Of a stretch of 64,000 nt of DNA, positions 1 to 64,000 are shown in pieces. Source of the stretch: Rhodanobacteraceae bacterium (lineage in GTDB: Bacteria; Pseudomonadota; Gammaproteobacteria; Xanthomonadales; Rhodanobacteraceae); NCBI GenBank assembly GCA_016790075.1, contig JAEUPP010000018.1:124001-188000 (forward strand). Direction: 5' to 3'. The position numbers were made by a program, and so were the translations under genes. The notes below the pieces were generated by a model that worked only from the letters and a program-made list of their open reading frames with translations, had not been told where the DNA came from and searched no databases. Numbering within the stretch: the first letter of the stretch is position 1; each line of letters opens with the position of its first letter.

Positions 1-11
1 ATGTCCTTCTC

Positions 12-3000
12 CTAGAGACCACCACCGGGCGGAGGCCGGCGCCGGCCGCTGCGCAGGCTGCGTGACTGCCGCTGGTTTTCGCCGCGTGCTGCGAGTTTGG
101 CGCCAGTTTGATCGTTACCGCCCGGCGGCTTGGCATAGGCTGCATACCAGCCCAGCTTGCTCGCACCAGTCGCTGCCGGATTGCCGAACAAGGTCACGTC
201 GGCGTTGCCGGGCGGGAACGACAGGCCCAGCACGCTCAGGGCGAAACGCCGCAACCGCAGCAGATAACCCGTGCCGCCGTCGTCGGCGGTATAGGTGGAA
301 AACTGGAAACTGCGAAAACCCAGGCGCAGCACGCCCTGCAGCGGCCAGTCCAGACCCAGGGTCTTGGCGCTGGGCAGCTGCAGCCCTACGTAGACCGGCA
401 GCTCGCCTTCGTAGCGGCCCGGCGACCAGGCAGCCAATACCTTGACCGCCAGCCCCACACTGCCGGCCAGCGCACCCAGGGTGCCCAGATCCAGCGTGAA
501 CACCAGGCCGTACCAGGGCGGTGCCAGCCGCGACTGCTCCAGCGGCGCGGCCACCGAGGCATAACCCAGGTCCTCTGGCGAGGAAGCCAGCGCAGTCCCC
601 TCGCCCACGGCGACGAAGCCGCTCAAGGTCATGGGGAAATGCGCAGCCAGCGACTGTGGCCGCGCGTGACTGTTGGCCGAGTCGAAGCTGAGCTGGCCTT
701 CGCCGCTGGTGAAATGCTGCTGATCCGGCGCAGCCAGATTGAACTGCATGCCGACCACGAGATTGCCGAAACGCAGATAACCGTCGAAGGCCGGCGTGGC
801 GCCAGATTCGGGCGCGATGCCGTAGGAAAACAGGTCGAAAGGCGCGAAGTCGCGGAAGCGCAGCTCACCGCTCAGGATGAAGTCAACACGCAGATCGCCC
901 TGCGCCGTGGCAGATTGGCGCGTCTGCAGCGCGACCGCGGCGACATCGATGAACTCCAGCGCCGAACGCTCGCTGGCATAGCGGTTCTCGCCGACGAGCA
1001 GAAAAGCATAGGAAGGTGCGCCGTTGACACGCTGATAGCTGCCGTTCAGTACCAGGTTGTTGCCATGTGTCGCCGCACGCTTGGTCAGCACGCCGCCAAA
1101 CAGGCGATTTGTCAACAATTCCACTCGCGCCGAGAAATCCACCAGGGCGGCATTGGCGAAGCGGGCGGTCAGCGCCAGGGTCTTGAACGCGAACGGCACG
1201 GTCGCTTCGGCATAGAGATCCAGCGGGTCCTGGTAGTCGATCAGGCCGAACGCAGCCGTCTGGGCCAGCACAACGGCACCCTGCTGCGCGGTGAACGGCG
1301 TCAACGCGAAACCCAGGTGGTGAGCGTAAAAGCGCTCGCGATCGACACCAGCGGCGATGAATTGCAGGTCCGCCGGCAATTCGGCAATGGCGACCGGAGC
1401 GTTGAGAAACAGCACGCCGTTCCAGTCCTCGCGCACCACCACGTCGAGATAGAAGCGCTTGTAGGGACTGTTGTCCGGCGCATCGCGGGCCGCGTCGATC
1501 AGGGCCAGCAGGGCGGCCTGGGTCGGCGCCAGCCCCCCGGGCCCGTTGCTGCCGGCCGCTTCGGGCCAGCTCCAGGCGCTGCTGTCATGCGCCAACTGGT
1601 CCAGCGAGCGGTTGCAGTACTTGAACAGCATCAGGGTCGGGCTGTCCGCTGCGCTGCGCCAGGAGCGCGGCGACAGCTGGAAGGTCCAGCCGTCCATATC
1701 GGTCTTGAGCAGACCGGCCACGGGCAGGATCTTGCCCACATCCGCGCCTGCTATCGGGGTGATCGCCGCAACAAAGGCGTCTTCGGTATCGAATACCGGA
1801 TACGGCGGATTGAGCCCGGCCAGATAGGTATTCAGCTGCTGCACGGTAGCCTCGGGCACGCCGGCCGCCCGCAGATAAGGCATGGATGCGGCAGTGAGCT
1901 GGTAGGCGACCGAACTCGCACGCATGAACACATTGACGTCGGAGACGACGAAGAACAGCTGGTTGGTCTGCAGCGCCGCCTGCAAGGGCGGCCCCACGGC
2001 GGTCAGAGCGACCTCGGTATGCACGGACTGGGGCATGTTGGCGAGCACGACGCCGGCCCAGCGGTTGCCGTCGGAGGACAACACCGAAACCAGCCCCTGC
2101 GGCGTGACGGCAAGCCGGCCCGATGCATCGAGCGTCCGCGTCAGCAGACCGGAAGCAGGCAGACCTATGGCATAACGCCGTGCCGGTGCGATCGCTGCGG
2201 ACTCCAGCAGCCTGGCCCATTCGATGCTGTCGCGCGCCAGACCGGCATAGGCACCGGCCGGCAACAGCTGCGGTGGCGCATTGTCGCTATTGGAATAAGT
2301 CGGCAATTGCGCTGCCGTCATTTCGTGAAAATCAAGAAATTCTCCGCCCAGGCTGCCACCGGCGAACAAGGGGGCCTGACGCGGCTGGGCGTAATAATTC
2401 AGTCCCGGCGCCGCCGCGGCCGGCGGCAGCACGGTGAGATAGGCCGTGCTGCCCAGATCGCTGAGCGCCTGCGCCACATCGGGCGCCTGGCCGGCCACGC
2501 GCGCGGGCACAAAGGCCGCATGACCGGCACCAAACAACATCTGTGCGTTGGCACCCTCAGGCAGCGCGACATATTCCGTCGCATTCAGCCCCAGCATCAG
2601 GCGGTCGGCCGCCGTCCCAGCGGTCTGGGCCAGCAGATGGCTACGCACGGTGCCGGGGGTCAGAGTCGCGAGCTCGTAGCGCCCGTCCGGCGTCAGGTAA
2701 TAGTCGTAATAGGCCTCGCCGCTGGTTTCGGTTACGAACAGCGGCGTGCGGCAGAAGGCCAGCCCTGCGGCCGACAGCACGCCCTCGCCCGGCCGTGGCA
2801 GCAATTCTGTCGAATAACCCAGCGTGGTCACGAAATAACCCGGTAACCGGGCGTCATTGACCAGATCACCGTCAAAGAAACTGAGCCGACTGCGGGCTGG
2901 CAACAGTGGCTGCAACGGGTCGTAGCGCAACGCCAGTTGCAAAGCCTGCCCGCCCTGAGCCAGCACCGGCATGGACAACGCGACGATTTCACCCGTAGGA

Positions 3001-3653
3001 CTGCCCGGCAGCGGCGTGGCATAACGCAGCATCACGCCCAGTCCAGCCAGACCATCGCCCGCGCCAGCGGGCAGCGCCAGGCTGCCACGCAGACTGCCTA
3101 TGGCATTGCCGGCCATGGGCAGCCAGGCGGCGCTGGCGACGGCGGCATAACCCGGTGCGGAAAAGTGCAGGCCGCCGCTACCGATATCGGCGCCGTAACC
3201 ACTGGCTTCGGCATTCCGCAGCGTCAACACAATGCCGGGTTGCACATAGACGCTGTAGCCACCAAGCACAAACATGGCCTGGCGTGCTGTCGTCCAGATC
3301 AGAGTCGTGCCGCTGCCCGAAGCCGCCGCATCAAGCGGGGATACCTGCCAGGCAGCCGCCGCCACGTTCGGATCGGCTATCCACAGAAAGCGCAGATATC
3401 CACGCGGCGACAGTTTCGGCAGCAGCCTCGCCAACGCGGTTTCAAACGCGGCGAAATCCGCCGGCGTCGTTGCGCAGAACAGATAGACGCCGCCCGCATC
3501 GGCCCAGGTCTGGGCCAAGCTGGCCTGGGCACCGAATGCCGCCGTCGCGCTGGCGTAATAGCCCGCCCAGTAACCGGCGACGCCGGATTCGGCGGCAGCG
3601 CTGGACGCGTACAGGCGGCCAGTACCCAGACGCGTAAAGACCGGTGCGGTCAT
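12..3653 (-). CDS. Giant protein of unknown function, third gene of the Hint/FnIII operon
   Basis: I do not recognise this 1213-residue protein. It is rich in Ala, Gly, Leu, Tyr and Phe, with many short alternating hydrophobic stretches that suggest a large beta-rich structure. It has no signal peptide at the N-terminus (MTAPVFTRLGTGRLY), no transmembrane helix that I can see and no obvious catalytic motif. The last 30 residues are Arg/Gly/Pro-rich. The start at 3653 is well supported: a perfect AGGAGG lies 4 nt upstream and overlaps the stop codon of the preceding FnIII gene, so the two are translationally linked. Large beta-rich proteins co-encoded with FnIII arrays are often surface or structural components; that is inference from composition only. 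Confident as a real gene, not as to function. Confidence 0.85.
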   Translation of the reverse strand: MTAPVFTRLGTGRLYASSAAAESGVAGYWAGYYASATAAFGAQASLAQTWADAGGVYLFCATTPADFAAFETALARLLPKLSPRGYLRFLWIADPNVAAAAWQVSPLDAAASGSGTTLIWTTARQAMFVLGGYSVYVQPGIVLTLRNAEASGYGADIGSGGLHFSAPGYAAVASAAWLPMAGNAIGSLRGSLALPAGAGDGLAGLGVMLRYATPLPGSPTGEIVALSMPVLAQGGQALQLALRYDPLQPLLPARSRLSFFDGDLVNDARLPGYFVTTLGYSTELLPRPGEGVLSAAGLAFCRTPLFVTETSGEAYYDYYLTPDGRYELATLTPGTVRSHLLAQTAGTAADRLMLGLNATEYVALPEGANAQMLFGAGHAAFVPARVAGQAPDVAQALSDLGSTAYLTVLPPAAAAPGLNYYAQPRQAPLFAGGSLGGEFLDFHEMTAAQLPTYSNSDNAPPQLLPAGAYAGLARDSIEWARLLESAAIAPARRYAIGLPASGLLTRTLDASGRLAVTPQGLVSVLSSDGNRWAGVVLANMPQSVHTEVALTAVGPPLQAALQTNQLFFVVSDVNVFMRASSVAYQLTAASMPYLRAAGVPEATVQQLNTYLAGLNPPYPVFDTEDAFVAAITPIAGADVGKILPVAGLLKTDMDGWTFQLSPRSWRSAADSPTLMLFKYCNRSLDQLAHDSSAWSWPEAAGSNGPGGLAPTQAALLALIDAARDAPDNSPYKRFYLDVVVREDWNGVLFLNAPVAIAELPADLQFIAAGVDRERFYAHHLGFALTPFTAQQGAVVLAQTAAFGLIDYQDPLDLYAEATVPFAFKTLALTARFANAALVDFSARVELLTNRLFGGVLTKRAATHGNNLVLNGSYQRVNGAPSYAFLLVGENRYASERSALEFIDVAAVALQTRQSATAQGDLRVDFILSGELRFRDFAPFDLFSYGIAPESGATPAFDGYLRFGNLVVGMQFNLAAPDQQHFTSGEGQLSFDSANSHARPQSLAAHFPMTLSGFVAVGEGTALASSPEDLGYASVAAPLEQSRLAPPWYGLVFTLDLGTLGALAGSVGLAVKVLAAWSPGRYEGELPVYVGLQLPSAKTLGLDWPLQGVLRLGFRSFQFSTYTADDGGTGYLLRLRRFALSVLGLSFPPGNADVTLFGNPAATGASKLGWYAAYAKPPGGNDQTGAKLAARGENQRQSRSLRSGRRRPPPGGGL

Positions 3654-3661
3654 CGCGCCTC

Positions 3662-6600
3662 CTAGGCAGCTATGGTCAGTCGGTCGCCATGCAGCAGCGG
3701 CAAGGCCAGCGCACTCCAGCCCGGCGCGTAGATCGGCAAGGTCTGCCAGCCCAGTTGCACCGGATAACTTTGCGCAACACTCAGCGCTGCCTGTGCCGGT
3801 AGCGCCTCAGCAGCCAGCACTGCCGGCGCAAGAGCACGCTGCAATTGCACACCGCGCAGTTCACGGCCGACGATGGGTGGCTGGCGGCTGTAGCGTTCCA
3901 GCACGTTGGCCACCGTTGTGCCCACGGGCACTACGGTCTCGTTGCCGTTGATCGTCACGCGTATGCACAGCTTGACCACCGCACGGCCACGGAAATAGGC
4001 CAATGCCGCCCCCGGCGCCGGCACATTGCCGCTGCTGCTCAGCGCGGTGAAGGACGGTGCCGCCGCCAGCACGAAGTTCGGTGCAGTCTGGCTGGTGCCG
4101 GTACCGCTGGGTGATACCAGGCTGGTGGGGAAGAACAATCGGTAGAACGGCTCGCGGAAATCCGGATAGAACAGGTCGGCTGCCTCGGCCGAACCGCCCT
4201 CCAGTTGCAACGAGGGGTGTGTCGGCGGCGCCGTAACACTAAGGGCTCCATTGGCGACCAGCTGGGCGATAAAAGCATCGAAGCCCAGGCTCCAGCCGCT
4301 GTTGCTCAGATAGCTGGCAACGTCATAGTCGATCTGCGCACCACCGACGTAACCGTTCAGCCATTGCTGTGTGCTGGAACCGCCGACGGCCATGTAGTCG
4401 TTGAACACGACCCGCAGCACCATGCCCGGACGCAGGTCGGCATAGCCGTAGGTGATACCAGCCGCCGGATCGGGGAAGGCCAGGCCATAGCTGTAGTACA
4501 GCGTTTCCTGGAAGGTCTGCGGCATGTAGCGCGCGATAGCCTGCTGCACGGTTACCGTGCCGGACGGCACCACGTGGGCCACCTCCAGCGCCTTCAGGAA
4601 ATCGACATAGTGGGCGGCGAGCGGGGCACGGATCGGCGCCGGCAGGAAGGCCCAGACATTGCCGTCACCGCTGCCGCTGAGCACCAGCTTGTATGGATAG
4701 CCGTGATCGGAGTCACCGGACAGATCGAGCTTGAACGGCCCGCGCTCGACCGGCAATCCTGACAGCGGCGTGCCCGCGCCGATATCCGGCAGGTAAAGCG
4801 TGAGATCACCGCCACTGCTGCCGAGATTGGCCGACATCGTCGTCGCCAGCTGTTCAGCCGGATACAGGAACGGGGCATACGTCGTCGCAGCAGCGCGGGA
4901 GGGATACCAGCCCGCAGTGAACAGCGGCGCCGCGGATGAGGGCAGGCCGCTGTTGCTACCGAACAGTGCCTGCACCACGACGTGGTATTCAGCGCTGAAA
5001 TCTGTGATCGCCGGAACAAACGTATACGAAGTCGCATCGTCCGGGGTAACCACTTGTTGCACCGGCGTGGTGGCATCCCGTTGCAGCAGGCTGATGCGAT
5101 ACGCCGAGGCACCGGGCACCAGGCTCCAGCGCAGACTGAGTGAAGCAACGCTGTAATCGACAGTTTCGATCGCACCAGCGGCAGTCGGCAGGGCAAATGG
5201 CAGCGACGCCGGCCCAGTCAAGGCCACCCCGCCGCTGGTCGCGGTCGGTGTGATGACGATGCTCAGCGGTACGTTGGCGGCCAGAGGCGTGGCGAAGGTG
5301 TACTGCGTTTGCGCGGTATCGGCGATCGTGCTGCCGTCAGTCCGGGTAATGCGGTAGTTGCTCGCACCTTCCACGGCGGTCCAGCTGAGGCTCATCTCCC
5401 CCGTCACCGCATCCGTTGCGGCCTGTATCGACCCCGGCGCCTGGGCGAGCAGATTCACCGGCGCTGTCGCGAGTCCGGTCGACCCCGGGCCGGCCAGGGC
5501 CAGCTCGACCTGGGGCGCCAGCGTGCCATCCGGCACCGCGATACGCGCAGCACTGCCGTTGACGATGACGCTGGCCACGATGTTTCCGGCGCTGACAACA
5601 GCCAGCGCATAGCCGCTTTGGCCAGGTATCGAACCCGGCGCGACCGCGCTCCACTCGGCTTCGACGCTGCGGCCGTCATAACGCAAGGCCTTGAGCACGG
5701 GTTGCGCCGCCAGCACGATAGTCCGGTCGCTGACTCCGGCGACTGGCGCATTGGCCCAGACCTCGGCGACCCATAGCTGGTTCGGATCCAGCACGCCGGT
5801 CAGCGCAATGAGGCCGCTGCTGGCTGAACTGCCGACCGAATGGGTAAAGGTGTTGCCGCTGCTGAGCGAGATCAGTTTCAGGGTGTAGCCGCTCACCGCC
5901 AGACTGGTCGAGGGCTGCCAGCTCAGCGCGAGCGCATCGCTGCGCAGCACGGTCGACTGCAGGCGCGGCCGGTCCACCACGACCGGAGCTGCGGTGGCCA
6001 GGGCCTGGGCAATACCATCGGCCGCGACGGCGCTTACGCCGACACGGTAGTTCTGCGCCGCATTCAGCGCCTGCGGCAGACCTAACGTGGCGAAGACCGC
6101 TGCCGCCGGCACTTCGATGCTCCACGCATTCGCGTCCTGCGCCGAGGAGAGGCTGAGCCGGTAATTCGCGATCGGAGTCAGGCCGCCAGCCAGGTTCCAG
6201 GACGCGGTCAGGTGATCTCCGTAATAGCTGGCGTAACGTATACCCGGCAGCGCCGCGATCAGGCTCACACTGGGGCTTTGTGCACTGGCATTGGCCGGGC
6301 TCAGCGCCGCGACATTCGCGCGGTATTCCTGGGCCGGATCCAGCGGACCGTTGGGCAGGGCTATGCTGGCCTCGCGGGCGGCCGGATCGCTGACCGTCAC
6401 GCTGTAGGTCACTCCGGAAGATTGCGCCACCACGCTGGCGCGGAAGCCGTTGGCCGCTGCCGCCTGTCCGGCGGGCAAGCTCCAGCGCAGGCTCACCGTA
6501 GCGCCGTCGTAGATCACCGACTCCAGCGCCGGCAGCGCCGTCGGCAGTATCGCCGCAGGCTGGCTGACGGCGGCGCCGGATGCGGCCCGCGCCGTCAATG

Positions 6601-8200
6601 TATACAAGTATGTTTCCTGCGTGCCCAGCCGGCCCGGCAGCGCGAGACTGCCGCTGCTGGCCGAACCGGAATTGAACTGGGCGCTATAACGCACCCCGCT
6701 GCTGGCGCCGACCAGGGCCAGCTCATAGCTCGCTGCACCGGCGACCGGCTGCCAGCTGGCCATGAGGCTGCTGCCGTCGTAGGTGATATAGCGCAAGGCT
6801 GGTGCGGCACGCAGCAGATCGAGATCGGCGCTGCGCGCGCTGGCGCCGGAAGCATTGCTTGCGGTCACGCGCATGCGGGCCGTGCCAGTCAGCGCCAAAG
6901 GCGAGGCCAGTGCCAGGGTGGCGGAACTGCCCAGCGGATTGGCGACATAGACCGATTTCGCGACCGCGCCGTCCAGTACGAGGCTGGCGGTATAGCCCTG
7001 CGCCCCTGCCGACGGAGTCCACTCGACCACGATGCTGCGCGTGTCATACCGCGCCGCTGTCAACACCGGCCGAGCCGGCAGCAGGCTCAGTACCGTGCTG
7101 TTGCCGGATACGGCCGCTGTTGCCGTCGCCGCTACCGTGGCCACATAGGCCTGGGCTGGATCCAGCGCTCCGGTGGCGACCGTGCCGCTTTGTACGCCGG
7201 TACCGACCGTGCTTTTCCAGCCGGCACCGCCGGCCAGCGGCTGCACACTGAGGCGATAGCCCTGCACGGCCGCGTCCGTGGAATCCGTCCAGCGCAGACT
7301 GACCTGGCTGCCGTCGTAGTCGGCCGCGAGCAGCTGCGGCAAGGCGCTGATCACCGGACTGGCCGCGGTAGCCACGCCAGCCCCCGCTGCGTTCAGGGCA
7401 ATGACACGCAAAGTATACTTTTGCGCCTGCGCCAGCGGCGCAGGCAGTGCGAGCACACCGCCGCTGGCGGTACCGCCGGTGATATCGACGAAATACCGCT
7501 GCTCGCTCATGCTTGATTCGAGCAGGATGCGATAGCGCGCGAACGCCGCGCCCAGCGCGGTCCAGTTCGCTGCAACACTGTTGCCGCCGAGATAGCTTGC
7601 GCTGCCCAACGCAAACGCGGGCAGCGGCTTGGGCAGAAGGGTGCCGGGCGAGCAGGCGCTGATGCCGCTGGCCCCCTGGGCGCAGACGGCCGCCACCCAT
7701 TGCTCGCTAGCCCCCAGGCCGCCAGCCGGCAAGGCAGACGCCGGAATCGTGCCGCTGCGTGCATACGGACTGGCGATCGTGGTGTAGTAGGTCGCGCCGC
7801 TGTCGAGGGAGTATATTTTTATCAAATATCCCTGGGCCGCGCCGCTGGCCGGCACCCATTCAAAGCGCACTACGCTGCCGTCGTACCAGACCTGGTCAAG
7901 CTGCGGCAGCGCGGTCAGCAGGGCCAGCGCCGTGCTGATCTGGCCCGGCCCGGTCGACCAGACCGCCACCACCTCGACCGTATAACCGGCTGCACTGTTC
8001 AGCGCCCCGCTCAGCGGCAGGCTGCCGAAGGACGACTGCCGCCCCACGATCTGCGCGCTTTCGAGCACCAGGCCGCCTTCGACGGCGCTGACCCGGATGG
8101 TATAGCCCAGCACATCCGGGTCGGCGGACGGGGTCCACCATACCTTGACACTGGTTCCGTCGTAGCTGGCCCTGGTGATAATCGGCGCCATCGCACCCAT
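3662..8200 (-). CDS. Giant fibronectin-type-III-like repeat protein
   Basis: About 1512 residues. Residues ~5-1098 form about twelve tandem FnIII-like units of ~91 residues, each opening with a variant of the strand motif YDG-x-S-(V/L)-x-x-x-W (examples: ITRASYDGTSVKVWW, LESVIYDGATVSLRW, LKALRYDGRSVEAEW). The final ~410 residues are a different domain that I do not recognise. There is no signal peptide. An upstream ATG at 8248 is in frame but lacks a ribosome site; the ATG at 8200 has GGAGAAG 6 nt upstream and begins right before repeat 1, so I prefer it. The gene sits 69 nt after the Hint-protein gene and its stop overlaps the ribosome site of the next gene. FnIII arrays usually act as spacers or binding modules in extracellular proteins; how this one would be exported is unclear. 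Confidence 0.88.
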   Translation of the reverse strand: MGAMAPIITRASYDGTSVKVWWTPSADPDVLGYTIRVSAVEGGLVLESAQIVGRQSSFGSLPLSGALNSAAGYTVEVVAVWSTGPGQISTALALLTALPQLDQVWYDGSVVRFEWVPASGAAQGYLIKIYSLDSGATYYTTIASPYARSGTIPASALPAGGLGASEQWVAAVCAQGASGISACSPGTLLPKPLPAFALGSASYLGGNSVAANWTALGAAFARYRILLESSMSEQRYFVDITGGTASGGVLALPAPLAQAQKYTLRVIALNAAGAGVATAASPVISALPQLLAADYDGSQVSLRWTDSTDAAVQGYRLSVQPLAGGAGWKSTVGTGVQSGTVATGALDPAQAYVATVAATATAAVSGNSTVLSLLPARPVLTAARYDTRSIVVEWTPSAGAQGYTASLVLDGAVAKSVYVANPLGSSATLALASPLALTGTARMRVTASNASGASARSADLDLLRAAPALRYITYDGSSLMASWQPVAGAASYELALVGASSGVRYSAQFNSGSASSGSLALPGRLGTQETYLYTLTARAASGAAVSQPAAILPTALPALESVIYDGATVSLRWSLPAGQAAAANGFRASVVAQSSGVTYSVTVSDPAAREASIALPNGPLDPAQEYRANVAALSPANASAQSPSVSLIAALPGIRYASYYGDHLTASWNLAGGLTPIANYRLSLSSAQDANAWSIEVPAAAVFATLGLPQALNAAQNYRVGVSAVAADGIAQALATAAPVVVDRPRLQSTVLRSDALALSWQPSTSLAVSGYTLKLISLSSGNTFTHSVGSSASSGLIALTGVLDPNQLWVAEVWANAPVAGVSDRTIVLAAQPVLKALRYDGRSVEAEWSAVAPGSIPGQSGYALAVVSAGNIVASVIVNGSAARIAVPDGTLAPQVELALAGPGSTGLATAPVNLLAQAPGSIQAATDAVTGEMSLSWTAVEGASNYRITRTDGSTIADTAQTQYTFATPLAANVPLSIVITPTATSGGVALTGPASLPFALPTAAGAIETVDYSVASLSLRWSLVPGASAYRISLLQRDATTPVQQVVTPDDATSYTFVPAITDFSAEYHVVVQALFGSNSGLPSSAAPLFTAGWYPSRAAATTYAPFLYPAEQLATTMSANLGSSGGDLTLYLPDIGAGTPLSGLPVERGPFKLDLSGDSDHGYPYKLVLSGSGDGNVWAFLPAPIRAPLAAHYVDFLKALEVAHVVPSGTVTVQQAIARYMPQTFQETLYYSYGLAFPDPAAGITYGYADLRPGMVLRVVFNDYMAVGGSSTQQWLNGYVGGAQIDYDVASYLSNSGWSLGFDAFIAQLVANGALSVTAPPTHPSLQLEGGSAEAADLFYPDFREPFYRLFFPTSLVSPSGTGTSQTAPNFVLAAAPSFTALSSSGNVPAPGAALAYFRGRAVVKLCIRVTINGNETVVPVGTTVANVLERYSRQPPIVGRELRGVQLQRALAPAVLAAEALPAQAALSVAQSYPVQLGWQTLPIYAPGWSALALPLLHGDRLTIAA
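4905..8190 (-). repeat. Array of about twelve FnIII-like coding repeats
   Basis: Twelve imperfect repeats of ~91 codons encode residues ~5-1098 of the giant FnIII protein. Unit starts are recognisable from a beta-strand motif ending in an invariant Trp (YDGSQVSLRW, YDGSSLMASW, YYGDHLTASW and others); units 3, 9, 11 and 12 have lost the YDG. The units are diverged rather than near identical, so this is an old expansion, not a recent slippage tract. Confidence 0.8.
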
Positions 8201-8269
8201 TGCGCTTCTCCGCTGCTGCAAGCTATCCGTCGCGGGAGACCGCGACATCGTCGCGACTATTTATACTTG

Positions 8270-10111
8270 TCAAGAACCAGAACATTGGGATTCTGCAGCA
8301 GCTTGCTGCTGCTTTCCGCCTTCTGCCTTCAGCCCACGCTCATAGTCTTCGCGCCATTCCGGCGCTATGCGTTTGCGCACCTCGGCTGGGTCGTTGAGCT
8401 TGGCCTGAGCCGCCCGCTCCATCAGCAACTGGCCGCGGATATCGCCAGCCAGAATACCGTTGGCATAGACCGCCGACTGCTCCAGCGGCGCGGCCGCCTC
8501 GGCCTCCACGCGCAGGTTGTAGACCTTGCCGGTAAAGCGTTCCGTGCTCACCGCCACCAGAGCCGCGTCGCCGTCTTCGGTCAGCACGCGCATGCCGGGC
8601 TTGAGTTCGCCCGCCATGCGCGCGCCCTGGGTAGTGACGATTGGGTGCGTGCTCGTCACCAGCAGCTCGTGACCCCGCTCGGTCCTGATACGGATCATCG
8701 GCTTGGGTTCGATACCACTGGTCGTCGTCGTCACCTTGCGGCCCTTGCCGCTGTGGCTCCTGACGATTTCGTCCGGCGCTGCCAGAAAGCTGTCCACATG
8801 GCGCTCGCCGCCATCGGCCATACGAATGCGCGTACCTGAGGAGAAGCAGCCCTGCTGGATCTCGATCGGCGGAATGATATAGACGCCGGGCTGGCCGATC
8901 TGACTGCGGTCGCTGGTGAAGGTGAAGGAGCCGAATCCGGGTGGCGTCGGCGGCGACACGCTGCCCTGCAGGGCGACGGAGCCTTGCATGGTCATGATGG
9001 TGCAGGTCTGGTTGTAGTACTCCAGGCAACCGGTTGGGTCCGGAAACGCGGCAGCACCGTAGTTCCAGTTGACCGTTGTCCCGCTGGCACTCCAGTTCGC
9101 GCTGGTGATCAGGGCCGGCGGCGGCTGGCCATTGAGATTCAGATAGCAACCGCCGCCCTTGTTCGGATTCAGCAGGGTCAGCACCACCGTGCCGGAAACC
9201 GGATTGACCACATTGTTGGCGAACTGCGCATTGCCCTGCACCGGGAATACGAAGTTGGTCGGATGTGCCGGCGCCTGGTTGTAGTAGTCGCATTCCTGCT
9301 GGCTGCCGCGGTAGTAGCAGACCTTGATCGGCGTGGTATTGGCCACGTTATTGGTGCAAGTGGGCTGGTACTGGCCGGGATTGCAGTTCACGCCATTGCG
9401 CACGCAGTAGTTCGGCGCCAGCATGCAGGCAGCGGCCGGGTTCACCGTATCGTCGGTGCGATAGACCACGGACACGATCTGATTGCTGCCGACCGGCACG
9501 TACTGGAACAGACCCACTGCCGCCGTGGTCTTGACGGGCTGCGTAGCCGGCACCGTGCCGTTGACCGGCTCCTGAAAGTAATTGCCCGCCGTGGAGGTAG
9601 CCCCCGAATCGGACTTGTAGACCTGCATGTCGGCGGTGGTATAGAGCTCCATCACCACGACCGTGCGGGCCGTACCGCCCTCGACCGAGGAGACGCCGTT
9701 GGCGAGAAACGTACCGGGCGAGGACTGCAAGGTCAGGATATTGATGAAGTTCAGCGGCTGCGGCGTCGGCGATCCGTCAGCCGCCGTCACGATCGCCAGC
9801 TGCGGCTTGGCATTGCGGTCTCCGCCCTTGGCTTCGCTGGCGGCGCGCAGCAATTTGTAGAAATACGGCGAGCGCTCGGCGCTCTGGCCGGAACGCCTGA
9901 GCGCGCTGGTCACATAGCGGTAGTGGATAGGGTTGGTCAGGTCCAGCCGGTACGGCGCACCCGGCTTGAGATGCTCGCGCAGATAGCGGATATCGTCCTT
10001 GTCCTGTTCGGACATTGCCGGAACTTCTGCGCCTCCTTCGGCGGCTTTTACAGACTCCAGCGGGACCAGGACCGACAGCGCAAACAGGCAGGACGCTACA
10101 AACCGCTTCAT
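8270..10111 (-). CDS. Secreted Cys-rich protein with C-terminal Hint (hedgehog/intein-type) domain
   Basis: 613 residues from the ATG at 10111, chosen because it gives a clean signal peptide (MKRFVASCLFALSVLVPLES, cleavage near VKA-AEG) and has AGGGGAG upstream; the longer in-frame start at 10171 would bury it. Residues ~25-418 form a secreted domain with scattered Cys pairs in the second half (CMLAPNYC, CNPGQYQPTC, VCYY, ECDYY, CTIMT). A Hint domain starts at Cys ~421: GCFSSGTRIRMADG (block A nucleophile), then TSTHPI (block B Thr/His), then VYNLRVE and YANGILAGD at the C-terminal side. In Hint families the Cys carries out an N-S acyl shift and self-cleavage. No canonical HN-Cys splice end is visible and only ~60 residues follow, so there is no toxin cargo. 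It is the first gene of a three-gene operon with the FnIII and 1213-residue proteins. Confidence 0.85.
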   Translation of the reverse strand: MKRFVASCLFALSVLVPLESVKAAEGGAEVPAMSEQDKDDIRYLREHLKPGAPYRLDLTNPIHYRYVTSALRRSGQSAERSPYFYKLLRAASEAKGGDRNAKPQLAIVTAADGSPTPQPLNFINILTLQSSPGTFLANGVSSVEGGTARTVVVMELYTTADMQVYKSDSGATSTAGNYFQEPVNGTVPATQPVKTTAAVGLFQYVPVGSNQIVSVVYRTDDTVNPAAACMLAPNYCVRNGVNCNPGQYQPTCTNNVANTTPIKVCYYRGSQQECDYYNQAPAHPTNFVFPVQGNAQFANNVVNPVSGTVVLTLLNPNKGGGCYLNLNGQPPPALITSANWSASGTTVNWNYGAAAFPDPTGCLEYYNQTCTIMTMQGSVALQGSVSPPTPPGFGSFTFTSDRSQIGQPGVYIIPPIEIQQGCFSSGTRIRMADGGERHVDSFLAAPDEIVRSHSGKGRKVTTTTSGIEPKPMIRIRTERGHELLVTSTHPIVTTQGARMAGELKPGMRVLTEDGDAALVAVSTERFTGKVYNLRVEAEAAAPLEQSAVYANGILAGDIRGQLLMERAAQAKLNDPAEVRKRIAPEWREDYERGLKAEGGKQQQAAAESQCSGS

Positions 10112-10194
10112 GGCGACTCCCCTAGACAATAGGCTGGCGTACGGCTCTGGACGAGCCGGGCTATCAGGCATTTTCCCCTAGCGCAGAAAGGGAC

Positions 10195-10225
10195 AAAGAT
10201 AGATCACGACCTGGCGACTATCTTT
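10195..10225. promoter_or_regulatory. Inverted repeat upstream of the Hint-protein operon
   Basis: A perfect 8-bp inverted repeat, AAAGATAG (10195-10202) and CTATCTTT (10218-10225) with a 15-nt centre, lies 84 nt before the start of the Hint gene in an AT-richer patch. On the minus strand a TTGAAA overlaps its upstream edge. It could be an operator at the operon promoter. No experimental or family support beyond symmetry and position. Confidence 0.35.
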
Positions 10226-10546
10226 CAAGCTGACGAATTTTTCCAGTCTTAATTTTTTACACAGCCACAACACCCAGAACCCAGGGGGCCATCAGTGGAT
10301 GGCAGCGGGTTCAGTGAGCGAAGTCCATCACCTGTCCATCGCAGGTCAAGCCAGACGGGGATGCGCCAGCGGCATGGCCAGGGCAAGGACGGCGGCAAGG
10401 CGCAGCCGCCGAGTACGCCCGGGCACAGCCAGGCCCGTTCGAGGCAAGCCAATCCGTATCGCCACACGACACGGCGACTCGTTGCCTTGAATCAGGCCCC
10501 GAACGGGTTCGCGGCAGCTATCAGGCGGCGCTGAGCCGCAACCGCT
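10226..10546. other. Spacer between nadE and the Hint operon, nothing recognised
   Basis: About 320 bases. The part next to the Hint gene is AT-rich (a run of T near 10250) and probably carries its promoter; the rest is GC-rich and holds only short frames without ribosome sites or family resemblance. I see no strong terminator behind nadE. Confidence 0.5.
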
Positions 10547-12175
10547 TCAGCGCCAGCCGGATGTGATCGGATAGCGCCGCTCGCGGCCGAATGCGCGCCG
10601 CGACACCTTGGGACCGGGCGCCGACTGGTGGCGCTTCCATTCGCTGATGCGCACAAGGCGCAGCACGCGATCGACCGTCGCCGCATCAAAGCCTGCACGC
10701 ACGATCTCATCGCGCGACTGCTCCTGATCGACATGGCGCAGCAGGATCGCGTCGAGTACGTCATACGGCGGCAACGAATCCTGGTCAGTCTGGTTGTCGC
10801 GCAATTCGGCCGAGGGCGCGCGCGCGATCACCGCTGGGGGAACAACCGGCGCGCCCGCGATCGCGTTGCGCCAGCGCGCCAGTGCAAACACTTCGGTTTT
10901 ATACAAATCCTTGATCGGCGCATAAGCGCCGCACATGTCGCCGTAGATCGTTGCGTAACCGACCGCGTACTCGCTCTTGTTGCCGGTAGTCAGCACCAGA
11001 CCGCCAAACTTGTTCGCCAGCGCCATCAGCAGGCTCCCGCGGCTGCGCGACTGCAGGTTCTCCTCGGTGGTATCGGCCTCGGTGCCGGCGAATACCGGCG
11101 CGAGCGCCTCAAGGAATCCACGGAACGGCGCCTCGATGGGCACTTCGATGACGTTTACGCCCAGCGCCAGCGCCTGCTCATCAGCAAGATCGTTGCTGAG
11201 ACTGGAGGTATAGCGCGAAGGCATGCGCACGCCGGTCACATTTTCCGCACCCAGCGCATCGACCGCGATGCAGAGCACCAGCGCGGAATCGATGCCACCG
11301 GACAGGCCTATCCAGACCTTGTCGAAGCCATTCTTGCGACAGTAATCGCGCGTGCCGCGCACGATGGCGCGCCAGGCCAGCCCATCGCGGCTTTCGTCCG
11401 TTTCCGCCGGCCAGGCGCAGGGCGAGAAACGCCGTGCTGCTGCGTCGTAATCAGCGACCAGCCAGTGATCCTCGAACGCCCGGGCAGCGGCGTGCACATG
11501 ACCGTCGGCATCAGCCAGCACGGAAGCACCGTCAAACACGATCGCATCCTGGCCGCCGACGACGTTGAGATAGGCCAGCGCCACGCGCGATTCGGCCACA
11601 CGCGCCGCAAGCAGCGCATCGCGCTGCGCATGTTTGTCGCGCTCAAACGGCGAAGCATTCGGCACCAGCACGAGCTCGGCACCGGCCCGGGCGCAGGCGG
11701 CCAGGGGCTCGGAGAACCAGAGATCCTCGCAGATCACGAGACCGACTTTCACCCCGGCAATGTCGACCACGCAGGATTCACCGTCCGGATCGGCCTCGAA
11801 GTAGCGCCGCTCATCGAACACCGCATAGTTGGGTAGTTCACGCTTGCGGTAGGTGCGCTCGATCACCCCGCTGCGCAATACGCTGGCCGCGTTATAGACC
11901 ACCGCCCCCGCCGACTCAGGCCAGCCGACAACAGCGACTATGCCGCGAACCTGTGCCGCTATGCGCCGGATCGCGGCGTTGCATTCGGCGAGGAATCCCG
12001 GCCGGTACAGCAGATCTTCCGGCGGATAGCCGCTGAGGGCGAGCTCGGGGAACAGCACCAGATCAGCAGCATGGCGATCGCGCGCCTCGGTTATCAGTTC
12101 CACGATGCGCTGCTCGTTGTGCAGCACGGCACCAACCGGGAAATCGAACTGGGCGAGAGCAAGACGCAGGGGCAT
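10547..12175 (-). CDS. nadE: Glutamine-dependent NAD+ synthetase
   Basis: 542 residues from ATG 12175. It performs the last step of NAD biosynthesis, amidating deamido-NAD with ammonia released from glutamine. The N-terminal half is a nitrilase-type glutaminase with the Glu-Lys-Cys triad at E44 (FPELALSGYPPEDLL), K111 (TYRKRELPNYAVFDERRYF) and C149 (VICEDLW). The C-terminal half is an ATP-pyrophosphatase NAD synthase domain with the P-loop LSGGIDSAL at ~291-299 and the ligand-binding TTGNKSEYAVGY. Length fits the long two-domain form. Upstream in-frame ATGs (12187 and an earlier start at 12226) lack ribosome sites, so I took the start where homology to the nitrilase fold begins; the site upstream is weak either way. 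Stands alone, same strand as sucCD but after their terminator. Confidence 0.97.
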   Translation of the reverse strand: MPLRLALAQFDFPVGAVLHNEQRIVELITEARDRHAADLVLFPELALSGYPPEDLLYRPGFLAECNAAIRRIAAQVRGIVAVVGWPESAGAVVYNAASVLRSGVIERTYRKRELPNYAVFDERRYFEADPDGESCVVDIAGVKVGLVICEDLWFSEPLAACARAGAELVLVPNASPFERDKHAQRDALLAARVAESRVALAYLNVVGGQDAIVFDGASVLADADGHVHAAARAFEDHWLVADYDAAARRFSPCAWPAETDESRDGLAWRAIVRGTRDYCRKNGFDKVWIGLSGGIDSALVLCIAVDALGAENVTGVRMPSRYTSSLSNDLADEQALALGVNVIEVPIEAPFRGFLEALAPVFAGTEADTTEENLQSRSRGSLLMALANKFGGLVLTTGNKSEYAVGYATIYGDMCGAYAPIKDLYKTEVFALARWRNAIAGAPVVPPAVIARAPSAELRDNQTDQDSLPPYDVLDAILLRHVDQEQSRDEIVRAGFDAATVDRVLRLVRISEWKRHQSAPGPKVSRRAFGRERRYPITSGWR

Positions 12176-12261
12176 GGACGAACCCATTGAGGCGGCGAGT
12201 CGCCAATGATAGGCCGCCGGCCGCACGCGGTGGGAGCCGCCTTGGGGCTATCCTGGAAACG

Positions 12262-12293
12262 CAGCAGGCCGCGGATCGCTCCGCGGCCTGCTG
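12262..12293 (-). terminator. Strong hairpin behind sucD
   Basis: Perfect 13-bp inverted repeat CAGCAGGCCGCGG / CCGCGGCCTGCTG with a 6-nt loop, 38 nt past the sucD stop. On the minus strand only a short GTTT follows, so it may terminate weakly or act mainly as a 3'-end stabiliser. Confidence 0.65.
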
Positions 12294-12331
12294 TACTTGG
12301 CCTGCCGTATCTTGCTGCTTGCGGAAGCAGG

Positions 12332-13204
12332 TCAGCCCAGGCGGGCCGTGATCGCCTTGCCCAGATCGGCTGGCGACTTCACCGTCGTGACGCCGGCTTT
12401 TTCCAGGGCCGCGAACTTCGCCGCCGCCGTACCCTTGCCGCCGGAGATGATCGCGCCGGCATGTCCCATGCGCTTGCCCGCCGGCGCCGAAGCGCCGGCG
12501 ATAAACGCGACGACGGGCTTGGTCACATAATCGGCGATGAACTCAGCCGCTTCCTCTTCGGCGCTGCCGCCGATTTCGCCGACCATGATGATGCCTTCGG
12601 TCTGCGCATCGTCCTGGAACAGCTTCAGGCAGTCTATGAAGTTCAGACCATTGATCGGATCACCGCCGATGCCGATGCAGGTCGACTGGCCCAGGCCGGC
12701 ATTGGTCGTCTGGAACACGGCTTCATAGGTCAGCGTTCCCGAGCGGGACACGATGCCGACCTTGCCCGGCTTGTGAATATGACCCGGCATGATGCCGATC
12801 TTGCATTCACCCGGCGTGATCACACCCGGGCAGTTCGGACCGATCAGCACCGCATCGGGATAGCCCTTGAGCGCGTTCTTCACGCGCAGCATGTCGAGCA
12901 CCGGGATGCCTTCGGTGATGGCCACGATAACCTTGATGCCGGCGTCGGCCGCTTCGAGGATGGCGTCGGCCGCAAACGGCGGCGGCACGAAGATCATCGA
13001 CGCGTCCGCGCCGGTCTCGTCGACCGCGTCCTGCACGGTATTGAACACGGGCAGACCGATATGCCGCGCACCGCCCTTGCCCGGCGTCACGCCGCCGACA
13101 AGTTTGGTGCCGTAATCGACCGCCTGCTCGGAATGGAACGTGCCCTGCTGGCCGGTAAAGCCCTGGCAGATCACCTTGGTGTTCTTGTTGATCAAAACGC
13201 TCAT
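12332..13204 (-). CDS. sucD: Succinyl-CoA ligase (ADP-forming) subunit alpha
   Basis: 290 residues, full length for the family. The alpha subunit binds CoA through an N-terminal Rossmann domain ([15 protein letters not shown]) and carries the phosphohistidine of the TCA-cycle reaction that makes ATP or GTP from succinyl-CoA. The catalytic His lies in the C-terminal motif [15 protein letters not shown] (about residue 246), and the SRSGTLTYE signature is present at ~150. The ATG is 12 nt after the sucC stop, with GGA just upstream. It forms the usual two-gene sucC-sucD operon. The rest of the sucAB/sdh cluster is not adjacent. Confidence 0.99.
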
Positions 13205-13216
13205 GGCTTCAATTCC

Positions 13217-14377
13217 TTACGCTACGGCCGCTACGGCTTTCTGCGCCGCATCGTTGAGGTCGGTCGCCGGGGTGATCTTCAGACCGCTGCTGGACAGGAG
13301 CTCCCTGCCTTTTTCCACGTTGGTGCCTTCCAGGCGCACCACGACCGGTATCGTGACGCCGACTTCCTTGACCGCCGCAATGATGCCTTCGGCGATCATG
13401 TCGCAACGCACGATGCCGCCGAAGATATTGACCAGGATGGCCTGCACCTTGTCCGAGGACAGGATCAGCTTGAACGCTTCGGACACACGCTCCTTGGTCG
13501 CACCACCGCCGACATCAAGGAAGTTCGCCGGCTCGCCACCGGCGAGCTTGATCACGTCCATGGTCGCCATGGCAAGACCGGCACCGTTGACCATGCAGCC
13601 GATGTTGCCGTCCATCGTGACGTAGTTGAGATTGTGCTTGACCGCAATCGCCTCGGCAGCGTCTTCCTGCGACTCATCACGCATGGCGGCGAGTTCAGGA
13701 TGGCGGAACTCGGCGTTGTCATCGGAATTGACCTTGCCGTCCAGCGCCATCAGATCGCCGGTGCCGACGATCGCGAGTGGATTGAGCTCAACCAGGGCCA
13801 GATCCTTCTCGTTGAACAGCTGGTACAGGCCCAGCATCATCTTGGTCAGCTGGGTTACGTGCTTGGCCGAAAGCCCCAGGGCAAACCCAAGCTTGCGGCA
13901 CTGATACGGCTGCAGACCCTGGACGTAGCTGACATCGAAGGTCTGGATCGCGTCCGGTGTTTCCTCGGCGACCTTTTCGATCTCGACCCCGCCTTCGGAC
14001 GAGGCAATGAAGGTCACGGCCTTGGTAGAGCGGTCGACGAGTACCGACAGGTAGAGTTCCTTGACGATGTCGTTGGCTTCGGAAACCAGCACCAGATTGA
14101 CCGGCAGGGCGCGGCCAGCGGACTGATAGGTCTCCATGTTGCGGCCGAGCATGCCCGCCGCAGCGGCCTTGACCTCGTCCAGCGACTTGCAGAATTTGAC
14201 GCCGCCAGCCTTGCCGCGGCCGCCGGCATGGATCTGGGCCTTGACCATCCACTGTTCGCCACCGAGCGCCTTGGCCGCTTCGACGGCGGCCTCCGGCGTA
14301 GCGGCGACCTTGCCGGCCGGCACGGCGATGCCGTACTCGGCGAACAGTTCTTTGGCCTGGTACTCGTGGAAGTTCAT
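13217..14377 (-). CDS. sucC: Succinyl-CoA ligase (ADP-forming) subunit beta
   Basis: 386 residues, usual length. N-terminal ATP-grasp domain ([17 protein letters not shown] start, [14 protein letters not shown] nucleotide-binding segment near residue 45) followed by the C-terminal flavodoxin-like domain that meets SucD ([18 protein letters not shown]). The ATG at 14377 matches the conserved family N-terminus and has AAGGTG upstream; a longer open frame extends to 15418 but that part is antisense to pilS. Divergent from pilS, with a structured 252-nt region between them. Confidence 0.99.
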
Positions 14378-14416
14378 GCGAACACCTTGCGGGATATGAA
14401 ACGGTTTGCTGGACGA

Positions 14417-14456
14417 GAAACCCCGGCCGGCGCCTGGCGCCGGCATCTGCGGTTTC
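14417..14456 (-). promoter_or_regulatory. Nested stem-loop in the sucC leader
   Basis: An inner near-perfect palindrome GCCGGCGCC-T-GGCGCCGGC (14426-14444) is enclosed by an outer pair GAAACC (14417-14422) / GGTTTC (14451-14456). It lies 40 nt upstream of sucC, probably in the transcribed leader. The role could be a translational or attenuating element, or simply a DNA cruciform or operator; only the symmetry is seen. Confidence 0.4.
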
Positions 14457-14629
14457 CCGGTTGCTGCGCGGCGGAGCGCAGGTGCGCGCCCCAGGCAGAA
14501 TGGGCGCGTATTCTGAGCAAAGGTGCCGGCAAAGGAAAGTCTGTCTGCAGCGCCTGCGGTCCTGGCTGCACCAGCGGCCGATATGGCCAGATCTTGCCAA
14601 GCGAGTGAAAACTCGCGACGCTCGGCCTT

Positions 14630-16270
14630 ATGGGCACAGTCGCACGGCCGCGCAGCATCATTTCCGTGGGATCCGCCACGACCGGGGAAGCAACCCGGCG
14701 CGAGCTCTATTTCTTCAATCTGTTCCGGGTGTTGCAGGCTTGCATCTACGTGGGCCTCGCCTTCAGCCCACTGGCAGTCGCCTGGCTCGACCTGCGTTTT
14801 CCGATGCTCGGCCGCATCAATGCGCTGCTGTACATGGCATTCGCGACCATACTTTTCCTGCGCACCGAGCAAGTTCTGGCGCGCATCGTGACCATGACCA
14901 CACTCGCGGTCATCTTTGACATCGTCGCTGCAGTCGTCGCCATTGCGAGCATCCTTGAGCCGCAATCGGGAATCGCCATCCTGCTGATGTTCAATATTGG
15001 CGCCGGCGCACTGCTGCTGCCGCCACCACGCGCCGGTGCGCTGGCGCTGTTTGGCGCTGTCGCGCTTGCACTCGGTGTCGCCATCGTGCGCCAGTACGAT
15101 TCGAGCTACGAGATCGGACCGCTGGAATCCATTCTGTTCGGCACGGCCTATCTCGCCTCGTACGGCATGTTCAACGTGCTCGGCAAGCAGATGCGCGCGA
15201 CCGAGGCGCTGGCCGAGCAGCGCGGCACCGACCTGGCGAATCTGTCGCAGGTCAACGACATGATTATCCGGCGCATGAAGACGGGCGTGCTCGTCGTCGA
15301 CGACGCCAATCGCATCCACCAGATCAACGAATCGGCCTGGCTGCTGATCGGCAGCCCCAAACCCGACCTGCGCGACCTGGGCACCGTCGCACCAGAGCTG
15401 TCGCGCCGGCTCTATCACTGGCGCACGACGGGCAAGACCGACACGCGTGCGGTCGCGCTGGCCGAGGACGTGCCTGAGGTGCTGCCCCGCTTCACGCGCC
15501 TCTCGCCCAACGAAGCGACGAACGTGCTTATCTTTCTTGACGACACCTCGCTCGTATCACGCCGAGCCGAGGAGCTGACCTTGAGTTCGCTTGGCAGACT
15601 GTCAGCTTCAATCGCTCACGAAATCCGCAACCCGCTGGCGGCCATCAGTTATTCCGCCCAGTTGCTGGCTGAATCCGAAGACCTGACTGAAGCCGACAAG
15701 CGCATGGTCGAGATCATCAACAACCACTGCGCACGCGCCAACGACGTGGTCGAGAACATTCTGCAGCTATCGCGCCGTGAGCGCTCACGCCCGGAACTCG
15801 TCGACGTCAACGCCTGGGTAACGAACTTCACCGAGGAATACAAGGCCAGCAACGATCTGGGCATGGACCAGCTGCGTGCGGTCACGCAGCCGCGCCTGAT
15901 CGATGGACTGTTCGATCCGCAGCAGTTGCAGCAGGTCGTCTGGAACCTGGTCCAGAACGCGATCCGTTATGGCCGCTTGCCGGGAGACCCGGCGCGGGTC
16001 GCTGTCATCGCGCGCATGCTCGGTGACAAGGGACCTCCGGTGGTCGAAGTGGTGGACCGCGGCCCGGGCATACCGCCCAAGGTCGCCGCACAGATCTTCG
16101 AGCCGTTTTTTACAACCCATGAATACGGAACCGGGCTAGGGCTCTATCTCGCGCGTCAGCTCTGCGAAGCCAACCAGGCCGCATTGGAATATGTACCGGT
16201 CGCCGGCGGCGGCAGCTGTTTTCGCATCACCCTGGTCACTCAAATGAGCGCCACCACGCCGCGCAAGTGA
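14630..16270 (+). CDS. pilS: Type IV pilus sensor histidine kinase PilS
   Basis: 546 residues. The N-terminal ~190 residues hold about six hydrophobic membrane segments, as in PilS. A PAS-like linker follows ([18 protein letters not shown]), then the dimerisation/phosphoacceptor helix with His330 in [10 protein letters not shown], and the HATPase domain ([14 protein letters not shown]-box, DRGPGIPP G1 box, [13 protein letters not shown]2 box). PilS phosphorylates PilR and in Pseudomonas senses inner-membrane pilin levels. The ATG at 14630 has no clear ribosome site; a GCGAGT-GAAA-ACTCGC hairpin (14601-14616) with a GNRA tetraloop sits 13 nt before it and may affect its translation. pilR follows after 78 nt. 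Confidence 0.95.
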
Positions 16271-16348
16271 TGCGGCGTCTTTACCCGTACCGGCGCGCGC
16301 ATTACCCTGCCGGGACAGGGGCGGACGGCAGGCAGGATTGCATACCCG

Positions 16349-17743
16349 ATGAGCAGACAAACCGCTCTGGTGATCGACGACGAGCGCGATATTCGCGAGT
16401 TGCTAACCATCACACTGGGCCGAATGAACCTCGATGTGACGACGGCCGGCAGCGTTGGCGAAGCAAAGACGCGGCTTTCTGAGCGAAAGTACGATCTCTG
16501 CTTTACTGACATGCGCCTGCCTGACGGATCGGGCCAGGAGGTCATCGAACTCGTTGCGCGGCAGTATCCGGAAATGCCGATCGCGATGATTACCGCTTAT
16601 GGCAACGTCGACGCTGCAGTCGTCGCCCTCAAGGCCGGCGCATTCGACTTCGTGTCCAAACCGGTTGACCTCGCCATGCTGCGCCGGCTGGTGCAGACCG
16701 CGCTGCGCCTGGGCGACGAGCGCCGCAGCGGCGTCAATGCGATCGAAAGCAAGCTGATTGGCGATTCGCCGGCGATGGTGCAGGTCCACGCAACGATCGC
16801 CAAACTCGCGCGCAGCCAGGCCCCGGTCTATATCAGTGGAGAATCGGGCGTAGGCAAGGAGCTGGTCGCGCGCCAGATCCACGAACTCGGTCCCCGCAAT
16901 GGCGGGGCGTTCGTACCAGTCAACTGCGGCGCCATCCCGTCCGAACTCATGGAAAGCGAGTTCTTCGGCCACAAGAAAGGCAGTTTCACCGGCGCGCATG
17001 CGGACAAGGACGGCCTGTTCCAGGCGGCACATGGGGGCACCCTGTTTCTCGACGAGGTCGCCGAACTGCCATTGCATATGCAGGTCAAGCTGCTGCGCGT
17101 GATCCAGGAAAAATCCGTGCGCCCGATAGGCGGACGTGGCGAGGTGCCGATCGATGTGCGCATTCTGTCGGCCACGCACAAGAACCTCGCGCGACTGGTC
17201 GAACTTGGCCAGTTCCGGCAGGATCTGTTTTACCGCATCAACGTGATCGAGCTGCGTGTACCACCGCTGCGCGAACGTAAGGACGATATTCCCAAGCTCG
17301 CCGGCCGCGTGCTGGAACGGCTGGCCCGCGATAACGGCAACGGCCTGGCTCGCCTCAAGCCGGAGGCGCTCGCTGCCTTGCTCTCTTACAGCTATCCGGG
17401 CAACGTGCGTGAACTTGAGAACGTGCTGGAGCGCGCGGTCGCGCTTTGCGAAAACAACATCATCGAAGTCGATGACCTCCAGCTCGTGCAGCATCTGCAC
17501 AGCCGCAGCCCAGCCGAGCGAACGCCGGCGACCACTGTTGCGCCGACGGCGGACCTTGCCGCCGACGCGGATGACGATGACGGCCAGCCGCAGGGTCTCG
17601 ATGATTTCATCAGCACTATCGAGCGCGAAACCATCATGAAGGCGCTGGTCGAGACTCGCTACAACAAGACCGCTGCAGCGAAGAAGCTCGGCATTACCTT
17701 TCGTGCACTGCGCTACAAGCTGAAGAAACTCGCAATCGACTGA
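16349..17743 (+). CDS. pilR: Sigma-54-dependent response regulator PilR
   Basis: 464 residues, classic NtrC layout. Receiver domain with the phosphoacceptor Asp54 (CFTDMRLPDGSG) and Lys in DFVSKPVD; AAA+ domain at ~140-370 with Walker A GESGVGKE, sigma-54 contact loop written GSFTGAH (the GAFTGA loop with A to S), Walker B GTLFLDEV and arginine fingers in the FRQDLFYRINVIELRVPPLRER segment; Fis-type helix-turn-helix at the end (NKTAAAKKLGITFRALRYKLKKL). It activates pilin transcription from -24/-12 promoters with sigma-54 RNA polymerase. Three matching elements lie upstream of the three pilin genes 6 kb away. Convergent with the GT-C gene that follows. Confidence 0.97.
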   Translation: MSRQTALVIDDERDIRELLTITLGRMNLDVTTAGSVGEAKTRLSERKYDLCFTDMRLPDGSGQEVIELVARQYPEMPIAMITAYGNVDAAVVALKAGAFDFVSKPVDLAMLRRLVQTALRLGDERRSGVNAIESKLIGDSPAMVQVHATIAKLARSQAPVYISGESGVGKELVARQIHELGPRNGGAFVPVNCGAIPSELMESEFFGHKKGSFTGAHADKDGLFQAAHGGTLFLDEVAELPLHMQVKLLRVIQEKSVRPIGGRGEVPIDVRILSATHKNLARLVELGQFRQDLFYRINVIELRVPPLRERKDDIPKLAGRVLERLARDNGNGLARLKPEALAALLSYSYPGNVRELENVLERAVALCENNIIEVDDLQLVQHLHSRSPAERTPATTVAPTADLAADADDDDGQPQGLDDFISTIERETIMKALVETRYNKTAAAKKLGITFRALRYKLKKLAID

Positions 17744-17753
17744 TACTCCGCGG

Positions 17754-17784
17754 TCAAAAAAGCCGCGCAGCGAAGTACTGCGGC
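17754..17784 (-). terminator. Rho-independent terminator of the pilin/GT-C transcript
   Basis: On the minus strand GCCGCAG-tacttcg-CTGCGCGGC is followed by a run of T. It starts at the last gene's stop codon and separates this unit from convergent pilR. Confidence 0.75.
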
Positions 17785-19746
17785 CTACTTGGGCGCATCA
17801 CTCTTGGGTGCATAGAGCGGCGGCTGCTCGCTCGCGATACTGCGCTGCAGGCGGGCAAGCCGTTGCCCTTCACGCCCGAAACGATTCAGCGCTGCGATGG
17901 CGGCGATGTCTTTTTTTGCCTCGTCCTTGCGCCCCATCGCGATCAGCAGCGCGGCACGATTCTCGCGATACTGGGTATTCCTCGGGCGCAGCGCGACCGC
18001 CTCGTCAAACAGTTGCAGCCCCAGCGTAGGGTCGGACAAGATGTTGAGCGCATAAGACGCATAGATAGTGAGCACGTCCGGAGACGGCGGCTCATGCACA
18101 AGCGCAGCACCGAACAGGCTGACCATGTGACGCTGGTCGAAGCGGCATTCGCCACGCCTGACACACGCGACCATGGCGTACAGGGCCGAAATATCGCTGA
18201 CATCCGCCGGTGCAGCGCGCAGCTTGGTGTAGAAGCCTTCCCACCACTCCTCGCGCAACGGTACTTTGGCCCGCGAGGCGAGGATCAGCAGAGCCTGTTC
18301 AGGCAGCGCGGTAGCATTCGGTACCCTGGCCGCACGTTCCAGAGCCTCGAACGCGCTGTCGGTGTAGTTGGTCGAGCCGGGATTCGCCTGCGCCAGCACG
18401 ATGTAGGTGCGTCCAAGCTCGTAGGTCGCACGTGGCGACTGCGGCCGGCGCTGCGCCTCGGCGGTTACCAGACTCAGCGGATGACTCCACTCCAGTGCGC
18501 GCTTGAACGTCGTCGGCACGTACAGCGCGAGCAGCACCAATGCCAGCGACCTGTAAACAAATGGCATTGTCGTGTTTTCACGACGAACAACGAGCCCACT
18601 GCCGACTGCCAGCATCAGGCCGAACGAGGCGAAATAATTGCGATGCTCATAGGCAAGATCAAGCGGCAGGAACGTCGCCGTCAAAAGCTGCGCCGCGAAG
18701 AACAGCAGGATTCCGAGCGCGACAAAGGGATGCCGGTGCCGCAGCACAACCGCAAGCGCCGCGAGAGCCAGCAGTATCGCCAATGAGATCAGCGTCGAGA
18801 CCGGCTGCAGCAGGCTCCTGGAAACCGCGATGTCGTCATGAAACAGACCTAGTTCCGACAGGCGCGGCAGCAGGGTCCAGTCGAGATAGCTCGCGACCAC
18901 GCGCAGTTGAGTCAGCAGCCGTTCGCCCAGCGTAAACGGTCGCGTCGCATACACATCGGCATTGCCATATTTCAACCACAGCAGCAGGCTACCCAGCAGC
19001 GCCGGAATCCACAGCATCACGACAAAATAGCGCTGCAGCGAACGCCGCTCCGACGCCGATTCACCGCCGCCGCGCGACAGCAACAGGGTTTCGATCAGAA
19101 ACACATAGGGCAGAGTCAGGGCAGCAGATTCCTTGACCAGCAAGCCGGCGACCACAAGCAACGGCAGCTTGAACGCCAGCGGAGCACTCAAGGCGCGCGC
19201 ACCACCCGCAAGCCGATAGCGGCAATAGACGATCAACGCGAGCAATACGAACGTGTGGGACAGGCTCTCCATGCGCTGCACGACATAGAGCACCGGCATG
19301 AAGTTGATCGGGGCGAGTAGCCAGGCGGCCGCGACGAACGGAGCCAGCCAGCGGTGACTGCCGATCTCTGCAGGTGACAGCTGGCGCTCGCGCGCCGCCA
19401 CGAGCAACCCGGTCAGCCGATAGATCAACGTACCGTTGATCAGGTGAATCAGCAGATTCACCGCCTTCATCGGCAGCGGATCGATACCGCTGGTCGCCAG
19501 GTTGGCGATAAACGAAATCATCGCCAGAGGCCGCTGGATATCACTCGACGACGACGAAAAAATCGCCGCCACCAAGCCTCCCGGACCGCTGCCAAAACCC
19601 AATAATGTCGTGTTTTCTACAATATTTGAAAAGTCATCGAATACGTAGCCGCCCTGCAGGCCGACGGCGTAGACGGCTACGGTCGCCAGCAGTGAAACCA
19701 GCAGCCAGATTGGCTTGCTCACGTACGCGCTGCTCTGTGGGCTCAT
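17785..19746 (-). CDS. Multipass GT-C-like membrane protein with C-terminal repeats, pilin-linked
   Basis: 653 residues. The N-terminal ~420 residues contain about ten hydrophobic membrane segments; the first periplasmic loop carries an Asp-Asp pair (GGYVFDDFSNI), followed by RPLAMISF and NLLIHLINGTLIYRL, an arrangement seen in TMTC/PMT-like GT-C glycosyltransferases that use lipid-linked sugars. The C-terminal ~200 residues look like TPR helices (ATYELGRTYIVLAQANP, LGLQLFDEAVALRPRN). Its ATG overlaps the stop of the paralogous gene upstream (ATGA), so the two are coupled and follow the pilin genes. I infer a role in glycosylating pilin or another exported protein, as with pilin-adjacent Tfp glycosyltransferases; the family assignment is by motif and topology only. 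Could instead act as a glycan polymerase or ligase. Confidence 0.75.
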   Translation of the reverse strand: MSPQSSAYVSKPIWLLVSLLATVAVYAVGLQGGYVFDDFSNIVENTTLLGFGSGPGGLVAAIFSSSSSDIQRPLAMISFIANLATSGIDPLPMKAVNLLIHLINGTLIYRLTGLLVAARERQLSPAEIGSHRWLAPFVAAAWLLAPINFMPVLYVVQRMESLSHTFVLLALIVYCRYRLAGGARALSAPLAFKLPLLVVAGLLVKESAALTLPYVFLIETLLLSRGGGESASERRSLQRYFVVMLWIPALLGSLLLWLKYGNADVYATRPFTLGERLLTQLRVVASYLDWTLLPRLSELGLFHDDIAVSRSLLQPVSTLISLAILLALAALAVVLRHRHPFVALGILLFFAAQLLTATFLPLDLAYEHRNYFASFGLMLAVGSGLVVRRENTTMPFVYRSLALVLLALYVPTTFKRALEWSHPLSLVTAEAQRRPQSPRATYELGRTYIVLAQANPGSTNYTDSAFEALERAARVPNATALPEQALLILASRAKVPLREEWWEGFYTKLRAAPADVSDISALYAMVACVRRGECRFDQRHMVSLFGAALVHEPPSPDVLTIYASYALNILSDPTLGLQLFDEAVALRPRNTQYRENRAALLIAMGRKDEAKKDIAAIAALNRFGREGQRLARLQRSIASEQPPLYAPKSDAPK

Positions 19747-21752
19747 GGCACGGCGTCACCGGGCGGCGATGGCTTGCACTGAACAGGATCCACGCCCGCC
19801 GTACGCAGATCGTCAAGAATATTTCCGCGCAGATGAGTGAATTCGCCCGGCCAGTAATTCTGTCTATGCAGAACGTATTCGTGCAGCATGGGCATCCCGA
19901 AACGTGCAGGCCGCACTTGGTCACGAAGCAGCTCAAAACGATCCAGATGACGCAAGGCCTCGCAAGCAAAACCCCGGCTCGCGAGCAAGGCTGATTGCCG
20001 CAGTGCGGTGCCGGGCGCCGGGCGGAAATCGAGCGCACGGTCAAACGCTGCGCGCGCGCGCGCGGCGTTCCCGGACAGCAGCGCAAAGCGGCCATTCAGC
20101 GACATCAGCGTCTGCCTCTGATCGTCGTTGGGGCTCAACCTTGGATTTTCCTCAGCAGCCATGATCAGACGTGCCACCTGGTCAAGCGAAAACCGGCTGC
20201 ATACGGCGCGACCTTCGAGATAATCGTCGATCCAGCGATTCAGCAGCTCACCGGGTCTATCCGCTTCCCGGATCGAACGTGCTGCTACCTCAATATCGGC
20301 GTCGTCCAGCGTACCCAGTACGCAACGTGCTGCGATCAGATTCAGCGCCAGCTGCGGCTCGGCTGGAAAACGCTGCAGAGCCGTCCGAATACGCCGCTCC
20401 GCCTGCTCGGCGCGGCCGAGATGGATCTCAAACTGCGCTGCATTGGCCTGCGCGCGCGGCGAATTCGGCATCTGCTGCGCCCAGACTGCGGCTTGCCGCC
20501 ATCCATCACTCCACAGATTGGCGTGCAGGCGTGTCATCAGGCCCAGCCCTACGAGAACTCCAAGCGCCAGCGCAGTACGCACGAATGCGCGCTCACCGGG
20601 AAGCGCCGCCAGCGCAGCCAGCGGCCAGAACAGAAGCACGGCCGGCAGGTAGTTGCGGTGTTCGAAATACATTTCCAGCGGAACTACGGTCGATTCCAGC
20701 AGATGCCCCGCAAAGAAAAACAAGATAGCCGCGGACAACCGAGGCCAGCGCCGGCGCACAAGAAATGCAGCAATCGGCAAGGTGACAACAGCGAGCAGGG
20801 CAAAAAACGTCGACCAGGGGGTGAACAGGCCAGTCGACAAGGCAATATCGTCGTTGAACAGGCCCGGGGAATACGCTCGCGGCAGGAACAACAGGCGCAG
20901 GTACAGTAGCAGCATGCGCGGCTGAGTCAGCACGCGCTCGCCCAAAGTCCAGGAACGGTAAGCCTCAGCCGTCTGGGCATACTCGGGAATGGCAAACAGG
21001 AGTGCCGCAATCAGGCCCGCCGCGGGCAAATACACCAGCAACCAGAGCAGGATGCGCAAGCGGCGCGCTGCCTCTGGCGAAGGTTGCAGCGTCACCGCAA
21101 GCACCGTTTTTTCCAGCACCAGCGCCAGCAGGGGCAACAACACGCCATTCGCCTTGCAGAGCATCGCAAGCCCTGTCCCCAAGACAAGGCTCGCGGCCAG
21201 CAGCAAGGTCCCGGAACCAATCTGGCCCGAAGCAAACCGGGCGCGGCCGGCCACATAACCGAGCAGTCCGCATAGCACGAACGTCGCGGTCAGCATGGCT
21301 TCGCGTTGAATGATGTAGAGCGTAGTCGAGACGAACAGCGGATGTAGCAGCCAGGCCGCCGCAGCAAGCGCAGCCGCAAGCCGTGCAGACTCACGCCCCT
21401 GATGCAGGACGGCACCCAGGCGTGCGAGCAGCAGATACAGCAGCACGCCGTTGAACAGGTGCAACAGAAGATTGCTGCGCTTGAACGCGAATGGCTCAGC
21501 AGGCCAGGTGTTCGCATCCAGCAGGAATGTGGCCAATGCGACCGGACGCCCCAGCGGATCGGCCGTGCCGCCGGTCAGGTAGCGCACTATCCGCTCGCCT
21601 GACTCCAGGCGTCCGAACTCGCCCAGCAAGGGCAAGTTCGCGAAATCATCGAACAGGAAAGGACCGTATAGGCCGTTCCAGTAGACGAATACTGTCGCGA
21701 ACAGCGCAACCAGCAACAGCAACAGAGCTAACAGTCGACGCTGGTCGGGCAT
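19743..21752 (-). CDS. Multipass GT-C-like membrane protein with C-terminal repeats, paralogue
   Basis: 669 residues from ATG 21752 (MPDQRRLLAL), which has AGGGA upstream and lies just past the pilin terminator; the earlier in-frame ATG at 21785 is inside the terminator stem. Same layout as its neighbour: first membrane helix, Asp-Asp loop (YGPFLFDDFANL), GRPVALATFLLD, NLLLHLFNGVLLYLLL, further membrane segments to ~420, then helical repeats (PRAQANAAQFEIHLGRAEQAERRI). In GT-C enzymes the first-loop acidic pair is catalytic. It is the gene directly behind pilin copy 1, and a broken copy of its 5' end sits behind pilin copy 2, which shows that the pilin and this gene were a linked pair before duplication. 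Likely function: sugar transfer to pilin or surface protein (inference). Confidence 0.75.
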   Translation of the reverse strand: MPDQRRLLALLLLLVALFATVFVYWNGLYGPFLFDDFANLPLLGEFGRLESGERIVRYLTGGTADPLGRPVALATFLLDANTWPAEPFAFKRSNLLLHLFNGVLLYLLLARLGAVLHQGRESARLAAALAAAAWLLHPLFVSTTLYIIQREAMLTATFVLCGLLGYVAGRARFASGQIGSGTLLLAASLVLGTGLAMLCKANGVLLPLLALVLEKTVLAVTLQPSPEAARRLRILLWLLVYLPAAGLIAALLFAIPEYAQTAEAYRSWTLGERVLTQPRMLLLYLRLLFLPRAYSPGLFNDDIALSTGLFTPWSTFFALLAVVTLPIAAFLVRRRWPRLSAAILFFFAGHLLESTVVPLEMYFEHRNYLPAVLLFWPLAALAALPGERAFVRTALALGVLVGLGLMTRLHANLWSDGWRQAAVWAQQMPNSPRAQANAAQFEIHLGRAEQAERRIRTALQRFPAEPQLALNLIAARCVLGTLDDADIEVAARSIREADRPGELLNRWIDDYLEGRAVCSRFSLDQVARLIMAAEENPRLSPNDDQRQTLMSLNGRFALLSGNAARARAAFDRALDFRPAPGTALRQSALLASRGFACEALRHLDRFELLRDQVRPARFGMPMLHEYVLHRQNYWPGEFTHLRGNILDDLRTAGVDPVQCKPSPPGDAVP

Positions 21753-21764
21753 ACGCGAGTCCCT

Positions 21765-21799
21765 GAATAAAACAAAGGCCGCCACGCGGCGGCCTTTGT
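21765..21799 (-). terminator. Terminator behind pilin copy 1
   Basis: Minus-strand stem ACAAAGGCCGCC / GGCGGCCTTTGT (21772-21799, 12 bp, 4-nt loop) followed by TTTTATT. It lies between pilin copy 1 and the GT-C gene, so most transcripts should end here and the GT-C genes would be expressed at a lower level by read-through. The same element recurs 786 bp away behind pilin copy 2. Confidence 0.85.
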
Positions 21800-21819
21800 C
21801 GTGAAGCAGAAACTAGTGA

Positions 21820-22248
21820 TTAACGGCAGGACGTCGGCAGGTACTTGTCCGGGATAGCCGACGTGCAGCGCCAACGGATCGAACCGCCGCCTGCGGTGTT
21901 CGGCGAAAGGGCCAGGGTCTGCGCATTGATGCGGGCATTGACCTGGTTGCCGTAGGTGCAGGTAATCAGACCACCAGCACCGACCGTAACCTGGGTGATG
22001 TAGTTACCGGTGATCGAGGCAGCAGCGGCAACACCAGCCGAAGCGTTCGAGGCCGGCATACGGCCCGTGTTGGTGAAGAACTCAGCAACGGCGGTCTTGG
22101 AACCGTCCGCCAGCACGGTGCACTCGGAGACCTGAGCACGGATCGTGTAGTCCTGGTAGGCCGGCAGCGCGATGGCAGCCAGGATGGCGATGATCGCGAC
22201 GACGATCATCAGTTCGATCAGGGTAAAGCCTTGCTGGATCTTCCTCAT
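21820..22248 (-). CDS. pilA: Type IV major pilin, copy 1
   Basis: 142 residues. Prepilin with a short leader ending MRKIQQG, cleavage before Phe by PilD, then the family helix [20 protein letters not shown] with the conserved Glu5. The globular domain has Cys near residue 41 of the preprotein ([11 protein letters not shown]), another Cys in ITCTYGNQ and a C-terminal pair ([17 protein letters not shown]) that would close the usual disulfide loop. Nearly identical to copy 2; differences are concentrated near residues 93-106. It has its own -24/-12 element 94 nt upstream of the ATG and its own terminator. PilA is the pilus fibre subunit. Confidence 0.96.
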
Positions 22249-22341
22249 GGTGATTCCTTAGTTTTCTGCTGCAGAAAGTTGATAGCCCCAGAGTCTGTCT
22301 ATGCCCGGCGATCCACCTGACTAGACTCTGGCGTCGATATA

Positions 22342-22356
22342 GCATGTTCCATGCCA
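22342..22356 (-). promoter_or_regulatory. Sigma-54 (-24/-12) promoter of pilin copy 1
   Basis: Minus strand reads TGGCATG-N4-ATGCT, with GG and GC in the exact register of the TGGCACG-N4-TTGC consensus. 94 nt from GC to the pilin ATG. PilR, a sigma-54 activator, is encoded in the same window. Confidence 0.8.
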
Positions 22357-22373
22357 TCTGGGCCAGCCGCGCA

Positions 22374-22538
22374 CAGGTAGCGCACTATCCACACGCTTGA
22401 CTCCAATCGTCCGAACTTGCCCAGCAAGGGCAAGTTCGCGAAATCATAGAACAGGAATGGGCCAAACAGGCCGCTCCAGCAAACAGTCACAGCCGACACA
22501 ATCGGCAACAGCATCAATAGTCGACGCAGGTCGGGCCT
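22374..22538 (-). pseudogene. 5' fragment of the GT-C membrane-protein gene
   Basis: About 55 codons matching the start of the gene at 19743-21752 (GLFGPFLFYDFANLPLLG against GLYGPFLFDDFANLPLLG, and GRLESSVWIVRYL against GRLESGERIVRYL). The start codon has become AGG, four codons are missing from the first hydrophobic segment, and one Asp of the Asp-Asp pair is now Tyr. Similarity stops at the RYL codons, which marks the duplication junction. It lies at the expected position behind pilin copy 2. Confidence 0.88.
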
Positions 22539-22550
22539 AGGCGCACCACC

Positions 22551-22585
22551 CCAAAAAACAAAGGCCGCCTTGCGGCGGCCTTTGT
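22551..22585 (-). terminator. Terminator behind pilin copy 2
   Basis: Same 12-bp stem as behind copy 1 (22558-22585) with loop TTGC, followed on the minus strand by TGTTTTTT. Strong intrinsic terminator. Confidence 0.88.
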
Positions 22586-22605
22586 CGTGAAGCAGAAACT
22601 AGGGA

Positions 22606-23034
22606 TTAACGGCAGGACGTCGGCAGGTACTTGTCCGGGATAGCCGACGTGCAGCGCCAGGTGATCGAACCACCGCCGGCGGTGTTCGGCGAAAGAGCCA
22701 GGGTCTGCGCGTTGATACGGGCGTTGACCTGGTTGCCGTACGTGCAGGTAATCAGACCACCAGCGGTGACCGCAACCTGGGTGATGTAGTTGCCCGTGAT
22801 CGAGGTAGCAGCGGCAACACCAGCGGAAGCGTTCGAGGCCGGCATACGGCCCGTGTTGGTGAAGAACTCGGCTACAGCGGTCTTGGAGCCGTCAGCCAGC
22901 ACGGTGCACTCGGAGACCTGAGCACGGATCGTGTAATCCTGGTAGGCCGGCAGCGCGATAGCGGCGAGGATGGCGATGATCGCGACAACGATCATCAGTT
23001 CGATCAGGGTAAAGCCTTGCTGGATCTTCTTCAT
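22606..23034 (-). CDS. pilA: Type IV major pilin, copy 2
   Basis: 142 residues, leader MKKIQQG then [10 protein letters not shown] with Glu5. It differs from copy 1 at only a handful of positions (Lys for Arg at 2, AATSITGN for [17 protein letters not shown] for [15 protein letters not shown] for SIRWRC). The C-terminal disulfide segment is intact. Separate -24/-12 promoter at 23128-23142 and strong terminator at 22558-22585, so it is probably expressed independently. A second near-identical pilin can supply sequence for gene conversion or allow dosage and glycoform differences; this is inference. Confidence 0.96.
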
Positions 23035-23127
23035 AATGGTTCCTCAGTTTTCTGCCGCAGAGATTCGATAGCCCCAGAGTCAGTCTATGCCTGGCGTTCC
23101 ACCTGACTGGACTCCGGCGTAGGTACA

Positions 23128-23142
23128 GCATGTTCCATGCCA
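23128..23142 (-). promoter_or_regulatory. Sigma-54 (-24/-12) promoter of pilin copy 2
   Basis: Minus strand TGGCATG-N4-ATGCT, identical to the element of copy 1 and at the same 94-nt distance from the start codon. Confidence 0.8.
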
Positions 23143-23245
23143 TCTGATAAAGCCGCTTACATGTCCCGCAAAATGTGATGCATTCGACGCTATGTGGCCC
23201 GGTCTACATCCGGGCCCGATTTCACACCGCCGATTCTGACTAATC

Positions 23246-23264
23246 GCGTCAGGCCCCCTGACGC
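23246..23264 (-). terminator. Hairpin behind the third pilin gene
   Basis: GCGTCAGG-CCC-CCTGACGC, 8-bp stem, begins 7 nt after the stop codon of the third pilin; only GATTA follows on the minus strand, so termination would be imperfect. A second hairpin (GGCCCGG / CCGGGCC, 23196-23216) lies just beyond. Confidence 0.5.
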
Positions 23265-23270
23265 AACAGG

Positions 23271-23699
23271 TCAACGACAACTCGTCGGCAGGTACTTCGG
23301 ATTGATTGCCGAATTGCAGTTCCAGGTAATACTGCCGCCCGAGCCGGTGACTGGAGACAGCAGCACCGTCTGTCCCATTACCCGTGCATTGACATTGTTC
23401 CCCATCGTGATCGTGATCGCGCCGCCTGCAACCTGCACGCTCGCGACATAACTGCCGGTAATCGAGGCACTTGAGGCGAGCCCTGCGGAGGTATTACTTG
23501 GCGGCAGGCGGCCAGTATTGGAGATGAAATCCCATACCGCGTTCTTGGCACCGGACGCAACAACGAGACCTTCAGAGATCTGCGCGCGAATGGTGTAATC
23601 CTGATAGGCCGGCAGGGCGAGGGCGGCCAGTATTGCGATGATCGCGACCACGATCATCAGCTCGATCAGTGTGAAACCGCGTTGCAGGGGCGTACGCAT
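23271..23699 (-). CDS. Type IV pilin, diverged third copy
   Basis: 142 residues from ATG 23699, which has GGGAGG 6 nt upstream; a longer frame to 23768 has no such support. Prepilin leader MRTPLQRG, then [20 protein letters not shown] with Glu5. Overall the same length and fold plan as the two PilA copies ([38 protein letters not shown]), but it lacks the middle Cys residues and keeps only the C-terminal pair ([17 protein letters not shown]). It has its own, best-matching -24/-12 element. It may be an alternative major pilin or an abundant minor one; sequence alone does not decide. Confidence 0.93.
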   Translation of the reverse strand: MRTPLQRGFTLIELMIVVAIIAILAALALPAYQDYTIRAQISEGLVVASGAKNAVWDFISNTGRLPPSNTSAGLASSASITGSYVASVQVAGGAITITMGNNVNARVMGQTVLLSPVTGSGGSITWNCNSAINPKYLPTSCR

Positions 23700-23730
23700 G
23701 GCATCCTCCCAGAATTCGCAGGCGGATGAA

Positions 23731-23745
23731 GCACGACCCGTGCCA
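23731..23745 (-). promoter_or_regulatory. Sigma-54 (-24/-12) promoter of the third pilin
   Basis: Minus strand CTGGCACG-N4-GTGCT: the -24 half is a perfect TGGCACG and the -12 half differs by one base from TTGCT. 32 nt upstream of the start codon and 39 nt after the preceding methyltransferase gene. Confidence 0.85.
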
Positions 23746-23784
23746 GAAGATTTAACAATCTGTTTCAATCAGGCATGGGCCTGA

Positions 23785-24921
23785 TCAGCGCTTGCGCCCC
23801 TGCCCTACCCAACTGGCACTGGCATCGGGCCGCGCATAGAGCTCGACCTGCTCGAAGCCGGCGTCGGCATAGAAACGCTCCACGTCGCCGCGCGAGAAGT
23901 ACTGGGTAACCGGCGCGATCAGGCGGTCGAACCAGCCCAGTACGTTTTCACGAAACGGCAGCCGTGCATAAATCCGGCCAGGCATGCGTTCGGCCAGCCG
24001 GCGCGTAACGGGAATAGCCGCCAGCACGCGATAGGGCGTGAGCAGCAGAATTTCGGATGCGATCGCGCAAACCCATGAAAGTACCCGCACGATCGGATAC
24101 GGCAGACGTGTCGTCAGCAACCGCAATGCGTCGATGGGCTTGTACCACCATTCACGTCGTCCATAGACCCAAACCACGAAACGCTGCCCGGGCGACAGTG
24201 TGCGCGCAACGCTCTTGAATACATCCCCGGGCCGCGGGATGTGCTGAATGACGGCGACGGAATAGACGAAATCGAAGCAGGGCTTGAACGGCAGTGCCGA
24301 CGCATCGGCCTGGACGGCGTGAAAGTTCGGATAGTAGGCGGACAACGCATATGCCGATTCAACCGCCTGACTGATATCAGCGCCTACGACCTCAGCACCG
24401 TCGTTCAATACCACGCTCGCGGGCCGCCCGGAACCGCAGCCTACATCGAGCACGCGCTTTCCCCTGAAGTCCTCCGGGGCGAGGTAGGGGCGAACGAACG
24501 AATAGAAAAGTCCGCGGTAGTTGTCGAAGTTCTGCAGGAACGTGGTCCACTGATAGCCAAACGCGTTCATCGTCTCTACCCGCTTGCGCTCGGCGCCAGC
24601 CGGATCGGGCAGATCACGAAAACGGTCGCGATAGCGCGCGATGAAATCACCATGGAACTCGCGTAGCGATGCCGCCAGCAGCGCGGACGGCAGCAGCCGC
24701 GGCACGCCTGCAATCACGGGGAATTCACGCGCACAACCACGGCAGGTCAGTTTTCCTTCCCAGATCTCCTCGCCCGGCTGCAACGGTGCCGGAGCGGTCG
24801 GCGGCTGGCTGTCCTTGAACAATGCCAGCCCCGGGTGTTCGTCCTTGCGCAGAAATGCATCAAGGTCGAGCTCGCCCGCACATTCGGGGCACTGTAGGAA
24901 ATCAAGCAGCCGTTGCTTCAT
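23785..24921 (-). CDS. SAM-dependent methyltransferase with N-terminal zinc-ribbon-like domain
   Basis: 378 residues. The N-terminus is Trm112-like: LQCPECAGELDL and KLTCRGCAREFPVIAGVPRLL (two Cys-x2-Cys pairs, likely a zinc site). A class I methyltransferase domain follows with motif I VLDVGCGSGRP near residue 160, motif II VVGADIS and a post-I stretch FDFVYSVAVIQHIPRP. This domain pair is frequent in surface-glycan gene clusters. The substrate is unknown. The gene lies 82 nt after the seven-gene cassette on the same strand and is the last gene before the pilins, so it probably belongs to the cassette. Confidence 0.82.
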   Translation of the reverse strand: MKQRLLDFLQCPECAGELDLDAFLRKDEHPGLALFKDSQPPTAPAPLQPGEEIWEGKLTCRGCAREFPVIAGVPRLLPSALLAASLREFHGDFIARYRDRFRDLPDPAGAERKRVETMNAFGYQWTTFLQNFDNYRGLFYSFVRPYLAPEDFRGKRVLDVGCGSGRPASVVLNDGAEVVGADISQAVESAYALSAYYPNFHAVQADASALPFKPCFDFVYSVAVIQHIPRPGDVFKSVARTLSPGQRFVVWVYGRREWWYKPIDALRLLTTRLPYPIVRVLSWVCAIASEILLLTPYRVLAAIPVTRRLAERMPGRIYARLPFRENVLGWFDRLIAPVTQYFSRGDVERFYADAGFEQVELYARPDASASWVGQGRKR

Positions 24922-25003
24922 GCACGTCCCCCCGGGCCTAACGCAAACCGTCCCACGACGGCGATGACTTTGCGGCGATGATGTCCGATCGGCGAATCCA
25001 GGT

Positions 25004-25756
25004 CTAGGTCACACGCTTGCGCAAAATCCACAAATATCCAGGACAGATCCACGGCAGCCGACGAGCGACAAATGCCGATACTCGCTGGGTCAGCGAACCG
25101 GGTTTGACCAGATAGTCGAAGGCATAGGCTTCGGGATCATCAAGCACCGCGGCGGTGTAGTCGTCAATATCGAAGCGGGCCACGAGCTTGCGCAGCGCGG
25201 GATAGGAACGCATGCGCTCGTAGTAGCGGCTGCCCTTGCCGCAGACGCGTAGATAGGCATCCGCCAGAGCCGGAGGCAGCCATGACAGCAACGGCAGGCG
25301 GAAATGCGGCTCCATCAGGATAAACCGGTTCGTTGCGGCAAAGTAGCAGATGCCGCCTGGCTTGAGCACGCGCTCCAGTTCGGCCATGAGCCGCGACTGG
25401 TCCGGCACGTGTTCGTAGACTTGCGAACAGACCAGTACGTCGAAACTCGCCTCGGGAAACGGGATGTTCAAGCCGTCGCCAACTTCAAAACGCAGGTTGC
25501 TGCGCTGAAAATGATTCCGCGCGTGCTCAATGGCGGCGTGATCGATATCGATGCCGACGACCTCGCCAAACTCATCGGCAAACACGGCATCCATGATGCC
25601 GGACGATGATCCCACATTGAGCAACCGGCATTGCGCAACACGCTCGCCCAGCACTCGCCGCAATACACGCAGCGCGGTCGCCGCCTTGCGGCCGCGACCG
25701 TCGACGTCATACATGCTCGCGTGCAGCGACGAAAAGTCGTTCTGGTACTCCATCAC
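25004..25756 (-). CDS. SAM-dependent class I methyltransferase
   Basis: About 250 residues. Motif I appears as LLNVGSSSGIMD (Gly-rich loop with SSSG in place of GCGxG), acidic motif II as VVGIDIDHAAI, then FDVLVCSQVYEHVPD and ELERVLKPGGICYFA, typical of Methyltransf_11-type enzymes in polysaccharide clusters. Two overlapping starts are possible: GTG 25756 and ATG 25753; AGGAG lies 8 nt before the GTG, and both overlap the stop of the flippase-like gene, so translation is coupled. Substrate not predictable; a sugar hydroxyl or carboxyl group of the glycan is the natural guess. Confidence 0.82.
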   Translation of the reverse strand: MMEYQNDFSSLHASMYDVDGRGRKAATALRVLRRVLGERVAQCRLLNVGSSSGIMDAVFADEFGEVVGIDIDHAAIEHARNHFQRSNLRFEVGDGLNIPFPEASFDVLVCSQVYEHVPDQSRLMAELERVLKPGGICYFAATNRFILMEPHFRLPLLSWLPPALADAYLRVCGKGSRYYERMRSYPALRKLVARFDIDDYTAAVLDDPEAYAFDYLVKPGSLTQRVSAFVARRLPWICPGYLWILRKRVT

Positions 25757-26679
25757 GGCGCCCGCTCCTGTGCTCGTAACTGACTGGCCATGCGTGAACG
25801 GCGCGTGACGATCGCCCAGACAGCATAGCTGACGATGTCACCGGCAATTGCACTGAGACGAAACAGCAGAAAACTCGCAACAACCGCCGGGGTGCCGACA
25901 CGGCAGGGTTCAAGCAGCACATAGGACGTTTCGGCGACACCCCAGCCCTGCGGCGCGAAGACTGCCAGGTATCCCTGCACCGCAGCAACCAGGTAGGTCG
26001 CCATGATCGTCGACGTAGCGCAGACTTCAAGTAGCGGCTGCGCAATGAGGGCGAAAGCGCCAGCGGTTAGCGGCCAGATCACCAGAAACAGGACAGCAGC
26101 AAGGCCCAGACGCTTCCAGGCGCGGCGCCAGGCCAGTGCGATGGCGATCAGGGCCGCACCACCACCGACGGCCGCCTGCAGCGCAGCGAACACGAACACC
26201 GGACTTGCCGGTGAGAACACCACCAATCCAAGGCCGCAAGCGGTCAGGCCGCTGACCGCTACCAGAGCCATCTCCAGCAGGAACAGACGGCGCAGCGCAG
26301 CGCTGTCGACACCCGCATCAAACTTCATGTCGGCATAACGCGCGACGGAATGCCAGATACCTCCGGGCAGATAGCGTGCAGGAATGCGGCGCATATACAC
26401 GGCAAGACTGACCGCCAGCTCGATGCGAATGCCGGAAAACCGTTGCAGCTGAAAAAAAGCGATGCCGATCAGCGGATGCAGCAACGCCAGCACCAACGCC
26501 CCAGCAGTCATGTGCAGCGCGACGCGCAGGCTAAGCAGTGGACGCAAACTATCCGCATGTTGGAACAGATAAATGCCAATCGCGATCAGCGCGAAAGCAA
26601 GGAACAATCGCTGAGTCAGCGCTAGCAGACGCGTCCCCCGTGCAGCGAGCCAAGCCTTTAGCCGCTCCAGCACAGTCAC
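25753..26679 (-). CDS. Flippase-like integral membrane protein (LPG-synthase TM-region family)
   Basis: 308 residues from GTG 26679, chosen because this GTG overlaps the TGA of the preceding methyltransferase (GTGA); the longer frame to 26769 would overlap that gene by 94 nt. About eight hydrophobic segments cover the protein, with the signature RRIPARYLPGGIWHSVARY and APQGWGVAETSYVLL that recall the lysylphosphatidylglycerol-synthase membrane domain (also called UPF0104 / flippase-like). Members without the cytoplasmic aminoacyl-transferase domain, as here, are common in glycan clusters and may move lipid-linked sugars. Function inferred from family context only. Confidence 0.7.
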   Translation of the reverse strand: MTVLERLKAWLAARGTRLLALTQRLFLAFALIAIGIYLFQHADSLRPLLSLRVALHMTAGALVLALLHPLIGIAFFQLQRFSGIRIELAVSLAVYMRRIPARYLPGGIWHSVARYADMKFDAGVDSAALRRLFLLEMALVAVSGLTACGLGLVVFSPASPVFVFAALQAAVGGGAALIAIALAWRRAWKRLGLAAVLFLVIWPLTAGAFALIAQPLLEVCATSTIMATYLVAAVQGYLAVFAPQGWGVAETSYVLLEPCRVGTPAVVASFLLFRLSAIAGDIVSYAVWAIVTRRSRMASQLRAQERAP

Positions 26680-27425
26680 CCACTGCGCCTTGCGCTGGCG
26701 ATATAGCCATCGCCGATGTCCAGACCAAAGGTCATTCGCTGAAGCAGGAAAAAAGGCCAGAGCATCCACGGTTTCAGTACACGACTGACCGCAACCACGG
26801 CGCCAGACTGTTGCGTGCCGCTTTCAATACTGCGTGCAACGGCATCGCCCTCGGCTGGTGCCTTGATGCGGCGCTCCAGCGCATTGCCGACGACGCGCCC
26901 CAGGTTTCCAAGGGGGAAGCCGTAACACGCGATGCGTACCTCTTCGTAGCCGGCGGCAGTGATCAGCGCCCGCAACTGGTCCCGTTCGTAGCGGCGTACA
27001 TGACCGACACGATGATCCGTCGCGCTGAACTTGCGCTGGTGCGCCGGCACCGACACGAGCAAGCGCCCGCCGGGACGCAGCTTCGCAGTCCACGCGCCCA
27101 ACGCGGCTGCATCGTCATCGATATGCTCGATCACTTCAAAGGCCACCAGGTAGTCGACCCCGGCATCCGGCAACGAATCGATGGTGTCGACGATACGGAC
27201 CGCCGGGTTTTCCGCAAACCGCCGCCGCAGCGCCGCGCGCGTCGGTTCCCCGAGGTCGTAGAGCGAAGAGCGGAAACCACGCCGCAGGAATTCACCTGCC
27301 ATCTCGCCGGTGCCTGCGCCGACCTCCAGCAATTCGCCCGGCGTCCAGCCACGTGTCAACGCAGCGATACCATCAGCCCGCAGCCAGAATTTGGGGGAAC
27401 GCCCCCAGTGCTCGGTCGTGCTCAT
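26676..27425 (-). CDS. SAM-dependent class I methyltransferase
   Basis: 249 residues from ATG 27425, which overlaps the asnB stop codon as ATGA. Motif I LLEVGAGTGEMAGEF, then YDLGEPTRAAL, VDYLVAFEVIEHIDDD and KLRPGGRLLVSVPAH are clear class I methyltransferase motifs. A conserved-looking HRVGHVRRYERDQL segment occurs in methyltransferases of glycan clusters paired with glycosyltransferases. It ends with GTGA overlap to the flippase-like gene. Specific substrate unknown. Confidence 0.82.
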   Translation of the reverse strand: MSTTEHWGRSPKFWLRADGIAALTRGWTPGELLEVGAGTGEMAGEFLRRGFRSSLYDLGEPTRAALRRRFAENPAVRIVDTIDSLPDAGVDYLVAFEVIEHIDDDAAALGAWTAKLRPGGRLLVSVPAHQRKFSATDHRVGHVRRYERDQLRALITAAGYEEVRIACYGFPLGNLGRVVGNALERRIKAPAEGDAVARSIESGTQQSGAVVAVSRVLKPWMLWPFFLLQRMTFGLDIGDGYIASARRSG

Positions 27426-29308
27426 GCCACTTCCCTGCTGGGCGCCGCAAGCGACGGCGCGGCGCTCGTATTGATCCAGATTGCATAAGTCCACAAAAGC
27501 CACAGCCGCTGACCATGGTCAACGCCGCCCTGCCTGTGCGCCTCGACAAGCTGCTGCACAGCCGATGTATCGACCCAATCTTGCCCACTGCAGCGCAGGC
27601 CAGACAGCAGATCATCAGCCAGCTCACCACGAAACCAGGCACCGAGTGGCACGGCAAACCCTTGCTTGCGGCGGCGCCAGAGCCAGGGTGGTGCCAACGA
27701 ATCGACCGCCTTGCGCAGCAAGGCTTTTCCGCGCAGGCCGCGAAAGTGCTGAGCGGAGCCGCCTGACAGCGCAAGCTCGATCAGGCGATAGTCAAGAAAC
27801 GGGCAGCGCTGCTCCAGCGAGTGCGCCATCGATGCCCGGTCGGTCTTGACGAGTATGTCCTGCGGCAAATAGACCAGCGCATCGGCGCACATCATCGCAA
27901 GTACATCATCGCCGCGAACCCATTCGGGCAACGCGGGCGAGGCATGGCCACGACCGGCGAGACCCGGTGCCAGCCGCGCCAGTTCGGCCTCGCTGAAGAA
28001 CCGCGGCGCGACATAACGAGCCTCGCTCTCGCCGCGCGCGAGCGCTGCGTTGCGCACGAACAGCTGGGCTTTCTTGAGAAGGCTGCGGCTGTGGTGCTGC
28101 AGCGGCTCCGGTAGAGCACGCAGCAGTGATTCCGCGCCGCGCTGTACCGGCCTGGGCAGCCGCGAATACCAGCGCAACAGCACTCGCCCCAGATAACGCT
28201 GATAGCCGCCAAACAGCTCATCGGCCCCATCGCCTGACAGGGCGACCTTCACCCGCCGCGCAGCAAGCGCCGACACGGCCGCCGTCGGCAGCAGCGAGGC
28301 ATCACCAAACGGCATGCCGACATGCTGTACCAGCAACCGCAGCATGTCGGCACGATCCGTACCCGCGTACACGGCCGTTTCATGGTCCGTGCCGAGAAAT
28401 CGCGCCATCCGCGCCGCATAGTCGCTCTCGTCGTAACTCGCATCGGCGAACCCGATGGAGAACGTGCGCAGCTTGTGCTCCGTATGGCGTGCAGCGAGTG
28501 CGCTCACAAGCGACGAGTCAACACCACCGGAAAGAAATGCACCGACTTCGACATCGGCGACCAGCCGGTACCGTACCGCACTTTCAAGCAGCTCCAGCAC
28601 GCGAGCGCCGTCGCCGGGCGCAACGGATGGCTGCTGGGGCAGCGACCAATACGGCTGCTGCCGCGCAAGCATACCCGGCTGCCAGCGCATCAGATGTCCG
28701 GGCAATACCTCGCTGCTGCCCTGATCGATGGTATGGCCGGGCAAGGTGCAGCCGTAACGCAGCGTGTCCGCAAGGCTGTCCAGATCGACAGCGGGCGCCA
28801 CACCGGTCAATGTGCGCAAAGCCGGCAGCTCTGACGCACAGGCAAAACGATCGCGGTCTGACCGCAGGTACAGCGGCTTCTTGCCGAGGCGGTCGCGTGC
28901 AAGCAGCAAGGTGCGCTCTACCCTGTCCCAGAGCGCGAACGCCCACATGCCGTTGAGCCGAGCAAGAAACCTCTCGCCATCGAGCGCCATCCCCGCCAGC
29001 AGCACCTCGCTGTCTGAGTGCGTGCGGAATGCCCAGCGCGAAGCAAGCTCAGCGCGCAGCTCGGCATAGTTATAAATTTCACCATTGTAAACAATGGTCC
29101 AGCGCCCACTGGCGTCGCTCATCGGCTGCTGACCGTCACTGATACCGATGATGGCCAGACGCGAGTGGCCCATATGCCAGTGCTCATCACCAGCGGTGTC
29201 GATGCCGTCCGGACCACGGTGGGCCATGGCCTGAATCGCCGCACGGCAGCGCGCCGCAACACCTTCGCGCCCACGCGCTGGGTCGTAGAGAAAGACTATG
29301 CCGCACAC
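27422..29308 (-). CDS. asnB: Asparagine synthase (glutamine-hydrolysing) family amidotransferase
   Basis: 628 residues from GTG 29308, which puts the catalytic Cys at position 2 (V/M-CGIVFLYDP) as class II glutamine amidotransferases require, with GGAGG upstream; a longer in-frame start would bury that Cys. N-terminal domain: HRGPDG, NGEIYNYAELRAEL. C-terminal ATP-pyrophosphatase domain: FLSGGVDSSLV P-loop, SGDGADELFGGY, and EQRCPFLDYRLIELAL. In cells AsnB makes asparagine from aspartate and glutamine, but copies embedded in glycan operons are thought to amidate sugars or other acids. It is located between a GT4 and a methyltransferase in a coupled operon, so a dedicated role in the glycan is plausible. 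Confidence 0.9.
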   Translation of the reverse strand: MCGIVFLYDPARGREGVAARCRAAIQAMAHRGPDGIDTAGDEHWHMGHSRLAIIGISDGQQPMSDASGRWTIVYNGEIYNYAELRAELASRWAFRTHSDSEVLLAGMALDGERFLARLNGMWAFALWDRVERTLLLARDRLGKKPLYLRSDRDRFACASELPALRTLTGVAPAVDLDSLADTLRYGCTLPGHTIDQGSSEVLPGHLMRWQPGMLARQQPYWSLPQQPSVAPGDGARVLELLESAVRYRLVADVEVGAFLSGGVDSSLVSALAARHTEHKLRTFSIGFADASYDESDYAARMARFLGTDHETAVYAGTDRADMLRLLVQHVGMPFGDASLLPTAAVSALAARRVKVALSGDGADELFGGYQRYLGRVLLRWYSRLPRPVQRGAESLLRALPEPLQHHSRSLLKKAQLFVRNAALARGESEARYVAPRFFSEAELARLAPGLAGRGHASPALPEWVRGDDVLAMMCADALVYLPQDILVKTDRASMAHSLEQRCPFLDYRLIELALSGGSAQHFRGLRGKALLRKAVDSLAPPWLWRRRKQGFAVPLGAWFRGELADDLLSGLRCSGQDWVDTSAVQQLVEAHRQGGVDHGQRLWLLWTYAIWINTSAAPSLAAPSREVA

Positions 29309-29339
29309 GAGGAGATCCTCCGCAATCGGCGTAGCCCCA

Positions 29340-30521
29340 TCATGCCACTCCCGAGCGCGACGCTGCAGCAGCGAAAATGTCGGCGTAACGGCGCGCCGCA
29401 GCCTCCCAGCTCCAGCCGCTGATCTCGACATGCCGGCGCGCGGCCAGCGCCCGCCGCTGGCGTTCTTCGGGGCGCGCCATCGCGTCGTTCAAGACGACGG
29501 TCAGCGCGTCGACATCGCCGGCGTCGAACAGCCAGGCATGCTCGCCTTCCCGGACCGTATCGACCACACCGTCGATGCGCGACGCAACAACGGGAACACC
29601 GCCCGCCATCGCTTCCAGCAACACGTTAGGGCGACCTTCGCTATAGCTTGGCAGCACGAACAGCGTGCTTGCCGCCAGATGATCCGCAACCTGTTCCGGC
29701 GCGACCTGACCGCAGAATTCCAGCCTGTCATCGACCGCCAGCGACCGGCCCAGTGACTGCAGCGATGCACGTTCAGGCCCGTCACCGACGAAACGCAGCA
29801 CGACAGCGGAGTCCTGCATGCGGGCAAAAGCGCGCAGCAGCACATCAGCTCCCTTGCGCGGAATCAGGCTGCCGACGAATACGATGCGAGCGGGAAAACC
29901 CGACGCTGCGACGGGCGGCCGAAACTCACCACCGACACCGTTGAGTACGACACGCACTTTCGGCGCACTGGCGGGAACTTCCGCCTCGAGATTGCGCGCC
30001 ATGCTCTCGGCTACGCAGACAACGGTATGCGCGTGTGCTACCGAGTAATGCAACAGGTGGCGATGGATACCGGAGCGGCGCGCAACCGTGACGTCGTCGC
30101 CGCGCAATGTCAGCACCACAGGGCGCCGATGCAACGGGCGCAGTAGAGCAGCAAGCGCCCCGGTGATGGCCCAGTTCGCGTGAATAACATCGACACGCCG
30201 TGCAGCACGCACCAGTCGCCATGAAAACGCGAGCAGGAACCACGGAAGCAGCAACAGCAGTGCCGGCCGCGCACGAATTGCCGGCAGCACGCCTCCGGGT
30301 TCCTGCGCCAGCCGCTGCCAGCGCCGCGGCGCATAGCGAAACGGCAGCAAGATCACACGCGCTCCACCGTCCACCGGCTCGGCCGACGCGTCTGCCGGAC
30401 ACAGCACCTGCATCTGCGCATGCGCCGTCAGCGCCTCGACCAGTCGGCGCACAAACACGCCGGAACTCGATGTTGCGCGTAACGGATACGACGTTGTCAG
30501 CACCAGCACACGCAGCCCCAC
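29340..30521 (-). CDS. GT4-family glycosyltransferase
   Basis: 393 residues, GTG start at 30521 with AAGG upstream, 1 nt after the previous gene. GT-B fold: N-terminal half with VLVLTTSYPLRATSSSGVFVRRLVEAL and VDVIHANWAITG; C-terminal half with IVFVGSLIPRKGADVLLRA, FVGDGPERASL and the donor-binding motif SYSEGRPNVLLEAMAGGVPVVA (E-x7-E). These are the hallmarks of group 1 (GT4) retaining transferases that build polysaccharide repeat units on the cytoplasmic face. Sugar not predictable. Confidence 0.9.
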   Translation of the reverse strand: MGLRVLVLTTSYPLRATSSSGVFVRRLVEALTAHAQMQVLCPADASAEPVDGGARVILLPFRYAPRRWQRLAQEPGGVLPAIRARPALLLLLPWFLLAFSWRLVRAARRVDVIHANWAITGALAALLRPLHRRPVVLTLRGDDVTVARRSGIHRHLLHYSVAHAHTVVCVAESMARNLEAEVPASAPKVRVVLNGVGGEFRPPVAASGFPARIVFVGSLIPRKGADVLLRAFARMQDSAVVLRFVGDGPERASLQSLGRSLAVDDRLEFCGQVAPEQVADHLAASTLFVLPSYSEGRPNVLLEAMAGGVPVVASRIDGVVDTVREGEHAWLFDAGDVDALTVVLNDAMARPEERQRRALAARRHVEISGWSWEAAARRYADIFAAAASRSGVA

Positions 30522-30522
30522 G

Positions 30523-31284
30523 TCAACCTTCCTGCGGCGGCACCGGCCGCTTCAGCACTGCCCAGTACGATACGGGCAAAAAGTCGACTGCGGGCGCAAT
30601 CCGCGACAACAGCCAGCAGCCGATATTGATCGCCGTAACCAAAGGTGCCAGCAGCAAGCCAAGCAGCAAAAACGGGCGGAACCTTTCCCCTGCCGTGAAA
30701 AGCGCCTGAGCCAGCGCGAGATTGCATAACATGCCGGCGCTTTCTATTGCGTGCCCCCGCGCAACGATGGTCTCGACTTCGAGCGCCGCGCCACGGGCCA
30801 GCGCTTCCAGCCCGTGCCCGGTCATTCGCCAGAAATCGTAGGGCCGGTCATGCAACGGATAAGCAAACGGAACATGCAACAACACCTTGCCACCCGGTCG
30901 CAGCACGCGGGCAGCCTCGATCAGGCTCGCCTGCGGTCGCGGCAGGTGTTCCAGTACATCAAGCACTACCAGACAATCAAAACTCGCATCCTGGAATGGC
31001 AACTGCTGCGCATCACCAAATACATCCGGGCGCGTGCGATAGAGCGCGGTAGCTGTGCCTGGATAATCCAGCCCGATGTAACCCACGGATGCATCCAGCC
31101 GTTCGTGCAACGCAGAATCCGCACAACCGATATCGACCACGCTGCCGCGCGCGCGCGCGGCAACTTCACGCGCCGCCATTTCCTTGAATCGGAAACTGAC
31201 CCATTGCGGATGCAACGGCGAGTGGCGCACCCGCTGCGCCGCCCGGCGAATGTACCTTGCCCAGCCCCCGGTCGGCTTGCTCAT
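30523..31284 (-). CDS. SAM-dependent methyltransferase with C-terminal hydrophobic tail
   Basis: 253 residues, ATG overlapping the GT2 stop as ATGA. Class I motifs: SVVDIGCADSAL, YIGLDYPG, FDCLVVLDVLEHLPRP, VLRPGGKVLLHVPFAYPLHDRPYDFWR. The last part contains a long hydrophobic segment (FRPFLLLGLLLAPLVTAI) that should anchor it in the membrane, as expected for an enzyme acting on a lipid-linked sugar. Substrate unknown. Confidence 0.82.
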   Translation of the reverse strand: MSKPTGGWARYIRRAAQRVRHSPLHPQWVSFRFKEMAAREVAARARGSVVDIGCADSALHERLDASVGYIGLDYPGTATALYRTRPDVFGDAQQLPFQDASFDCLVVLDVLEHLPRPQASLIEAARVLRPGGKVLLHVPFAYPLHDRPYDFWRMTGHGLEALARGAALEVETIVARGHAIESAGMLCNLALAQALFTAGERFRPFLLLGLLLAPLVTAINIGCWLLSRIAPAVDFLPVSYWAVLKRPVPPQEG

Positions 31285-32126
31285 CGCCGATACGTCAGAC
31301 TCGTGATCTGCTCCGAAACAAGGCCGATCAGAAACACGATCGCGGCCGCGCTCAGCAGCAATGCGCTCATGTTGGTGAAACGCTGCTGGTAGTAGTAGGT
31401 CAAGCCGTAGTTCAGGGCACCCAGGCCGAAAAACACCAGACTGGCTGGCAGGAACAGCTTGAACGGCGAATACAGCGTGGCGATCTTGAAGATGATGAGC
31501 AGGAAGCGGATACCGTCGCGCAGCGGCCGGATGTGGCTCTTGCCGGTGCGCTTGCCGACTGCGATCGACTCATAGGCAATCGCATAGGCGCTGCGGAAGA
31601 ACGCCATGGTGATCGTCGTCGGGTAGGAAAATCCGTTCGGCAACAGGTGCAGGAACTCCAGAAACTTCTCGGCCCGCACTGCACGGAACCCGGAGGTCAG
31701 ATCGGCCACTGTATGGCCGGTCATCCAGCTAGCCAGCCGGTTGTACAGCGTATTTGCCATACCCCGGCCGACACCAGCCTGCCCGGACCAATCCCGCGCG
31801 CCGACGACCATGTCATAGCCCTGCTCCAGCCGGGCCAGCAACCGCTCGATATGCGCCGGATCATGCTGCCCGTCGGCATCCATGAAGACCAGCACATCAC
31901 CATTGGCCGCACGCGCGCCGCGCTTGATCGCCGCCCCGTTGCCCATGGAATACGGGCTGGACAGGCAGCGAACCGTGTTGGCTGCGCAGATTTCCCGCGT
32001 GTCGTCGGTCGAGCCATCGTCAACGATGATGATCTCATCGGCGGGCCTGGCCGCACGCAGACGGGGCAATAGGTCACGCAGGGCCGCCGCCTCGTTCTTG
32101 GCCGGCAGGATGATACTGATGGGCAT
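31281..32126 (-). CDS. GT2 glycosyltransferase with two membrane helices (polyprenyl-phosphate sugar synthase type)
   Basis: 281 residues from ATG 32126, the point where the GT-A domain starts (MPISIILPAKNEAAAL); longer frames to 32264 run into the leader. Nucleotide-sugar and metal motifs: EIIIVDDGSTDDT, DGDVLVFMDADGQHDP, DLTSGFRAVR. The C-terminus holds two long hydrophobic segments (FLPASLVFFGLGALNYGL and SAAAIVFLIGLVSEQI). This pattern matches dolichol/undecaprenyl-phosphate mannose or glucose synthases, which provide the donors used by GT-C transferases. As first gene of the cassette it gives a rationale for the two GT-C proteins beside the pilins. Divergent from pilB; 218 nt between them should hold both promoters, though I see no convincing elements. 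Confidence 0.85.
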   Translation of the reverse strand: MPISIILPAKNEAAALRDLLPRLRAARPADEIIIVDDGSTDDTREICAANTVRCLSSPYSMGNGAAIKRGARAANGDVLVFMDADGQHDPAHIERLLARLEQGYDMVVGARDWSGQAGVGRGMANTLYNRLASWMTGHTVADLTSGFRAVRAEKFLEFLHLLPNGFSYPTTITMAFFRSAYAIAYESIAVGKRTGKSHIRPLRDGIRFLLIIFKIATLYSPFKLFLPASLVFFGLGALNYGLTYYYQQRFTNMSALLLSAAAIVFLIGLVSEQITSLTYRR

Positions 32127-32344
32127 ACCAGCAGGCCCCCTTGGGTTCGGGCGCTGAGCATACATGAAGCGCGCTATGGTCCGGCACGCGCACAAAGAGC
32201 ACCAGAACGGCCGGATTAGCCAGCGCGGCCGGCCTGATCCGGAACGCTTCTTGAGCCCCGTCACAGTTTTGCCCCAGGCAATTCAAAACGGCGCCAAAGT
32301 GGAGTACATTCTGCCGTAGTTTCGGGGGCTTACGCGGAATTCTT

Positions 32345-34072
32345 ATGGCCACGCAGATCAATCCAGCGAACCTCGCAGGCTTGAGCGGCATCGCACGCCG
32401 CCTTGTCGCAGAGGGCTCTCTCGCGGAAGCGGATGCGCGCCGCGCACTCGAAGCCTCATCGAAGCAGAAGATTCCGCTTGCGACTTACCTTATCGACAAC
32501 GGCATGGCCGAGAGCCGCACCGTGGCCATGGCCGCATCGGCCGAATTCGGCGTACCGCTCTACGACGTCAGCGCGATCGACTTCGCGCAGTTGCCTCTGA
32601 AGCTGGTCAGCGAAGAACTCATTACCAAGCACCGAGCCCTGCCGCTGTTCAAGCGCGGCAATCGCCTGTTCGTCGGCCTCTCCGATCCGACCAACCTGCG
32701 CGCACTCGACGAGATAAAGTTCCAGTCCAACCATAGCGTCGAACCTATCCTTATTGACGAACGCGCACTTGCGCGCGTGATCGAGCAGGCGCTGAGCCAA
32801 AGCAGCACTTCCGTCGACGTGGAAGGCGACGAGGGGCTGGAGAGCCTGGACCTGAACGCCGGCGACGACGATGCAGACAGCGGCGGCGGCGGTGTCGATG
32901 CAAGCGGTGCCGACGACACGCCGATAGTGAAATTTGTGAATAAAGTACTGGTCGACGCCATCAAGCGCGGCGCCTCGGATATTCACTTCGAACCGTTTGA
33001 AACTGAATACCGCGTGCGCCTGCGCATGGACGGCGTGCTGCGCAAGGTTGCGGCTCCGCCATCAAAAATCGCACCGCGCATATCCTCGCGCCTCAAGGTC
33101 ATGTCGGGGCTGGACATTGCGGAGCGCCGCGTACCCCAGGACGGCCGTATCAAGCTCAATCTGTCCAAGGGCAAATCCATCGACTTTCGTGTAAGCACCT
33201 GCCCCACGCTGTTTGGCGAGAAGGTGGTCCTGCGTATTCTCGATGGTTCTGCAGCCAAGCTCGGCATCGAGAAGCTCGGTTACGAGGAAGATCAGAAAAA
33301 GCTATTCGTCGAGGCGATCGAAAAGCCCTACGGCATGGTGCTCGTGACCGGGCCGACCGGCTCCGGCAAGACCGTATCACTGTATACGGCGCTGAATATT
33401 CTCAATACCGAAGGGCGCAATATTTCGACCGTGGAAGACCCGGTCGAAATCCGCGTGCCTGGCATCAATCAGGTGCAGCAGAACCAGAAACGCGGCATGA
33501 CGTTTGCCGCGGCGCTGCGCTCCTTCCTGCGCCAGGACCCGGACGTGATCATGGTCGGGGAAATCCGCGACCTGGAAACGGCGGAGATTGCGGTCAAGGC
33601 GGCGCAGACCGGCCATATGGTGCTGTCGACGCTGCATACCAACGATGCGCCGCAGACCATCGCGCGCTTGATGAACATGGGCATTGCGCCCTACAACATT
33701 ACGTCCTCAGTCACGCTGGTGATCGCGCAGCGCCTCGCCCGCCGTCTGCACGACTGCAAGCGGCCGCTGATCCTGCCGCCGGCCGCCCTGCTCGCCGAGG
33801 GCTTTACGGAAAGTGAAATTGCCGGAATGCAGATGTTCGATGCCGTCGGCTGCTCCGGTTGCAACGAAGGCTACAAAGGCCGCGTCGGCATCTACCAGGT
33901 GATGCCGCTCAGCGACGACATCTCGAAAATCATTCTCGCCGGCGGCAACGCAATGCAGATTGCCGACGTCGCACGCGCCGCAGGTATCCGCGATCTGCGC
34001 GCCTCGGCGATGCTCAAGGTCAAGCAGGGCGTCACCAGCCTCGCCGAAATTAACCGTGTTACCAAGGACTAA
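32345..34072 (+). CDS. pilB: Type IV pilus extension ATPase PilB
   Basis: 575 residues. Hexameric GspE-type motor that powers pilus assembly at the inner membrane with PilC. N-terminal MshEN-like domain (residues ~15-150), an acidic/Gly linker (DDDADSGGGGVDASGADD), then the ATPase: SDIHFEPFETEYRVRLRMDG, Walker A GPTGSGKT near residue 340, Asp box TVEDPVE, Walker B DPDVIMVGEIRD and the His box MVLSTLHTNDAP. The C-terminal zinc site usually has two Cys pairs; here the second pair is present (GCSGCNEGY) but the first region reads RRLHDCKRP with one Cys. pilC starts 2 nt downstream. Confidence 0.98.
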   Translation: MATQINPANLAGLSGIARRLVAEGSLAEADARRALEASSKQKIPLATYLIDNGMAESRTVAMAASAEFGVPLYDVSAIDFAQLPLKLVSEELITKHRALPLFKRGNRLFVGLSDPTNLRALDEIKFQSNHSVEPILIDERALARVIEQALSQSSTSVDVEGDEGLESLDLNAGDDDADSGGGGVDASGADDTPIVKFVNKVLVDAIKRGASDIHFEPFETEYRVRLRMDGVLRKVAAPPSKIAPRISSRLKVMSGLDIAERRVPQDGRIKLNLSKGKSIDFRVSTCPTLFGEKVVLRILDGSAAKLGIEKLGYEEDQKKLFVEAIEKPYGMVLVTGPTGSGKTVSLYTALNILNTEGRNISTVEDPVEIRVPGINQVQQNQKRGMTFAAALRSFLRQDPDVIMVGEIRDLETAEIAVKAAQTGHMVLSTLHTNDAPQTIARLMNMGIAPYNITSSVTLVIAQRLARRLHDCKRPLILPPAALLAEGFTESEIAGMQMFDAVGCSGCNEGYKGRVGIYQVMPLSDDISKIILAGGNAMQIADVARAAGIRDLRASAMLKVKQGVTSLAEINRVTKD

Positions 34073-34074
34073 CC

Positions 34075-35358
34075 ATGGCCACTGCAACGGTTTCCCGTAA
34101 ACCCCAGACTGCCGTCGTCGCGGCGCGCGGGCGCGCGCGCGCCGAAGTCAGTGCGCTGCAGACCTTTGTCTGGTCCGGCAAGGACAAACGCGGCCAGGCC
34201 ATCAAGGGCGAGTACGCCGCGAAGAACATGAGCTTGGTCAAGGCCGAGCTGCGTCGGCAGGGCATCAACCCAACCTCGGTCAAGGCCAAGCCGAAACCGT
34301 TGTTCGGTTCAGCCGGCAAGACGATCAAGGCACGTGACATTGCCGTCTTCAGCCGCCAGATTTCCGTGATGATGCAAGCAGGCGTGCCGCTGGTGCAGGG
34401 CCTGGACATCATCGCCGGCGGCCAGCAGAACGTGCGCATGAAGAACATGCTCACGGCGATCAAGAACGACATCGAAGGCGGTTCGACGCTGCATGAGGCA
34501 CTGGCAAAGTTCCCCGTCCAGTTTGACGAGCTGTTCGTCAATCTGGTGAAGGCCGGTGAAGCCGCCGGTGTGCTCGATACGGTGCTCGATACCGTCGCAA
34601 CCTACAAGGAAAACATCGAATCGCTGAAAGGCAAGATCAAGAAAGCGATGTTCTATCCCGCGATCGTGCTCGCGGTCGCCACCATCGTCTCGGCAATTCT
34701 GCTGATCTTCGTCGTGCCGCAGTTCGAGCAGGTGTTCAAGGGGTTTGGCGCGGATCTGCCGGCGTTTACTCAGATGATCGTCAGCGCGTCGCGCTTCATG
34801 ACCAAATACTGGTATGTCGTGCTGCTCAGCCTCGGCGGGACGATCGCCGGACTGATTTTCCTCTACAAGCGTTCACCAGCCTTCGCCCACTTCTGCGCCC
34901 GCGCCGTACTCAAGCTGCCGGTGATAGGGCAGATCCTGCATCAGTCGGCCATCGCGCGCTTCGCCCGCACGCTAGGCGTGACCTTCCGCGCTGGCGTACC
35001 GCTGGTCGAGGCGCTGGATTCCGTCGCCGGCGCGACCGGCAGCCCTATTTACAATGCCGCGGTCAAGCGTATCCGCGAAGACGTAGCGGTCGGCCATCAG
35101 CTGCAGCTTGCCATGCGCCAGGTCCAGCTGTTCCCGAACATGGTCGTGCAAATGGTCGCGATCGGCGAGGAATCGGGCGCGCTGGACAAGATGCTGTTCA
35201 AGATCGCCGAGTTCTACGAAGAGGAAGTCAACAACGCCGTCGATGCACTGGCCAGCCTGCTCGAACCCTTCATCATGGTCATCATTGGCACCCTGGTCGG
35301 CGGCATGGTCATCGGTATGTATCTGCCTATCTTCAAACTCGCCGCAGTCGTAGGCTGA
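34075..35358 (+). CDS. pilC: Type IV pilus inner-membrane platform protein PilC
   Basis: 427 residues. Two homologous cytoplasmic T2SSF helical domains (FSRQISVMMQAGVPLVQGLDII and FARTLGVTFRAGVPLVEALDSV), separated and followed by membrane helices (AIVLAVATIVSAILLIFVV and IMVIIGTLVGGMVIGMY). Couples PilB motion to pilin extraction. A Lys/Arg-rich N-terminal ~60 residues precede the first domain (TFVWSGKDKRGQAIKGEY). Start ATG 34075 directly follows the pilB stop. Confidence 0.98.
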   Translation: MATATVSRKPQTAVVAARGRARAEVSALQTFVWSGKDKRGQAIKGEYAAKNMSLVKAELRRQGINPTSVKAKPKPLFGSAGKTIKARDIAVFSRQISVMMQAGVPLVQGLDIIAGGQQNVRMKNMLTAIKNDIEGGSTLHEALAKFPVQFDELFVNLVKAGEAAGVLDTVLDTVATYKENIESLKGKIKKAMFYPAIVLAVATIVSAILLIFVVPQFEQVFKGFGADLPAFTQMIVSASRFMTKYWYVVLLSLGGTIAGLIFLYKRSPAFAHFCARAVLKLPVIGQILHQSAIARFARTLGVTFRAGVPLVEALDSVAGATGSPIYNAAVKRIREDVAVGHQLQLAMRQVQLFPNMVVQMVAIGEESGALDKMLFKIAEFYEEEVNNAVDALASLLEPFIMVIIGTLVGGMVIGMYLPIFKLAAVVG

Positions 35359-35367
35359 CCGATACCG

Positions 35368-36234
35368 ATGCTAGAAATCCTCAGCGAGGGCTGGCCGCTG
35401 TATCTTGTGGCCAGCCTGTTCGGGCTGCTGGTCGGCAGTTTTCTCAACGTCGTCATCCTGCGCCTGCCAGAACGCCTGATGCACGACTGGCGCGTGCAAA
35501 GCCGGGAAATGCTCGAACTCGAAGCGAACCCGGCCGATACCGCGCCGCCCGATATCGTATTCAAGCGCTCGCACTGCCCGCAGTGCAAACATGCGCTGTC
35601 GCCGCTAGACAACATTCCGCTCCTTAGCTGGCTGGTACTGCGCGGTCGCTGCCGCTACTGCAAAGCGCCGATTTCGGTGCAGTACCCGCTGGTCGAAGCG
35701 CTGACCGCCGTCGCCACGCTCGTTGTCATCGTGCAGTTCGGTACAACCTGGGCCGCGGCCGCAGGCCTTGTGCTGAGCTACGGACTGATCGCTCTGGCCG
35801 GCATCGACTTTCGCACCCAGTTGCTGCCCGACAACCTGACCCTGCCCTTGCTCTGGGGCGGAATGCTGCTGTCCTTGGTGCCGGTATTCGTTGCGCCAGT
35901 CGATGCCATTCTTGGCGCAACCATCGGTTACCTGAGCCTTTGGTCGATCTATTGGCTATTCAAGCTGCTGACCGGCAAAGAAGGCATGGGCTACGGCGAT
36001 TTCAAGCTGCTGGCAGCACTCGGCGCCTGGATGGGCCCCAAGAGTCTGCTGCCGATCGTGCTGCTGTCGTCCGTTGTCGGGGCCGTGCTCGGCAGTATTT
36101 TGCTGGCGACTCGCGGCAAGGACAGCTCGACACCGATTCCGTTCGGTCCGTTCATCGCCGTTGCCGGCTGGATCCAGTTCGTCTGGGGAGAGCCTCTGCT
36201 GCAGCTTTATACGCAGCTATTGCTTGGACGATGA
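35368..36234 (+). CDS. pilD: Prepilin peptidase / N-methyltransferase PilD
   Basis: 288 residues, polytopic. N-terminal methyltransferase domain with a zinc-type tetracysteine arrangement (HCPQCKHALSP and GRCRYCKAPI) around residues 70-100; aspartyl protease site with the two required Asp residues in GIDFRTQLLPDNLT and MGYGDFKLLAALGAWMG. It cleaves the Gly-Phe bond of the three prepilins in this window and methylates the new N-terminus. The stop overlaps the coaE start as ATGA. Confidence 0.98.
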   Translation: MLEILSEGWPLYLVASLFGLLVGSFLNVVILRLPERLMHDWRVQSREMLELEANPADTAPPDIVFKRSHCPQCKHALSPLDNIPLLSWLVLRGRCRYCKAPISVQYPLVEALTAVATLVVIVQFGTTWAAAAGLVLSYGLIALAGIDFRTQLLPDNLTLPLLWGGMLLSLVPVFVAPVDAILGATIGYLSLWSIYWLFKLLTGKEGMGYGDFKLLAALGAWMGPKSLLPIVLLSSVVGAVLGSILLATRGKDSSTPIPFGPFIAVAGWIQFVWGEPLLQLYTQLLLGR

Positions 36235-36851
36235 CCACGGTCGACGCGCATTTCGTCGTCGCGATCAGCGGCGGCATCGCCTCCGGCAAGACCGCGGTAA
36301 CGCAGGCATTCGGCCGCCGCGGCATTGCCTGTTATGACGCTGACGTCGCCGCCCGGGAAGTCGTGGCCCCCGGCCAGCCTGCGTTGGCCGAGATCGCCGC
36401 TGCGTTCGGTCCGCAGTTACTGCAGCCGGATGGATCGCTGGATCGCGCAGCGATGCGCCGGCTTATCTTTGGTGATGACTCGGCCCGGCGCCGCCTCGAA
36501 GCCCTGGTCCATCCGCGTGTACGCGAACGACTGCGCGAACAGGTGGCAGCCGATGCTAACCACTACTGCCTGCTCGCGATTCCGCTGCTCGCCGAAACCT
36601 GGCCGGCATATGCCTGGGTAGACCGTGTCGTCATTGTCGACGTAGCACCCGACATCCAGCTCGCGCGGCTGCAGCAGCGGGATGGCATAGCGCAGGATCT
36701 CGCCGCAAGAATGATCGCGGCGCAAGCGACGCGCGAACAGCGCCTGGCGATTGCGACCGATGTGATCAGCAATTCCGGCACTCTGGATGACCTCGACGCC
36801 GCGGTTGCGGCCTTGCACCAGCGGTTCCTGCAACTGGCAGCGGCTAAGTAG
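36231..36851 (+). CDS. coaE: Dephospho-CoA kinase
   Basis: 206 residues. Last step of coenzyme A synthesis, phosphorylating dephospho-CoA. P-loop SGGIASGKT near residue 13, CYDADVAAREVVAPG for CoA binding, VHPRVRERL lid region and VIVDVAPDIQLARLQQRDG. ATG 36231 was chosen because it overlaps the pilD stop and places the P-loop at the usual distance; the open frame extends further upstream but antisense logic and family length argue against it. The pilBCD-coaE linkage is typical of gammaproteobacteria. Convergent with the MutT-ThiE gene, with only 2 nt between stops. Confidence 0.98.
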   Translation: MTTVDAHFVVAISGGIASGKTAVTQAFGRRGIACYDADVAAREVVAPGQPALAEIAAAFGPQLLQPDGSLDRAAMRRLIFGDDSARRRLEALVHPRVRERLREQVAADANHYCLLAIPLLAETWPAYAWVDRVVIVDVAPDIQLARLQQRDGIAQDLAARMIAAQATREQRLAIATDVISNSGTLDDLDAAVAALHQRFLQLAAAK

Positions 36852-36853
36852 CG

Positions 36854-37837
36854 CTACCAGAACGCCGAAATGCCGGCGATACCCTGGGCACCGTTACCCA
36901 GGGCCGTTGCCAGATCGTCCTGCTTCAGTCCACCAAGGGCATAGACCGGCACGCGGGCGCCTGCACAAAGTGCCGCGAACGCAGTCCAGCCCAATGTGGG
37001 CTGCTGCGCGTGGCTCGTGGTCGCAGCAACACTGCCAAGTACGACGAAATCGACCCCTAGCGTCTGTGCTTTTTCGAGTTCCGCGGCGTCGTGGCAGGAA
37101 GCGGCAAACCAGCGCTTGGCTGCAACCGGCCGCGCGTCGAGCTCGCCAAGCTGCGCTGCTGTGACATGCACACCGTCAAGATCAAACTCCTCGACCAGAT
37201 CCATGCGCGAGTTGACCAGCAGCTGGCCGCCCGCAGCACGCACCCGCGCCAGACAAGCCGGCACGAGACGGCGCAAGCTCGCCTCGTCGCTGCACTTGGC
37301 GCGCAACTGAACCAGGCGAACCCCGCGCGCAAGAGCCGCGTCAAGGCGTGCCAGAAAACTGGCCTCGTCCGCGTCAGGCTGGGGTGTGATCAGGTATTGC
37401 GCCGGCAAGGCGAGCGCATTGACGACAGGATGATCGGCTGCCGGCATCTCGCTGGGATCGAGCGCCGCCGCCGGCACCCATTTCAACGCCTGTCCTTCAC
37501 AGGACTGCGGCACGCCGTCAAAGGCGTGCACCCGATAGACATCGAGCAGGATGCGCTTGGCCGGGTAACGCCAGGGAATGCGAATCAGCGGCTCGGCTGA
37601 CGCGACGCGCACGCCGATTTCCTCGTGGATTTCCCGTCGCAGTGCCTGCAGCGGCGTTTCGCCGGACTCCACCTTGCCGCCGGGAAACTCCCAGTAGCCG
37701 GACAGATGCTTGCCCTCAGGCCGCTGCGCAAGCAGTACCCGGCCATCTGCATCGACCAGCGCTGCTGCCACTACGTGCACCAGGGGCAGATCACCTGCGG
37801 TGGTGTCCGGCGCCGCTTCTGTCGAAACAGCGCTCAT
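36854..37837 (-). CDS. MutT-type Nudix hydrolase fused to ThiE-like domain
   Basis: 327 residues from ATG 37837 with GGAGAA upstream. Residues ~20-150 are a Nudix domain with the box GGKVESGETPLQALRREIHEEIG, so it should hydrolyse 8-oxo-dGTP. Residues ~160-327 are a TIM-barrel of the thiamine-phosphate-synthase/TenI type (VRLVQLRAKCSDEASL, DGVHVTAAQL, FVVLGSVAATTSHAQQPTLGW, VYALGGL). This fusion is known from gammaproteobacteria, often near secA; the ThiE-like half usually lacks thiamine context and its role is not settled. Follows secA after 19 nt, so probably co-transcribed. Confidence 0.93.
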   Translation of the reverse strand: MSAVSTEAAPDTTAGDLPLVHVVAAALVDADGRVLLAQRPEGKHLSGYWEFPGGKVESGETPLQALRREIHEEIGVRVASAEPLIRIPWRYPAKRILLDVYRVHAFDGVPQSCEGQALKWVPAAALDPSEMPAADHPVVNALALPAQYLITPQPDADEASFLARLDAALARGVRLVQLRAKCSDEASLRRLVPACLARVRAAGGQLLVNSRMDLVEEFDLDGVHVTAAQLGELDARPVAAKRWFAASCHDAAELEKAQTLGVDFVVLGSVAATTSHAQQPTLGWTAFAALCAGARVPVYALGGLKQDDLATALGNGAQGIAGISAFW

Positions 37838-37856
37838 GCGCAAAGTTCTCCGCTAC

Positions 37857-40586
37857 TCAGGCCAGGCGTCCGTGGCACTGCTTGTACTTCTTGCCCGAGC
37901 CGCAGGGGCAGGGATCATTGCGGCCTACTTTCGGCCCTTCCGCAAACTGGGCGATCGCCGGCGCAGCCGAAGCGGCCGTGGCCGCTAGCACTTCGCCTTC
38001 GCTGGCAAAGCCGCTGGCCTCAGCGTGGGCGAAATTGAGCGGCGCCTGTTGCTGCTGGCGCCGCTGCTGCTCTTCGATTTGCTGCACTTCTTCTTCGCTG
38101 CGGATGCGGACGCGTGCAAGCAGGGTCGTCGTTTCGAGCTTGATGCGCTCAAGCATGGTCTGGAACAGCTCGAACGACTCGCGCTTGAACTCCTGCTTGG
38201 GCTGCTTCTGCGCGTATGAACGCAGATAGATGCCCTGGCGCAGGTAATCCATGCTCGCCAGATGTTCCTTCCAGCAGTTGTCGAGCGTGTTCAGCATCAC
38301 GTGGCGCTCAAGAGCGCGCATGACTTCCGAACCGAGCATGGCCTCGCGCTCGCGGAAATAACGATCGACCGCGGCAAGCACATGTTCAAGCACCTGCTCG
38401 GAATCCGCCTCAGACTGAGTTTCGAGCCAGCGCTTGAGATCTAGTTCGATGCCGAAATCATCGCCTAGCTTCTTTTGCAGCGCGATGACATCCCATTGTT
38501 CGTCTATCGAATGCTGCGGCACATGGCTGCGTACGAGATCGGTAAATACATCGGCGCGGATGGCGGCGGCCGTTTCTGCGAAATCGTCCTGTTCCAGCAG
38601 CTCGTTGCGCTGTTCGTAGATGACTTTGCGCTGGTCGTTGGCGACGTCATCGAATTCGAGCAGATTCTTGCGGATGTCAAAATTGTGCTGCTCGACCTTG
38701 CGCTGCACCTTCTCGATCTGCCGGCTGACCATGCGGTCTTCCAGTGCATCGTCTTCCTTCATGCCGAAGATCTGCATCCACTTCGTGACCCAGTCGGGCG
38801 AGAAGATGCGCATGAGGTTGTCTTCGAGCGACAGATAGAAGCGGCTGGAACCCGGATCGCCCTGGCGGCCGGAGCGGCCGCGCAGCTGATTGTCGATACG
38901 CCGCGACTCGTGACGCTCAGTGCCGACTATGTGCAGACCACCGGCGGCAACGACCTCCTCGTGGCGCTTCTTCCACTCGCTGCGGATGCGTGCACGCGCC
39001 GCATCGGTTGCATCTTCCGGCAACTGCGCAAGCTCGGCGTCGAGGCTGCCGCCAAGCACGATGTCGGTACCGCGGCCGGCCATGTTCGTCGCGATCGTGA
39101 TGGCGCCTGGACGCCCGGCCTGGGCGATGATGTGCGCTTCGCGTTCATGCTGCTTGGCGTTCAGCACTTCATGCGCCACGCCCTGCTGCTGCAGCATCTT
39201 CGACAGGAACTCCGACGCATCGATAGACGCAGTACCGACCAGCACCGGTTGGCGGCGCTTCTGGCAATCGCGGATATCCTCGACGATCGCGTCCCATTTG
39301 GGTTTGTGCTTGAGGAACACGAGGTCCGGTGAATCCTTGCGGATCATCGGACGGTGCGTCGGAATGACAACGACTTCGAGGCCGTAGACCTGCTGGAACT
39401 CATAGGCTTCCGTATCCGCCGTGCCGGTCATGCCGGACAGCTTCTTGTACATGCGGAAGTAATTCTGGAACGTAATCGTCGCGAGGGTCTGGTTCTCGCG
39501 CTGGATAGGCACGCCTTCCTTCGCCTCGACAGCCTGATGCAGGCCGTCGGACCAGCGCCGGCCGGCCAGGGTGCGGCCGGTGAATTCGTCGACGATGATG
39601 ACCTCGCCGTCCCGCACGATGTAGTCCACGTCACGCTGGTACAGCGTGTTGGCGCGCAGCGCCGCGTTGAGATGGTGCACGACCACGAGATGCTTGGCGT
39701 CGTAAAGCCCTTCGTCGGCCGCGATCACCCCTTCCTTGCGCAGTAACAGCTCGGCGTGCTCCATGCCTTCTTCCGACAGGTGCACCTGCTTCTGCTTTTC
39801 GTCCACCCAGTAATCGCCGACCTTGGAGTCTTCCTTGTCCTGGCGCGTGAGCTTGGGAACAATGCGGTTGATCTTGACGTAGAGCTGCGGCGATTCCTCG
39901 GACGGGCCCGAGATAATCAGCGGAGTGCGCGCTTCATCGATAAGAATGGAGTCGACTTCGTCAACGATGGCGTAATGCAGCCCACGCTGGTAACGCTGTT
40001 CTTTCGACAGCGCCATATTGTCGCGCAGGTAGTCGAAACCGAATTCGTTGTTGGTGCCGTAGGTAATGTCAGCGGCGTAGGCGGAGGCCTTGTCCGCGTG
40101 ATTCATGCCGGGGTAAACAACACCTACGCTGAGCCCCAGAAAGTTATAGAGCTTGCCCATCGTCGCCGCGTCGCGCTTGGCGAGGTAGTCATTCACGGTC
40201 ACGACATGAACGCCCTTGCCTTCGAGGGCGTTCAGGTAGACCGACAACGTGGCGACCAGCGTCTTGCCTTCGCCGGTGCGCATTTCGGCAATGCGCCCCA
40301 TGTTCAGCACCATGCCACCGATCATCTGCACGTCGTAGTGGCGCAGGCCGAGCACACGTACCGATGCCTCGCGCACCGTCGCGAACGCGTCCGGCAGGAT
40401 CTGCTCCAGGCTCTGGCCATCGGCAAGGCGTTGCTTGAACTGATCCGTACGTGCGCGCAACTCGGCATCGGACAGAGCCTGCATCGCCGGCTCAAGCGCG
40501 GCAATCTGCGCCACGTTCTTGTTGAGCTGACGCAACACGCGATCGTTGCGGCTGCCGAAGAGGCTCGTCATTAGACGGTTGAACAT
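37857..40586 (-). CDS. secA: Preprotein translocase ATPase SecA
   Basis: 909 residues, full length. Motor of the Sec pathway at the inner membrane. NBD1 with Walker A RTGEGKTL near residue 105 and [19 protein letters not shown]; preprotein cross-linking domain; NBD2 with [18 protein letters not shown] and the helicase motif [20 protein letters not shown]-terminal SecB/lipid-binding zinc motif [14 protein letters not shown]. The start matches the family N-terminus ([25 protein letters not shown], shown in part). No secM is visible upstream; instead an M23 peptidase gene precedes it. Confidence 0.99.
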
Positions 40587-40743
40587 GAAGTCGATCGCTC
40601 AGCAGGAAAAGGGAAATGCACGAAGCCCACGCAAAGCGCAGGCACGAGCGGACCGCCGATAATAAGCCGGCAGCCGCTTCGGGGAAAGAATGGTGGGTTG
40701 CCGCCCCGGAGATTCAAGGGGCTGCAGACCGCCTCGACCGCGG

Positions 40744-41685
40744 TCAGATCTTGCGCTGGCTACGAACGTAAGCGATGGGGTTGACCGCCTTGCCGTTGAG
40801 CCAAACCTCGAAATGCACGTGTGAGCCGGTCGAACGGCCGGAAGAACCGACCTTGGCAATGACTTCGCCAACGCGGACGCGCTGGCCAACGGTAGCCAAG
40901 TTCTGGGAATTGTGCGCATAACGAGTCATATAACCGTTGCCGTGATCGACTTCGACCACATTACCGTAACCAGGACGGGTGCCGGACCAGGTCACAACGC
41001 CTTCGGCAACTGAGTGAATGTCCGCACCGGCATGGGCGTCAAAGTCGATGCCTGAATGGAAGGCGCTGGCGCCATTGAACGGATCAGGCCGGCCACCGAA
41101 ATACGAAGAGATGTAGCCGGACTTGACCGGCATGCCGCTAGGCAGCAGGTCGGAATCAATCTTGCGGTCAAGCAGCAGGTTTTCGAGCACTTCCAGTTGC
41201 GCCTGCTGGCGCACGAAGCGCGCATGCAGTTCGTCGATGGAATCCGCCAACTGCGGCGCTGCCGCATGCACAGCCGGAGACTGCGCATCCTCGGGGCCAC
41301 CAACGGCCGGCGGCTCGGTGAAGCGGAACTCGCCGTCGTCGAGTTTGCCGGCACGGGTCAAACGTTCGCCGAGCGCATTGAGCCGGGTCGCATGCGCCTG
41401 TAGCGCGCCGAGCTTGACCGCGAGCGCATCCAGGTCACGTTGCGTGTTCTGCTTGACCTGTTCGAGTTCGCGCAGACGCGCGTCGCCCTGTTCGCGCAAT
41501 TCGCGCAGTTCTGCGAGGGTGCGTGTCTTGGGTCCCGCGATGCTGTAGGCCACGCTAACGCCAAGCAGAGCGCAGGCCAGCGCGGCACAACCGAGTATCG
41601 CCCCGCATTTGAGACGGGTACGCCAGCAGCCGAGGTCGATGGTCTGCGGCACCGCATGCGGCTTTGCGACGATAATGATGTTCAT
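40744..41685 (-). CDS. M23-family peptidase (LytM domain), membrane anchored
   Basis: 313 residues from ATG 41685. One N-terminal membrane helix (CGAILGCAALACALLGVSVAYS) is followed by a coiled-coil rich in Glu/Gln/Leu (residues ~55-110) and a C-terminal LytM domain with the zinc residues in SAFHSGIDFDAHAGADIHSVA (HxxxD) and SHVHFEVWLNG (HxH). Because both motifs are intact it may be an active endopeptidase on peptidoglycan or may activate amidases. In Xanthomonadales a gene of this type commonly stands between the DUF721 gene and secA. Divergent from dciA with only 31 nt between starts. Confidence 0.9.
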   Translation of the reverse strand: MNIIIVAKPHAVPQTIDLGCWRTRLKCGAILGCAALACALLGVSVAYSIAGPKTRTLAELRELREQGDARLRELEQVKQNTQRDLDALAVKLGALQAHATRLNALGERLTRAGKLDDGEFRFTEPPAVGGPEDAQSPAVHAAAPQLADSIDELHARFVRQQAQLEVLENLLLDRKIDSDLLPSGMPVKSGYISSYFGGRPDPFNGASAFHSGIDFDAHAGADIHSVAEGVVTWSGTRPGYGNVVEVDHGNGYMTRYAHNSQNLATVGQRVRVGEVIAKVGSSGRSTGSHVHFEVWLNGKAVNPIAYVRSQRKI

Positions 41686-41716
41686 GCTGGATTCGTTTTC
41701 TGCCTGGGTTTCCGAG

Positions 41717-42208
41717 ATGCAAACCAAGATCCCATCGTCCGCAGCTACGCCGCTTCGCTCGTCGCCCGGCCCCAAACCGGTCGGCGAGACCTCCCCCGTC
41801 GCGTCGCTGATCAAGCGAGCACGAGCGCTGGAAGCACTGGATCTTCGTTTGCGCCTGACGCTACCTCCGGCCATCCGTCCGCATTGCTGCCTGGCGGACG
41901 CACGACAGGGTCGCGTTGTCTTTCTTGCGAACACCTCGACCTGGGCGGCAAAGCTAAGGCTCCACCAGACCCCGATCCTGGCCGAGGCGCAAAAAGCGCT
42001 CGGACAGTCTTTCAAGACATTCGCCGTCAAAGTGGCACCCTTGCCGTCCGTTCCCCCGGAGCCTGCAAGGCGGAAGCCGCTTTCTCACACCGCAGCCAAA
42101 CACTTAAGCCTGGCGGCGGCCACACTGGCAGACCCCGAACTCAGGGCCTTGTTTCTACAGATGGCGTCCCTCGCCGAAATTTCTGATTCCAATAGCGCGG
42201 AGGTCTGA
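41717..42208 (+). CDS. dciA: DciA-family (DUF721) protein
   Basis: 163 residues from ATG 41717. The central part resembles DUF721/DciA (LRLRLTLPPAIRPHCCLADARQ, VVFLANTSTWAAKLRLHQ), which loads or assists the DnaB helicase in bacteria without DnaC/DnaI. The C-terminal half is Ala/Pro-rich and likely flexible. The start is the first ATG past the divergent M23 gene and lacks a strong ribosome site, so a few residues are uncertain. The only plus-strand gene among the lpxC-to-secA block. Confidence 0.8.
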   Translation: MQTKIPSSAATPLRSSPGPKPVGETSPVASLIKRARALEALDLRLRLTLPPAIRPHCCLADARQGRVVFLANTSTWAAKLRLHQTPILAEAQKALGQSFKTFAVKVAPLPSVPPEPARRKPLSHTAAKHLSLAAATLADPELRALFLQMASLAEISDSNSAEV

Positions 42209-42254
42209 CCGCGCCGCAAGGCGGCTGGCTGGAAACCGCCCGAGATACTAGTTC

Positions 42255-43166
42255 CTACACGGCCTGGGCAGGGTGGGCGTAGGAAATCGGAGCAGTCGCC
42301 GGGTCGTCAAAGCGAACCTCTTCCCACGCACTGGTGTCGGCCAGCAACGTGCGCAACAGCTGATTGTTCAACTGGTGGCCCGACTTGTGCCCGAAAAACG
42401 CGCCTATGAGGCTGTGCCCGAGCAGGTACAGGTCGCCGATCGCGTCGAGGATCTTGTGTTTGACGAATTCGTCCTCGTAGCGCAAGCCGTCTTCGTTGAG
42501 GACGCGATAGTCGTCGAGGACGATCGCGTTGTCCATGGATCCGCCGAGGACGAGATTGCGCTCCCGCAGCATTTCGATATCCCGCATAAAGCCAAAGGTG
42601 CGGGCGCGGGAGACTTCCTTGACGAACGAAGTCGTGGAGAAATCGATTTCCGCACGGGAAGTCTGTGCGGTGAAGATCGGGTGATTGAAGTCGATAGAGA
42701 AACCGACCTTGAAGCCATCGAACGGCTCGAATCGAGCCCATTTGTCGCCGTCTTTGACGGTCAACGGCTTCTTGATGCGGATAAAGCGCTTGGCCTTGGG
42801 CTGCTCCTCGATGCCTGCGGACTGAAGCAGGAACACGAAGGGGCCGGCGCTACCATCCATGATCGGCACTTCCGAGGCCGAAAGATCGACGTACGCGTTA
42901 TCAATACCCAGGCCCGCCATGGCCGAAAGCAAATGTTCGACTGTCGATACGCGAACCGTTCCCTTGGTCAGGGTGCTGGAAAGGCTGGTATCGCCCACAT
43001 TCTCGGCGCGGGCATGAATCTCTACCGCAGGAGTCAGATCCACGCGGCGAAACACAATTCCCGTATCCACCGCGGCTGGACGCAGGGTCATATAGACTTT
43101 TTCGCCGGTGTGGATGCCGACGCCTGTCGCCCGAATGACGTTTTTTAGCGTGCGTTGTTTGATCAT
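42255..43166 (-). CDS. lpxC: UDP-3-O-acyl-N-acetylglucosamine deacetylase
   Basis: 303 residues from ATG 43166 ([21 protein letters not shown], the family N-terminus). It performs the committed step of lipid A synthesis. Zinc ligands: His78 in VEHLLSA and the later His and Asp in [11 protein letters not shown]; the catalytic His is in [10 protein letters not shown]. Normal length. It follows ftsZ in the dcw cluster, but a strong terminator in the 318-nt gap separates them, so lpxC must have its own promoter; an extended -10 (TGCTAGCAT) lies about 45 nt upstream of its start on the minus strand. Confidence 0.99.
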
Positions 43167-43302
43167 TCTTTTTTTGTCCCCTGGGGCAGGAGCCAACAAA
43201 ACGGCCTGGATGCTAGCACAGGGCTTTATGACAGAAAAGCAAAACGAGGCGCCCGGCCCACATTTTGTTGCGTGGATACAACAATAACGGGGTGATAGGG
43301 CG

Positions 43303-43336
43303 AAAAAAAGGCGGTATGCCGTCGGCATACCGCCTT
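43303..43336 (-). terminator. Rho-independent terminator behind ftsZ
   Basis: Minus-strand stem AAGGCGGTATGCCG / CGGCATACCGCCTT (43308-43336), tight loop, followed by a run of seven T. About 150 nt past the ftsZ stop. The remaining ~165 nt up to lpxC hold its leader. Confidence 0.9.
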
Positions 43337-43484
43337 ATGGAGGACGTAGCATGACGGATGACGGCGCCTGTCGTCATCTGTCCCTGATGTTTTGCCACAC
43401 CGCGCTCTTACCTGGTCGACGCGGCAACGCCGCAGCCTGTGACTGCGGAGCGTTGCGGCACATGCGACCGCTGGTCAGTGCGGG

Positions 43485-44660
43485 TCAGTCAGCCTGACGA
43501 CGCAGGAACGCCGGAATATCGAGGTAGTCCATTGCAGGCTCGGCGCTGACCGCCGTTTCAGCAACACTGACCTGACGCGCGGCAGGACCGGCGACACGCA
43601 CCGACGGCTGGGCATAGTCGACCACTTCATTGCCGGTACCCGTGCGCAGCACCAGACGTGGACGCGGCTCCTCACGCCGGGTCATCGCCGGCTGACGCAC
43701 AGCAGCACGATTGAGGCCCGTCGCCACGACGGTGACGCGGACTTCATCCTGCAGCTCCGTATCGAGCGCGGTACCAATCACGACCGTCGCATCCTCGCTC
43801 GCAAAGCCATGGATGACCTGACCGATCTCGTCGAACTCGCGCATGGTCAGGTTCGGACCAGCGGTCACGTTGACGAGAATGCCGCAGGCACCGGCGAGGT
43901 TTACGTCCTCCAGCAGCGGATTGTTGATAGCCGCTTCGGCTGCCGCGACGGCACGGTCATCGCCCTTGGCCGAACCGGTGCCCATCATGGCCATGCCCAT
44001 TTCCGACATGACCGTGCGCACGTCGGCAAAGTCGACGTTGATCAGACCCGGACGCGTGATCAGGTCAGCAATGCCCTGCACCGCGCCGAGCAGCACGTCG
44101 TTGGCCTGCTTGAATGCACTGAGCAAGGTGACATCACGGCCCAGCACGGTCAGCAGCTTTTCGTTGGGCACGGTAATGAGTGAGTCCACATGCTGACTCA
44201 GGTCCTCTATACCCTTGAGCGCGACCTGCATGCGGCGCCGGCCCTCAAACGGAAACGGCTTGGTCACAACCGCTACCGTCAGGATGCCGAGTTCCTTCGC
44301 GAGCTGCGCCACCACGGGCGCGGCACCCGTACCAGTGCCACCGCCCATGCCGGCGGTGATGAACACCATGTCGGCGCCCTGCAGCATCTCGACAATGCGC
44401 TCGCGGTCTTCCAGTGCAGCCTGGCGACCGACTTCGGGATTGGCGCCGGCACCCAGCCCCTTCGTGACATTGCTGCCTAGCTGCAGGCTGAATTTCGCGC
44501 CCGAGTTCTTGATCGCTTGCGCATCGGTGTTGGCGCAGACGAAATCCACGCCCTCGACATGCTGCTGCACCATGTGTGCGACTGCATTGCCGCCGCCGCC
44601 GCCCACGCCGACGACCTTGATGACCGCATTCGGCGCGATCTTTTCGACGAATTCAAACAT
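43485..44660 (-). CDS. ftsZ: Cell division GTPase FtsZ
   Basis: 391 residues. Forms the Z-ring. Tubulin signature GGGTGTG at ~106-112, VGVGGGGGNAVAHM N-terminal G-box, and the synergy-loop region NVDFADVRTVMSEMG. C-terminal peptide for FtsA/ZipA binding is intact (MDYLDIPAFLRRQAD). I chose ATG 44660 (GGAGG 9 nt upstream) instead of ATG 44669, where the GGAGG would abut the start. Preceded by four hairpins in the ftsA-ftsZ gap. Confidence 0.99.
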   Translation of the reverse strand: MFEFVEKIAPNAVIKVVGVGGGGGNAVAHMVQQHVEGVDFVCANTDAQAIKNSGAKFSLQLGSNVTKGLGAGANPEVGRQAALEDRERIVEMLQGADMVFITAGMGGGTGTGAAPVVAQLAKELGILTVAVVTKPFPFEGRRRMQVALKGIEDLSQHVDSLITVPNEKLLTVLGRDVTLLSAFKQANDVLLGAVQGIADLITRPGLINVDFADVRTVMSEMGMAMMGTGSAKGDDRAVAAAEAAINNPLLEDVNLAGACGILVNVTAGPNLTMREFDEIGQVIHGFASEDATVVIGTALDTELQDEVRVTVVATGLNRAAVRQPAMTRREEPRPRLVLRTGTGNEVVDYAQPSVRVAGPAARQVSVAETAVSAEPAMDYLDIPAFLRRQAD

Positions 44661-44703
44661 GACTCCCATCCTCCGGTGTTATGAACTGCTGGTTGTGTGC
44701 TGC

Positions 44704-44794
44704 GCGGGTCTGCATGACCCGCCAGCCGATCGGAGAACAGGCGCGTTCTCCGGTTGCACGGCCTCCGACCGTGCACCGCGGCTTCCTGCCGCGG
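44704..44794 (-). promoter_or_regulatory. Cluster of four hairpins between ftsA and ftsZ
   Basis: Four adjoining inverted repeats: GCGGGTC/GACCCGC (44704-44722), CGGAGAAC/GTTCTCCG (44731-44752), TGCACGG/CCGTGCA (44755-44775) and CCGCGGC/GCCGCGG (44776-44794), loops 5-7 nt. They fill most of the 140-nt gap and lie in the transcript ahead of ftsZ. No T-run follows, so these are probably RNA stability, processing or translation-control structures instead of terminators. Confidence 0.6.
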
Positions 44795-44800
44795 GTGGCG

Positions 44801-46036
44801 CTAGAAATTTCCCTTGAACCAATGCATGACCTTGTCCCAAAGCCCACCGACACGGGCGACGCCAGCGCCGGCTGGGCGGCGCACGGCTTCGCGGCCGGCG
44901 CCGTAGAGCAACAGCCCCACGCCGCTCGCATGGATCTGGTTGGAGACCACATCGGACAGGCCGCTGACGTGCTGCGGCACGCCGAGCCTTACCGGCATGT
45001 GAAACAGTTCTTCGGCGAGTTCGACCACGCCTTCCATCTTGGCGCCGCCGCCAGTCAGCACGATGCCGGCGCGCGTCAGCTCTTCGAGGCCCGAGCGGCG
45101 TAACTCCGCCTGCACCATCTCGAAGATTTCCTCGTAGCGCGGCTGCACCGCTTCGGCCAAGGTCTGGCGCGCAAGCCGGCGCGGCGGACGATCGCCGACA
45201 CTAGGCACCTGTATGGTTTCTTCTGCCGTAGCCAGCTGCGCCAGCGCGCAGGCGTAGCGGATCTTGATCTCCTCGGCGTTTGCGGTCGGCGTGCGTACGA
45301 ACTGCGCGATATCGTTGGTAACCTGATCACCGCCTATGGGCAGCGCCGCCGTGTGGCGGATGGCGCCCTGGGTATAGATCGCAAGGTCGGTAGTGCCCGC
45401 GCCGATGTCGACCAGACAGACGCCGAGCTCACGCTCGTCCTGGGTCAGCACGGCACGCGCGGAGGCGACTGCCGACGGCACGAGCTCGTCGACTGACAGT
45501 CCGCACCGCTGTATGCACTTCATGATGTTCTGTGCCGCACTCGCTGCGCCGGTCACCAGGTGCACGTTGGCTTCAAGGCGCACGCCCGACATGCCAACGG
45601 GATGGCGTATGCCCTCCTGGCCGTCGATCAGGTACTCCTGCGGCTCCTTGTACAGCACCCAGCGGTCGCCCGGGATCGCCAGCGCACTGGCGGCGTTGAG
45701 CACGGCGTCGAGATCGGCCTGGGTCACTTCCTTGTCCCGGATCGGGGCGGTGCCGTGCGAGTTGTCGTCTTTGATGTGGCTGCCCGAGATCGAGGCATAG
45801 ACCGAGCGGATCTCGCACCCGGCCATGAGTTCGGCTTCCTCGATGGCTCGCTGTATCGACTGCACCGTCGATTCAATATCGACGACGACGCCGCGCTTGA
45901 GCCCGCGCGAAGCGTGCGAGCCCACGCCGATGATCTCGACCGGATCGCCATGCTGAAATTCCCCGACGATGGCAACCGTCTTGGACGTGCCGATATCCAG
46001 GCCGACGATCAGCGATTTTTCGCTCTTACGGTTCAT
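44801..46036 (-). CDS. ftsA: Cell division actin-like protein FtsA
   Basis: 411 residues from ATG 46036, overlapping the ftsQ stop (ATGA). Actin-family phosphate loops (LIVGLDIGTSKTVAIVGEF and CLVDIGAGTTDLAIYTQG), the 1C domain characteristic of FtsA at ~85-165, and the C-terminal amphipathic membrane helix (LWDKVMHWFKGNF). Tethers FtsZ to the membrane and recruits the divisome. An Ala/Gly/Arg-rich linker precedes the helix. Confidence 0.99.
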   Translation of the reverse strand: MNRKSEKSLIVGLDIGTSKTVAIVGEFQHGDPVEIIGVGSHASRGLKRGVVVDIESTVQSIQRAIEEAELMAGCEIRSVYASISGSHIKDDNSHGTAPIRDKEVTQADLDAVLNAASALAIPGDRWVLYKEPQEYLIDGQEGIRHPVGMSGVRLEANVHLVTGAASAAQNIMKCIQRCGLSVDELVPSAVASARAVLTQDERELGVCLVDIGAGTTDLAIYTQGAIRHTAALPIGGDQVTNDIAQFVRTPTANAEEIKIRYACALAQLATAEETIQVPSVGDRPPRRLARQTLAEAVQPRYEEIFEMVQAELRRSGLEELTRAGIVLTGGGAKMEGVVELAEELFHMPVRLGVPQHVSGLSDVVSNQIHASGVGLLLYGAGREAVRRPAGAGVARVGGLWDKVMHWFKGNF

Positions 46037-46800
46037 GCGTCTTCCACCGGCACAGGTGCAGGGTTGGCAGGTGGCGGCGCGGATTCCGGCACGGCATCGG
46101 TGCCGGGCCATTTCATCGCGAAGCCATTGCTGTAGCGGAGATCGACATACTCGAACGCGCCACGGCCGCTCGCCGCCACGCGTGGGTACATTTGCAAAAA
46201 GCGCAACAACCGCTCCGGTGCGTGCTCGTTGCCGACGATGATGCTGGCCCCACTGTCCAGGTGAACCGTCCAGCTACCGCGCGCGCTGAGACTCACGCCG
46301 GACACCTGCAGACCGCTGCCGCCAGCCTGCGCCAGCGCCTCACGGTAGAAAGCCATCACATCCCCGATACGCTCGTCGGGACCACTCAGACGCGGCAGCC
46401 CTTGTATCTCCGACGCACCCGGCACCTGGAAAAGCTGCGCCTCGGCGTTGATCAGCCGATCGCCGCCCCAGTGGGCATAGGGCCTTTGTTCGTAGACACG
46501 CAATACCAGCGTGTCCGGCCAGCGCTTGCGCGCCTCGACTTTCTCCACCCACGGCAGCTGCGCCACGCTCTTTTGCACCCCTGCCAGATCAACCGCGAAA
46601 AAACCGACGCCAATCGCAGGCGCGGCAGCGGTACGGATCTGTTCCGCGCTGACATTGGCGAATTCCGCTTGCAGCTCAAGTTGGCGCACCGGCCAGCGAT
46701 CGGCGGCATACCAGCCGTTGAGCAGGCCGACCACCGGCAGCGCGACCAGCGTCAGCGCTATGCCCCAGGCCAGCACGCGTTGGATCGCGGCGGCGCTCAT
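46033..46800 (-). CDS. ftsQ: Cell division protein FtsQ
   Basis: 255 residues. One membrane helix near the N-terminus ([19 protein letters not shown]), then the POTRA domain ([21 protein letters not shown]) and the beta domain ([19 protein letters not shown]). Part of the FtsQBL complex that regulates septal peptidoglycan synthesis. C-terminus is Pro/Ala-rich. Coupled at both ends by ATGA overlaps with ddl and ftsA. Confidence 0.97.
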
Positions 46801-47729
46801 CCGGCAGCCTCAATGAAACTCGTTTCGAGAATTCGCCAGCACAATTCCGGGAAATCGATGCCGACGGCGCGTGCGGCCTTGGGTACCAGCGAATGACTGG
46901 TCATGCCGGGTGTCGTATTGACCTCAAGCAGCCAATTGCGGCCGCTGCGGTCGCGCATCACGTCGACACGGCCCCAACCCGATGCGGCTGCGGCACGGAA
47001 AGCGGCAAGCGCAAGCGCACGCATCTCCTGTTCGGCTAGGCCATCCAATCCAGGGCACAAATACTGAGTGTCCTCGGCGACGTACTTCGCGTGGTAGTCG
47101 TAGAACTCGCCCTTGGGCACGATATGAATGGTCGGCAGCGCCTCGCCATGCAGAATGCCGACGGTGAACTCGTCGCCGACGATGAGCTGCTCGATCACGA
47201 GTTCGCCGTCATAGCGCGATGCAAGTTCGAGCGCCGCCGGCAGATCCGCTTCGCCGTACACACGCGTGATGCCGACGCTGGACCCTTCATGCGAAGGCTT
47301 CACGATCACGGGGTAGCCCAGCGCCCCGATGATCGCGGTTATGTCTTCGCCCTTGCGATAGGCGCGAAACCCCGGTGTCGGCAAGCCCTTTGCGATCCAG
47401 ATTTCCTTGGTGCGGATCTTGTCCATGGTCAAGGCCGAGCCAAGCACGCCCGATCCGGTAAAGGGCACACCCAGGGCCTGCAGCGCCCCCTGCAACATGC
47501 CGTCCTCACCCCCGCGGCCGTGCAGGATATTGAATACTCGGGCGAAATGGCCTGCGCGCAAGGCGTCGAGCAGGGCCGGAATACCATCGACGGGATGCGC
47601 GTCAACGCCGCTGGAACGCAGCGCTTCAAGCACGTTGCGGCCCGAATCCAGCGAGACTTCCCGTTCAGTGGAGTTGCCACCGAGCACGACTGCCACGCGG
47701 CCGAACAGTTTTGGGTCGGTAATGCGCAT
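46797..47729 (-). CDS. ddl: D-alanine--D-alanine ligase
   Basis: 310 residues from ATG 47729, which shares one base with the murC stop (TGATG). ATP-grasp enzyme that makes the D-Ala-D-Ala dipeptide used by MurF. Motifs: [48 protein letters not shown], and [18 protein letters not shown] with metal-binding Glu/Asn. DdlB-type position in the dcw cluster. Confidence 0.99.
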
Positions 47730-49171
47730 CAACTTGCCTTTGTCTTCAATTCGCCAAGTGCGGCGAGTTCGCTCGCCGCCGCACCGATATCGCCAGCGCC
47801 CATGACCAGCAGCAGATCGCGGTCACGCAGCAGGGCTGGCAGTACATCCTTGAGTTCGCGCGGGTGATCGATCAGCACCGGATCGGCCTTGCCGCGTGCA
47901 CGCACCGCGCGGGCGAGCGAGCGCGCATCGGCGTTGGCGATCGGCGCCTCCCCCGCGGGATAGACCTCGGTCAGCACCAGCACGTCGACCTCGCTCAGTA
48001 CACGCGCAAAGTCATCAAGCAGATCGCGCGTGCGCGAATAACGATGCGGCTGGAACGCGACGACGAGACGCCGCTCCGGCCAGCCGCCGCGCGCCGCTGC
48101 AAATACCGCGGCGAGTTCGCTGGGGTGATGACCGTAGTCGTCTACCAGCGTCGCGCCGCCGTGATCGAGTGCCAGTTCGCCACGTGCCTGGAAACGGCGC
48201 CCTACACCCTGGAACTGGGACAGCGCGCGCTGGATCGCGGCAGCGTCGACACCGAGCTGCCAGGCAACGGCCGATGCCGCCAGTGCATTGAGCACGTTGT
48301 GGCGACCTGGCAGGTTCAAGGTGACCGGCACCGGTTCGGCATGCTCCGGCAGCACGAGATCAAACATCATCTGCGCACCGAGCTGACGCACGTTGTTCGC
48401 GCGCACATCTGCCTCGGAGCTAGCAATGCCGTAGGTCAGAGTGCGACGCACGGTATGCTGGGCAAGCTCGGCAACATCCGCATCGTCGATGCAAAGCACA
48501 GCCAGGCCATAGAACGGCAGGCGATGCAGGAAATCCGCAAACGCCTTCTTGACCTTCGCGTAGTCGCCCTCGTAGTTCTCCAGATGATCAGCATCGATGT
48601 TCGTGACAATCGCGATCATCGGCGACAGCAACAGAAACGAGCCGTCCGACTCGTCGGCTTCGGCCACGAGGTACTCACCCGTGCCCAGGCGGGCATTCAC
48701 CCCGACTGCGGTCAGCTGACCGCCAATCACGAAAGTCGGATCCAGGCCGGCTTCGGCCAGCACGCTGGCGACCAGACTGGTCGTGGTGGTCTTGCCATGT
48801 GTTCCCGCCACGGCGATACCACGGCGAAAGCGCATCAGTTCGCCGAGCATTTCCGCACGCGGCACCACCGGTATGCGGCGCTCGCGCGCCGTAAGCAGCT
48901 CCGGATTGTCGGGCTTGATCGCACTCGACACGACGATGGCGTCGGCGCTTTCCACATGCTCGGCGGCATGGCCGCGGTAGACGCGGATACCAAGGCCGGC
49001 GAGGCGGCGCGTTGTCGCCGAATCAGCCTTGTCGGAACCCGACACATCGTAGCCCAGGTTGTGCAGCACCTCGGCGATGCCGCTCATGCCAACCCCGCCT
49101 ATGCCGACGAAGTGCACACGGCGCAGCGCCTGGGTGAGATCGTCGTGTGGGGCAAGACGGCGCGGTGTCAT
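47729..49171 (-). CDS. murC: UDP-N-acetylmuramate--L-alanine ligase
   Basis: 480 residues from ATG 49171, overlapping the murG stop (ATGA), with GGAGG 8 nt upstream. Adds the first residue, L-Ala, to UDP-MurNAc. N-terminal Rossmann motif [17 protein letters not shown]-loop [14 protein letters not shown], and the Mur-ligase middle-domain segment [15 protein letters not shown]-terminal domain with [16 protein letters not shown]. Full length. Confidence 0.99.
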
Positions 49172-50253
49172 GCGGCGACCTCCAGGCAATGATCGGCAAT
49201 GCTTGCCGCGGCCTGCGCTTTGGCAAGGCGGTGCGCGGCCTGGGCCATCACCAGCAGACCCGCGCGATCAGCCAGCAGGCGTCCCAGTTCATCGCACAAG
49301 CGCTGTGGGGTCGCCTCGGATTCCGCAATGCGCAGCGCGGCACCGGCGTCCGCAAACGCCTGCGCATTGCGCATCTGGTGGTCGTCGACCGCATGTGGAT
49401 AGGGCACGAGCAGCGCTCCGACGCCGGCGGCGGCGATCTCGGCCAAGGTCAGCGCGCCGGCACGGCAAACAATGAGATCGGCCCAGGCATAGGCTGCTGC
49501 CATGTCATCGATGAACGGCTCCACGCTGGCGCTGACACCGGCGGCGGCATAGGCCGCGCGCGCCGGCTCGGCGTGCTTGGCGCCACATTGATGACGTACC
49601 TGTGGACGCCGCTCCGGTGGCAGCAGGGCCAGCGCCAGCGGCACGCGCGTGTTCAGCGCCTGCGCTCCGAGGCTGCCGCCCAGCACCAGCAACCGCAGGC
49701 CAGCGTCCCGCTGCGCAAAACGTTCCACCGGCGCGGCCAGGCCAGCAATCTCGCGGCGCACGGGATTGCCGACCCAGATCGCGTGCTGCGCGGGTGGGAA
49801 TGCGTCGGCGAAACCCGCAAGCACGCGGCGCGCCACGCGCGCCAGCACGCGATTGGTCGCACCGGGTACGCGATTCTGCTCGTGTACCAGCAGCGGCGTC
49901 CCTGCTAGCCAGGCCGCGATGCCGCCAGGACCAGCCGCAAAGCCGCCCATGGACAGCACGCTGCGCGGGCGCGTGCGGCGCAATACACGGCCTGCCGCGA
50001 ATACCGCACGCGCAATGCGCAACGGCGCGCGCAGCTGGGTCACCAGACCCTTGCCGCGGACCCCACCGATATCCAGGGTCTCGATCGCAATACCGGCCCG
50101 GGGCACAAGTTCGGTTTCAAGCCCGCCGGCCGCGCCCATCCAGAGTACCGGCACGCCGCGCGCACGCAGTTCATCGGCCACGGCAAGGCCGGGAAAAATA
50201 TGGCCGCCAGTACCGCCGGCCATGATCAGCACGGGTGCTGTCGAAGGCCTCAT
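49168..50253 (-). CDS. murG: Lipid II synthase MurG (GlcNAc transferase)
   Basis: 361 residues from ATG 50253, overlapping the ftsW stop (ATGA). Transfers GlcNAc to lipid I on the cytoplasmic membrane face. GT28 signatures: [19 protein letters not shown] near the N-terminus, [29 protein letters not shown], and the donor site [24 protein letters not shown]. Length normal. A much longer open frame upstream is antisense-like read-through of ftsW and was ignored. Confidence 0.99.
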
Positions 50254-51440
50254 GCCCAGACCCCCGACTGTACCCGCGCCTGCGTTGTCTCGGCGCTCTG
50301 TGCCTCTTCGCGATGGAGTTCGTAACTGACGCGCAGCAGCACACCTATCATGGCGCAGGTCATCATCAACGATGATCCGCCGGAGCTGATCAACGGCAGG
50401 GTCAGTCCCTTGGTCGGCAGCATGCCCAGATTCACGCCCATGGACACCAGGGCCTGCAGCGCGATGCACAACGCGATGCCGAAGGCCACATAGCCCTGGA
50501 AGTAGAGGCCACGCTGTACCGCGCGCGCGCCGAGCAACAAGCCCCGGCCACAAAGCCAGGCGAACAGGGCCAGCACCAGCACAATGCCGAACAGCCCCAG
50601 TTCCTCGGCAATCACCGCAAGAATGAAATCGGTATGCGCCTCCGGCAGATAGAACAGCTTCTGCACCGAGCCGCCCAGGCCTACACCAAACCACTCGCCC
50701 CGGCCGACCGCAATCAAGGCCTGAGCGAGCTGGTAACCATCGCCGAACGGATCAAGGAAGGGGTCGCGGAACGAGGTCAGGCGCTTGATGCGGTACTCCG
50801 CATACATCGCCGCCCAGGCCATGACCGGCATCATGGGCAGCCCCAGGAAAACAAGGTTGCGCAGGCGCGCGCCACCCAGCCATATCAGACCTACGGTCAT
50901 CGCACCGACCAGCGCGGCCGAACCGAAATCCGGTTGCGCCAGCAACAGCACGACACCAATGCCAGCCACGGCGATGGGCTTGATCACACCGAGGAAATGC
51001 CGCTGCACGCTTTCGCGATGACGCACCATATAGCTCGCCAAGTAGGCGATCAGCAGCAGCTTGTAAGCCTCCACCGGCTGGAAACCAGAAATGCCGAAGT
51101 TGAGCCAACGCAGCGCCCCGTTGCGGCGCATGCCCAGGCCCGGCACGAATACGGCCAGCATCAGGGCAAAGCCCGCCAGCAGCAGCACGCCGCTGTAGCG
51201 TTCTACCGCTTCAAGCTCCAGCCGCATTGCAGCGACCGCGAGCAAGGTACCTAGTGCAAGAAAGATCAGATGGCGTGTGACGTAGAAGAATGGGCCGATA
51301 TGCTGGTTGTCGGCTACCGGAATGGAGCTCGATGCCACCATGATCACACCCAGGCCGACCAGACCCAGCGCAGACAGCAACAGGCCGCGGTCATAACGAC
51401 CCGGCAGTTCGCTGCGGCGAGTGGCCTGCGATTGGCTCAT
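50250..51440 (-). CDS. ftsW: Septal peptidoglycan glycosyltransferase FtsW (SEDS)
   Basis: 396 residues, about ten membrane helices. SEDS family polymerase that works with FtsI. Recognisable motifs: ARLRNLVFLGLPMMPVMAW, the HTDFILAVIAEELGLFGIV periplasmic/TM7 region, and TKGLTLPLISSGGSSLMM at the C-terminal end. ATG shares one base with the mraY stop. The murD gene that stands between mraY and ftsW in many gammaproteobacteria is absent. Confidence 0.99.
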   Translation of the reverse strand: MSQSQATRRSELPGRYDRGLLLSALGLVGLGVIMVASSSIPVADNQHIGPFFYVTRHLIFLALGTLLAVAAMRLELEAVERYSGVLLLAGFALMLAVFVPGLGMRRNGALRWLNFGISGFQPVEAYKLLLIAYLASYMVRHRESVQRHFLGVIKPIAVAGIGVVLLLAQPDFGSAALVGAMTVGLIWLGGARLRNLVFLGLPMMPVMAWAAMYAEYRIKRLTSFRDPFLDPFGDGYQLAQALIAVGRGEWFGVGLGGSVQKLFYLPEAHTDFILAVIAEELGLFGIVLVLALFAWLCGRGLLLGARAVQRGLYFQGYVAFGIALCIALQALVSMGVNLGMLPTKGLTLPLISSGGSSLMMTCAMIGVLLRVSYELHREEAQSAETTQARVQSGVWA

Positions 51441-52525
51441 CAGCGCACCTTCAGGGTCGCAAGACCGATGAGCACGAGCACGACGCTGATAATCCAGAAA
51501 CGCACAATGACTCGCGGCTCCGGCCAGCCCTTGAGTTCGAAATGGTGATGTATGGGCGCCATGCGGAACAGCCGCTTGCCGGTGAGCTTGAAGCTCGCGA
51601 CCTGCAGCATCACCGACGCCGTCTCCATAACGAAGACTCCACCCATGATCAGCAGCGCGACTTCCTGTCTGACGATGACGGCGATCAGGCCTAGCGCAGC
51701 GCCGATAGCCAGCGCGCCTATGTCGCCCATGAACACTTGCGCCGGATAGGTGTTGAACCAGAGAAACCCGAGCCCGGCGCCAGCCAGCGCGCCGCAGTAG
51801 ATCGTGAGCTCACCAGCCCCCGGCACGGCAGGGATCTGCAGGTAGCTCGAGAACACGGCGTTGCCGGAGAGATAGGCAAACACACCCAACGCGCAGGCGA
51901 CCAGCACGCTCGGCATGATGGCGAGTCCGTCCAGACCGTCAGTCAGGTTCACCGCGTTGGAGAATCCGACCACCATCAAATAACCCAGCAGCACGAAGAA
52001 AAACGCGCCCAGCGGCAGCGCAACCTGCTTGAACAGCGGCAGATAAAGCGCGGTCGCAGCGGGCACGTCGGCGGTGTAGAACAGAAACAGCGCGGCACCG
52101 AGGCCACCGATCGACTGCCAGAAGTATTTCCAGCGTGCGGCCAGTCCGCGGCTGTCTTTGAGCACCAGCTTCTTGTAGTCGTCGTAGAAACCGATCGCGC
52201 CGAACACGACGGTCACCGCCAGCACAAGCCAGACGTAGCGATTGTGGAGATCTGCCCAGAGCACGGTGGAAACCGCAATCGAGGCCAGAATCAGGGCGCC
52301 GCCCATGGTCGGTGTGCCGGCCTTGGACAGGTGTGACTGCGGGCCGTCCTGCCGAATGACCTGGCCGGCCTTGAGCGCGGCCAGGCGACGGATCATGCCC
52401 GGACCGACCAGCAGCGAAACCACCAGCGCCGTCAGCGTCGCCATGATCGCGCGGAACGTCAGGTACTGAACGACGTGGAATGCGCTGATATAGGGTGTCA
52501 GCCAACGGGCAAGTTCAAGCAGCAT
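51440..52525 (-). CDS. mraY: Phospho-N-acetylmuramoyl-pentapeptide transferase MraY
   Basis: 361 residues from ATG 52525 ([20 protein letters not shown]), usual length. Polytopic enzyme that moves phospho-MurNAc-pentapeptide to undecaprenyl phosphate, giving lipid I. Signatures: [22 protein letters not shown] with the catalytic Asp pair, [11 protein letters not shown] and [15 protein letters not shown]. The start lies 11 nt inside the end of murF, a tight coupling. Confidence 0.99.
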
Positions 52526-53876
52526 GCGCGCCCCCCTGAGTGCCGAGCAGTGCGGCAACAACGCGGTCCATGGCGGAGGAGCGCGATCCTTTGACCAGAC
52601 AGCAAACACCTGCGTGCAGATCGGCACGCAGGCTGGCCGTCAATTCCTGCTGATCGGCGAAATGACGGGCACCTTCGCCGAAAGCCTGTACGGCGGCACG
52701 GCTAAGTTCCCCGCATGCGTAGAGACGGCGCACGCCGGCGGCGCGCGCACGTGCGCCGATTTGCGCATGTAGCGCCAGCGCCTCGCTGCCGAGTTCTTTC
52801 ATATCGCCCAGCACCAGCCAGGGCTCGCCGGCCTGCAGCACCAGCGTGTCGACAGCGGCTGCAGCGGAACCCGGATTCGCGTTGTAGCTATCGTCGATCA
52901 GGATCCAGCCCGCATTGCTTTCGTGACGCACCAGGCGGCCAGCTACGCTGGTGGCTTGCTCAAGCCCACGGCGTATCGTTGCGAGCGGCACATCGAGCGC
53001 CTGGGCAATTGCGGCGGCGGCGAGCGCATTGGATACGTTATGCCGCCCGGCCAGCGGCAAGAGCACTTCAGCCTCACCCTGCGGCGTATGCAGGCGGAAG
53101 CGCGACTGTGTGCCGAGATCCAGCGCATCGGCCCAGATCTCAAATGCAGAAGAAAAACCGAAGCGCAGCATACGCCGCGCTCCGGCCAGCCCTGTGAACA
53201 GTGTGGCAAAGGCTTCTTCGCCATTGATGATCGCTACGCCGTCATCAGGCAGCGCTTCATACAGCGCGCCCTTGGTTTCGGCGACCCCTTGCAGCGAATG
53301 CAGGCGCTCCAGGTGCGCCGGTGCAATATTGTTGACCAGCGCAACGTACGGCCTGGCAATGCCGGCCAGATACGCGATATCGCCAGGTTTGCCGGCACCC
53401 ATTTCAAGCACCAGGTATTCGGTATCCGGCGGCTGCGCGAGCAAGGTCAGCGGCAGACCGATCTCGTTGTTGAAATTGCCCTGGGTCCAATGCGTGCGGC
53501 CATGCAGCGCAAGGATGGATGCGGTCAAGGTCTTGACCGTGGTCTTGCCATTGGAACCGGTGATGCCTATCACGCGCGCCGCGCTGCGCGCACGCACTGC
53601 GGCAGCAAGATCGCCCAACGCGCGCTCGGTGTCAGCAACAACGACCTGCGCCAGCGGCGCGTCAACCTTGCGCGTCACCAGCGCGGCACCTGCACCGGCC
53701 TCGCGAGCGGCAACCAGAAACTCGTGCGCGTCAAACCGTGCGCCCTTGAGCGCGACGAACAGATCGCCGCCACGCAGCGTGCGCGTGTCCGTCGCCACCC
53801 CCTGCACGACGGCGTCCTGACCAATCAGATGGCCGCGCGTCCAGACCGCGATTTCGCTGAGGCGCAGGTTCAGCAT
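52515..53876 (-). CDS. murF: UDP-MurNAc-tripeptide--D-Ala-D-Ala ligase MurF
   Basis: 453 residues from ATG 53876 ([15 protein letters not shown]). P-loop [13 protein letters not shown] at ~104-115, the [13 protein letters not shown] middle-domain motif and the C-terminal [17 protein letters not shown] and VLGDMKELG segments identify MurF instead of MurE; the MurE meso-DAP selector DNPR is absent. The frame is open 300 nt further upstream but that stretch does not encode Mur-like sequence. In most proteobacteria murE lies directly upstream; here it does not. Confidence 0.98.
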
Positions 53877-54028
53877 TGCGACCTCCGCAGCGGATTGGGA
53901 GCGGGTGACGCGGGCGCCGGGTTCCTGCGAACCGGAGCCACCCGCGTCAACGCCGCCGGGGCAAGCCTGGGGCCCGCGGCGCAGATCACGGCGCTGCCGC
54001 CCTGTGTGCAGCGAAGGGCAGCCATCAT
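53870..54028 (-). CDS. 52-codon small ORF bridging ftsI and murF where murE is expected
   Basis: Starts at ATG 54028, which overlaps the ftsI stop codon (ATGA; a second in-frame ATG follows at once), and ends at a TGA just inside the murF start, so it links the two genes without a gap. 52 residues, starting MMAALRCTQGGSAVIC and ending NPLRRSQC; rich in Ala, Pro and Arg with three Cys. No resemblance to MurE in this or the other two frames. It may be a translated coupling peptide, or merely a neutral scar left by loss of murE. Confidence 0.35.
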   Translation of the reverse strand: MMAALRCTQGGSAVICAAGPRLAPAALTRVAPVRRNPAPASPAPNPLRRSQC

Positions 54029-55866
54029 TCCGGCACTCCTTCGTCATCATTGGCCGTGCCGGGCTCGTACTCGGGCGCGGCATCACCTGCCTGTATCGGC
54101 GCCCAGTTGCCGGCGCCATCGGCATACCATTTCTCCACATTGTCCGGCGGCACATCGAGCAGGCGCAGCGCGCCATCCATGACCCGGCTGAAGGCCGGCG
54201 CGGCGACCATGCCGCCGGTGTAAGCGCCCTTGGGATCGTGAATCACCACCACGCCGACCAGACGCGGGCTGCTTGCCGGTGCGAGCCCGGCAAAGGTCGA
54301 GATGTAACGGCTGTCGTAGCCCCCCGCCACCGCACGGCGCGAAGTACCGGTCTTGCCGGCAACGCGGTAATTGCGCACGGCGGCGCGCAAGCCCGTGCCA
54401 CGCGGTGTGATGACGGTTTCCAGCATGGACACCAGGGTCTGCGCCAGCGCCGGGTCGATAACCGCGCGTTCCGGATTCTGCGCCCCCTTGACGAAGGTGG
54501 GTGCGCGCAGACGCCCGCCGTCGGCAAGCACAGCGTAAGCCTGCGCCAGCTGCAGCGGCGTTACGTTGAGGCCATAGCCATAGGACAGCGTCGCCTTCTC
54601 GACCACGCCCCAGCCCTTGGCGGAGGGCAGCACTCCAGGGGCCTCGCCGGGGAAGCCGCTGCCCGTGCTCTCGCCGAAACCCACCCTCTTGAACATGTGG
54701 TAGAGGTGGTCATTTGACAGCGACAGCGCGATCTTCGCCGCACCGACGTTGCTTGAGCGTGTGAGCACACCCGTCACGTCGATCTGGCCCTTGTTGCTGG
54801 TATCGCGAATCACATGACCAGCCAGCGGCATGGTGCCGGGAGTCGTGTCGATAGGCGTGTTCGGCTTCCACTTGCCACTTTCCAGCGCAGCCGCGATGGT
54901 GAACGCCTTCATGGTCGACCCCGGTTCCACCACGTCGGTCAGCGCACGGTTGCGCCGTATCGAGGTATCGCCGTTATTGACCGCGTTCGGATTGAACGAG
55001 GGCTGATTCACGGTCGCGAGGATTTCGCCGTTGCGCGCATCGAGCACGACGATGGAACCGGAAACGGCGCCGTGCTCCAGCAGCGTACGTTTGAGTTCGC
55101 GATAAGCCAGCGACTGGATGCGACGGTCTATCGAGAGCGTCAGGTCACGGCCGGGCTGTGGTTCGCGCAGCAGCTCCACATCCTCGACCACGTGGCCAAG
55201 ACGGTCGCGGATGACACGCTTCGCGCCGGGTTTACCCGCCAGCCATTCGTCGAACGCGAGTTCCAGCCCTTCCTGACCGCGATCGTCGATATTGGTGAAC
55301 CCGAGCACATGCGCCATCACCTCACCGCTGGGGTAGTAGCGACGAAATTCACGCTGAGCGCTGACACCGGGAATCTTGCGCTCGAGGATCAGCTTCGCGT
55401 CGTCGGGATTCAGATGCCGCTTGAGGTAGAGGAACTCCTTGTCAGCGCGCTGCTCAAGCTTCTGGCGCAGAACGGTCTCATCCATATTCAGCGCAGCGGC
55501 CAGCTCGGGGATCCGGCCCGCATGCGGCAGCAGCTCCTGCGGATTTACCCAGATCGATTCGACCGGGGTGGACACGGCCAGCGGTTCACCATTGCGATCG
55601 AGCACGCTGCCGCGCGAGACCGGAATCGGCACATCGCGCAGATAGCGCGCGTCACCCTGCTCCTGGTAGAAATCCTTGCGCAGCACCTGCAGGTCAACCG
55701 CCCGCACCACCAGACCGGTGCCAGCCAGGGTCAGCAACATCAGCACTGCTGACAGCCGCGCCTTCAGATTGACCGGCCGCGCCCGCGTGGCCGCACGCAA
55801 ACCCGCAGCGGTGTTGGCACGGGGGGCAGCCTCGGTGAATTCGCGCGGGCGGAGCGGAATGTTCAT
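54025..55866 (-). CDS. ftsI: Septal peptidoglycan transpeptidase FtsI (PBP3)
   Basis: 613 residues. One N-terminal membrane helix (LSAVLMLLTLAGTGLVVRAVD), the class B PBP dimerisation domain (GSVLDRNGEPLAVSTPVESIW) and the transpeptidase domain with the three active-site motifs PGSTMKAF (SxxK), RSSNVG (SxN) and VAGKTGTSRR (KTG). The C-terminal tail is acidic. Its ATG overlaps the ftsL stop. Partner of FtsW at the septum. Confidence 0.99.
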   Translation of the reverse strand: MNIPLRPREFTEAAPRANTAAGLRAATRARPVNLKARLSAVLMLLTLAGTGLVVRAVDLQVLRKDFYQEQGDARYLRDVPIPVSRGSVLDRNGEPLAVSTPVESIWVNPQELLPHAGRIPELAAALNMDETVLRQKLEQRADKEFLYLKRHLNPDDAKLILERKIPGVSAQREFRRYYPSGEVMAHVLGFTNIDDRGQEGLELAFDEWLAGKPGAKRVIRDRLGHVVEDVELLREPQPGRDLTLSIDRRIQSLAYRELKRTLLEHGAVSGSIVVLDARNGEILATVNQPSFNPNAVNNGDTSIRRNRALTDVVEPGSTMKAFTIAAALESGKWKPNTPIDTTPGTMPLAGHVIRDTSNKGQIDVTGVLTRSSNVGAAKIALSLSNDHLYHMFKRVGFGESTGSGFPGEAPGVLPSAKGWGVVEKATLSYGYGLNVTPLQLAQAYAVLADGGRLRAPTFVKGAQNPERAVIDPALAQTLVSMLETVITPRGTGLRAAVRNYRVAGKTGTSRRAVAGGYDSRYISTFAGLAPASSPRLVGVVVIHDPKGAYTGGMVAAPAFSRVMDGALRLLDVPPDNVEKWYADGAGNWAPIQAGDAAPEYEPGTANDDEGVPE

Positions 55867-56138
55867 CAGCGGCGCACGATCACCACGTCAGCCGGATCGA
55901 CCGAGTCCATGCCGAGCTGGCCGCGAGCGACCTGCTCTATGCGATTGGGTTCAGCCCAGGTCGACTGTTCCAGCTGCAGCCGGCCGTATTCGAAATTCAT
56001 TTCGTCACGCTCCTTGTTGAGCTTTGTCAGCTCGATAAACAGCACACGGCCCTCATGGCGCTGGTAGACAACACCGATCGCGCTTGCGATATCGGCAAGC
56101 AGCAACAGGGCGAACAGAATGAAACCGACACGCTTCAT
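55866..56138 (-). CDS. ftsL: Cell division protein FtsL
   Basis: 90 residues. Short cytoplasmic tip, one membrane helix (VGFILFALLLLADIASAIGVVY), then a heptad-rich periplasmic coiled-coil (HEGRVLFIELTKLNKERDEM) that pairs with FtsB and FtsQ. Position between rsmH and ftsI, with 1-base TGATG overlaps at both ends, is diagnostic for such a poorly conserved protein. Confidence 0.95.
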   Translation of the reverse strand: MKRVGFILFALLLLADIASAIGVVYQRHEGRVLFIELTKLNKERDEMNFEYGRLQLEQSTWAEPNRIEQVARGQLGMDSVDPADVVIVRR

Positions 56139-57073
56139 CAGCCGCCCTCCGGCAGACGCTCGGCCACACGCAGCACCGCGCTGCGGGCCCGTGGATTGCG
56201 CTCGATCTCCTCGGCGCTCGGTAGCTGGGCGTTGCCCAGCGCGCGCAAGGTCAACGACGCCTGCGGCGGCGGTGGCAAGCCGCGCCGCGCGGGCGGCGGC
56301 TGCGACTGGCTACGGATGAACTGCTTGACGATGCGGTCTTCAAGCGAATGGAAACTGATTACCGACAAGCGACCGCCGGGACGCAACCGGCGCACGGCAC
56401 CGGCAAGGCCGCGTTCCAGCGCGTCGAGTTCGCCATTCACCGCGATGCGCAACGCCTGAAAAGTGCGTGTCGCCGGATGTTTGCCCGGCTCGCGCTTGGC
56501 GATCGCGCGCGCGCAGAGTTCAGCGAGTTCCGCGGTCGTGCGGACGGCTTGGCCTTGCTCGCGGCGCTCGACGATCCAGCGCGCGATACGCCGGCTCATG
56601 CGCTCCTCGCCGTAGGCATAAAGCACGTCGGCGATCTCGGTTTCGCTGGCGCGCGCAAGGTAGTCGGCAGCGCTCTCGCCTTGGCTGGTGTCCATGCGCA
56701 TGTCCAGCGGAGCGTCGGCCTGGAAACTGAACCCGCGCTGCGGATCATCCAGCTGCGGCGACGACACGCCGATATCAAGCAACACACCGTCCAAACCACC
56801 CTCCGTCGCATCCCACTCGACCAGATCGGCGAAGCTGCCGTGACGTACCTTTACCCGCGGATCCTGTCCAAATTCGGCGCGCGCCCAGGCAATTGCCTGG
56901 GGATCGCGATCCAGCAACAGCAGGCGCCCCCCGGCACCCAGCCGTTTCAGCACTTCGCGCGCATGACCACCGCGGCCGAACGTGCCATCGAGGTAAACAC
57001 CGTCGGCCCTCACAGCCAGCGCGTCCACCGCTTGCGCCAACATCACCGGGACGTGCTTGAGCGTGTCCTGCAT
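56138..57073 (-). CDS. rsmH: 16S rRNA (cytosine1402-N4)-methyltransferase
   Basis: 311 residues from ATG 57073 (GGAG 7 nt upstream; a GTG at 57076 is too close to it). N4-methylates C1402 in the ribosomal P site. SAM motifs [18 protein letters not shown] and [34 protein letters not shown] and the C-terminal [19 protein letters not shown] are all typical of MraW/RsmH. Confidence 0.99.
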
Positions 57074-57104
57074 CACCCTGCTCCACCCCGATCCGTAAAT
57101 TCCG

Positions 57105-57551
57105 CTACAACTTCAGGTTCATCATCGCGTCGCTGATCTCGTCCTCGCCGATGGTCTGGCGGATCTTGGCCAGGTGCGCCTGCTCGCTCCACAACTCGAA
57201 TTTCGCCCCCATGCCCAGCAGTACTGCCTTCTTCTCGATCCCCGCTGCCATGCGCTGGCTCGCGGGAACGAGAATCCGTCCGGCACTGTCAGGCTCGACA
57301 TGTGCCGCGGCACCGACAAGCTTCATCTGCAGCGCCCGGTGCACCGCTTTCACCGTGGGCAATGCGTTGACCTGATCGCGAACCGTCTCCCATTCGCCGA
57401 GCGGGAACAGCCACAGGCATCCCGTCTCAAAGGGGTTGTAGGTGAACACGAGGCGGCCGGCGGACAAGCCGGAAATCAGGTCACGATAGACCGTAGGGAC
57501 AGCGAGCCGCCCCTTGTCGTCGATCGTTATGGCGGTCTCGCCCTGAAACAT
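57105..57551 (-). CDS. mraZ: Transcriptional regulator MraZ
   Basis: 148 residues with two AbrB/SpoVT-like DNA-binding units ([10 protein letters not shown]-type motif written [18 protein letters not shown], and [22 protein letters not shown]). MraZ binds TGGG direct repeats in its own promoter and controls the dcw cluster. Here four such repeats lie 14-48 nt upstream of the ATG. Confidence 0.98.
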
Positions 57552-57564
57552 GCCCGGTATCCTG

Positions 57565-57599
57565 CCCCACTATTTCCCACCAAATCACACCAACGCCCA
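57565..57599 (-). promoter_or_regulatory. MraZ operator: four 10-bp-spaced TGGG repeats
   Basis: On the minus strand TGGGC, TGTGA, TGGGA and TGGGG occur at an exact 10-nt period, one helical turn apart; the second is degenerate. They start at the -10 and cover the expected transcription start. Known MraZ boxes have three or four TGGGN repeats with 5-nt spacers. Confidence 0.9.
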
Positions 57600-57627
57600 C
57601 ACTAGTCTCACCCCCTGAGACTGTCAA
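57599..57627 (-). promoter_or_regulatory. Sigma-70 promoter of the dcw cluster (Pmra)
   Basis: Minus strand TTGACA (57622-57627), 17-nt spacer, TAGTGT (57599-57604). The -35 is a perfect match and the spacing is ideal. The -10 abuts the first MraZ repeat. Confidence 0.85.
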
Positions 57628-57639
57628 GGAAAATTTCCG

Positions 57640-57914
57640 TTACAGATCAATGGGGTTGTAGCAGTTTGTACCGAATTCAGACAGTTTCTGAGCAAATCCA
57701 TTCAACAAATTGAATTACAAAGAAATTTAGTGTTTTCTTGTGCAATCACATTGCTGAATGCGCAAGCCCGTTGAACACAGGCCACCGACCGAGCTGAGAA
57801 CTGCGTCTCATAGTCACATCGCGCGCACTGAAGTCGGCGCTGTGGGCCAGGCCGGCAGGGGCTGATCAAGCGATCGCCGGCAAAATGCGCCGGCATGGCG
57901 CAGTGATTGAACTA
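57640..57914. other. AT-rich spacer upstream of the dcw promoter
   Basis: About 275 bases, clearly AT-richer than the rest of the window between 57640 and 57760, with no recognisable gene or hairpin. It may hold an UP-type element or binding sites for the strong dcw promoter. The GC-rich part from 57780 on shows nothing I can name. Confidence 0.45.
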
Positions 57915-58301
57915 TCAGAACACCGGAAAGCCCCGGACCGTCGCCGTCGCGGCGGCCTCAGCGAGCAACCTTTCCGGCCGGAAGAAAAATGCCAACACCA
58001 CTCCGGAGACCTCTATCGAGGGCATGGCAACAACGGCTTCACCTGCCATACGCCGCAGTAGTTCATAAGTCAGACCGGCTCCCGCGGGTGTCCAAGCAGC
58101 GCCAAGCCCAGCTGTTGTCGCCGGGGTTGTGCGCAGCAGGCCGGAGATTTGCGGCAACAGTCCATTGCCGTCTGCCTGCCCGATCAGAAGCAGCAATACA
58201 GCGGGCCCGACCGGGCGAGCCAAAGCAGCCGCGAGCGGAAAGAAGCTCGGCGTCTTCCCGCCCCGCAGGGCCGGAAGACGCTGAGCGGAGCTTGGCGTCA
58301 A
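57915..58301 (-). CDS. Doubtful hypothetical protein downstream of the DUF3297 gene
   Basis: A 128-codon frame with TTG as its only near-full-length start, overlapping the DUF3297 stop. It encodes a hydrophobic stretch (VGPAVLLLLIGQ) and an Ala/Gly/Thr-rich remainder that resembles no family I know. A terminator-like hairpin lies within its first codons, which argues against it. Listed because nothing else fills this stretch. Confidence 0.25.
   Translation of the reverse strand: MTPSSAQRLPALRGGKTPSFFPLAAALARPVGPAVLLLLIGQADGNGLLPQISGLLRTTPATTAGLGAAWTPAGAGLTYELLRRMAGEAVVAMPSIEVSGVVLAFFFRPERLLAEAAATATVRGFPVF
58250..58281 (-). terminator. Hairpin behind the DUF3297 gene
   Basis: Outer stem GCGTCTTCC / GGAAGACGC (9 bp) with an inner GCCC / GGGC pairing, beginning 17 nt after the DUF3297 stop. 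On the minus strand a pyrimidine-rich GAGCTTCTTTCC follows, not a pure T-run. Confidence 0.55.
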
Positions 58302-58540
58302 CCCTCGACGCGGTAGTAGGCGACAACTTCACCTTTGAGCTTGATCGTCATCGGATTGCCGCGCCGGTCACGCGCGCGGCCGGCGGGCACACGAATCCAG
58401 CCTTCGCTCACACAGTATTCCTCGACGTCAAAGCGCTCGGCGCCGTTGAAACGGATGCCAATACCACGCTCGAACGCAGCAGCGTCATGAAATTTGCTGC
58501 GCGGATTCGCGTCGAGGTGATCGGGAGGGGTGTCGGTCAT
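58298..58540 (-). CDS. DUF3297 family protein
   Basis: 80 residues. Small conserved protein (PDHLDANPRSKFHDAAAFER, GIGIRFNGAERFDVEEYCVS, EGWIRVPAGRARDRRGNPMT, VVAYY) that matches my memory of DUF3297, a family of unknown function in proteobacteria. No signal peptide or membrane segment. Start ATG 58540. Separated from panE by 61 nt on the same strand. Confidence 0.8.
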   Translation of the reverse strand: MTDTPPDHLDANPRSKFHDAAAFERGIGIRFNGAERFDVEEYCVSEGWIRVPAGRARDRRGNPMTIKLKGEVVAYYRVEG

Positions 58541-58601
58541 GGGAAAGTGCCCTGGCGAAATAGCGCATGGTAACTGGATGGAAAGCGCGGATCAGCGGGG
58601 G

Positions 58602-59615
58602 TCAGTCGTACCTCCTGGTCAGGGCAGCCCATAACTCCGCCCCGCTCCACTGCCGCCGCCCGCCCTGTTCGGCCGCATGCACCAGCGCGACGAGTGCCGC
58701 ATTGACCGGTGCGGTCTGGCCCAGCCGCCGTGCCAGAGCAACGATCTCGCCATTGATCCAGTCCACCTCGGTCTTCCGCTGTGCCTGCAGGTCTTCCCAC
58801 ATGGACGAACGCGCCAGCGGATCAATCGCCAGCATGCGCGCCGCAACGATGCGGAACCAAGCGTCCGGCAGCGTCAGCAATCGCGGAATCCACTGCGGCG
58901 CAACCCGCGTGAGCCGCGCGGGCTGGATACCCGCCATGGCCAGTAATGCCAGCCCTTCTCGTTGCGCCAGCGCCAGGCAACGCCGGTAGGCACGCTGCGA
59001 CAGCTGCGTTTTCAACGGCAGATCCGATAGCGCGTTGATCGGATTGTTGAGATTCAGCAGCAGCTTGGCCCATTGCACCGGGCGCAGATCATCGCGCTGC
59101 TGCAGCGGCAGGCCGGCGCGCTCGAACGCCGCAGCAAACGCGGCCAGACTCGGGTGCCGCTCCACTTCGAGTGCACCTTCGGTGCCTTGATGAAACGCCC
59201 CTTCGCCACGCTGCACGACATTGAACGGCACCATGCCCGCAAGCACAGTCTGCGTCGCCAGTGCGGCGCGCAACGTGTCGGCATTGCCGATGCCGTTCTG
59301 CAGGCTCAGGACCACCGCATCCGGCCGCAGCACGCAGGCGAGCTCCTGTGCCGCACCCGCGGTTCCGGCCGACTTCACCGTGACCAGCACGAGAGCCGCT
59401 CGCGCCGCCGCTGCCGCATCGGTCGAAAACGCGAACTGATCGGGCCGCAGCACCGACTCGACGCCGTGATAGTCACTCAGGCGCAAACCGTGCACGGCCA
59501 GCTCGCCGGCCAGCCGCTGGCGGCCGATCAGCACGACGTCTGCTCCCGCGGCTGCAAGGCGGCCGCCGACATAGCAGCCTATGCTGCCCGCCCCCATCAC
59601 CGCGATCAGGGCCAT
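58602..59615 (-). CDS. panE: 2-dehydropantoate 2-reductase (ketopantoate reductase)
   Basis: 337 residues from ATG 59615. NADPH-dependent reduction of ketopantoate to pantoate in coenzyme A synthesis. N-terminal Rossmann motif VMGAGSIGCYVGGRLAAAG, catalytic Lys region (VQWAKLLLNLNNPINAL) and the C-terminal ApbA helical domain (SSMWEDLQAQRKTEVDWING with the substrate Glu). Some family members act on other 2-keto acids. It lies 7 nt after fghA, so it seems to be co-transcribed with formaldehyde-oxidation genes. Confidence 0.9.
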   Translation of the reverse strand: MALIAVMGAGSIGCYVGGRLAAAGADVVLIGRQRLAGELAVHGLRLSDYHGVESVLRPDQFAFSTDAAAAARAALVLVTVKSAGTAGAAQELACVLRPDAVVLSLQNGIGNADTLRAALATQTVLAGMVPFNVVQRGEGAFHQGTEGALEVERHPSLAAFAAAFERAGLPLQQRDDLRPVQWAKLLLNLNNPINALSDLPLKTQLSQRAYRRCLALAQREGLALLAMAGIQPARLTRVAPQWIPRLLTLPDAWFRIVAARMLAIDPLARSSMWEDLQAQRKTEVDWINGEIVALARRLGQTAPVNAALVALVHAAEQGGRRQWSGAELWAALTRRYD

Positions 59616-59622
59616 ACCCCTG

Positions 59623-60450
59623 CTAGCCCAGAGCCCGCGCGTGATGCGCGATGTGATCGCCAATGAAGCTCGCGATGAAGTAATAGCTATGGTCGTAAGC
59701 GGCGTGGCGGCGCAACTGCAGCGGATGGCCGTAGGCAAAACAGGCCTGTTCCAGCAGTTCCGGCTTCAGCTGCGTTGCGAGGAATTCATCGGCCTCGCCC
59801 TGATCGACAAGCAGTGGCAACCGTTCGCTCGCGCCGGCAATCAGCGCGACGGCGTCCCATTCGCGCCAGGCTGCGCGGTCCGCCCCCAGATAGGCCGTAA
59901 ACACCTTCTCACCCCAGGGCACCTGCGCAGGCGCGACGATGGGTGAGAACGCCGAAACGCTGCGATAACGCCCCGGGTTGCGCAGTGCCAGCACCAGCGC
60001 ACCGTGCCCGCCCATGGAGTGTCCGCTGATAGCACGCGCCACCGTCGCCGGAAATCGCGCCTCGACCAGCGCCGGCAATTCGTTCACGACGTAGTCGTGC
60101 ATGCGGTAGTGCGCCGCCCAGGGCGCTTGCGTGGCATCGACGTAGAAGCCGGCTCCCTGACCCAGATCGTAACCCTCGGCGTTGGCGACCGCTTCGCCAC
60201 GCGGGCTGGTATCCGGCGCAACCACGATGATCCCGTGCGCAGCAGCATGGCTCTGCGCATTCGCCTTGGTAATGAAATTCTGTTCGGTACAGGTCAGACC
60301 ACTGAGCCAGTACAGCACCGGGCAGGCGCGCTCGCGCGCCTGTGGCGGCAGGTAGACTCCGAAACGCATGCGGCAGCCAAGTGCGGCCGAATCATGCTGC
60401 CAGACCTCCTGCACGCCGCCGAAGCTGGCATGCGCCTCGATTCGTTGCAT
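59623..60450 (-). CDS. fghA: S-formylglutathione hydrolase
   Basis: 275 residues from ATG 60450 (GAGG upstream). Esterase-D family: hydrolyses S-formylglutathione to formate and glutathione. Nucleophile Ser in ISGHSMGGHGALVLAL, Asp in DQGEADEFL and His in AAYDHSYYFIASF; the SGLTCTEQNFITKA stretch is a family hallmark. Placed 10 nt after frmA, forming the two-step glutathione-dependent formaldehyde pathway. Confidence 0.98.
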   Translation of the reverse strand: MQRIEAHASFGGVQEVWQHDSAALGCRMRFGVYLPPQARERACPVLYWLSGLTCTEQNFITKANAQSHAAAHGIIVVAPDTSPRGEAVANAEGYDLGQGAGFYVDATQAPWAAHYRMHDYVVNELPALVEARFPATVARAISGHSMGGHGALVLALRNPGRYRSVSAFSPIVAPAQVPWGEKVFTAYLGADRAAWREWDAVALIAGASERLPLLVDQGEADEFLATQLKPELLEQACFAYGHPLQLRRHAAYDHSYYFIASFIGDHIAHHARALG

Positions 60451-60460
60451 GACAGCCTCG

Positions 60461-61977
<1,517 letters not shown>

Positions 61978-62183
61978 GCAGCGGATTCCGGGGGAGATGT
62001 GGAGCCACGTCAGCAATGCAGCTGTACGGTCCATACCTGTGTTGACCGATGCGTACCCAAGGTACGAGCGGCACTCCGTGAAGATCACCACCACGCGTGG
62101 TCGCCGCAGGCGACCACGCGCTACCGGGAACGCACGCTACCTGACTAAACCGTTCGCGTGTCCATGCCGCGCATCATTGTTCC
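61978..62183. other. Spacer between rnpB-like sequence and RHS gene, with a terminator-like hairpin
   Basis: 206 bases. At 62094-62120 there is a perfect 12-bp stem CGCGTGGTCGCC / GGCGACCACGCG with loop GCA, 64 nt past the RHS stop; no T-run on either side. No room for an immunity gene of the RHS protein is visible. Presumably also contains the promoter of the RNase P-like RNA. Confidence 0.55.
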
Positions 62184-64000
62184 TCATTCCGCTATCGCCT
62201 TTATTGTATTTTTTATGGCATTGATGACGATCTCAGCTGGCGTTTGAGCCTCGCCTTCCTCGATCTTTTTCGCCTGCTGGATACCCTCACGAACGGCACT
62301 CGCCTTCACCGTCTCTGCTGCAACGTCTTTGAGCGCTGCCTTGGCAATATCGTCGTAGACAGTCGTCAAGGTCATCGAGGCATCACGTAGCGATTCCAGG
62401 GATTCGATCGATCTCTCGACAGCAACTCTTGCTTCACCCCGCGCTGCCGGCAAGAGCTTTTTCATCTCGATGATGAGGGTCGATATTCGCCACGATGTAG
62501 CGACTGCCTGCCTGCCCTTGAAATAGGTATACAAGTACCTCGCTGAGGTCTTCAGTACGCGCGAGCCCCCCGGCAAGCCAACCATGTCGATGCCACCGGC
62601 GAATGCGACCCAACCCCATTCCACTTCATCATGCGACTTTCCTTCGACTACGCGCTGCAACGCGTACTCCACCGAGGCACCCACCGCTCCCTTGCCTATG
62701 AATATGATCGCGACAAGCGCTGGATGCCTGCCATCTGGATCGACGTACTTGTAAGGATTGTTGCTGGCATACCAGTAGCGATTGAAGTTGTCGCCACCAC
62801 TTGGACTTGCGCCCACCGGATCTGCAGAAAGGAAGCGGCCGATCTGCGCGTCGTAGTAGCGCTGCTGCATATAAGTAAACCCGGTGCTTCCGTCCATCAC
62901 ATGCCCGGTATAGCCGATGCCGGCAAAGGCGGGTTTGCCGATTACGGCGCCGAACGGTTCATAGTCATTGCGCTCAGTAACGCTGGCGGACGCGTTGCTG
63001 ACCGCCACCGGACTACCTAGCGCATCGGTGTGGTGATACTTCACCGCCAGCACGGTGTTGCTTGGCCATTCGTGATCAATGCTGGCGATTTGCGTGCCGC
63101 TGAGATAGATGTGCTCGTGCGTGCGCTGGTTCTGGTAGGCGCCTTGCCAGTCGCTGGAGAACAGCATCCGCCCGTCCGTGTCGTACATCCAGAGCGTCGT
63201 CTTGCCGCTCGTCGTCGTGGTCTGTACACGGCGACCGAGCCCGTCGTAGCGATAGCTCTCCTTGCCAGGCACATTGCGCAGCCGATTGCCAAAGTCGAAA
63301 TCATAGCTCTGGCCATCCTTGGCAATCAGATTGCCCTGCACGTCGTAGCTCATGTTCACTACGGCGCTGCCCGCGCTGTTGCGGATGCTGGTCAGGCGAT
63401 TGGTTGCGCTGTCATAGACGTAGTTCGAGTAGTCCTTGACCCCGGCCAGCGTCCACGACTTGATGTTGTCGAGCACGTCGTAGCTGAAGCGGTGCCAGGC
63501 ATCACCGCCAAAGCTCGCCGAACCTGCCGCGGTCAGGCGATCGAGATTGTCGTACTGCATCGTACGGTTGTAGTTGTCGCCCCGGACCAGATCCCGGATT
63601 TGAGCAAGGTTGCCGTTCGCGTCGTAATCGTAGGTCTGATCACTGACACCGCTGTGGGTGATGCGTGACGGCAGCTGACGCGTGTTCTGCAGCATGCTGC
63701 GGACCACACCGTTGCCGTAGGTGAACTGCCTGAGCGCACCGTTCGGGTAGTACGTGATCGCCGAGGCATACAGCTTTCCGCCCTGATCGCGCGCAAGGGT
63801 TGGACGACCAAAGACATCCGGCGCGTAGTCGATGCGCAGACCCGTCGGGTAGGTCTGTGAACTCACACTGCCATAGGCGTCGTAGCCGTATTGCAGGCTC
63901 CAGACGTACCAATTGTCTTGCCGCAGCGTTTCACCGACGAGCAGGCGCCGGCGGTTGTAGGTATAGCTCGTGGTGGCCTGCCCCGCGGCGCCAGCCTCAT
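62184..64000 (-). CDS. RHS-repeat protein with unrecognised C-terminal domain (N-terminal part beyond window)
   Basis: The frame is open to the right edge, so the protein starts outside; ~605 residues are seen. YD repeats abound (YDYDANGNLAQIRD, YDVQGNLIAKDGQ, YDGLGRRVQ), followed by the RHS core-associated signature GYTGHVMDGSTGFTYMQQRYYDAQIGRFLSADPVG, shown in part here, and NPYKYVDPDG. After this boundary ~185 variable residues follow, with a hydrophobic entry (LVAIIFIGKGAVGASVEYAL) and then helices rich in Lys/Glu/Ala. In RHS systems this tip is often a toxin, delivered by contact or secretion; no fold or active site is recognisable. The coding sequence of the tip is less GC-rich than the core, as in acquired tips. 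No immunity gene lies downstream. Confidence 0.9.
   Translation of the reverse strand, partial: EAGAAGQATTSYTYNRRRLLVGETLRQDNWYVWSLQYGYDAYGSVSSQTYPTGLRIDYAPDVFGRPTLARDQGGKLYASAITYYPNGALRQFTYGNGVVRSMLQNTRQLPSRITHSGVSDQTYDYDANGNLAQIRDLVRGDNYNRTMQYDNLDRLTAAGSASFGGDAWHRFSYDVLDNIKSWTLAGVKDYSNYVYDSATNRLTSIRNSAGSAVVNMSYDVQGNLIAKDGQSYDFDFGNRLRNVPGKESYRYDGLGRRVQTTTTSGKTTLWMYDTDGRMLFSSDWQGAYQNQRTHEHIYLSGTQIASIDHEWPSNTVLAVKYHHTDALGSPVAVSNASASVTERNDYEPFGAVIGKPAFAGIGYTGHVMDGSTGFTYMQQRYYDAQIGRFLSADPVGASPSGGDNFNRYWYASNNPYKYVDPDGRHPALVAIIFIGKGAVGASVEYALQRVVEGKSHDEVEWGWVAFAGGIDMVGLPGGSRVLKTSARYLYTYFKGRQAVATSWRISTLIIEMKKLLPAARGEARVAVERSIESLESLRDASMTLTTVYDDIAKAALKDVAAETVKASAVREGIQQAKKIEEGEAQTPAEIVINAIKNTIKAIAE

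Follow-up and report, generated by a model that had tools for sequence, protein, structure and literature searches.

Introduction

Pilin glycosylation is known chiefly from Pseudomonas and Neisseria. The pilin O-oligosaccharyltransferases TfpO and PglL pass a glycan to pilin, and the archaeal Agl pathway builds oligosaccharides, with methylated sugars, on a lipid monophosphate. In Pseudomonas aeruginosa group IV, pilin is arabinosylated by TfpW (PMC11841053). The GtrA/GtrB/Gtr systems and ORF12-15 of Citrobacter are three-component periplasmic glycosylation systems made of a polyprenyl-phosphate-sugar synthase, a flippase and a GT-C transferase; as described in PMC11127046, their acceptors are O antigens, the sugars transferred are single residues, and their flippase candidates are of SMR or MATE type. 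The same source also points to a pilin-arabinosylating system predicted in Pseudomonas syringae and to elaborate ones in Xanthomonas. Divergent pilA alleles are described for Xanthomonas in the parts of two further sources used here (PMC4235730, PMC5217246), the first of which ascribes the divergence to horizontal exchange.

The locus that we analyze here lies in a window (the whole stretch of DNA that was analyzed, 64 kb in length) from a soil bacterium with a Tahibacter-like genome. Like the TfpW locus as described in PMC11841053, it has a putative GT-C-type transferase gene beside a pilin gene, with a terminator-like site separating the two. Unlike that locus, its putative GT-C carries TPRs, a GT2 takes the place of TfpW's PRPP route as source of the donor, and it has a linked flippase candidate and a variable assembly island. 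No PRPP-type polyprenyl-phosphate ribose/arabinose genes and no GtrA-type small flippase were matched among the ten cassette and GT-C proteins scanned. With the three-component systems the locus shares a synthase (which GT2 resembles by PDB profile), together with a candidate flippase and a putative GT-C, and it differs from them in its linkage to pilin and its additional GT4, AsnB and methyltransferase genes. The likeness to TfpO and PglL would lie in the transfer of a glycan to pilin, whereas no Wzy_C-type transferase (PF04932) was found at this locus, either on the window's contig (C56) or among the same ten proteins. Divergent pilA alleles in related bacteria also recall the exchange of pil genes in Xanthomonas, where, in the parts of those sources used, the variation lies in the pilin and pil genes and not, as here, in a glycan island. 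A search of the open-access literature, with subscription papers and preprints outside its scope, returned no description of this island.

Results

The minus strand of the window carries eight intact ORFs in tandem from 32126 to 23785, with no internal stops and with junctions of -4, +1, +31, -4, -4, -4 and +82 bp (start sites refined), bounded by a divergent pilB and three pilins; the chain of overlapping or near-touching genes between pilB and the pilins that the first-pass annotation had read is thus borne out. From the pilB side they encode GT2 (31281..32126, PF00535), the class I SAM methyltransferase MT1 (30523..31284, PF08241, overlapping GT2 by 4 bp), the glycosyltransferase GT4 (29340..30521, PF00534/PF13692), a glutamine-dependent amidotransferase of AsnB type (27422..29308, PF00733 and PF13537), the class I methyltransferase MT2 (26676..27425, PF13489, with the motif EVGAGTG), the flippase-like multi-TM protein FLP (25753..26679), the class I methyltransferase MT3 (25004..25756, PF08241) and ZnMT (23785..24921, PF08241 and PF03966), a methyltransferase with a Trm112-like zinc ribbon (Cys 11/14/60/63). 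Pfam backs GT2, GT4, the Asn_synthase and GATase domains, all four class I methyltransferases and the zinc ribbon. On one flank pilB, pilC and pilD occupy 32345-36234 on the plus strand, the pilus extension ATPase PilB (32345..34072, T2SSE match over cut-off) marking the island boundary; beyond the pilins lie two TM+TPR proteins, GTCa and GTCb, followed by pilR and pilS. Base composition was considered as a sign of foreign origin and discarded, with a cassette GC of 0.61-0.66 per kb that is similar to the flanks.

The three type IV pilins, which are the likely acceptors, are encoded on the minus strand by pilA3 (23271..23699, PF00114 and PF07963), pilA2 (22606..23034, PF00114) and pilA1 (21820..22248, PF00114). 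Because a sigma-54-like GG-N10-GC site precedes each of them (at 23745-23730 for pilA3), the pilins need not rely on the cassette transcript; window-wide the pattern is not enriched, with 58 sites found and 51 expected. Terminator-like sites lie downstream of pilA2 (22576-22564) and between pilA1 and GTCa (21790-21778). Counts across the window range from below to above expectation (1 sigma-70 promoter site vs. 3.7 expected, 24 terminator-like sites vs. 16.0 expected), and single sites therefore prove little. Downstream of pilA2, tblastn detects a degenerate 5' remnant of GTCa (22332..22568, minus strand; 77.4 bits, E 5e-22, the best of 50 shuffles reaching 19.6 bits), and a pilA-GTCa unit is duplicated at 88% identity across 784 bp; judged from this similarity, the remnant is what duplication of the unit left behind. 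Ser+Thr content of the pilins was also examined as a possible correlate of GT2 and rejected, as 45 pilins from 26 loci with GT2 and 18 from 11 loci lacking it did not differ (p 0.17).

The top seven PDB profile matches of GT2, which has the motif DAD at 83, are to ArnC, dolichol-P-mannose synthase (DPMS) and sll0501, which we take to be GtrB. Its closest solved relatives therefore place GT2 in the polyprenyl-phosphate glycosyltransferase class (DPMS, ArnC, GtrB), in keeping with the synthase type first proposed for it. The best NCBIfam match is the archaeal AglJ (TIGR04182), at 109.4 bits far under the equivalog cut-off of 325; this is the point of likeness to the Agl pathway, whose acceptor and transferase are unlike those found here.

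Orthologues of GT2 occur in 41 of 61 genomes and in 85 of 200 genomes of the order. Because a divergent pilB adjoins the orthologue in 34 of 40 relatives, and pilB is next to GT2 in 75 of the best 80 named loci out of at least 573 confirmed stretches (the two sets having genomes in common), the linkage of cassette and pilus genes exceeds chance. The genome survey thus does not place GT2 mostly away from pil genes; the few exceptions (L050, L102 and L118) have GT2 and GT4 with neither pil genes nor GTC in the stretch.

The membrane proteins GTCa (19743..21752) and GTCb (17785..19746), both on the minus strand and of one family (GTC), are putative GT-C pilin glycosyltransferases, and their proposed partnership with GT2 is supported. 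A GTC homologue is present in exactly the same 41 of 61 genomes as the GT2 orthologue, including one (G013) in which the two are unlinked. Among the 200 genomes of the order, 83 have both, 2 have GT2 only, 9 have GTC only and 106 have neither (Fisher p 5e-43, kinship ignored), where absences are soft, at most 12 GT2, 8 GTC and 9 FLP candidates having been scored per genome; both overlaps, like the 15-kb check below, were compiled by eye from the result rows. GT2 and the TM+TPR putative GT-C form the constant core. Across 24 GTC homologues DD and EHRNY are invariant and weak TPR matches occur in 20. The family gives a weak hhalign match to PMT_2 (58-67%, against at most 0.2% for six controls), in which its FDD motif is out of register with the acidic motif of PMT_2. 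No PDB match to the membrane part was returned by the profile search, and no Pfam match passed any cut-off; a structure search with whole GTC returned TPR and designed proteins. The putative layout resembles that of the eukaryotic TMTC O-mannosyltransferases, in which a GT-C domain is followed by TPRs.

FLP of the window has no Pfam or NCBIfam match at the cut-offs used and matched no solved structure; a family member in a minimal pilin locus (L198:10581-11474) matches LPG_synthase_TM (PF03706) at 38.9 bits over a cut-off of 33.4, which suggests that FLP is a distant relative of that group. The FLP profile detects at least 12 of the 200 genomes, and in 10 of those 12 the gene lies within 7.3 kb of GT2, in stretches that all also hold pilin, pilB or GTC. 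The suggested tie between flippase-like protein and GT2 is therefore upheld, and FLP in the 12 profile-found relatives is not located mostly away from pil genes. With a widened profile FLP appears in 35 of 146 scanned stretches of pil loci (genomes in part repeated). The genes pilA, GTC, GT2 and FLP are contiguous in L197-L199 and L223, L200 has an additional GTC in this cluster, and in L201 and L202 the four genes lie close together; L197-L202 were picked for GT2-GTC adjacency and are a non-random sample from one family.

A locus with FLP seldom has Wzx as well. Over 81 loci, counted per stretch and not per island, 12 have FLP, 48 have Wzx, 1 has both where 7.1 are expected, and 22 have neither (p 1.4e-4, kinship ignored), the last including Dyella loci that carry the same GT4-AsnB pair. 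A per-island census on six-frame ORFs gives 16 FLP, 12 Wzx, 1 both and 9 neither for the window with named and chosen loci (n=38), and 14, 13, 1 and 2, respectively, for L039-L078 (n=30).

The region between the core genes varies. In relatives it is filled with other glycan-assembly genes, which elsewhere include GDP-mannose dehydratase, Glf, DegT or Wzx. The map of these islands was drawn on picked ORFs from 80 loci, after exclusion of 12 with no GT2 call; the far boundary is visible in 39 of the 80, and at least two genomes are doubled (L044/L082, L068/L141). The genus mate L041 has GT2-GT4-AsnB-MT2-FLP in common with the window, three Dyella loci (L092, L100, L111) share GT2-GT4-AsnB, one GT4 cluster has 32 members across the mapped islands, and relatives of MT1 adjoin GT2 in some other islands. 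The complete hypothetical route first proposed is consequently not kept together as a whole. What recurs is GT2, GT-C and, as flippase, either FLP or Wzx; GT4, AsnB and the methyltransferases, far from being fixed parts of a pathway, are one of many fillings with partial sharing. For AsnB, a GTG start gives an N-terminal Cys, and SGGVDS is present. It exceeds the cut-off of the asparagine synthase equivalog TIGR01536 (408.3 bits, cut-off 267) and stays under that of the EPS amidotransferase TIGR03108 (413 bits, cut-off 817). Sugar amidotransferases are closely related to asparagine synthase, and the TIGR01536 match does not in itself show the substrate.

Discussion

We regard the cassette as an allelic form of a variable island for pilin glycosylation, with a probability of roughly 0.7. 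GT2 would load a sugar onto polyprenyl phosphate as lipid carrier, FLP would translocate the lipid-bound glycan through the inner membrane, and GTCa and/or GTCb would, as GT-C-type enzymes, transfer it to Ser/Thr of PilA as the presumed acceptor. In this genome GT4 may add a second sugar, AsnB may amidate the glycan, perhaps at a uronic acid, and as many as four methyltransferases may add methyl groups to it, this order of steps being a proposed one. This reading is well supported by the pilB adjacency, the co-occurrence of GT2 with GTC, the linkage of FLP to GT2, the minimal pilA-GTC-GT2-FLP clusters, the glycan-assembly fillings, the near-exclusion of FLP and Wzx, the pilA-GTCa duplication and the PDB matches of GT2. 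It is weakened by the faint GT-C match, an AsnB over the asparagine synthase cut-off, the equal Ser+Thr of the pilins, the 22 of 81 loci with neither FLP nor Wzx, the three loci with no pil genes and the nine GTC-only genomes. GT4, AsnB and the methyltransferases are connected to pilin only by position, and the methyltransferases and AsnB may act on the pilin glycan. More tentatively, we envisage an archaeal-like logic in which the conserved GT2 primes a whole oligosaccharide on polyprenyl monophosphate, an LPG_synthase_TM-type flippase or Wzx flips it, and TPR-bearing proteins of a new GT-C family transfer it as one block to pilin. The island between GT-C and GT2-pilB would then behave like a pilus serotype locus, in which GT2 as entry enzyme and GT-C as exit enzyme stay constant and the genes between them are swapped, plausibly because of phage pressure.

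The alternatives differ in how much of the cassette they detach from the pilus. The island fillings are O-antigen-like, AsnB resembles the EPS amidotransferase (below its cut-off), and GT2 with GT4 does occur in stretches with no pil genes, all of which would suit a cassette that serves LPS or exopolysaccharide at a pil site that accepts foreign glycan genes, the pilus link then holding at most for GT2 and GTC. We consider this quite improbable, as the host genome has polysaccharide genes on other contigs (four PF04932 matches on C44, C9, C12 and C46, and a PF02397 initiator on C12 as well), FLP, in the same overlapping chain, accompanies GT2 and GTC, and GT4, AsnB and Wzx are not matched in L197-L202 by the window references and two Wzx models. 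These same minimal loci, with no GT4 or AsnB match, are what one would expect if pilin received the GT2 monosaccharide alone via FLP and GTC, with GT4, AsnB and the methyltransferases making an unrelated product and AsnB perhaps asparagine, as its TIGR01536 score allows; three-component systems do transfer single sugars in the portion of PMC11127046 used. However, GT4, AsnB, MT2 and FLP are joined at -4 to +31 bp and kept together in L041, the 32-member GT4 cluster recurs in mapped islands, and the many loci that carry Wzx point to an oligosaccharide. We hold this to be the least probable of the readings weighed.

Pilin would still be the acceptor, overlapping with the pilin-glycosylation island that we favor, if GT4 extended an undecaprenyl-PP primer from a distant phosphoglycosyl transferase while GT2 separately made a single-sugar donor. 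Candidate genes exist elsewhere in the genomes, with PF02397 in 24 of 41 and PF00953 in 40 of 41, but 17 of 41 have no PF02397 match, GT2 is the constant gene, and a scan of the 15 kb around GT2 in the 41 genomes, some of whose contigs are short, gave no match to either family (E<=1e-10); the nearest phosphoglycosyl transferase on GT2's contig is approximately 20 kb away. We therefore think this variant unlikely.

A variable pilin-glycosylation island would thus represent an apparently undescribed glycosylation core with exchangeable content, found, among the matches listed, in Tahibacter, Dyella, Rhodanobacter, Luteibacter, Luteimonas, Arenimonas, Solimonas and others. Its minimal loci point to a candidate flippase that would act on glycans linked to polyprenyl phosphate; it also supplies a candidate GT-C family whose membrane domain has no Pfam model, and its natural set of alleles could be used for testing phage-driven diversity of pilus glycans. 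Most likely the cassette serves to put a modified sugar chain on the pilus, and the different gene sets held at the same spot in relatives may alter how the pilus appears to phages.

Organization of the window and its pilin genes

The window (C56 124001–188000, from a 5.6 Mb genome in 83 contigs) carries, in order, sucD-sucC, pilS, pilR, GTCb, GTCa, three pilins, the eight-gene cassette and a divergent pilB-pilC-pilD. The cassette (23785..32126, minus strand) encodes GT2 of the polyprenyl-phosphate-sugar synthase type, the methyltransferase MT1, GT4, AsnB, MT2, the flippase-like membrane protein FLP, MT3 and a zinc-ribbon methyltransferase with a CxxC/CxxC ribbon, all of them intact and joined at −4, +1, +31, −4, −4, −4 and +82 bp. 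AsnB has a GTG start that yields an N-terminal Cys and retains SGGVDS; its score exceeds the threshold of TIGR01536, the model for asparagine synthase (408 bits vs. 267), and falls short of that of the EPS amidotransferase model TIGR03108, so the substrate of this candidate amidotransferase is not fixed by the models. Further out, at 8270–10171 (minus strand), lies a 633-aa protein with a weak C-terminal match to the Hint domain PF13403 (E 0.007, under the cut-off).

A GG-N10-GC site stands upstream of every pilin, at about 30 bp for pilA3 and 92 bp for pilA2 and pilA1; as candidate sites these are in line with the neighboring pilR, and the pattern as searched is not enriched across the window. 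Downstream of pilA2 and pilA1 lie terminator-like hairpins, an arrangement also described for pilin accessory genes in Pseudomonas (PMC11841053). The pilA1-GTCa unit is duplicated (88% over 784 bp), and a degenerate 5' GTCa remnant behind pilA2 (22332–22568) is a leftover of that duplication.

Association of GT2 and GTC with the pilus locus

The seven best PDB matches of a GT2 profile built from 11 orthologues comprise ArnC, dolichol-phosphate mannose synthase and sll0501, while the best NCBIfam match is the archaeal AglJ, under its cut-off (109 bits vs. 325). Among the matches listed, the closest named loci are those of Tahibacter caeni and a Lysobacterales MAG (84%), followed by Solimonas soli and Tahibacter soli (79%). 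A GT2 orthologue (at least 304 bits; next best match 166 bits) is present in 41 of 61 genomes, the window's own and 60 relatives, and a divergent pilB adjoins it in 34 of the 40 relatives, all of whose surroundings were inspected. In five of the other six (L060, L068, L072, L073, L076) the stretch includes a pilin, pilC or GTC; L050 lacks all of these. Likewise, pilB occurs in 75 of the best 80 named GT2 loci. Of the remaining five, L081 has GTC, L141 has both pilC and GTC, and L122, where the contig ends, shows part of pilB; neither L102 nor L118 shows pilB, pilC or GTC. In L050 (genome G013), L102 and L118, stretches lacking pil genes and GTC, a GT4 lies beside GT2, and this pair may have moved off the pil locus. 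In L072, L073 and L068/L141 (one Pseudofulvimonas genome), pilC directly adjoins GT2 and the fetched stretch is without pilB.

GTC homologues, the membrane and TPR proteins regarded as putative pilin glycosyltransferases, occur in the identical 41 of 61 genomes, both genes being missing in the other 20. This holds even for G013, where the two are unlinked (GT2 at 1.67 Mb, GTC at 2.39 Mb, pilB at 1.27 Mb). Across 200 genomes of the order, with the best candidates per genome scored, both are found in 83, GT2 alone in 2 (G152 and G204, partial matches), GTC alone in 9 and neither in 106, with p-values for this co-occurrence computed without regard to kinship. GTC is absent from the pil loci fetched from 13 relatives lacking GT2, many of which place pilA right next to pilB. 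The nine genomes with GTC alone are G071, G081, G084, G118, G148, G185, G195, G197 and G200; in G071 (L203), G197 (L204) and G148 (L205) it still stands beside pilus genes.

Pfam detects only weak C-terminal TPR matches in GTC (E ≤ 1, in 20 of 24 homologues), and a profile search of the membrane part gave no PDB match. Two of its motifs are invariant, a DD (mostly FDD) and an EHRNY. Profile alignment to the PMT_2 glycosyltransferases gives a probability of 67% (58% with a cleaned set), vs. at most 0.2% in six control alignments, with the acidic motifs of the two families out of register. GTC likely belongs to the GT-C glycosyltransferases.

A variable island with alternative flippase candidates

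The stretch between GT2 and GTC/pilA differs in its filling among 80 mapped loci, of which 39 show the far boundary and some represent genomes counted twice. Representatives of 20 frequent clusters include GT4s, GT2s, a DegT aminotransferase, GDP-mannose dehydratase, two more NAD epimerases, Glf, a PglD-like acyltransferase, Wzx, and RMNT_CmcI and other methyltransferases; one cluster had no match at E 1e-5. The GT2-GT4-AsnB part of the window allele is shared with L041 and the Dyella loci L092, L100 and L111, and L041 has the closest counterpart of its MT2-FLP pair.

The window FLP matched no Pfam or NCBIfam model, and a relative in L198 exceeds the LPG_synthase_TM cut-off. A profile built from seven relatives places the family in at least 12 of 200 genomes, a lower bound, as a widened profile applied to pil loci gives further members there. 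FLP starts 0.9–7.3 kb from the GT2 orthologue in 10 of the 12, each of these ten stretches containing a pilin, pilB or GTC; in G180 and G101 neither GT2 nor GTC is near. Among 81 stretches (the window and 80 named), 12 have FLP, 48 a Wzx-type protein, one both (7.1 expected; the p-value ignores kinship) and 22 neither; with the widened profile, all 146 stretches give 35 FLP, 70 Wzx-type and 3 both. This rare overlap is most simply explained if the two proteins perform one and the same job.

The smallest loci, drawn from a single family of genomes, have pilA, GTC, GT2 and FLP contiguous (L197, L198, L199, L223; in L198 on a single strand, 7118 to 11474), with a second GTC among them in L200; in L201 and L202 FLP is 1.6–1.8 kb from GT2, with methyltransferase-like matches nearby. 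This contiguity suggests a core of acceptor, transferase, donor synthase and flippase.

Another pilin-linked arrangement occurs in G001, of the same genus and without GT2 or GTC, where two pilins have as neighbors a methyltransferase and a sulfatase-fold (PF00884) membrane protein of 616 aa (L159:5763–8376). Relatives of the sulfatase-fold protein (E ≤ 1e-40) occur in 4 of 200 genomes (G001, G088, G070, G115), that of G088 inside pilin locus L200 and that of G070 near pilD (L214). It may represent a different, phosphoform-type pilin modification.

Lipid carrier and interpretation

Within the reach of the contigs, none of the 41 genomes has a phosphoglycosyl transferase (PF02397, PF00953; E 1e-10) closer than 15 kb to GT2. 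A PF00953 gene lies about 20 kb away in several; in the window it is at 51671–52231, and by position it would be the expected mraY of the division cluster. The locus shows no lipid-charging enzyme other than GT2, and this favors a glycan linked to polyprenyl monophosphate.

We consider the cassette to be one allele of a variable pilin-glycosylation island, with a probability of roughly 0.7. More tentatively, at about one chance in three, the route would be archaeal-like: an oligosaccharide built on polyprenyl monophosphate, flipped by an FLP-type or Wzx protein and transferred en bloc by the TPR-bearing GT-C enzyme. Two points lower our confidence in both: AsnB passes the cut-off of ordinary asparagine synthase, and the low count of FLP genomes is a minimum. 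The same two points somewhat raise the probability of a still unlikely alternative in which the GT2 sugar alone reaches the pilin, and GT4, AsnB and the methyltransferases make an unrelated product.

Among known systems, the literature describes modification of Pseudomonas pilins by TfpW and TfpO (PMC11841053), of O antigens by three-component donor/flippase/GT-C systems (PMC11127046), and divergent alleles at Xanthomonas pil loci (PMC4235730; PMC5217246). Given these precedents, and since our search of the open-access literature found no paper on this island, we regard the system as a new version of known pilin glycosylation, set apart by a transferase that bears TPRs, the linkage of a candidate flippase, and an island that can be exchanged.
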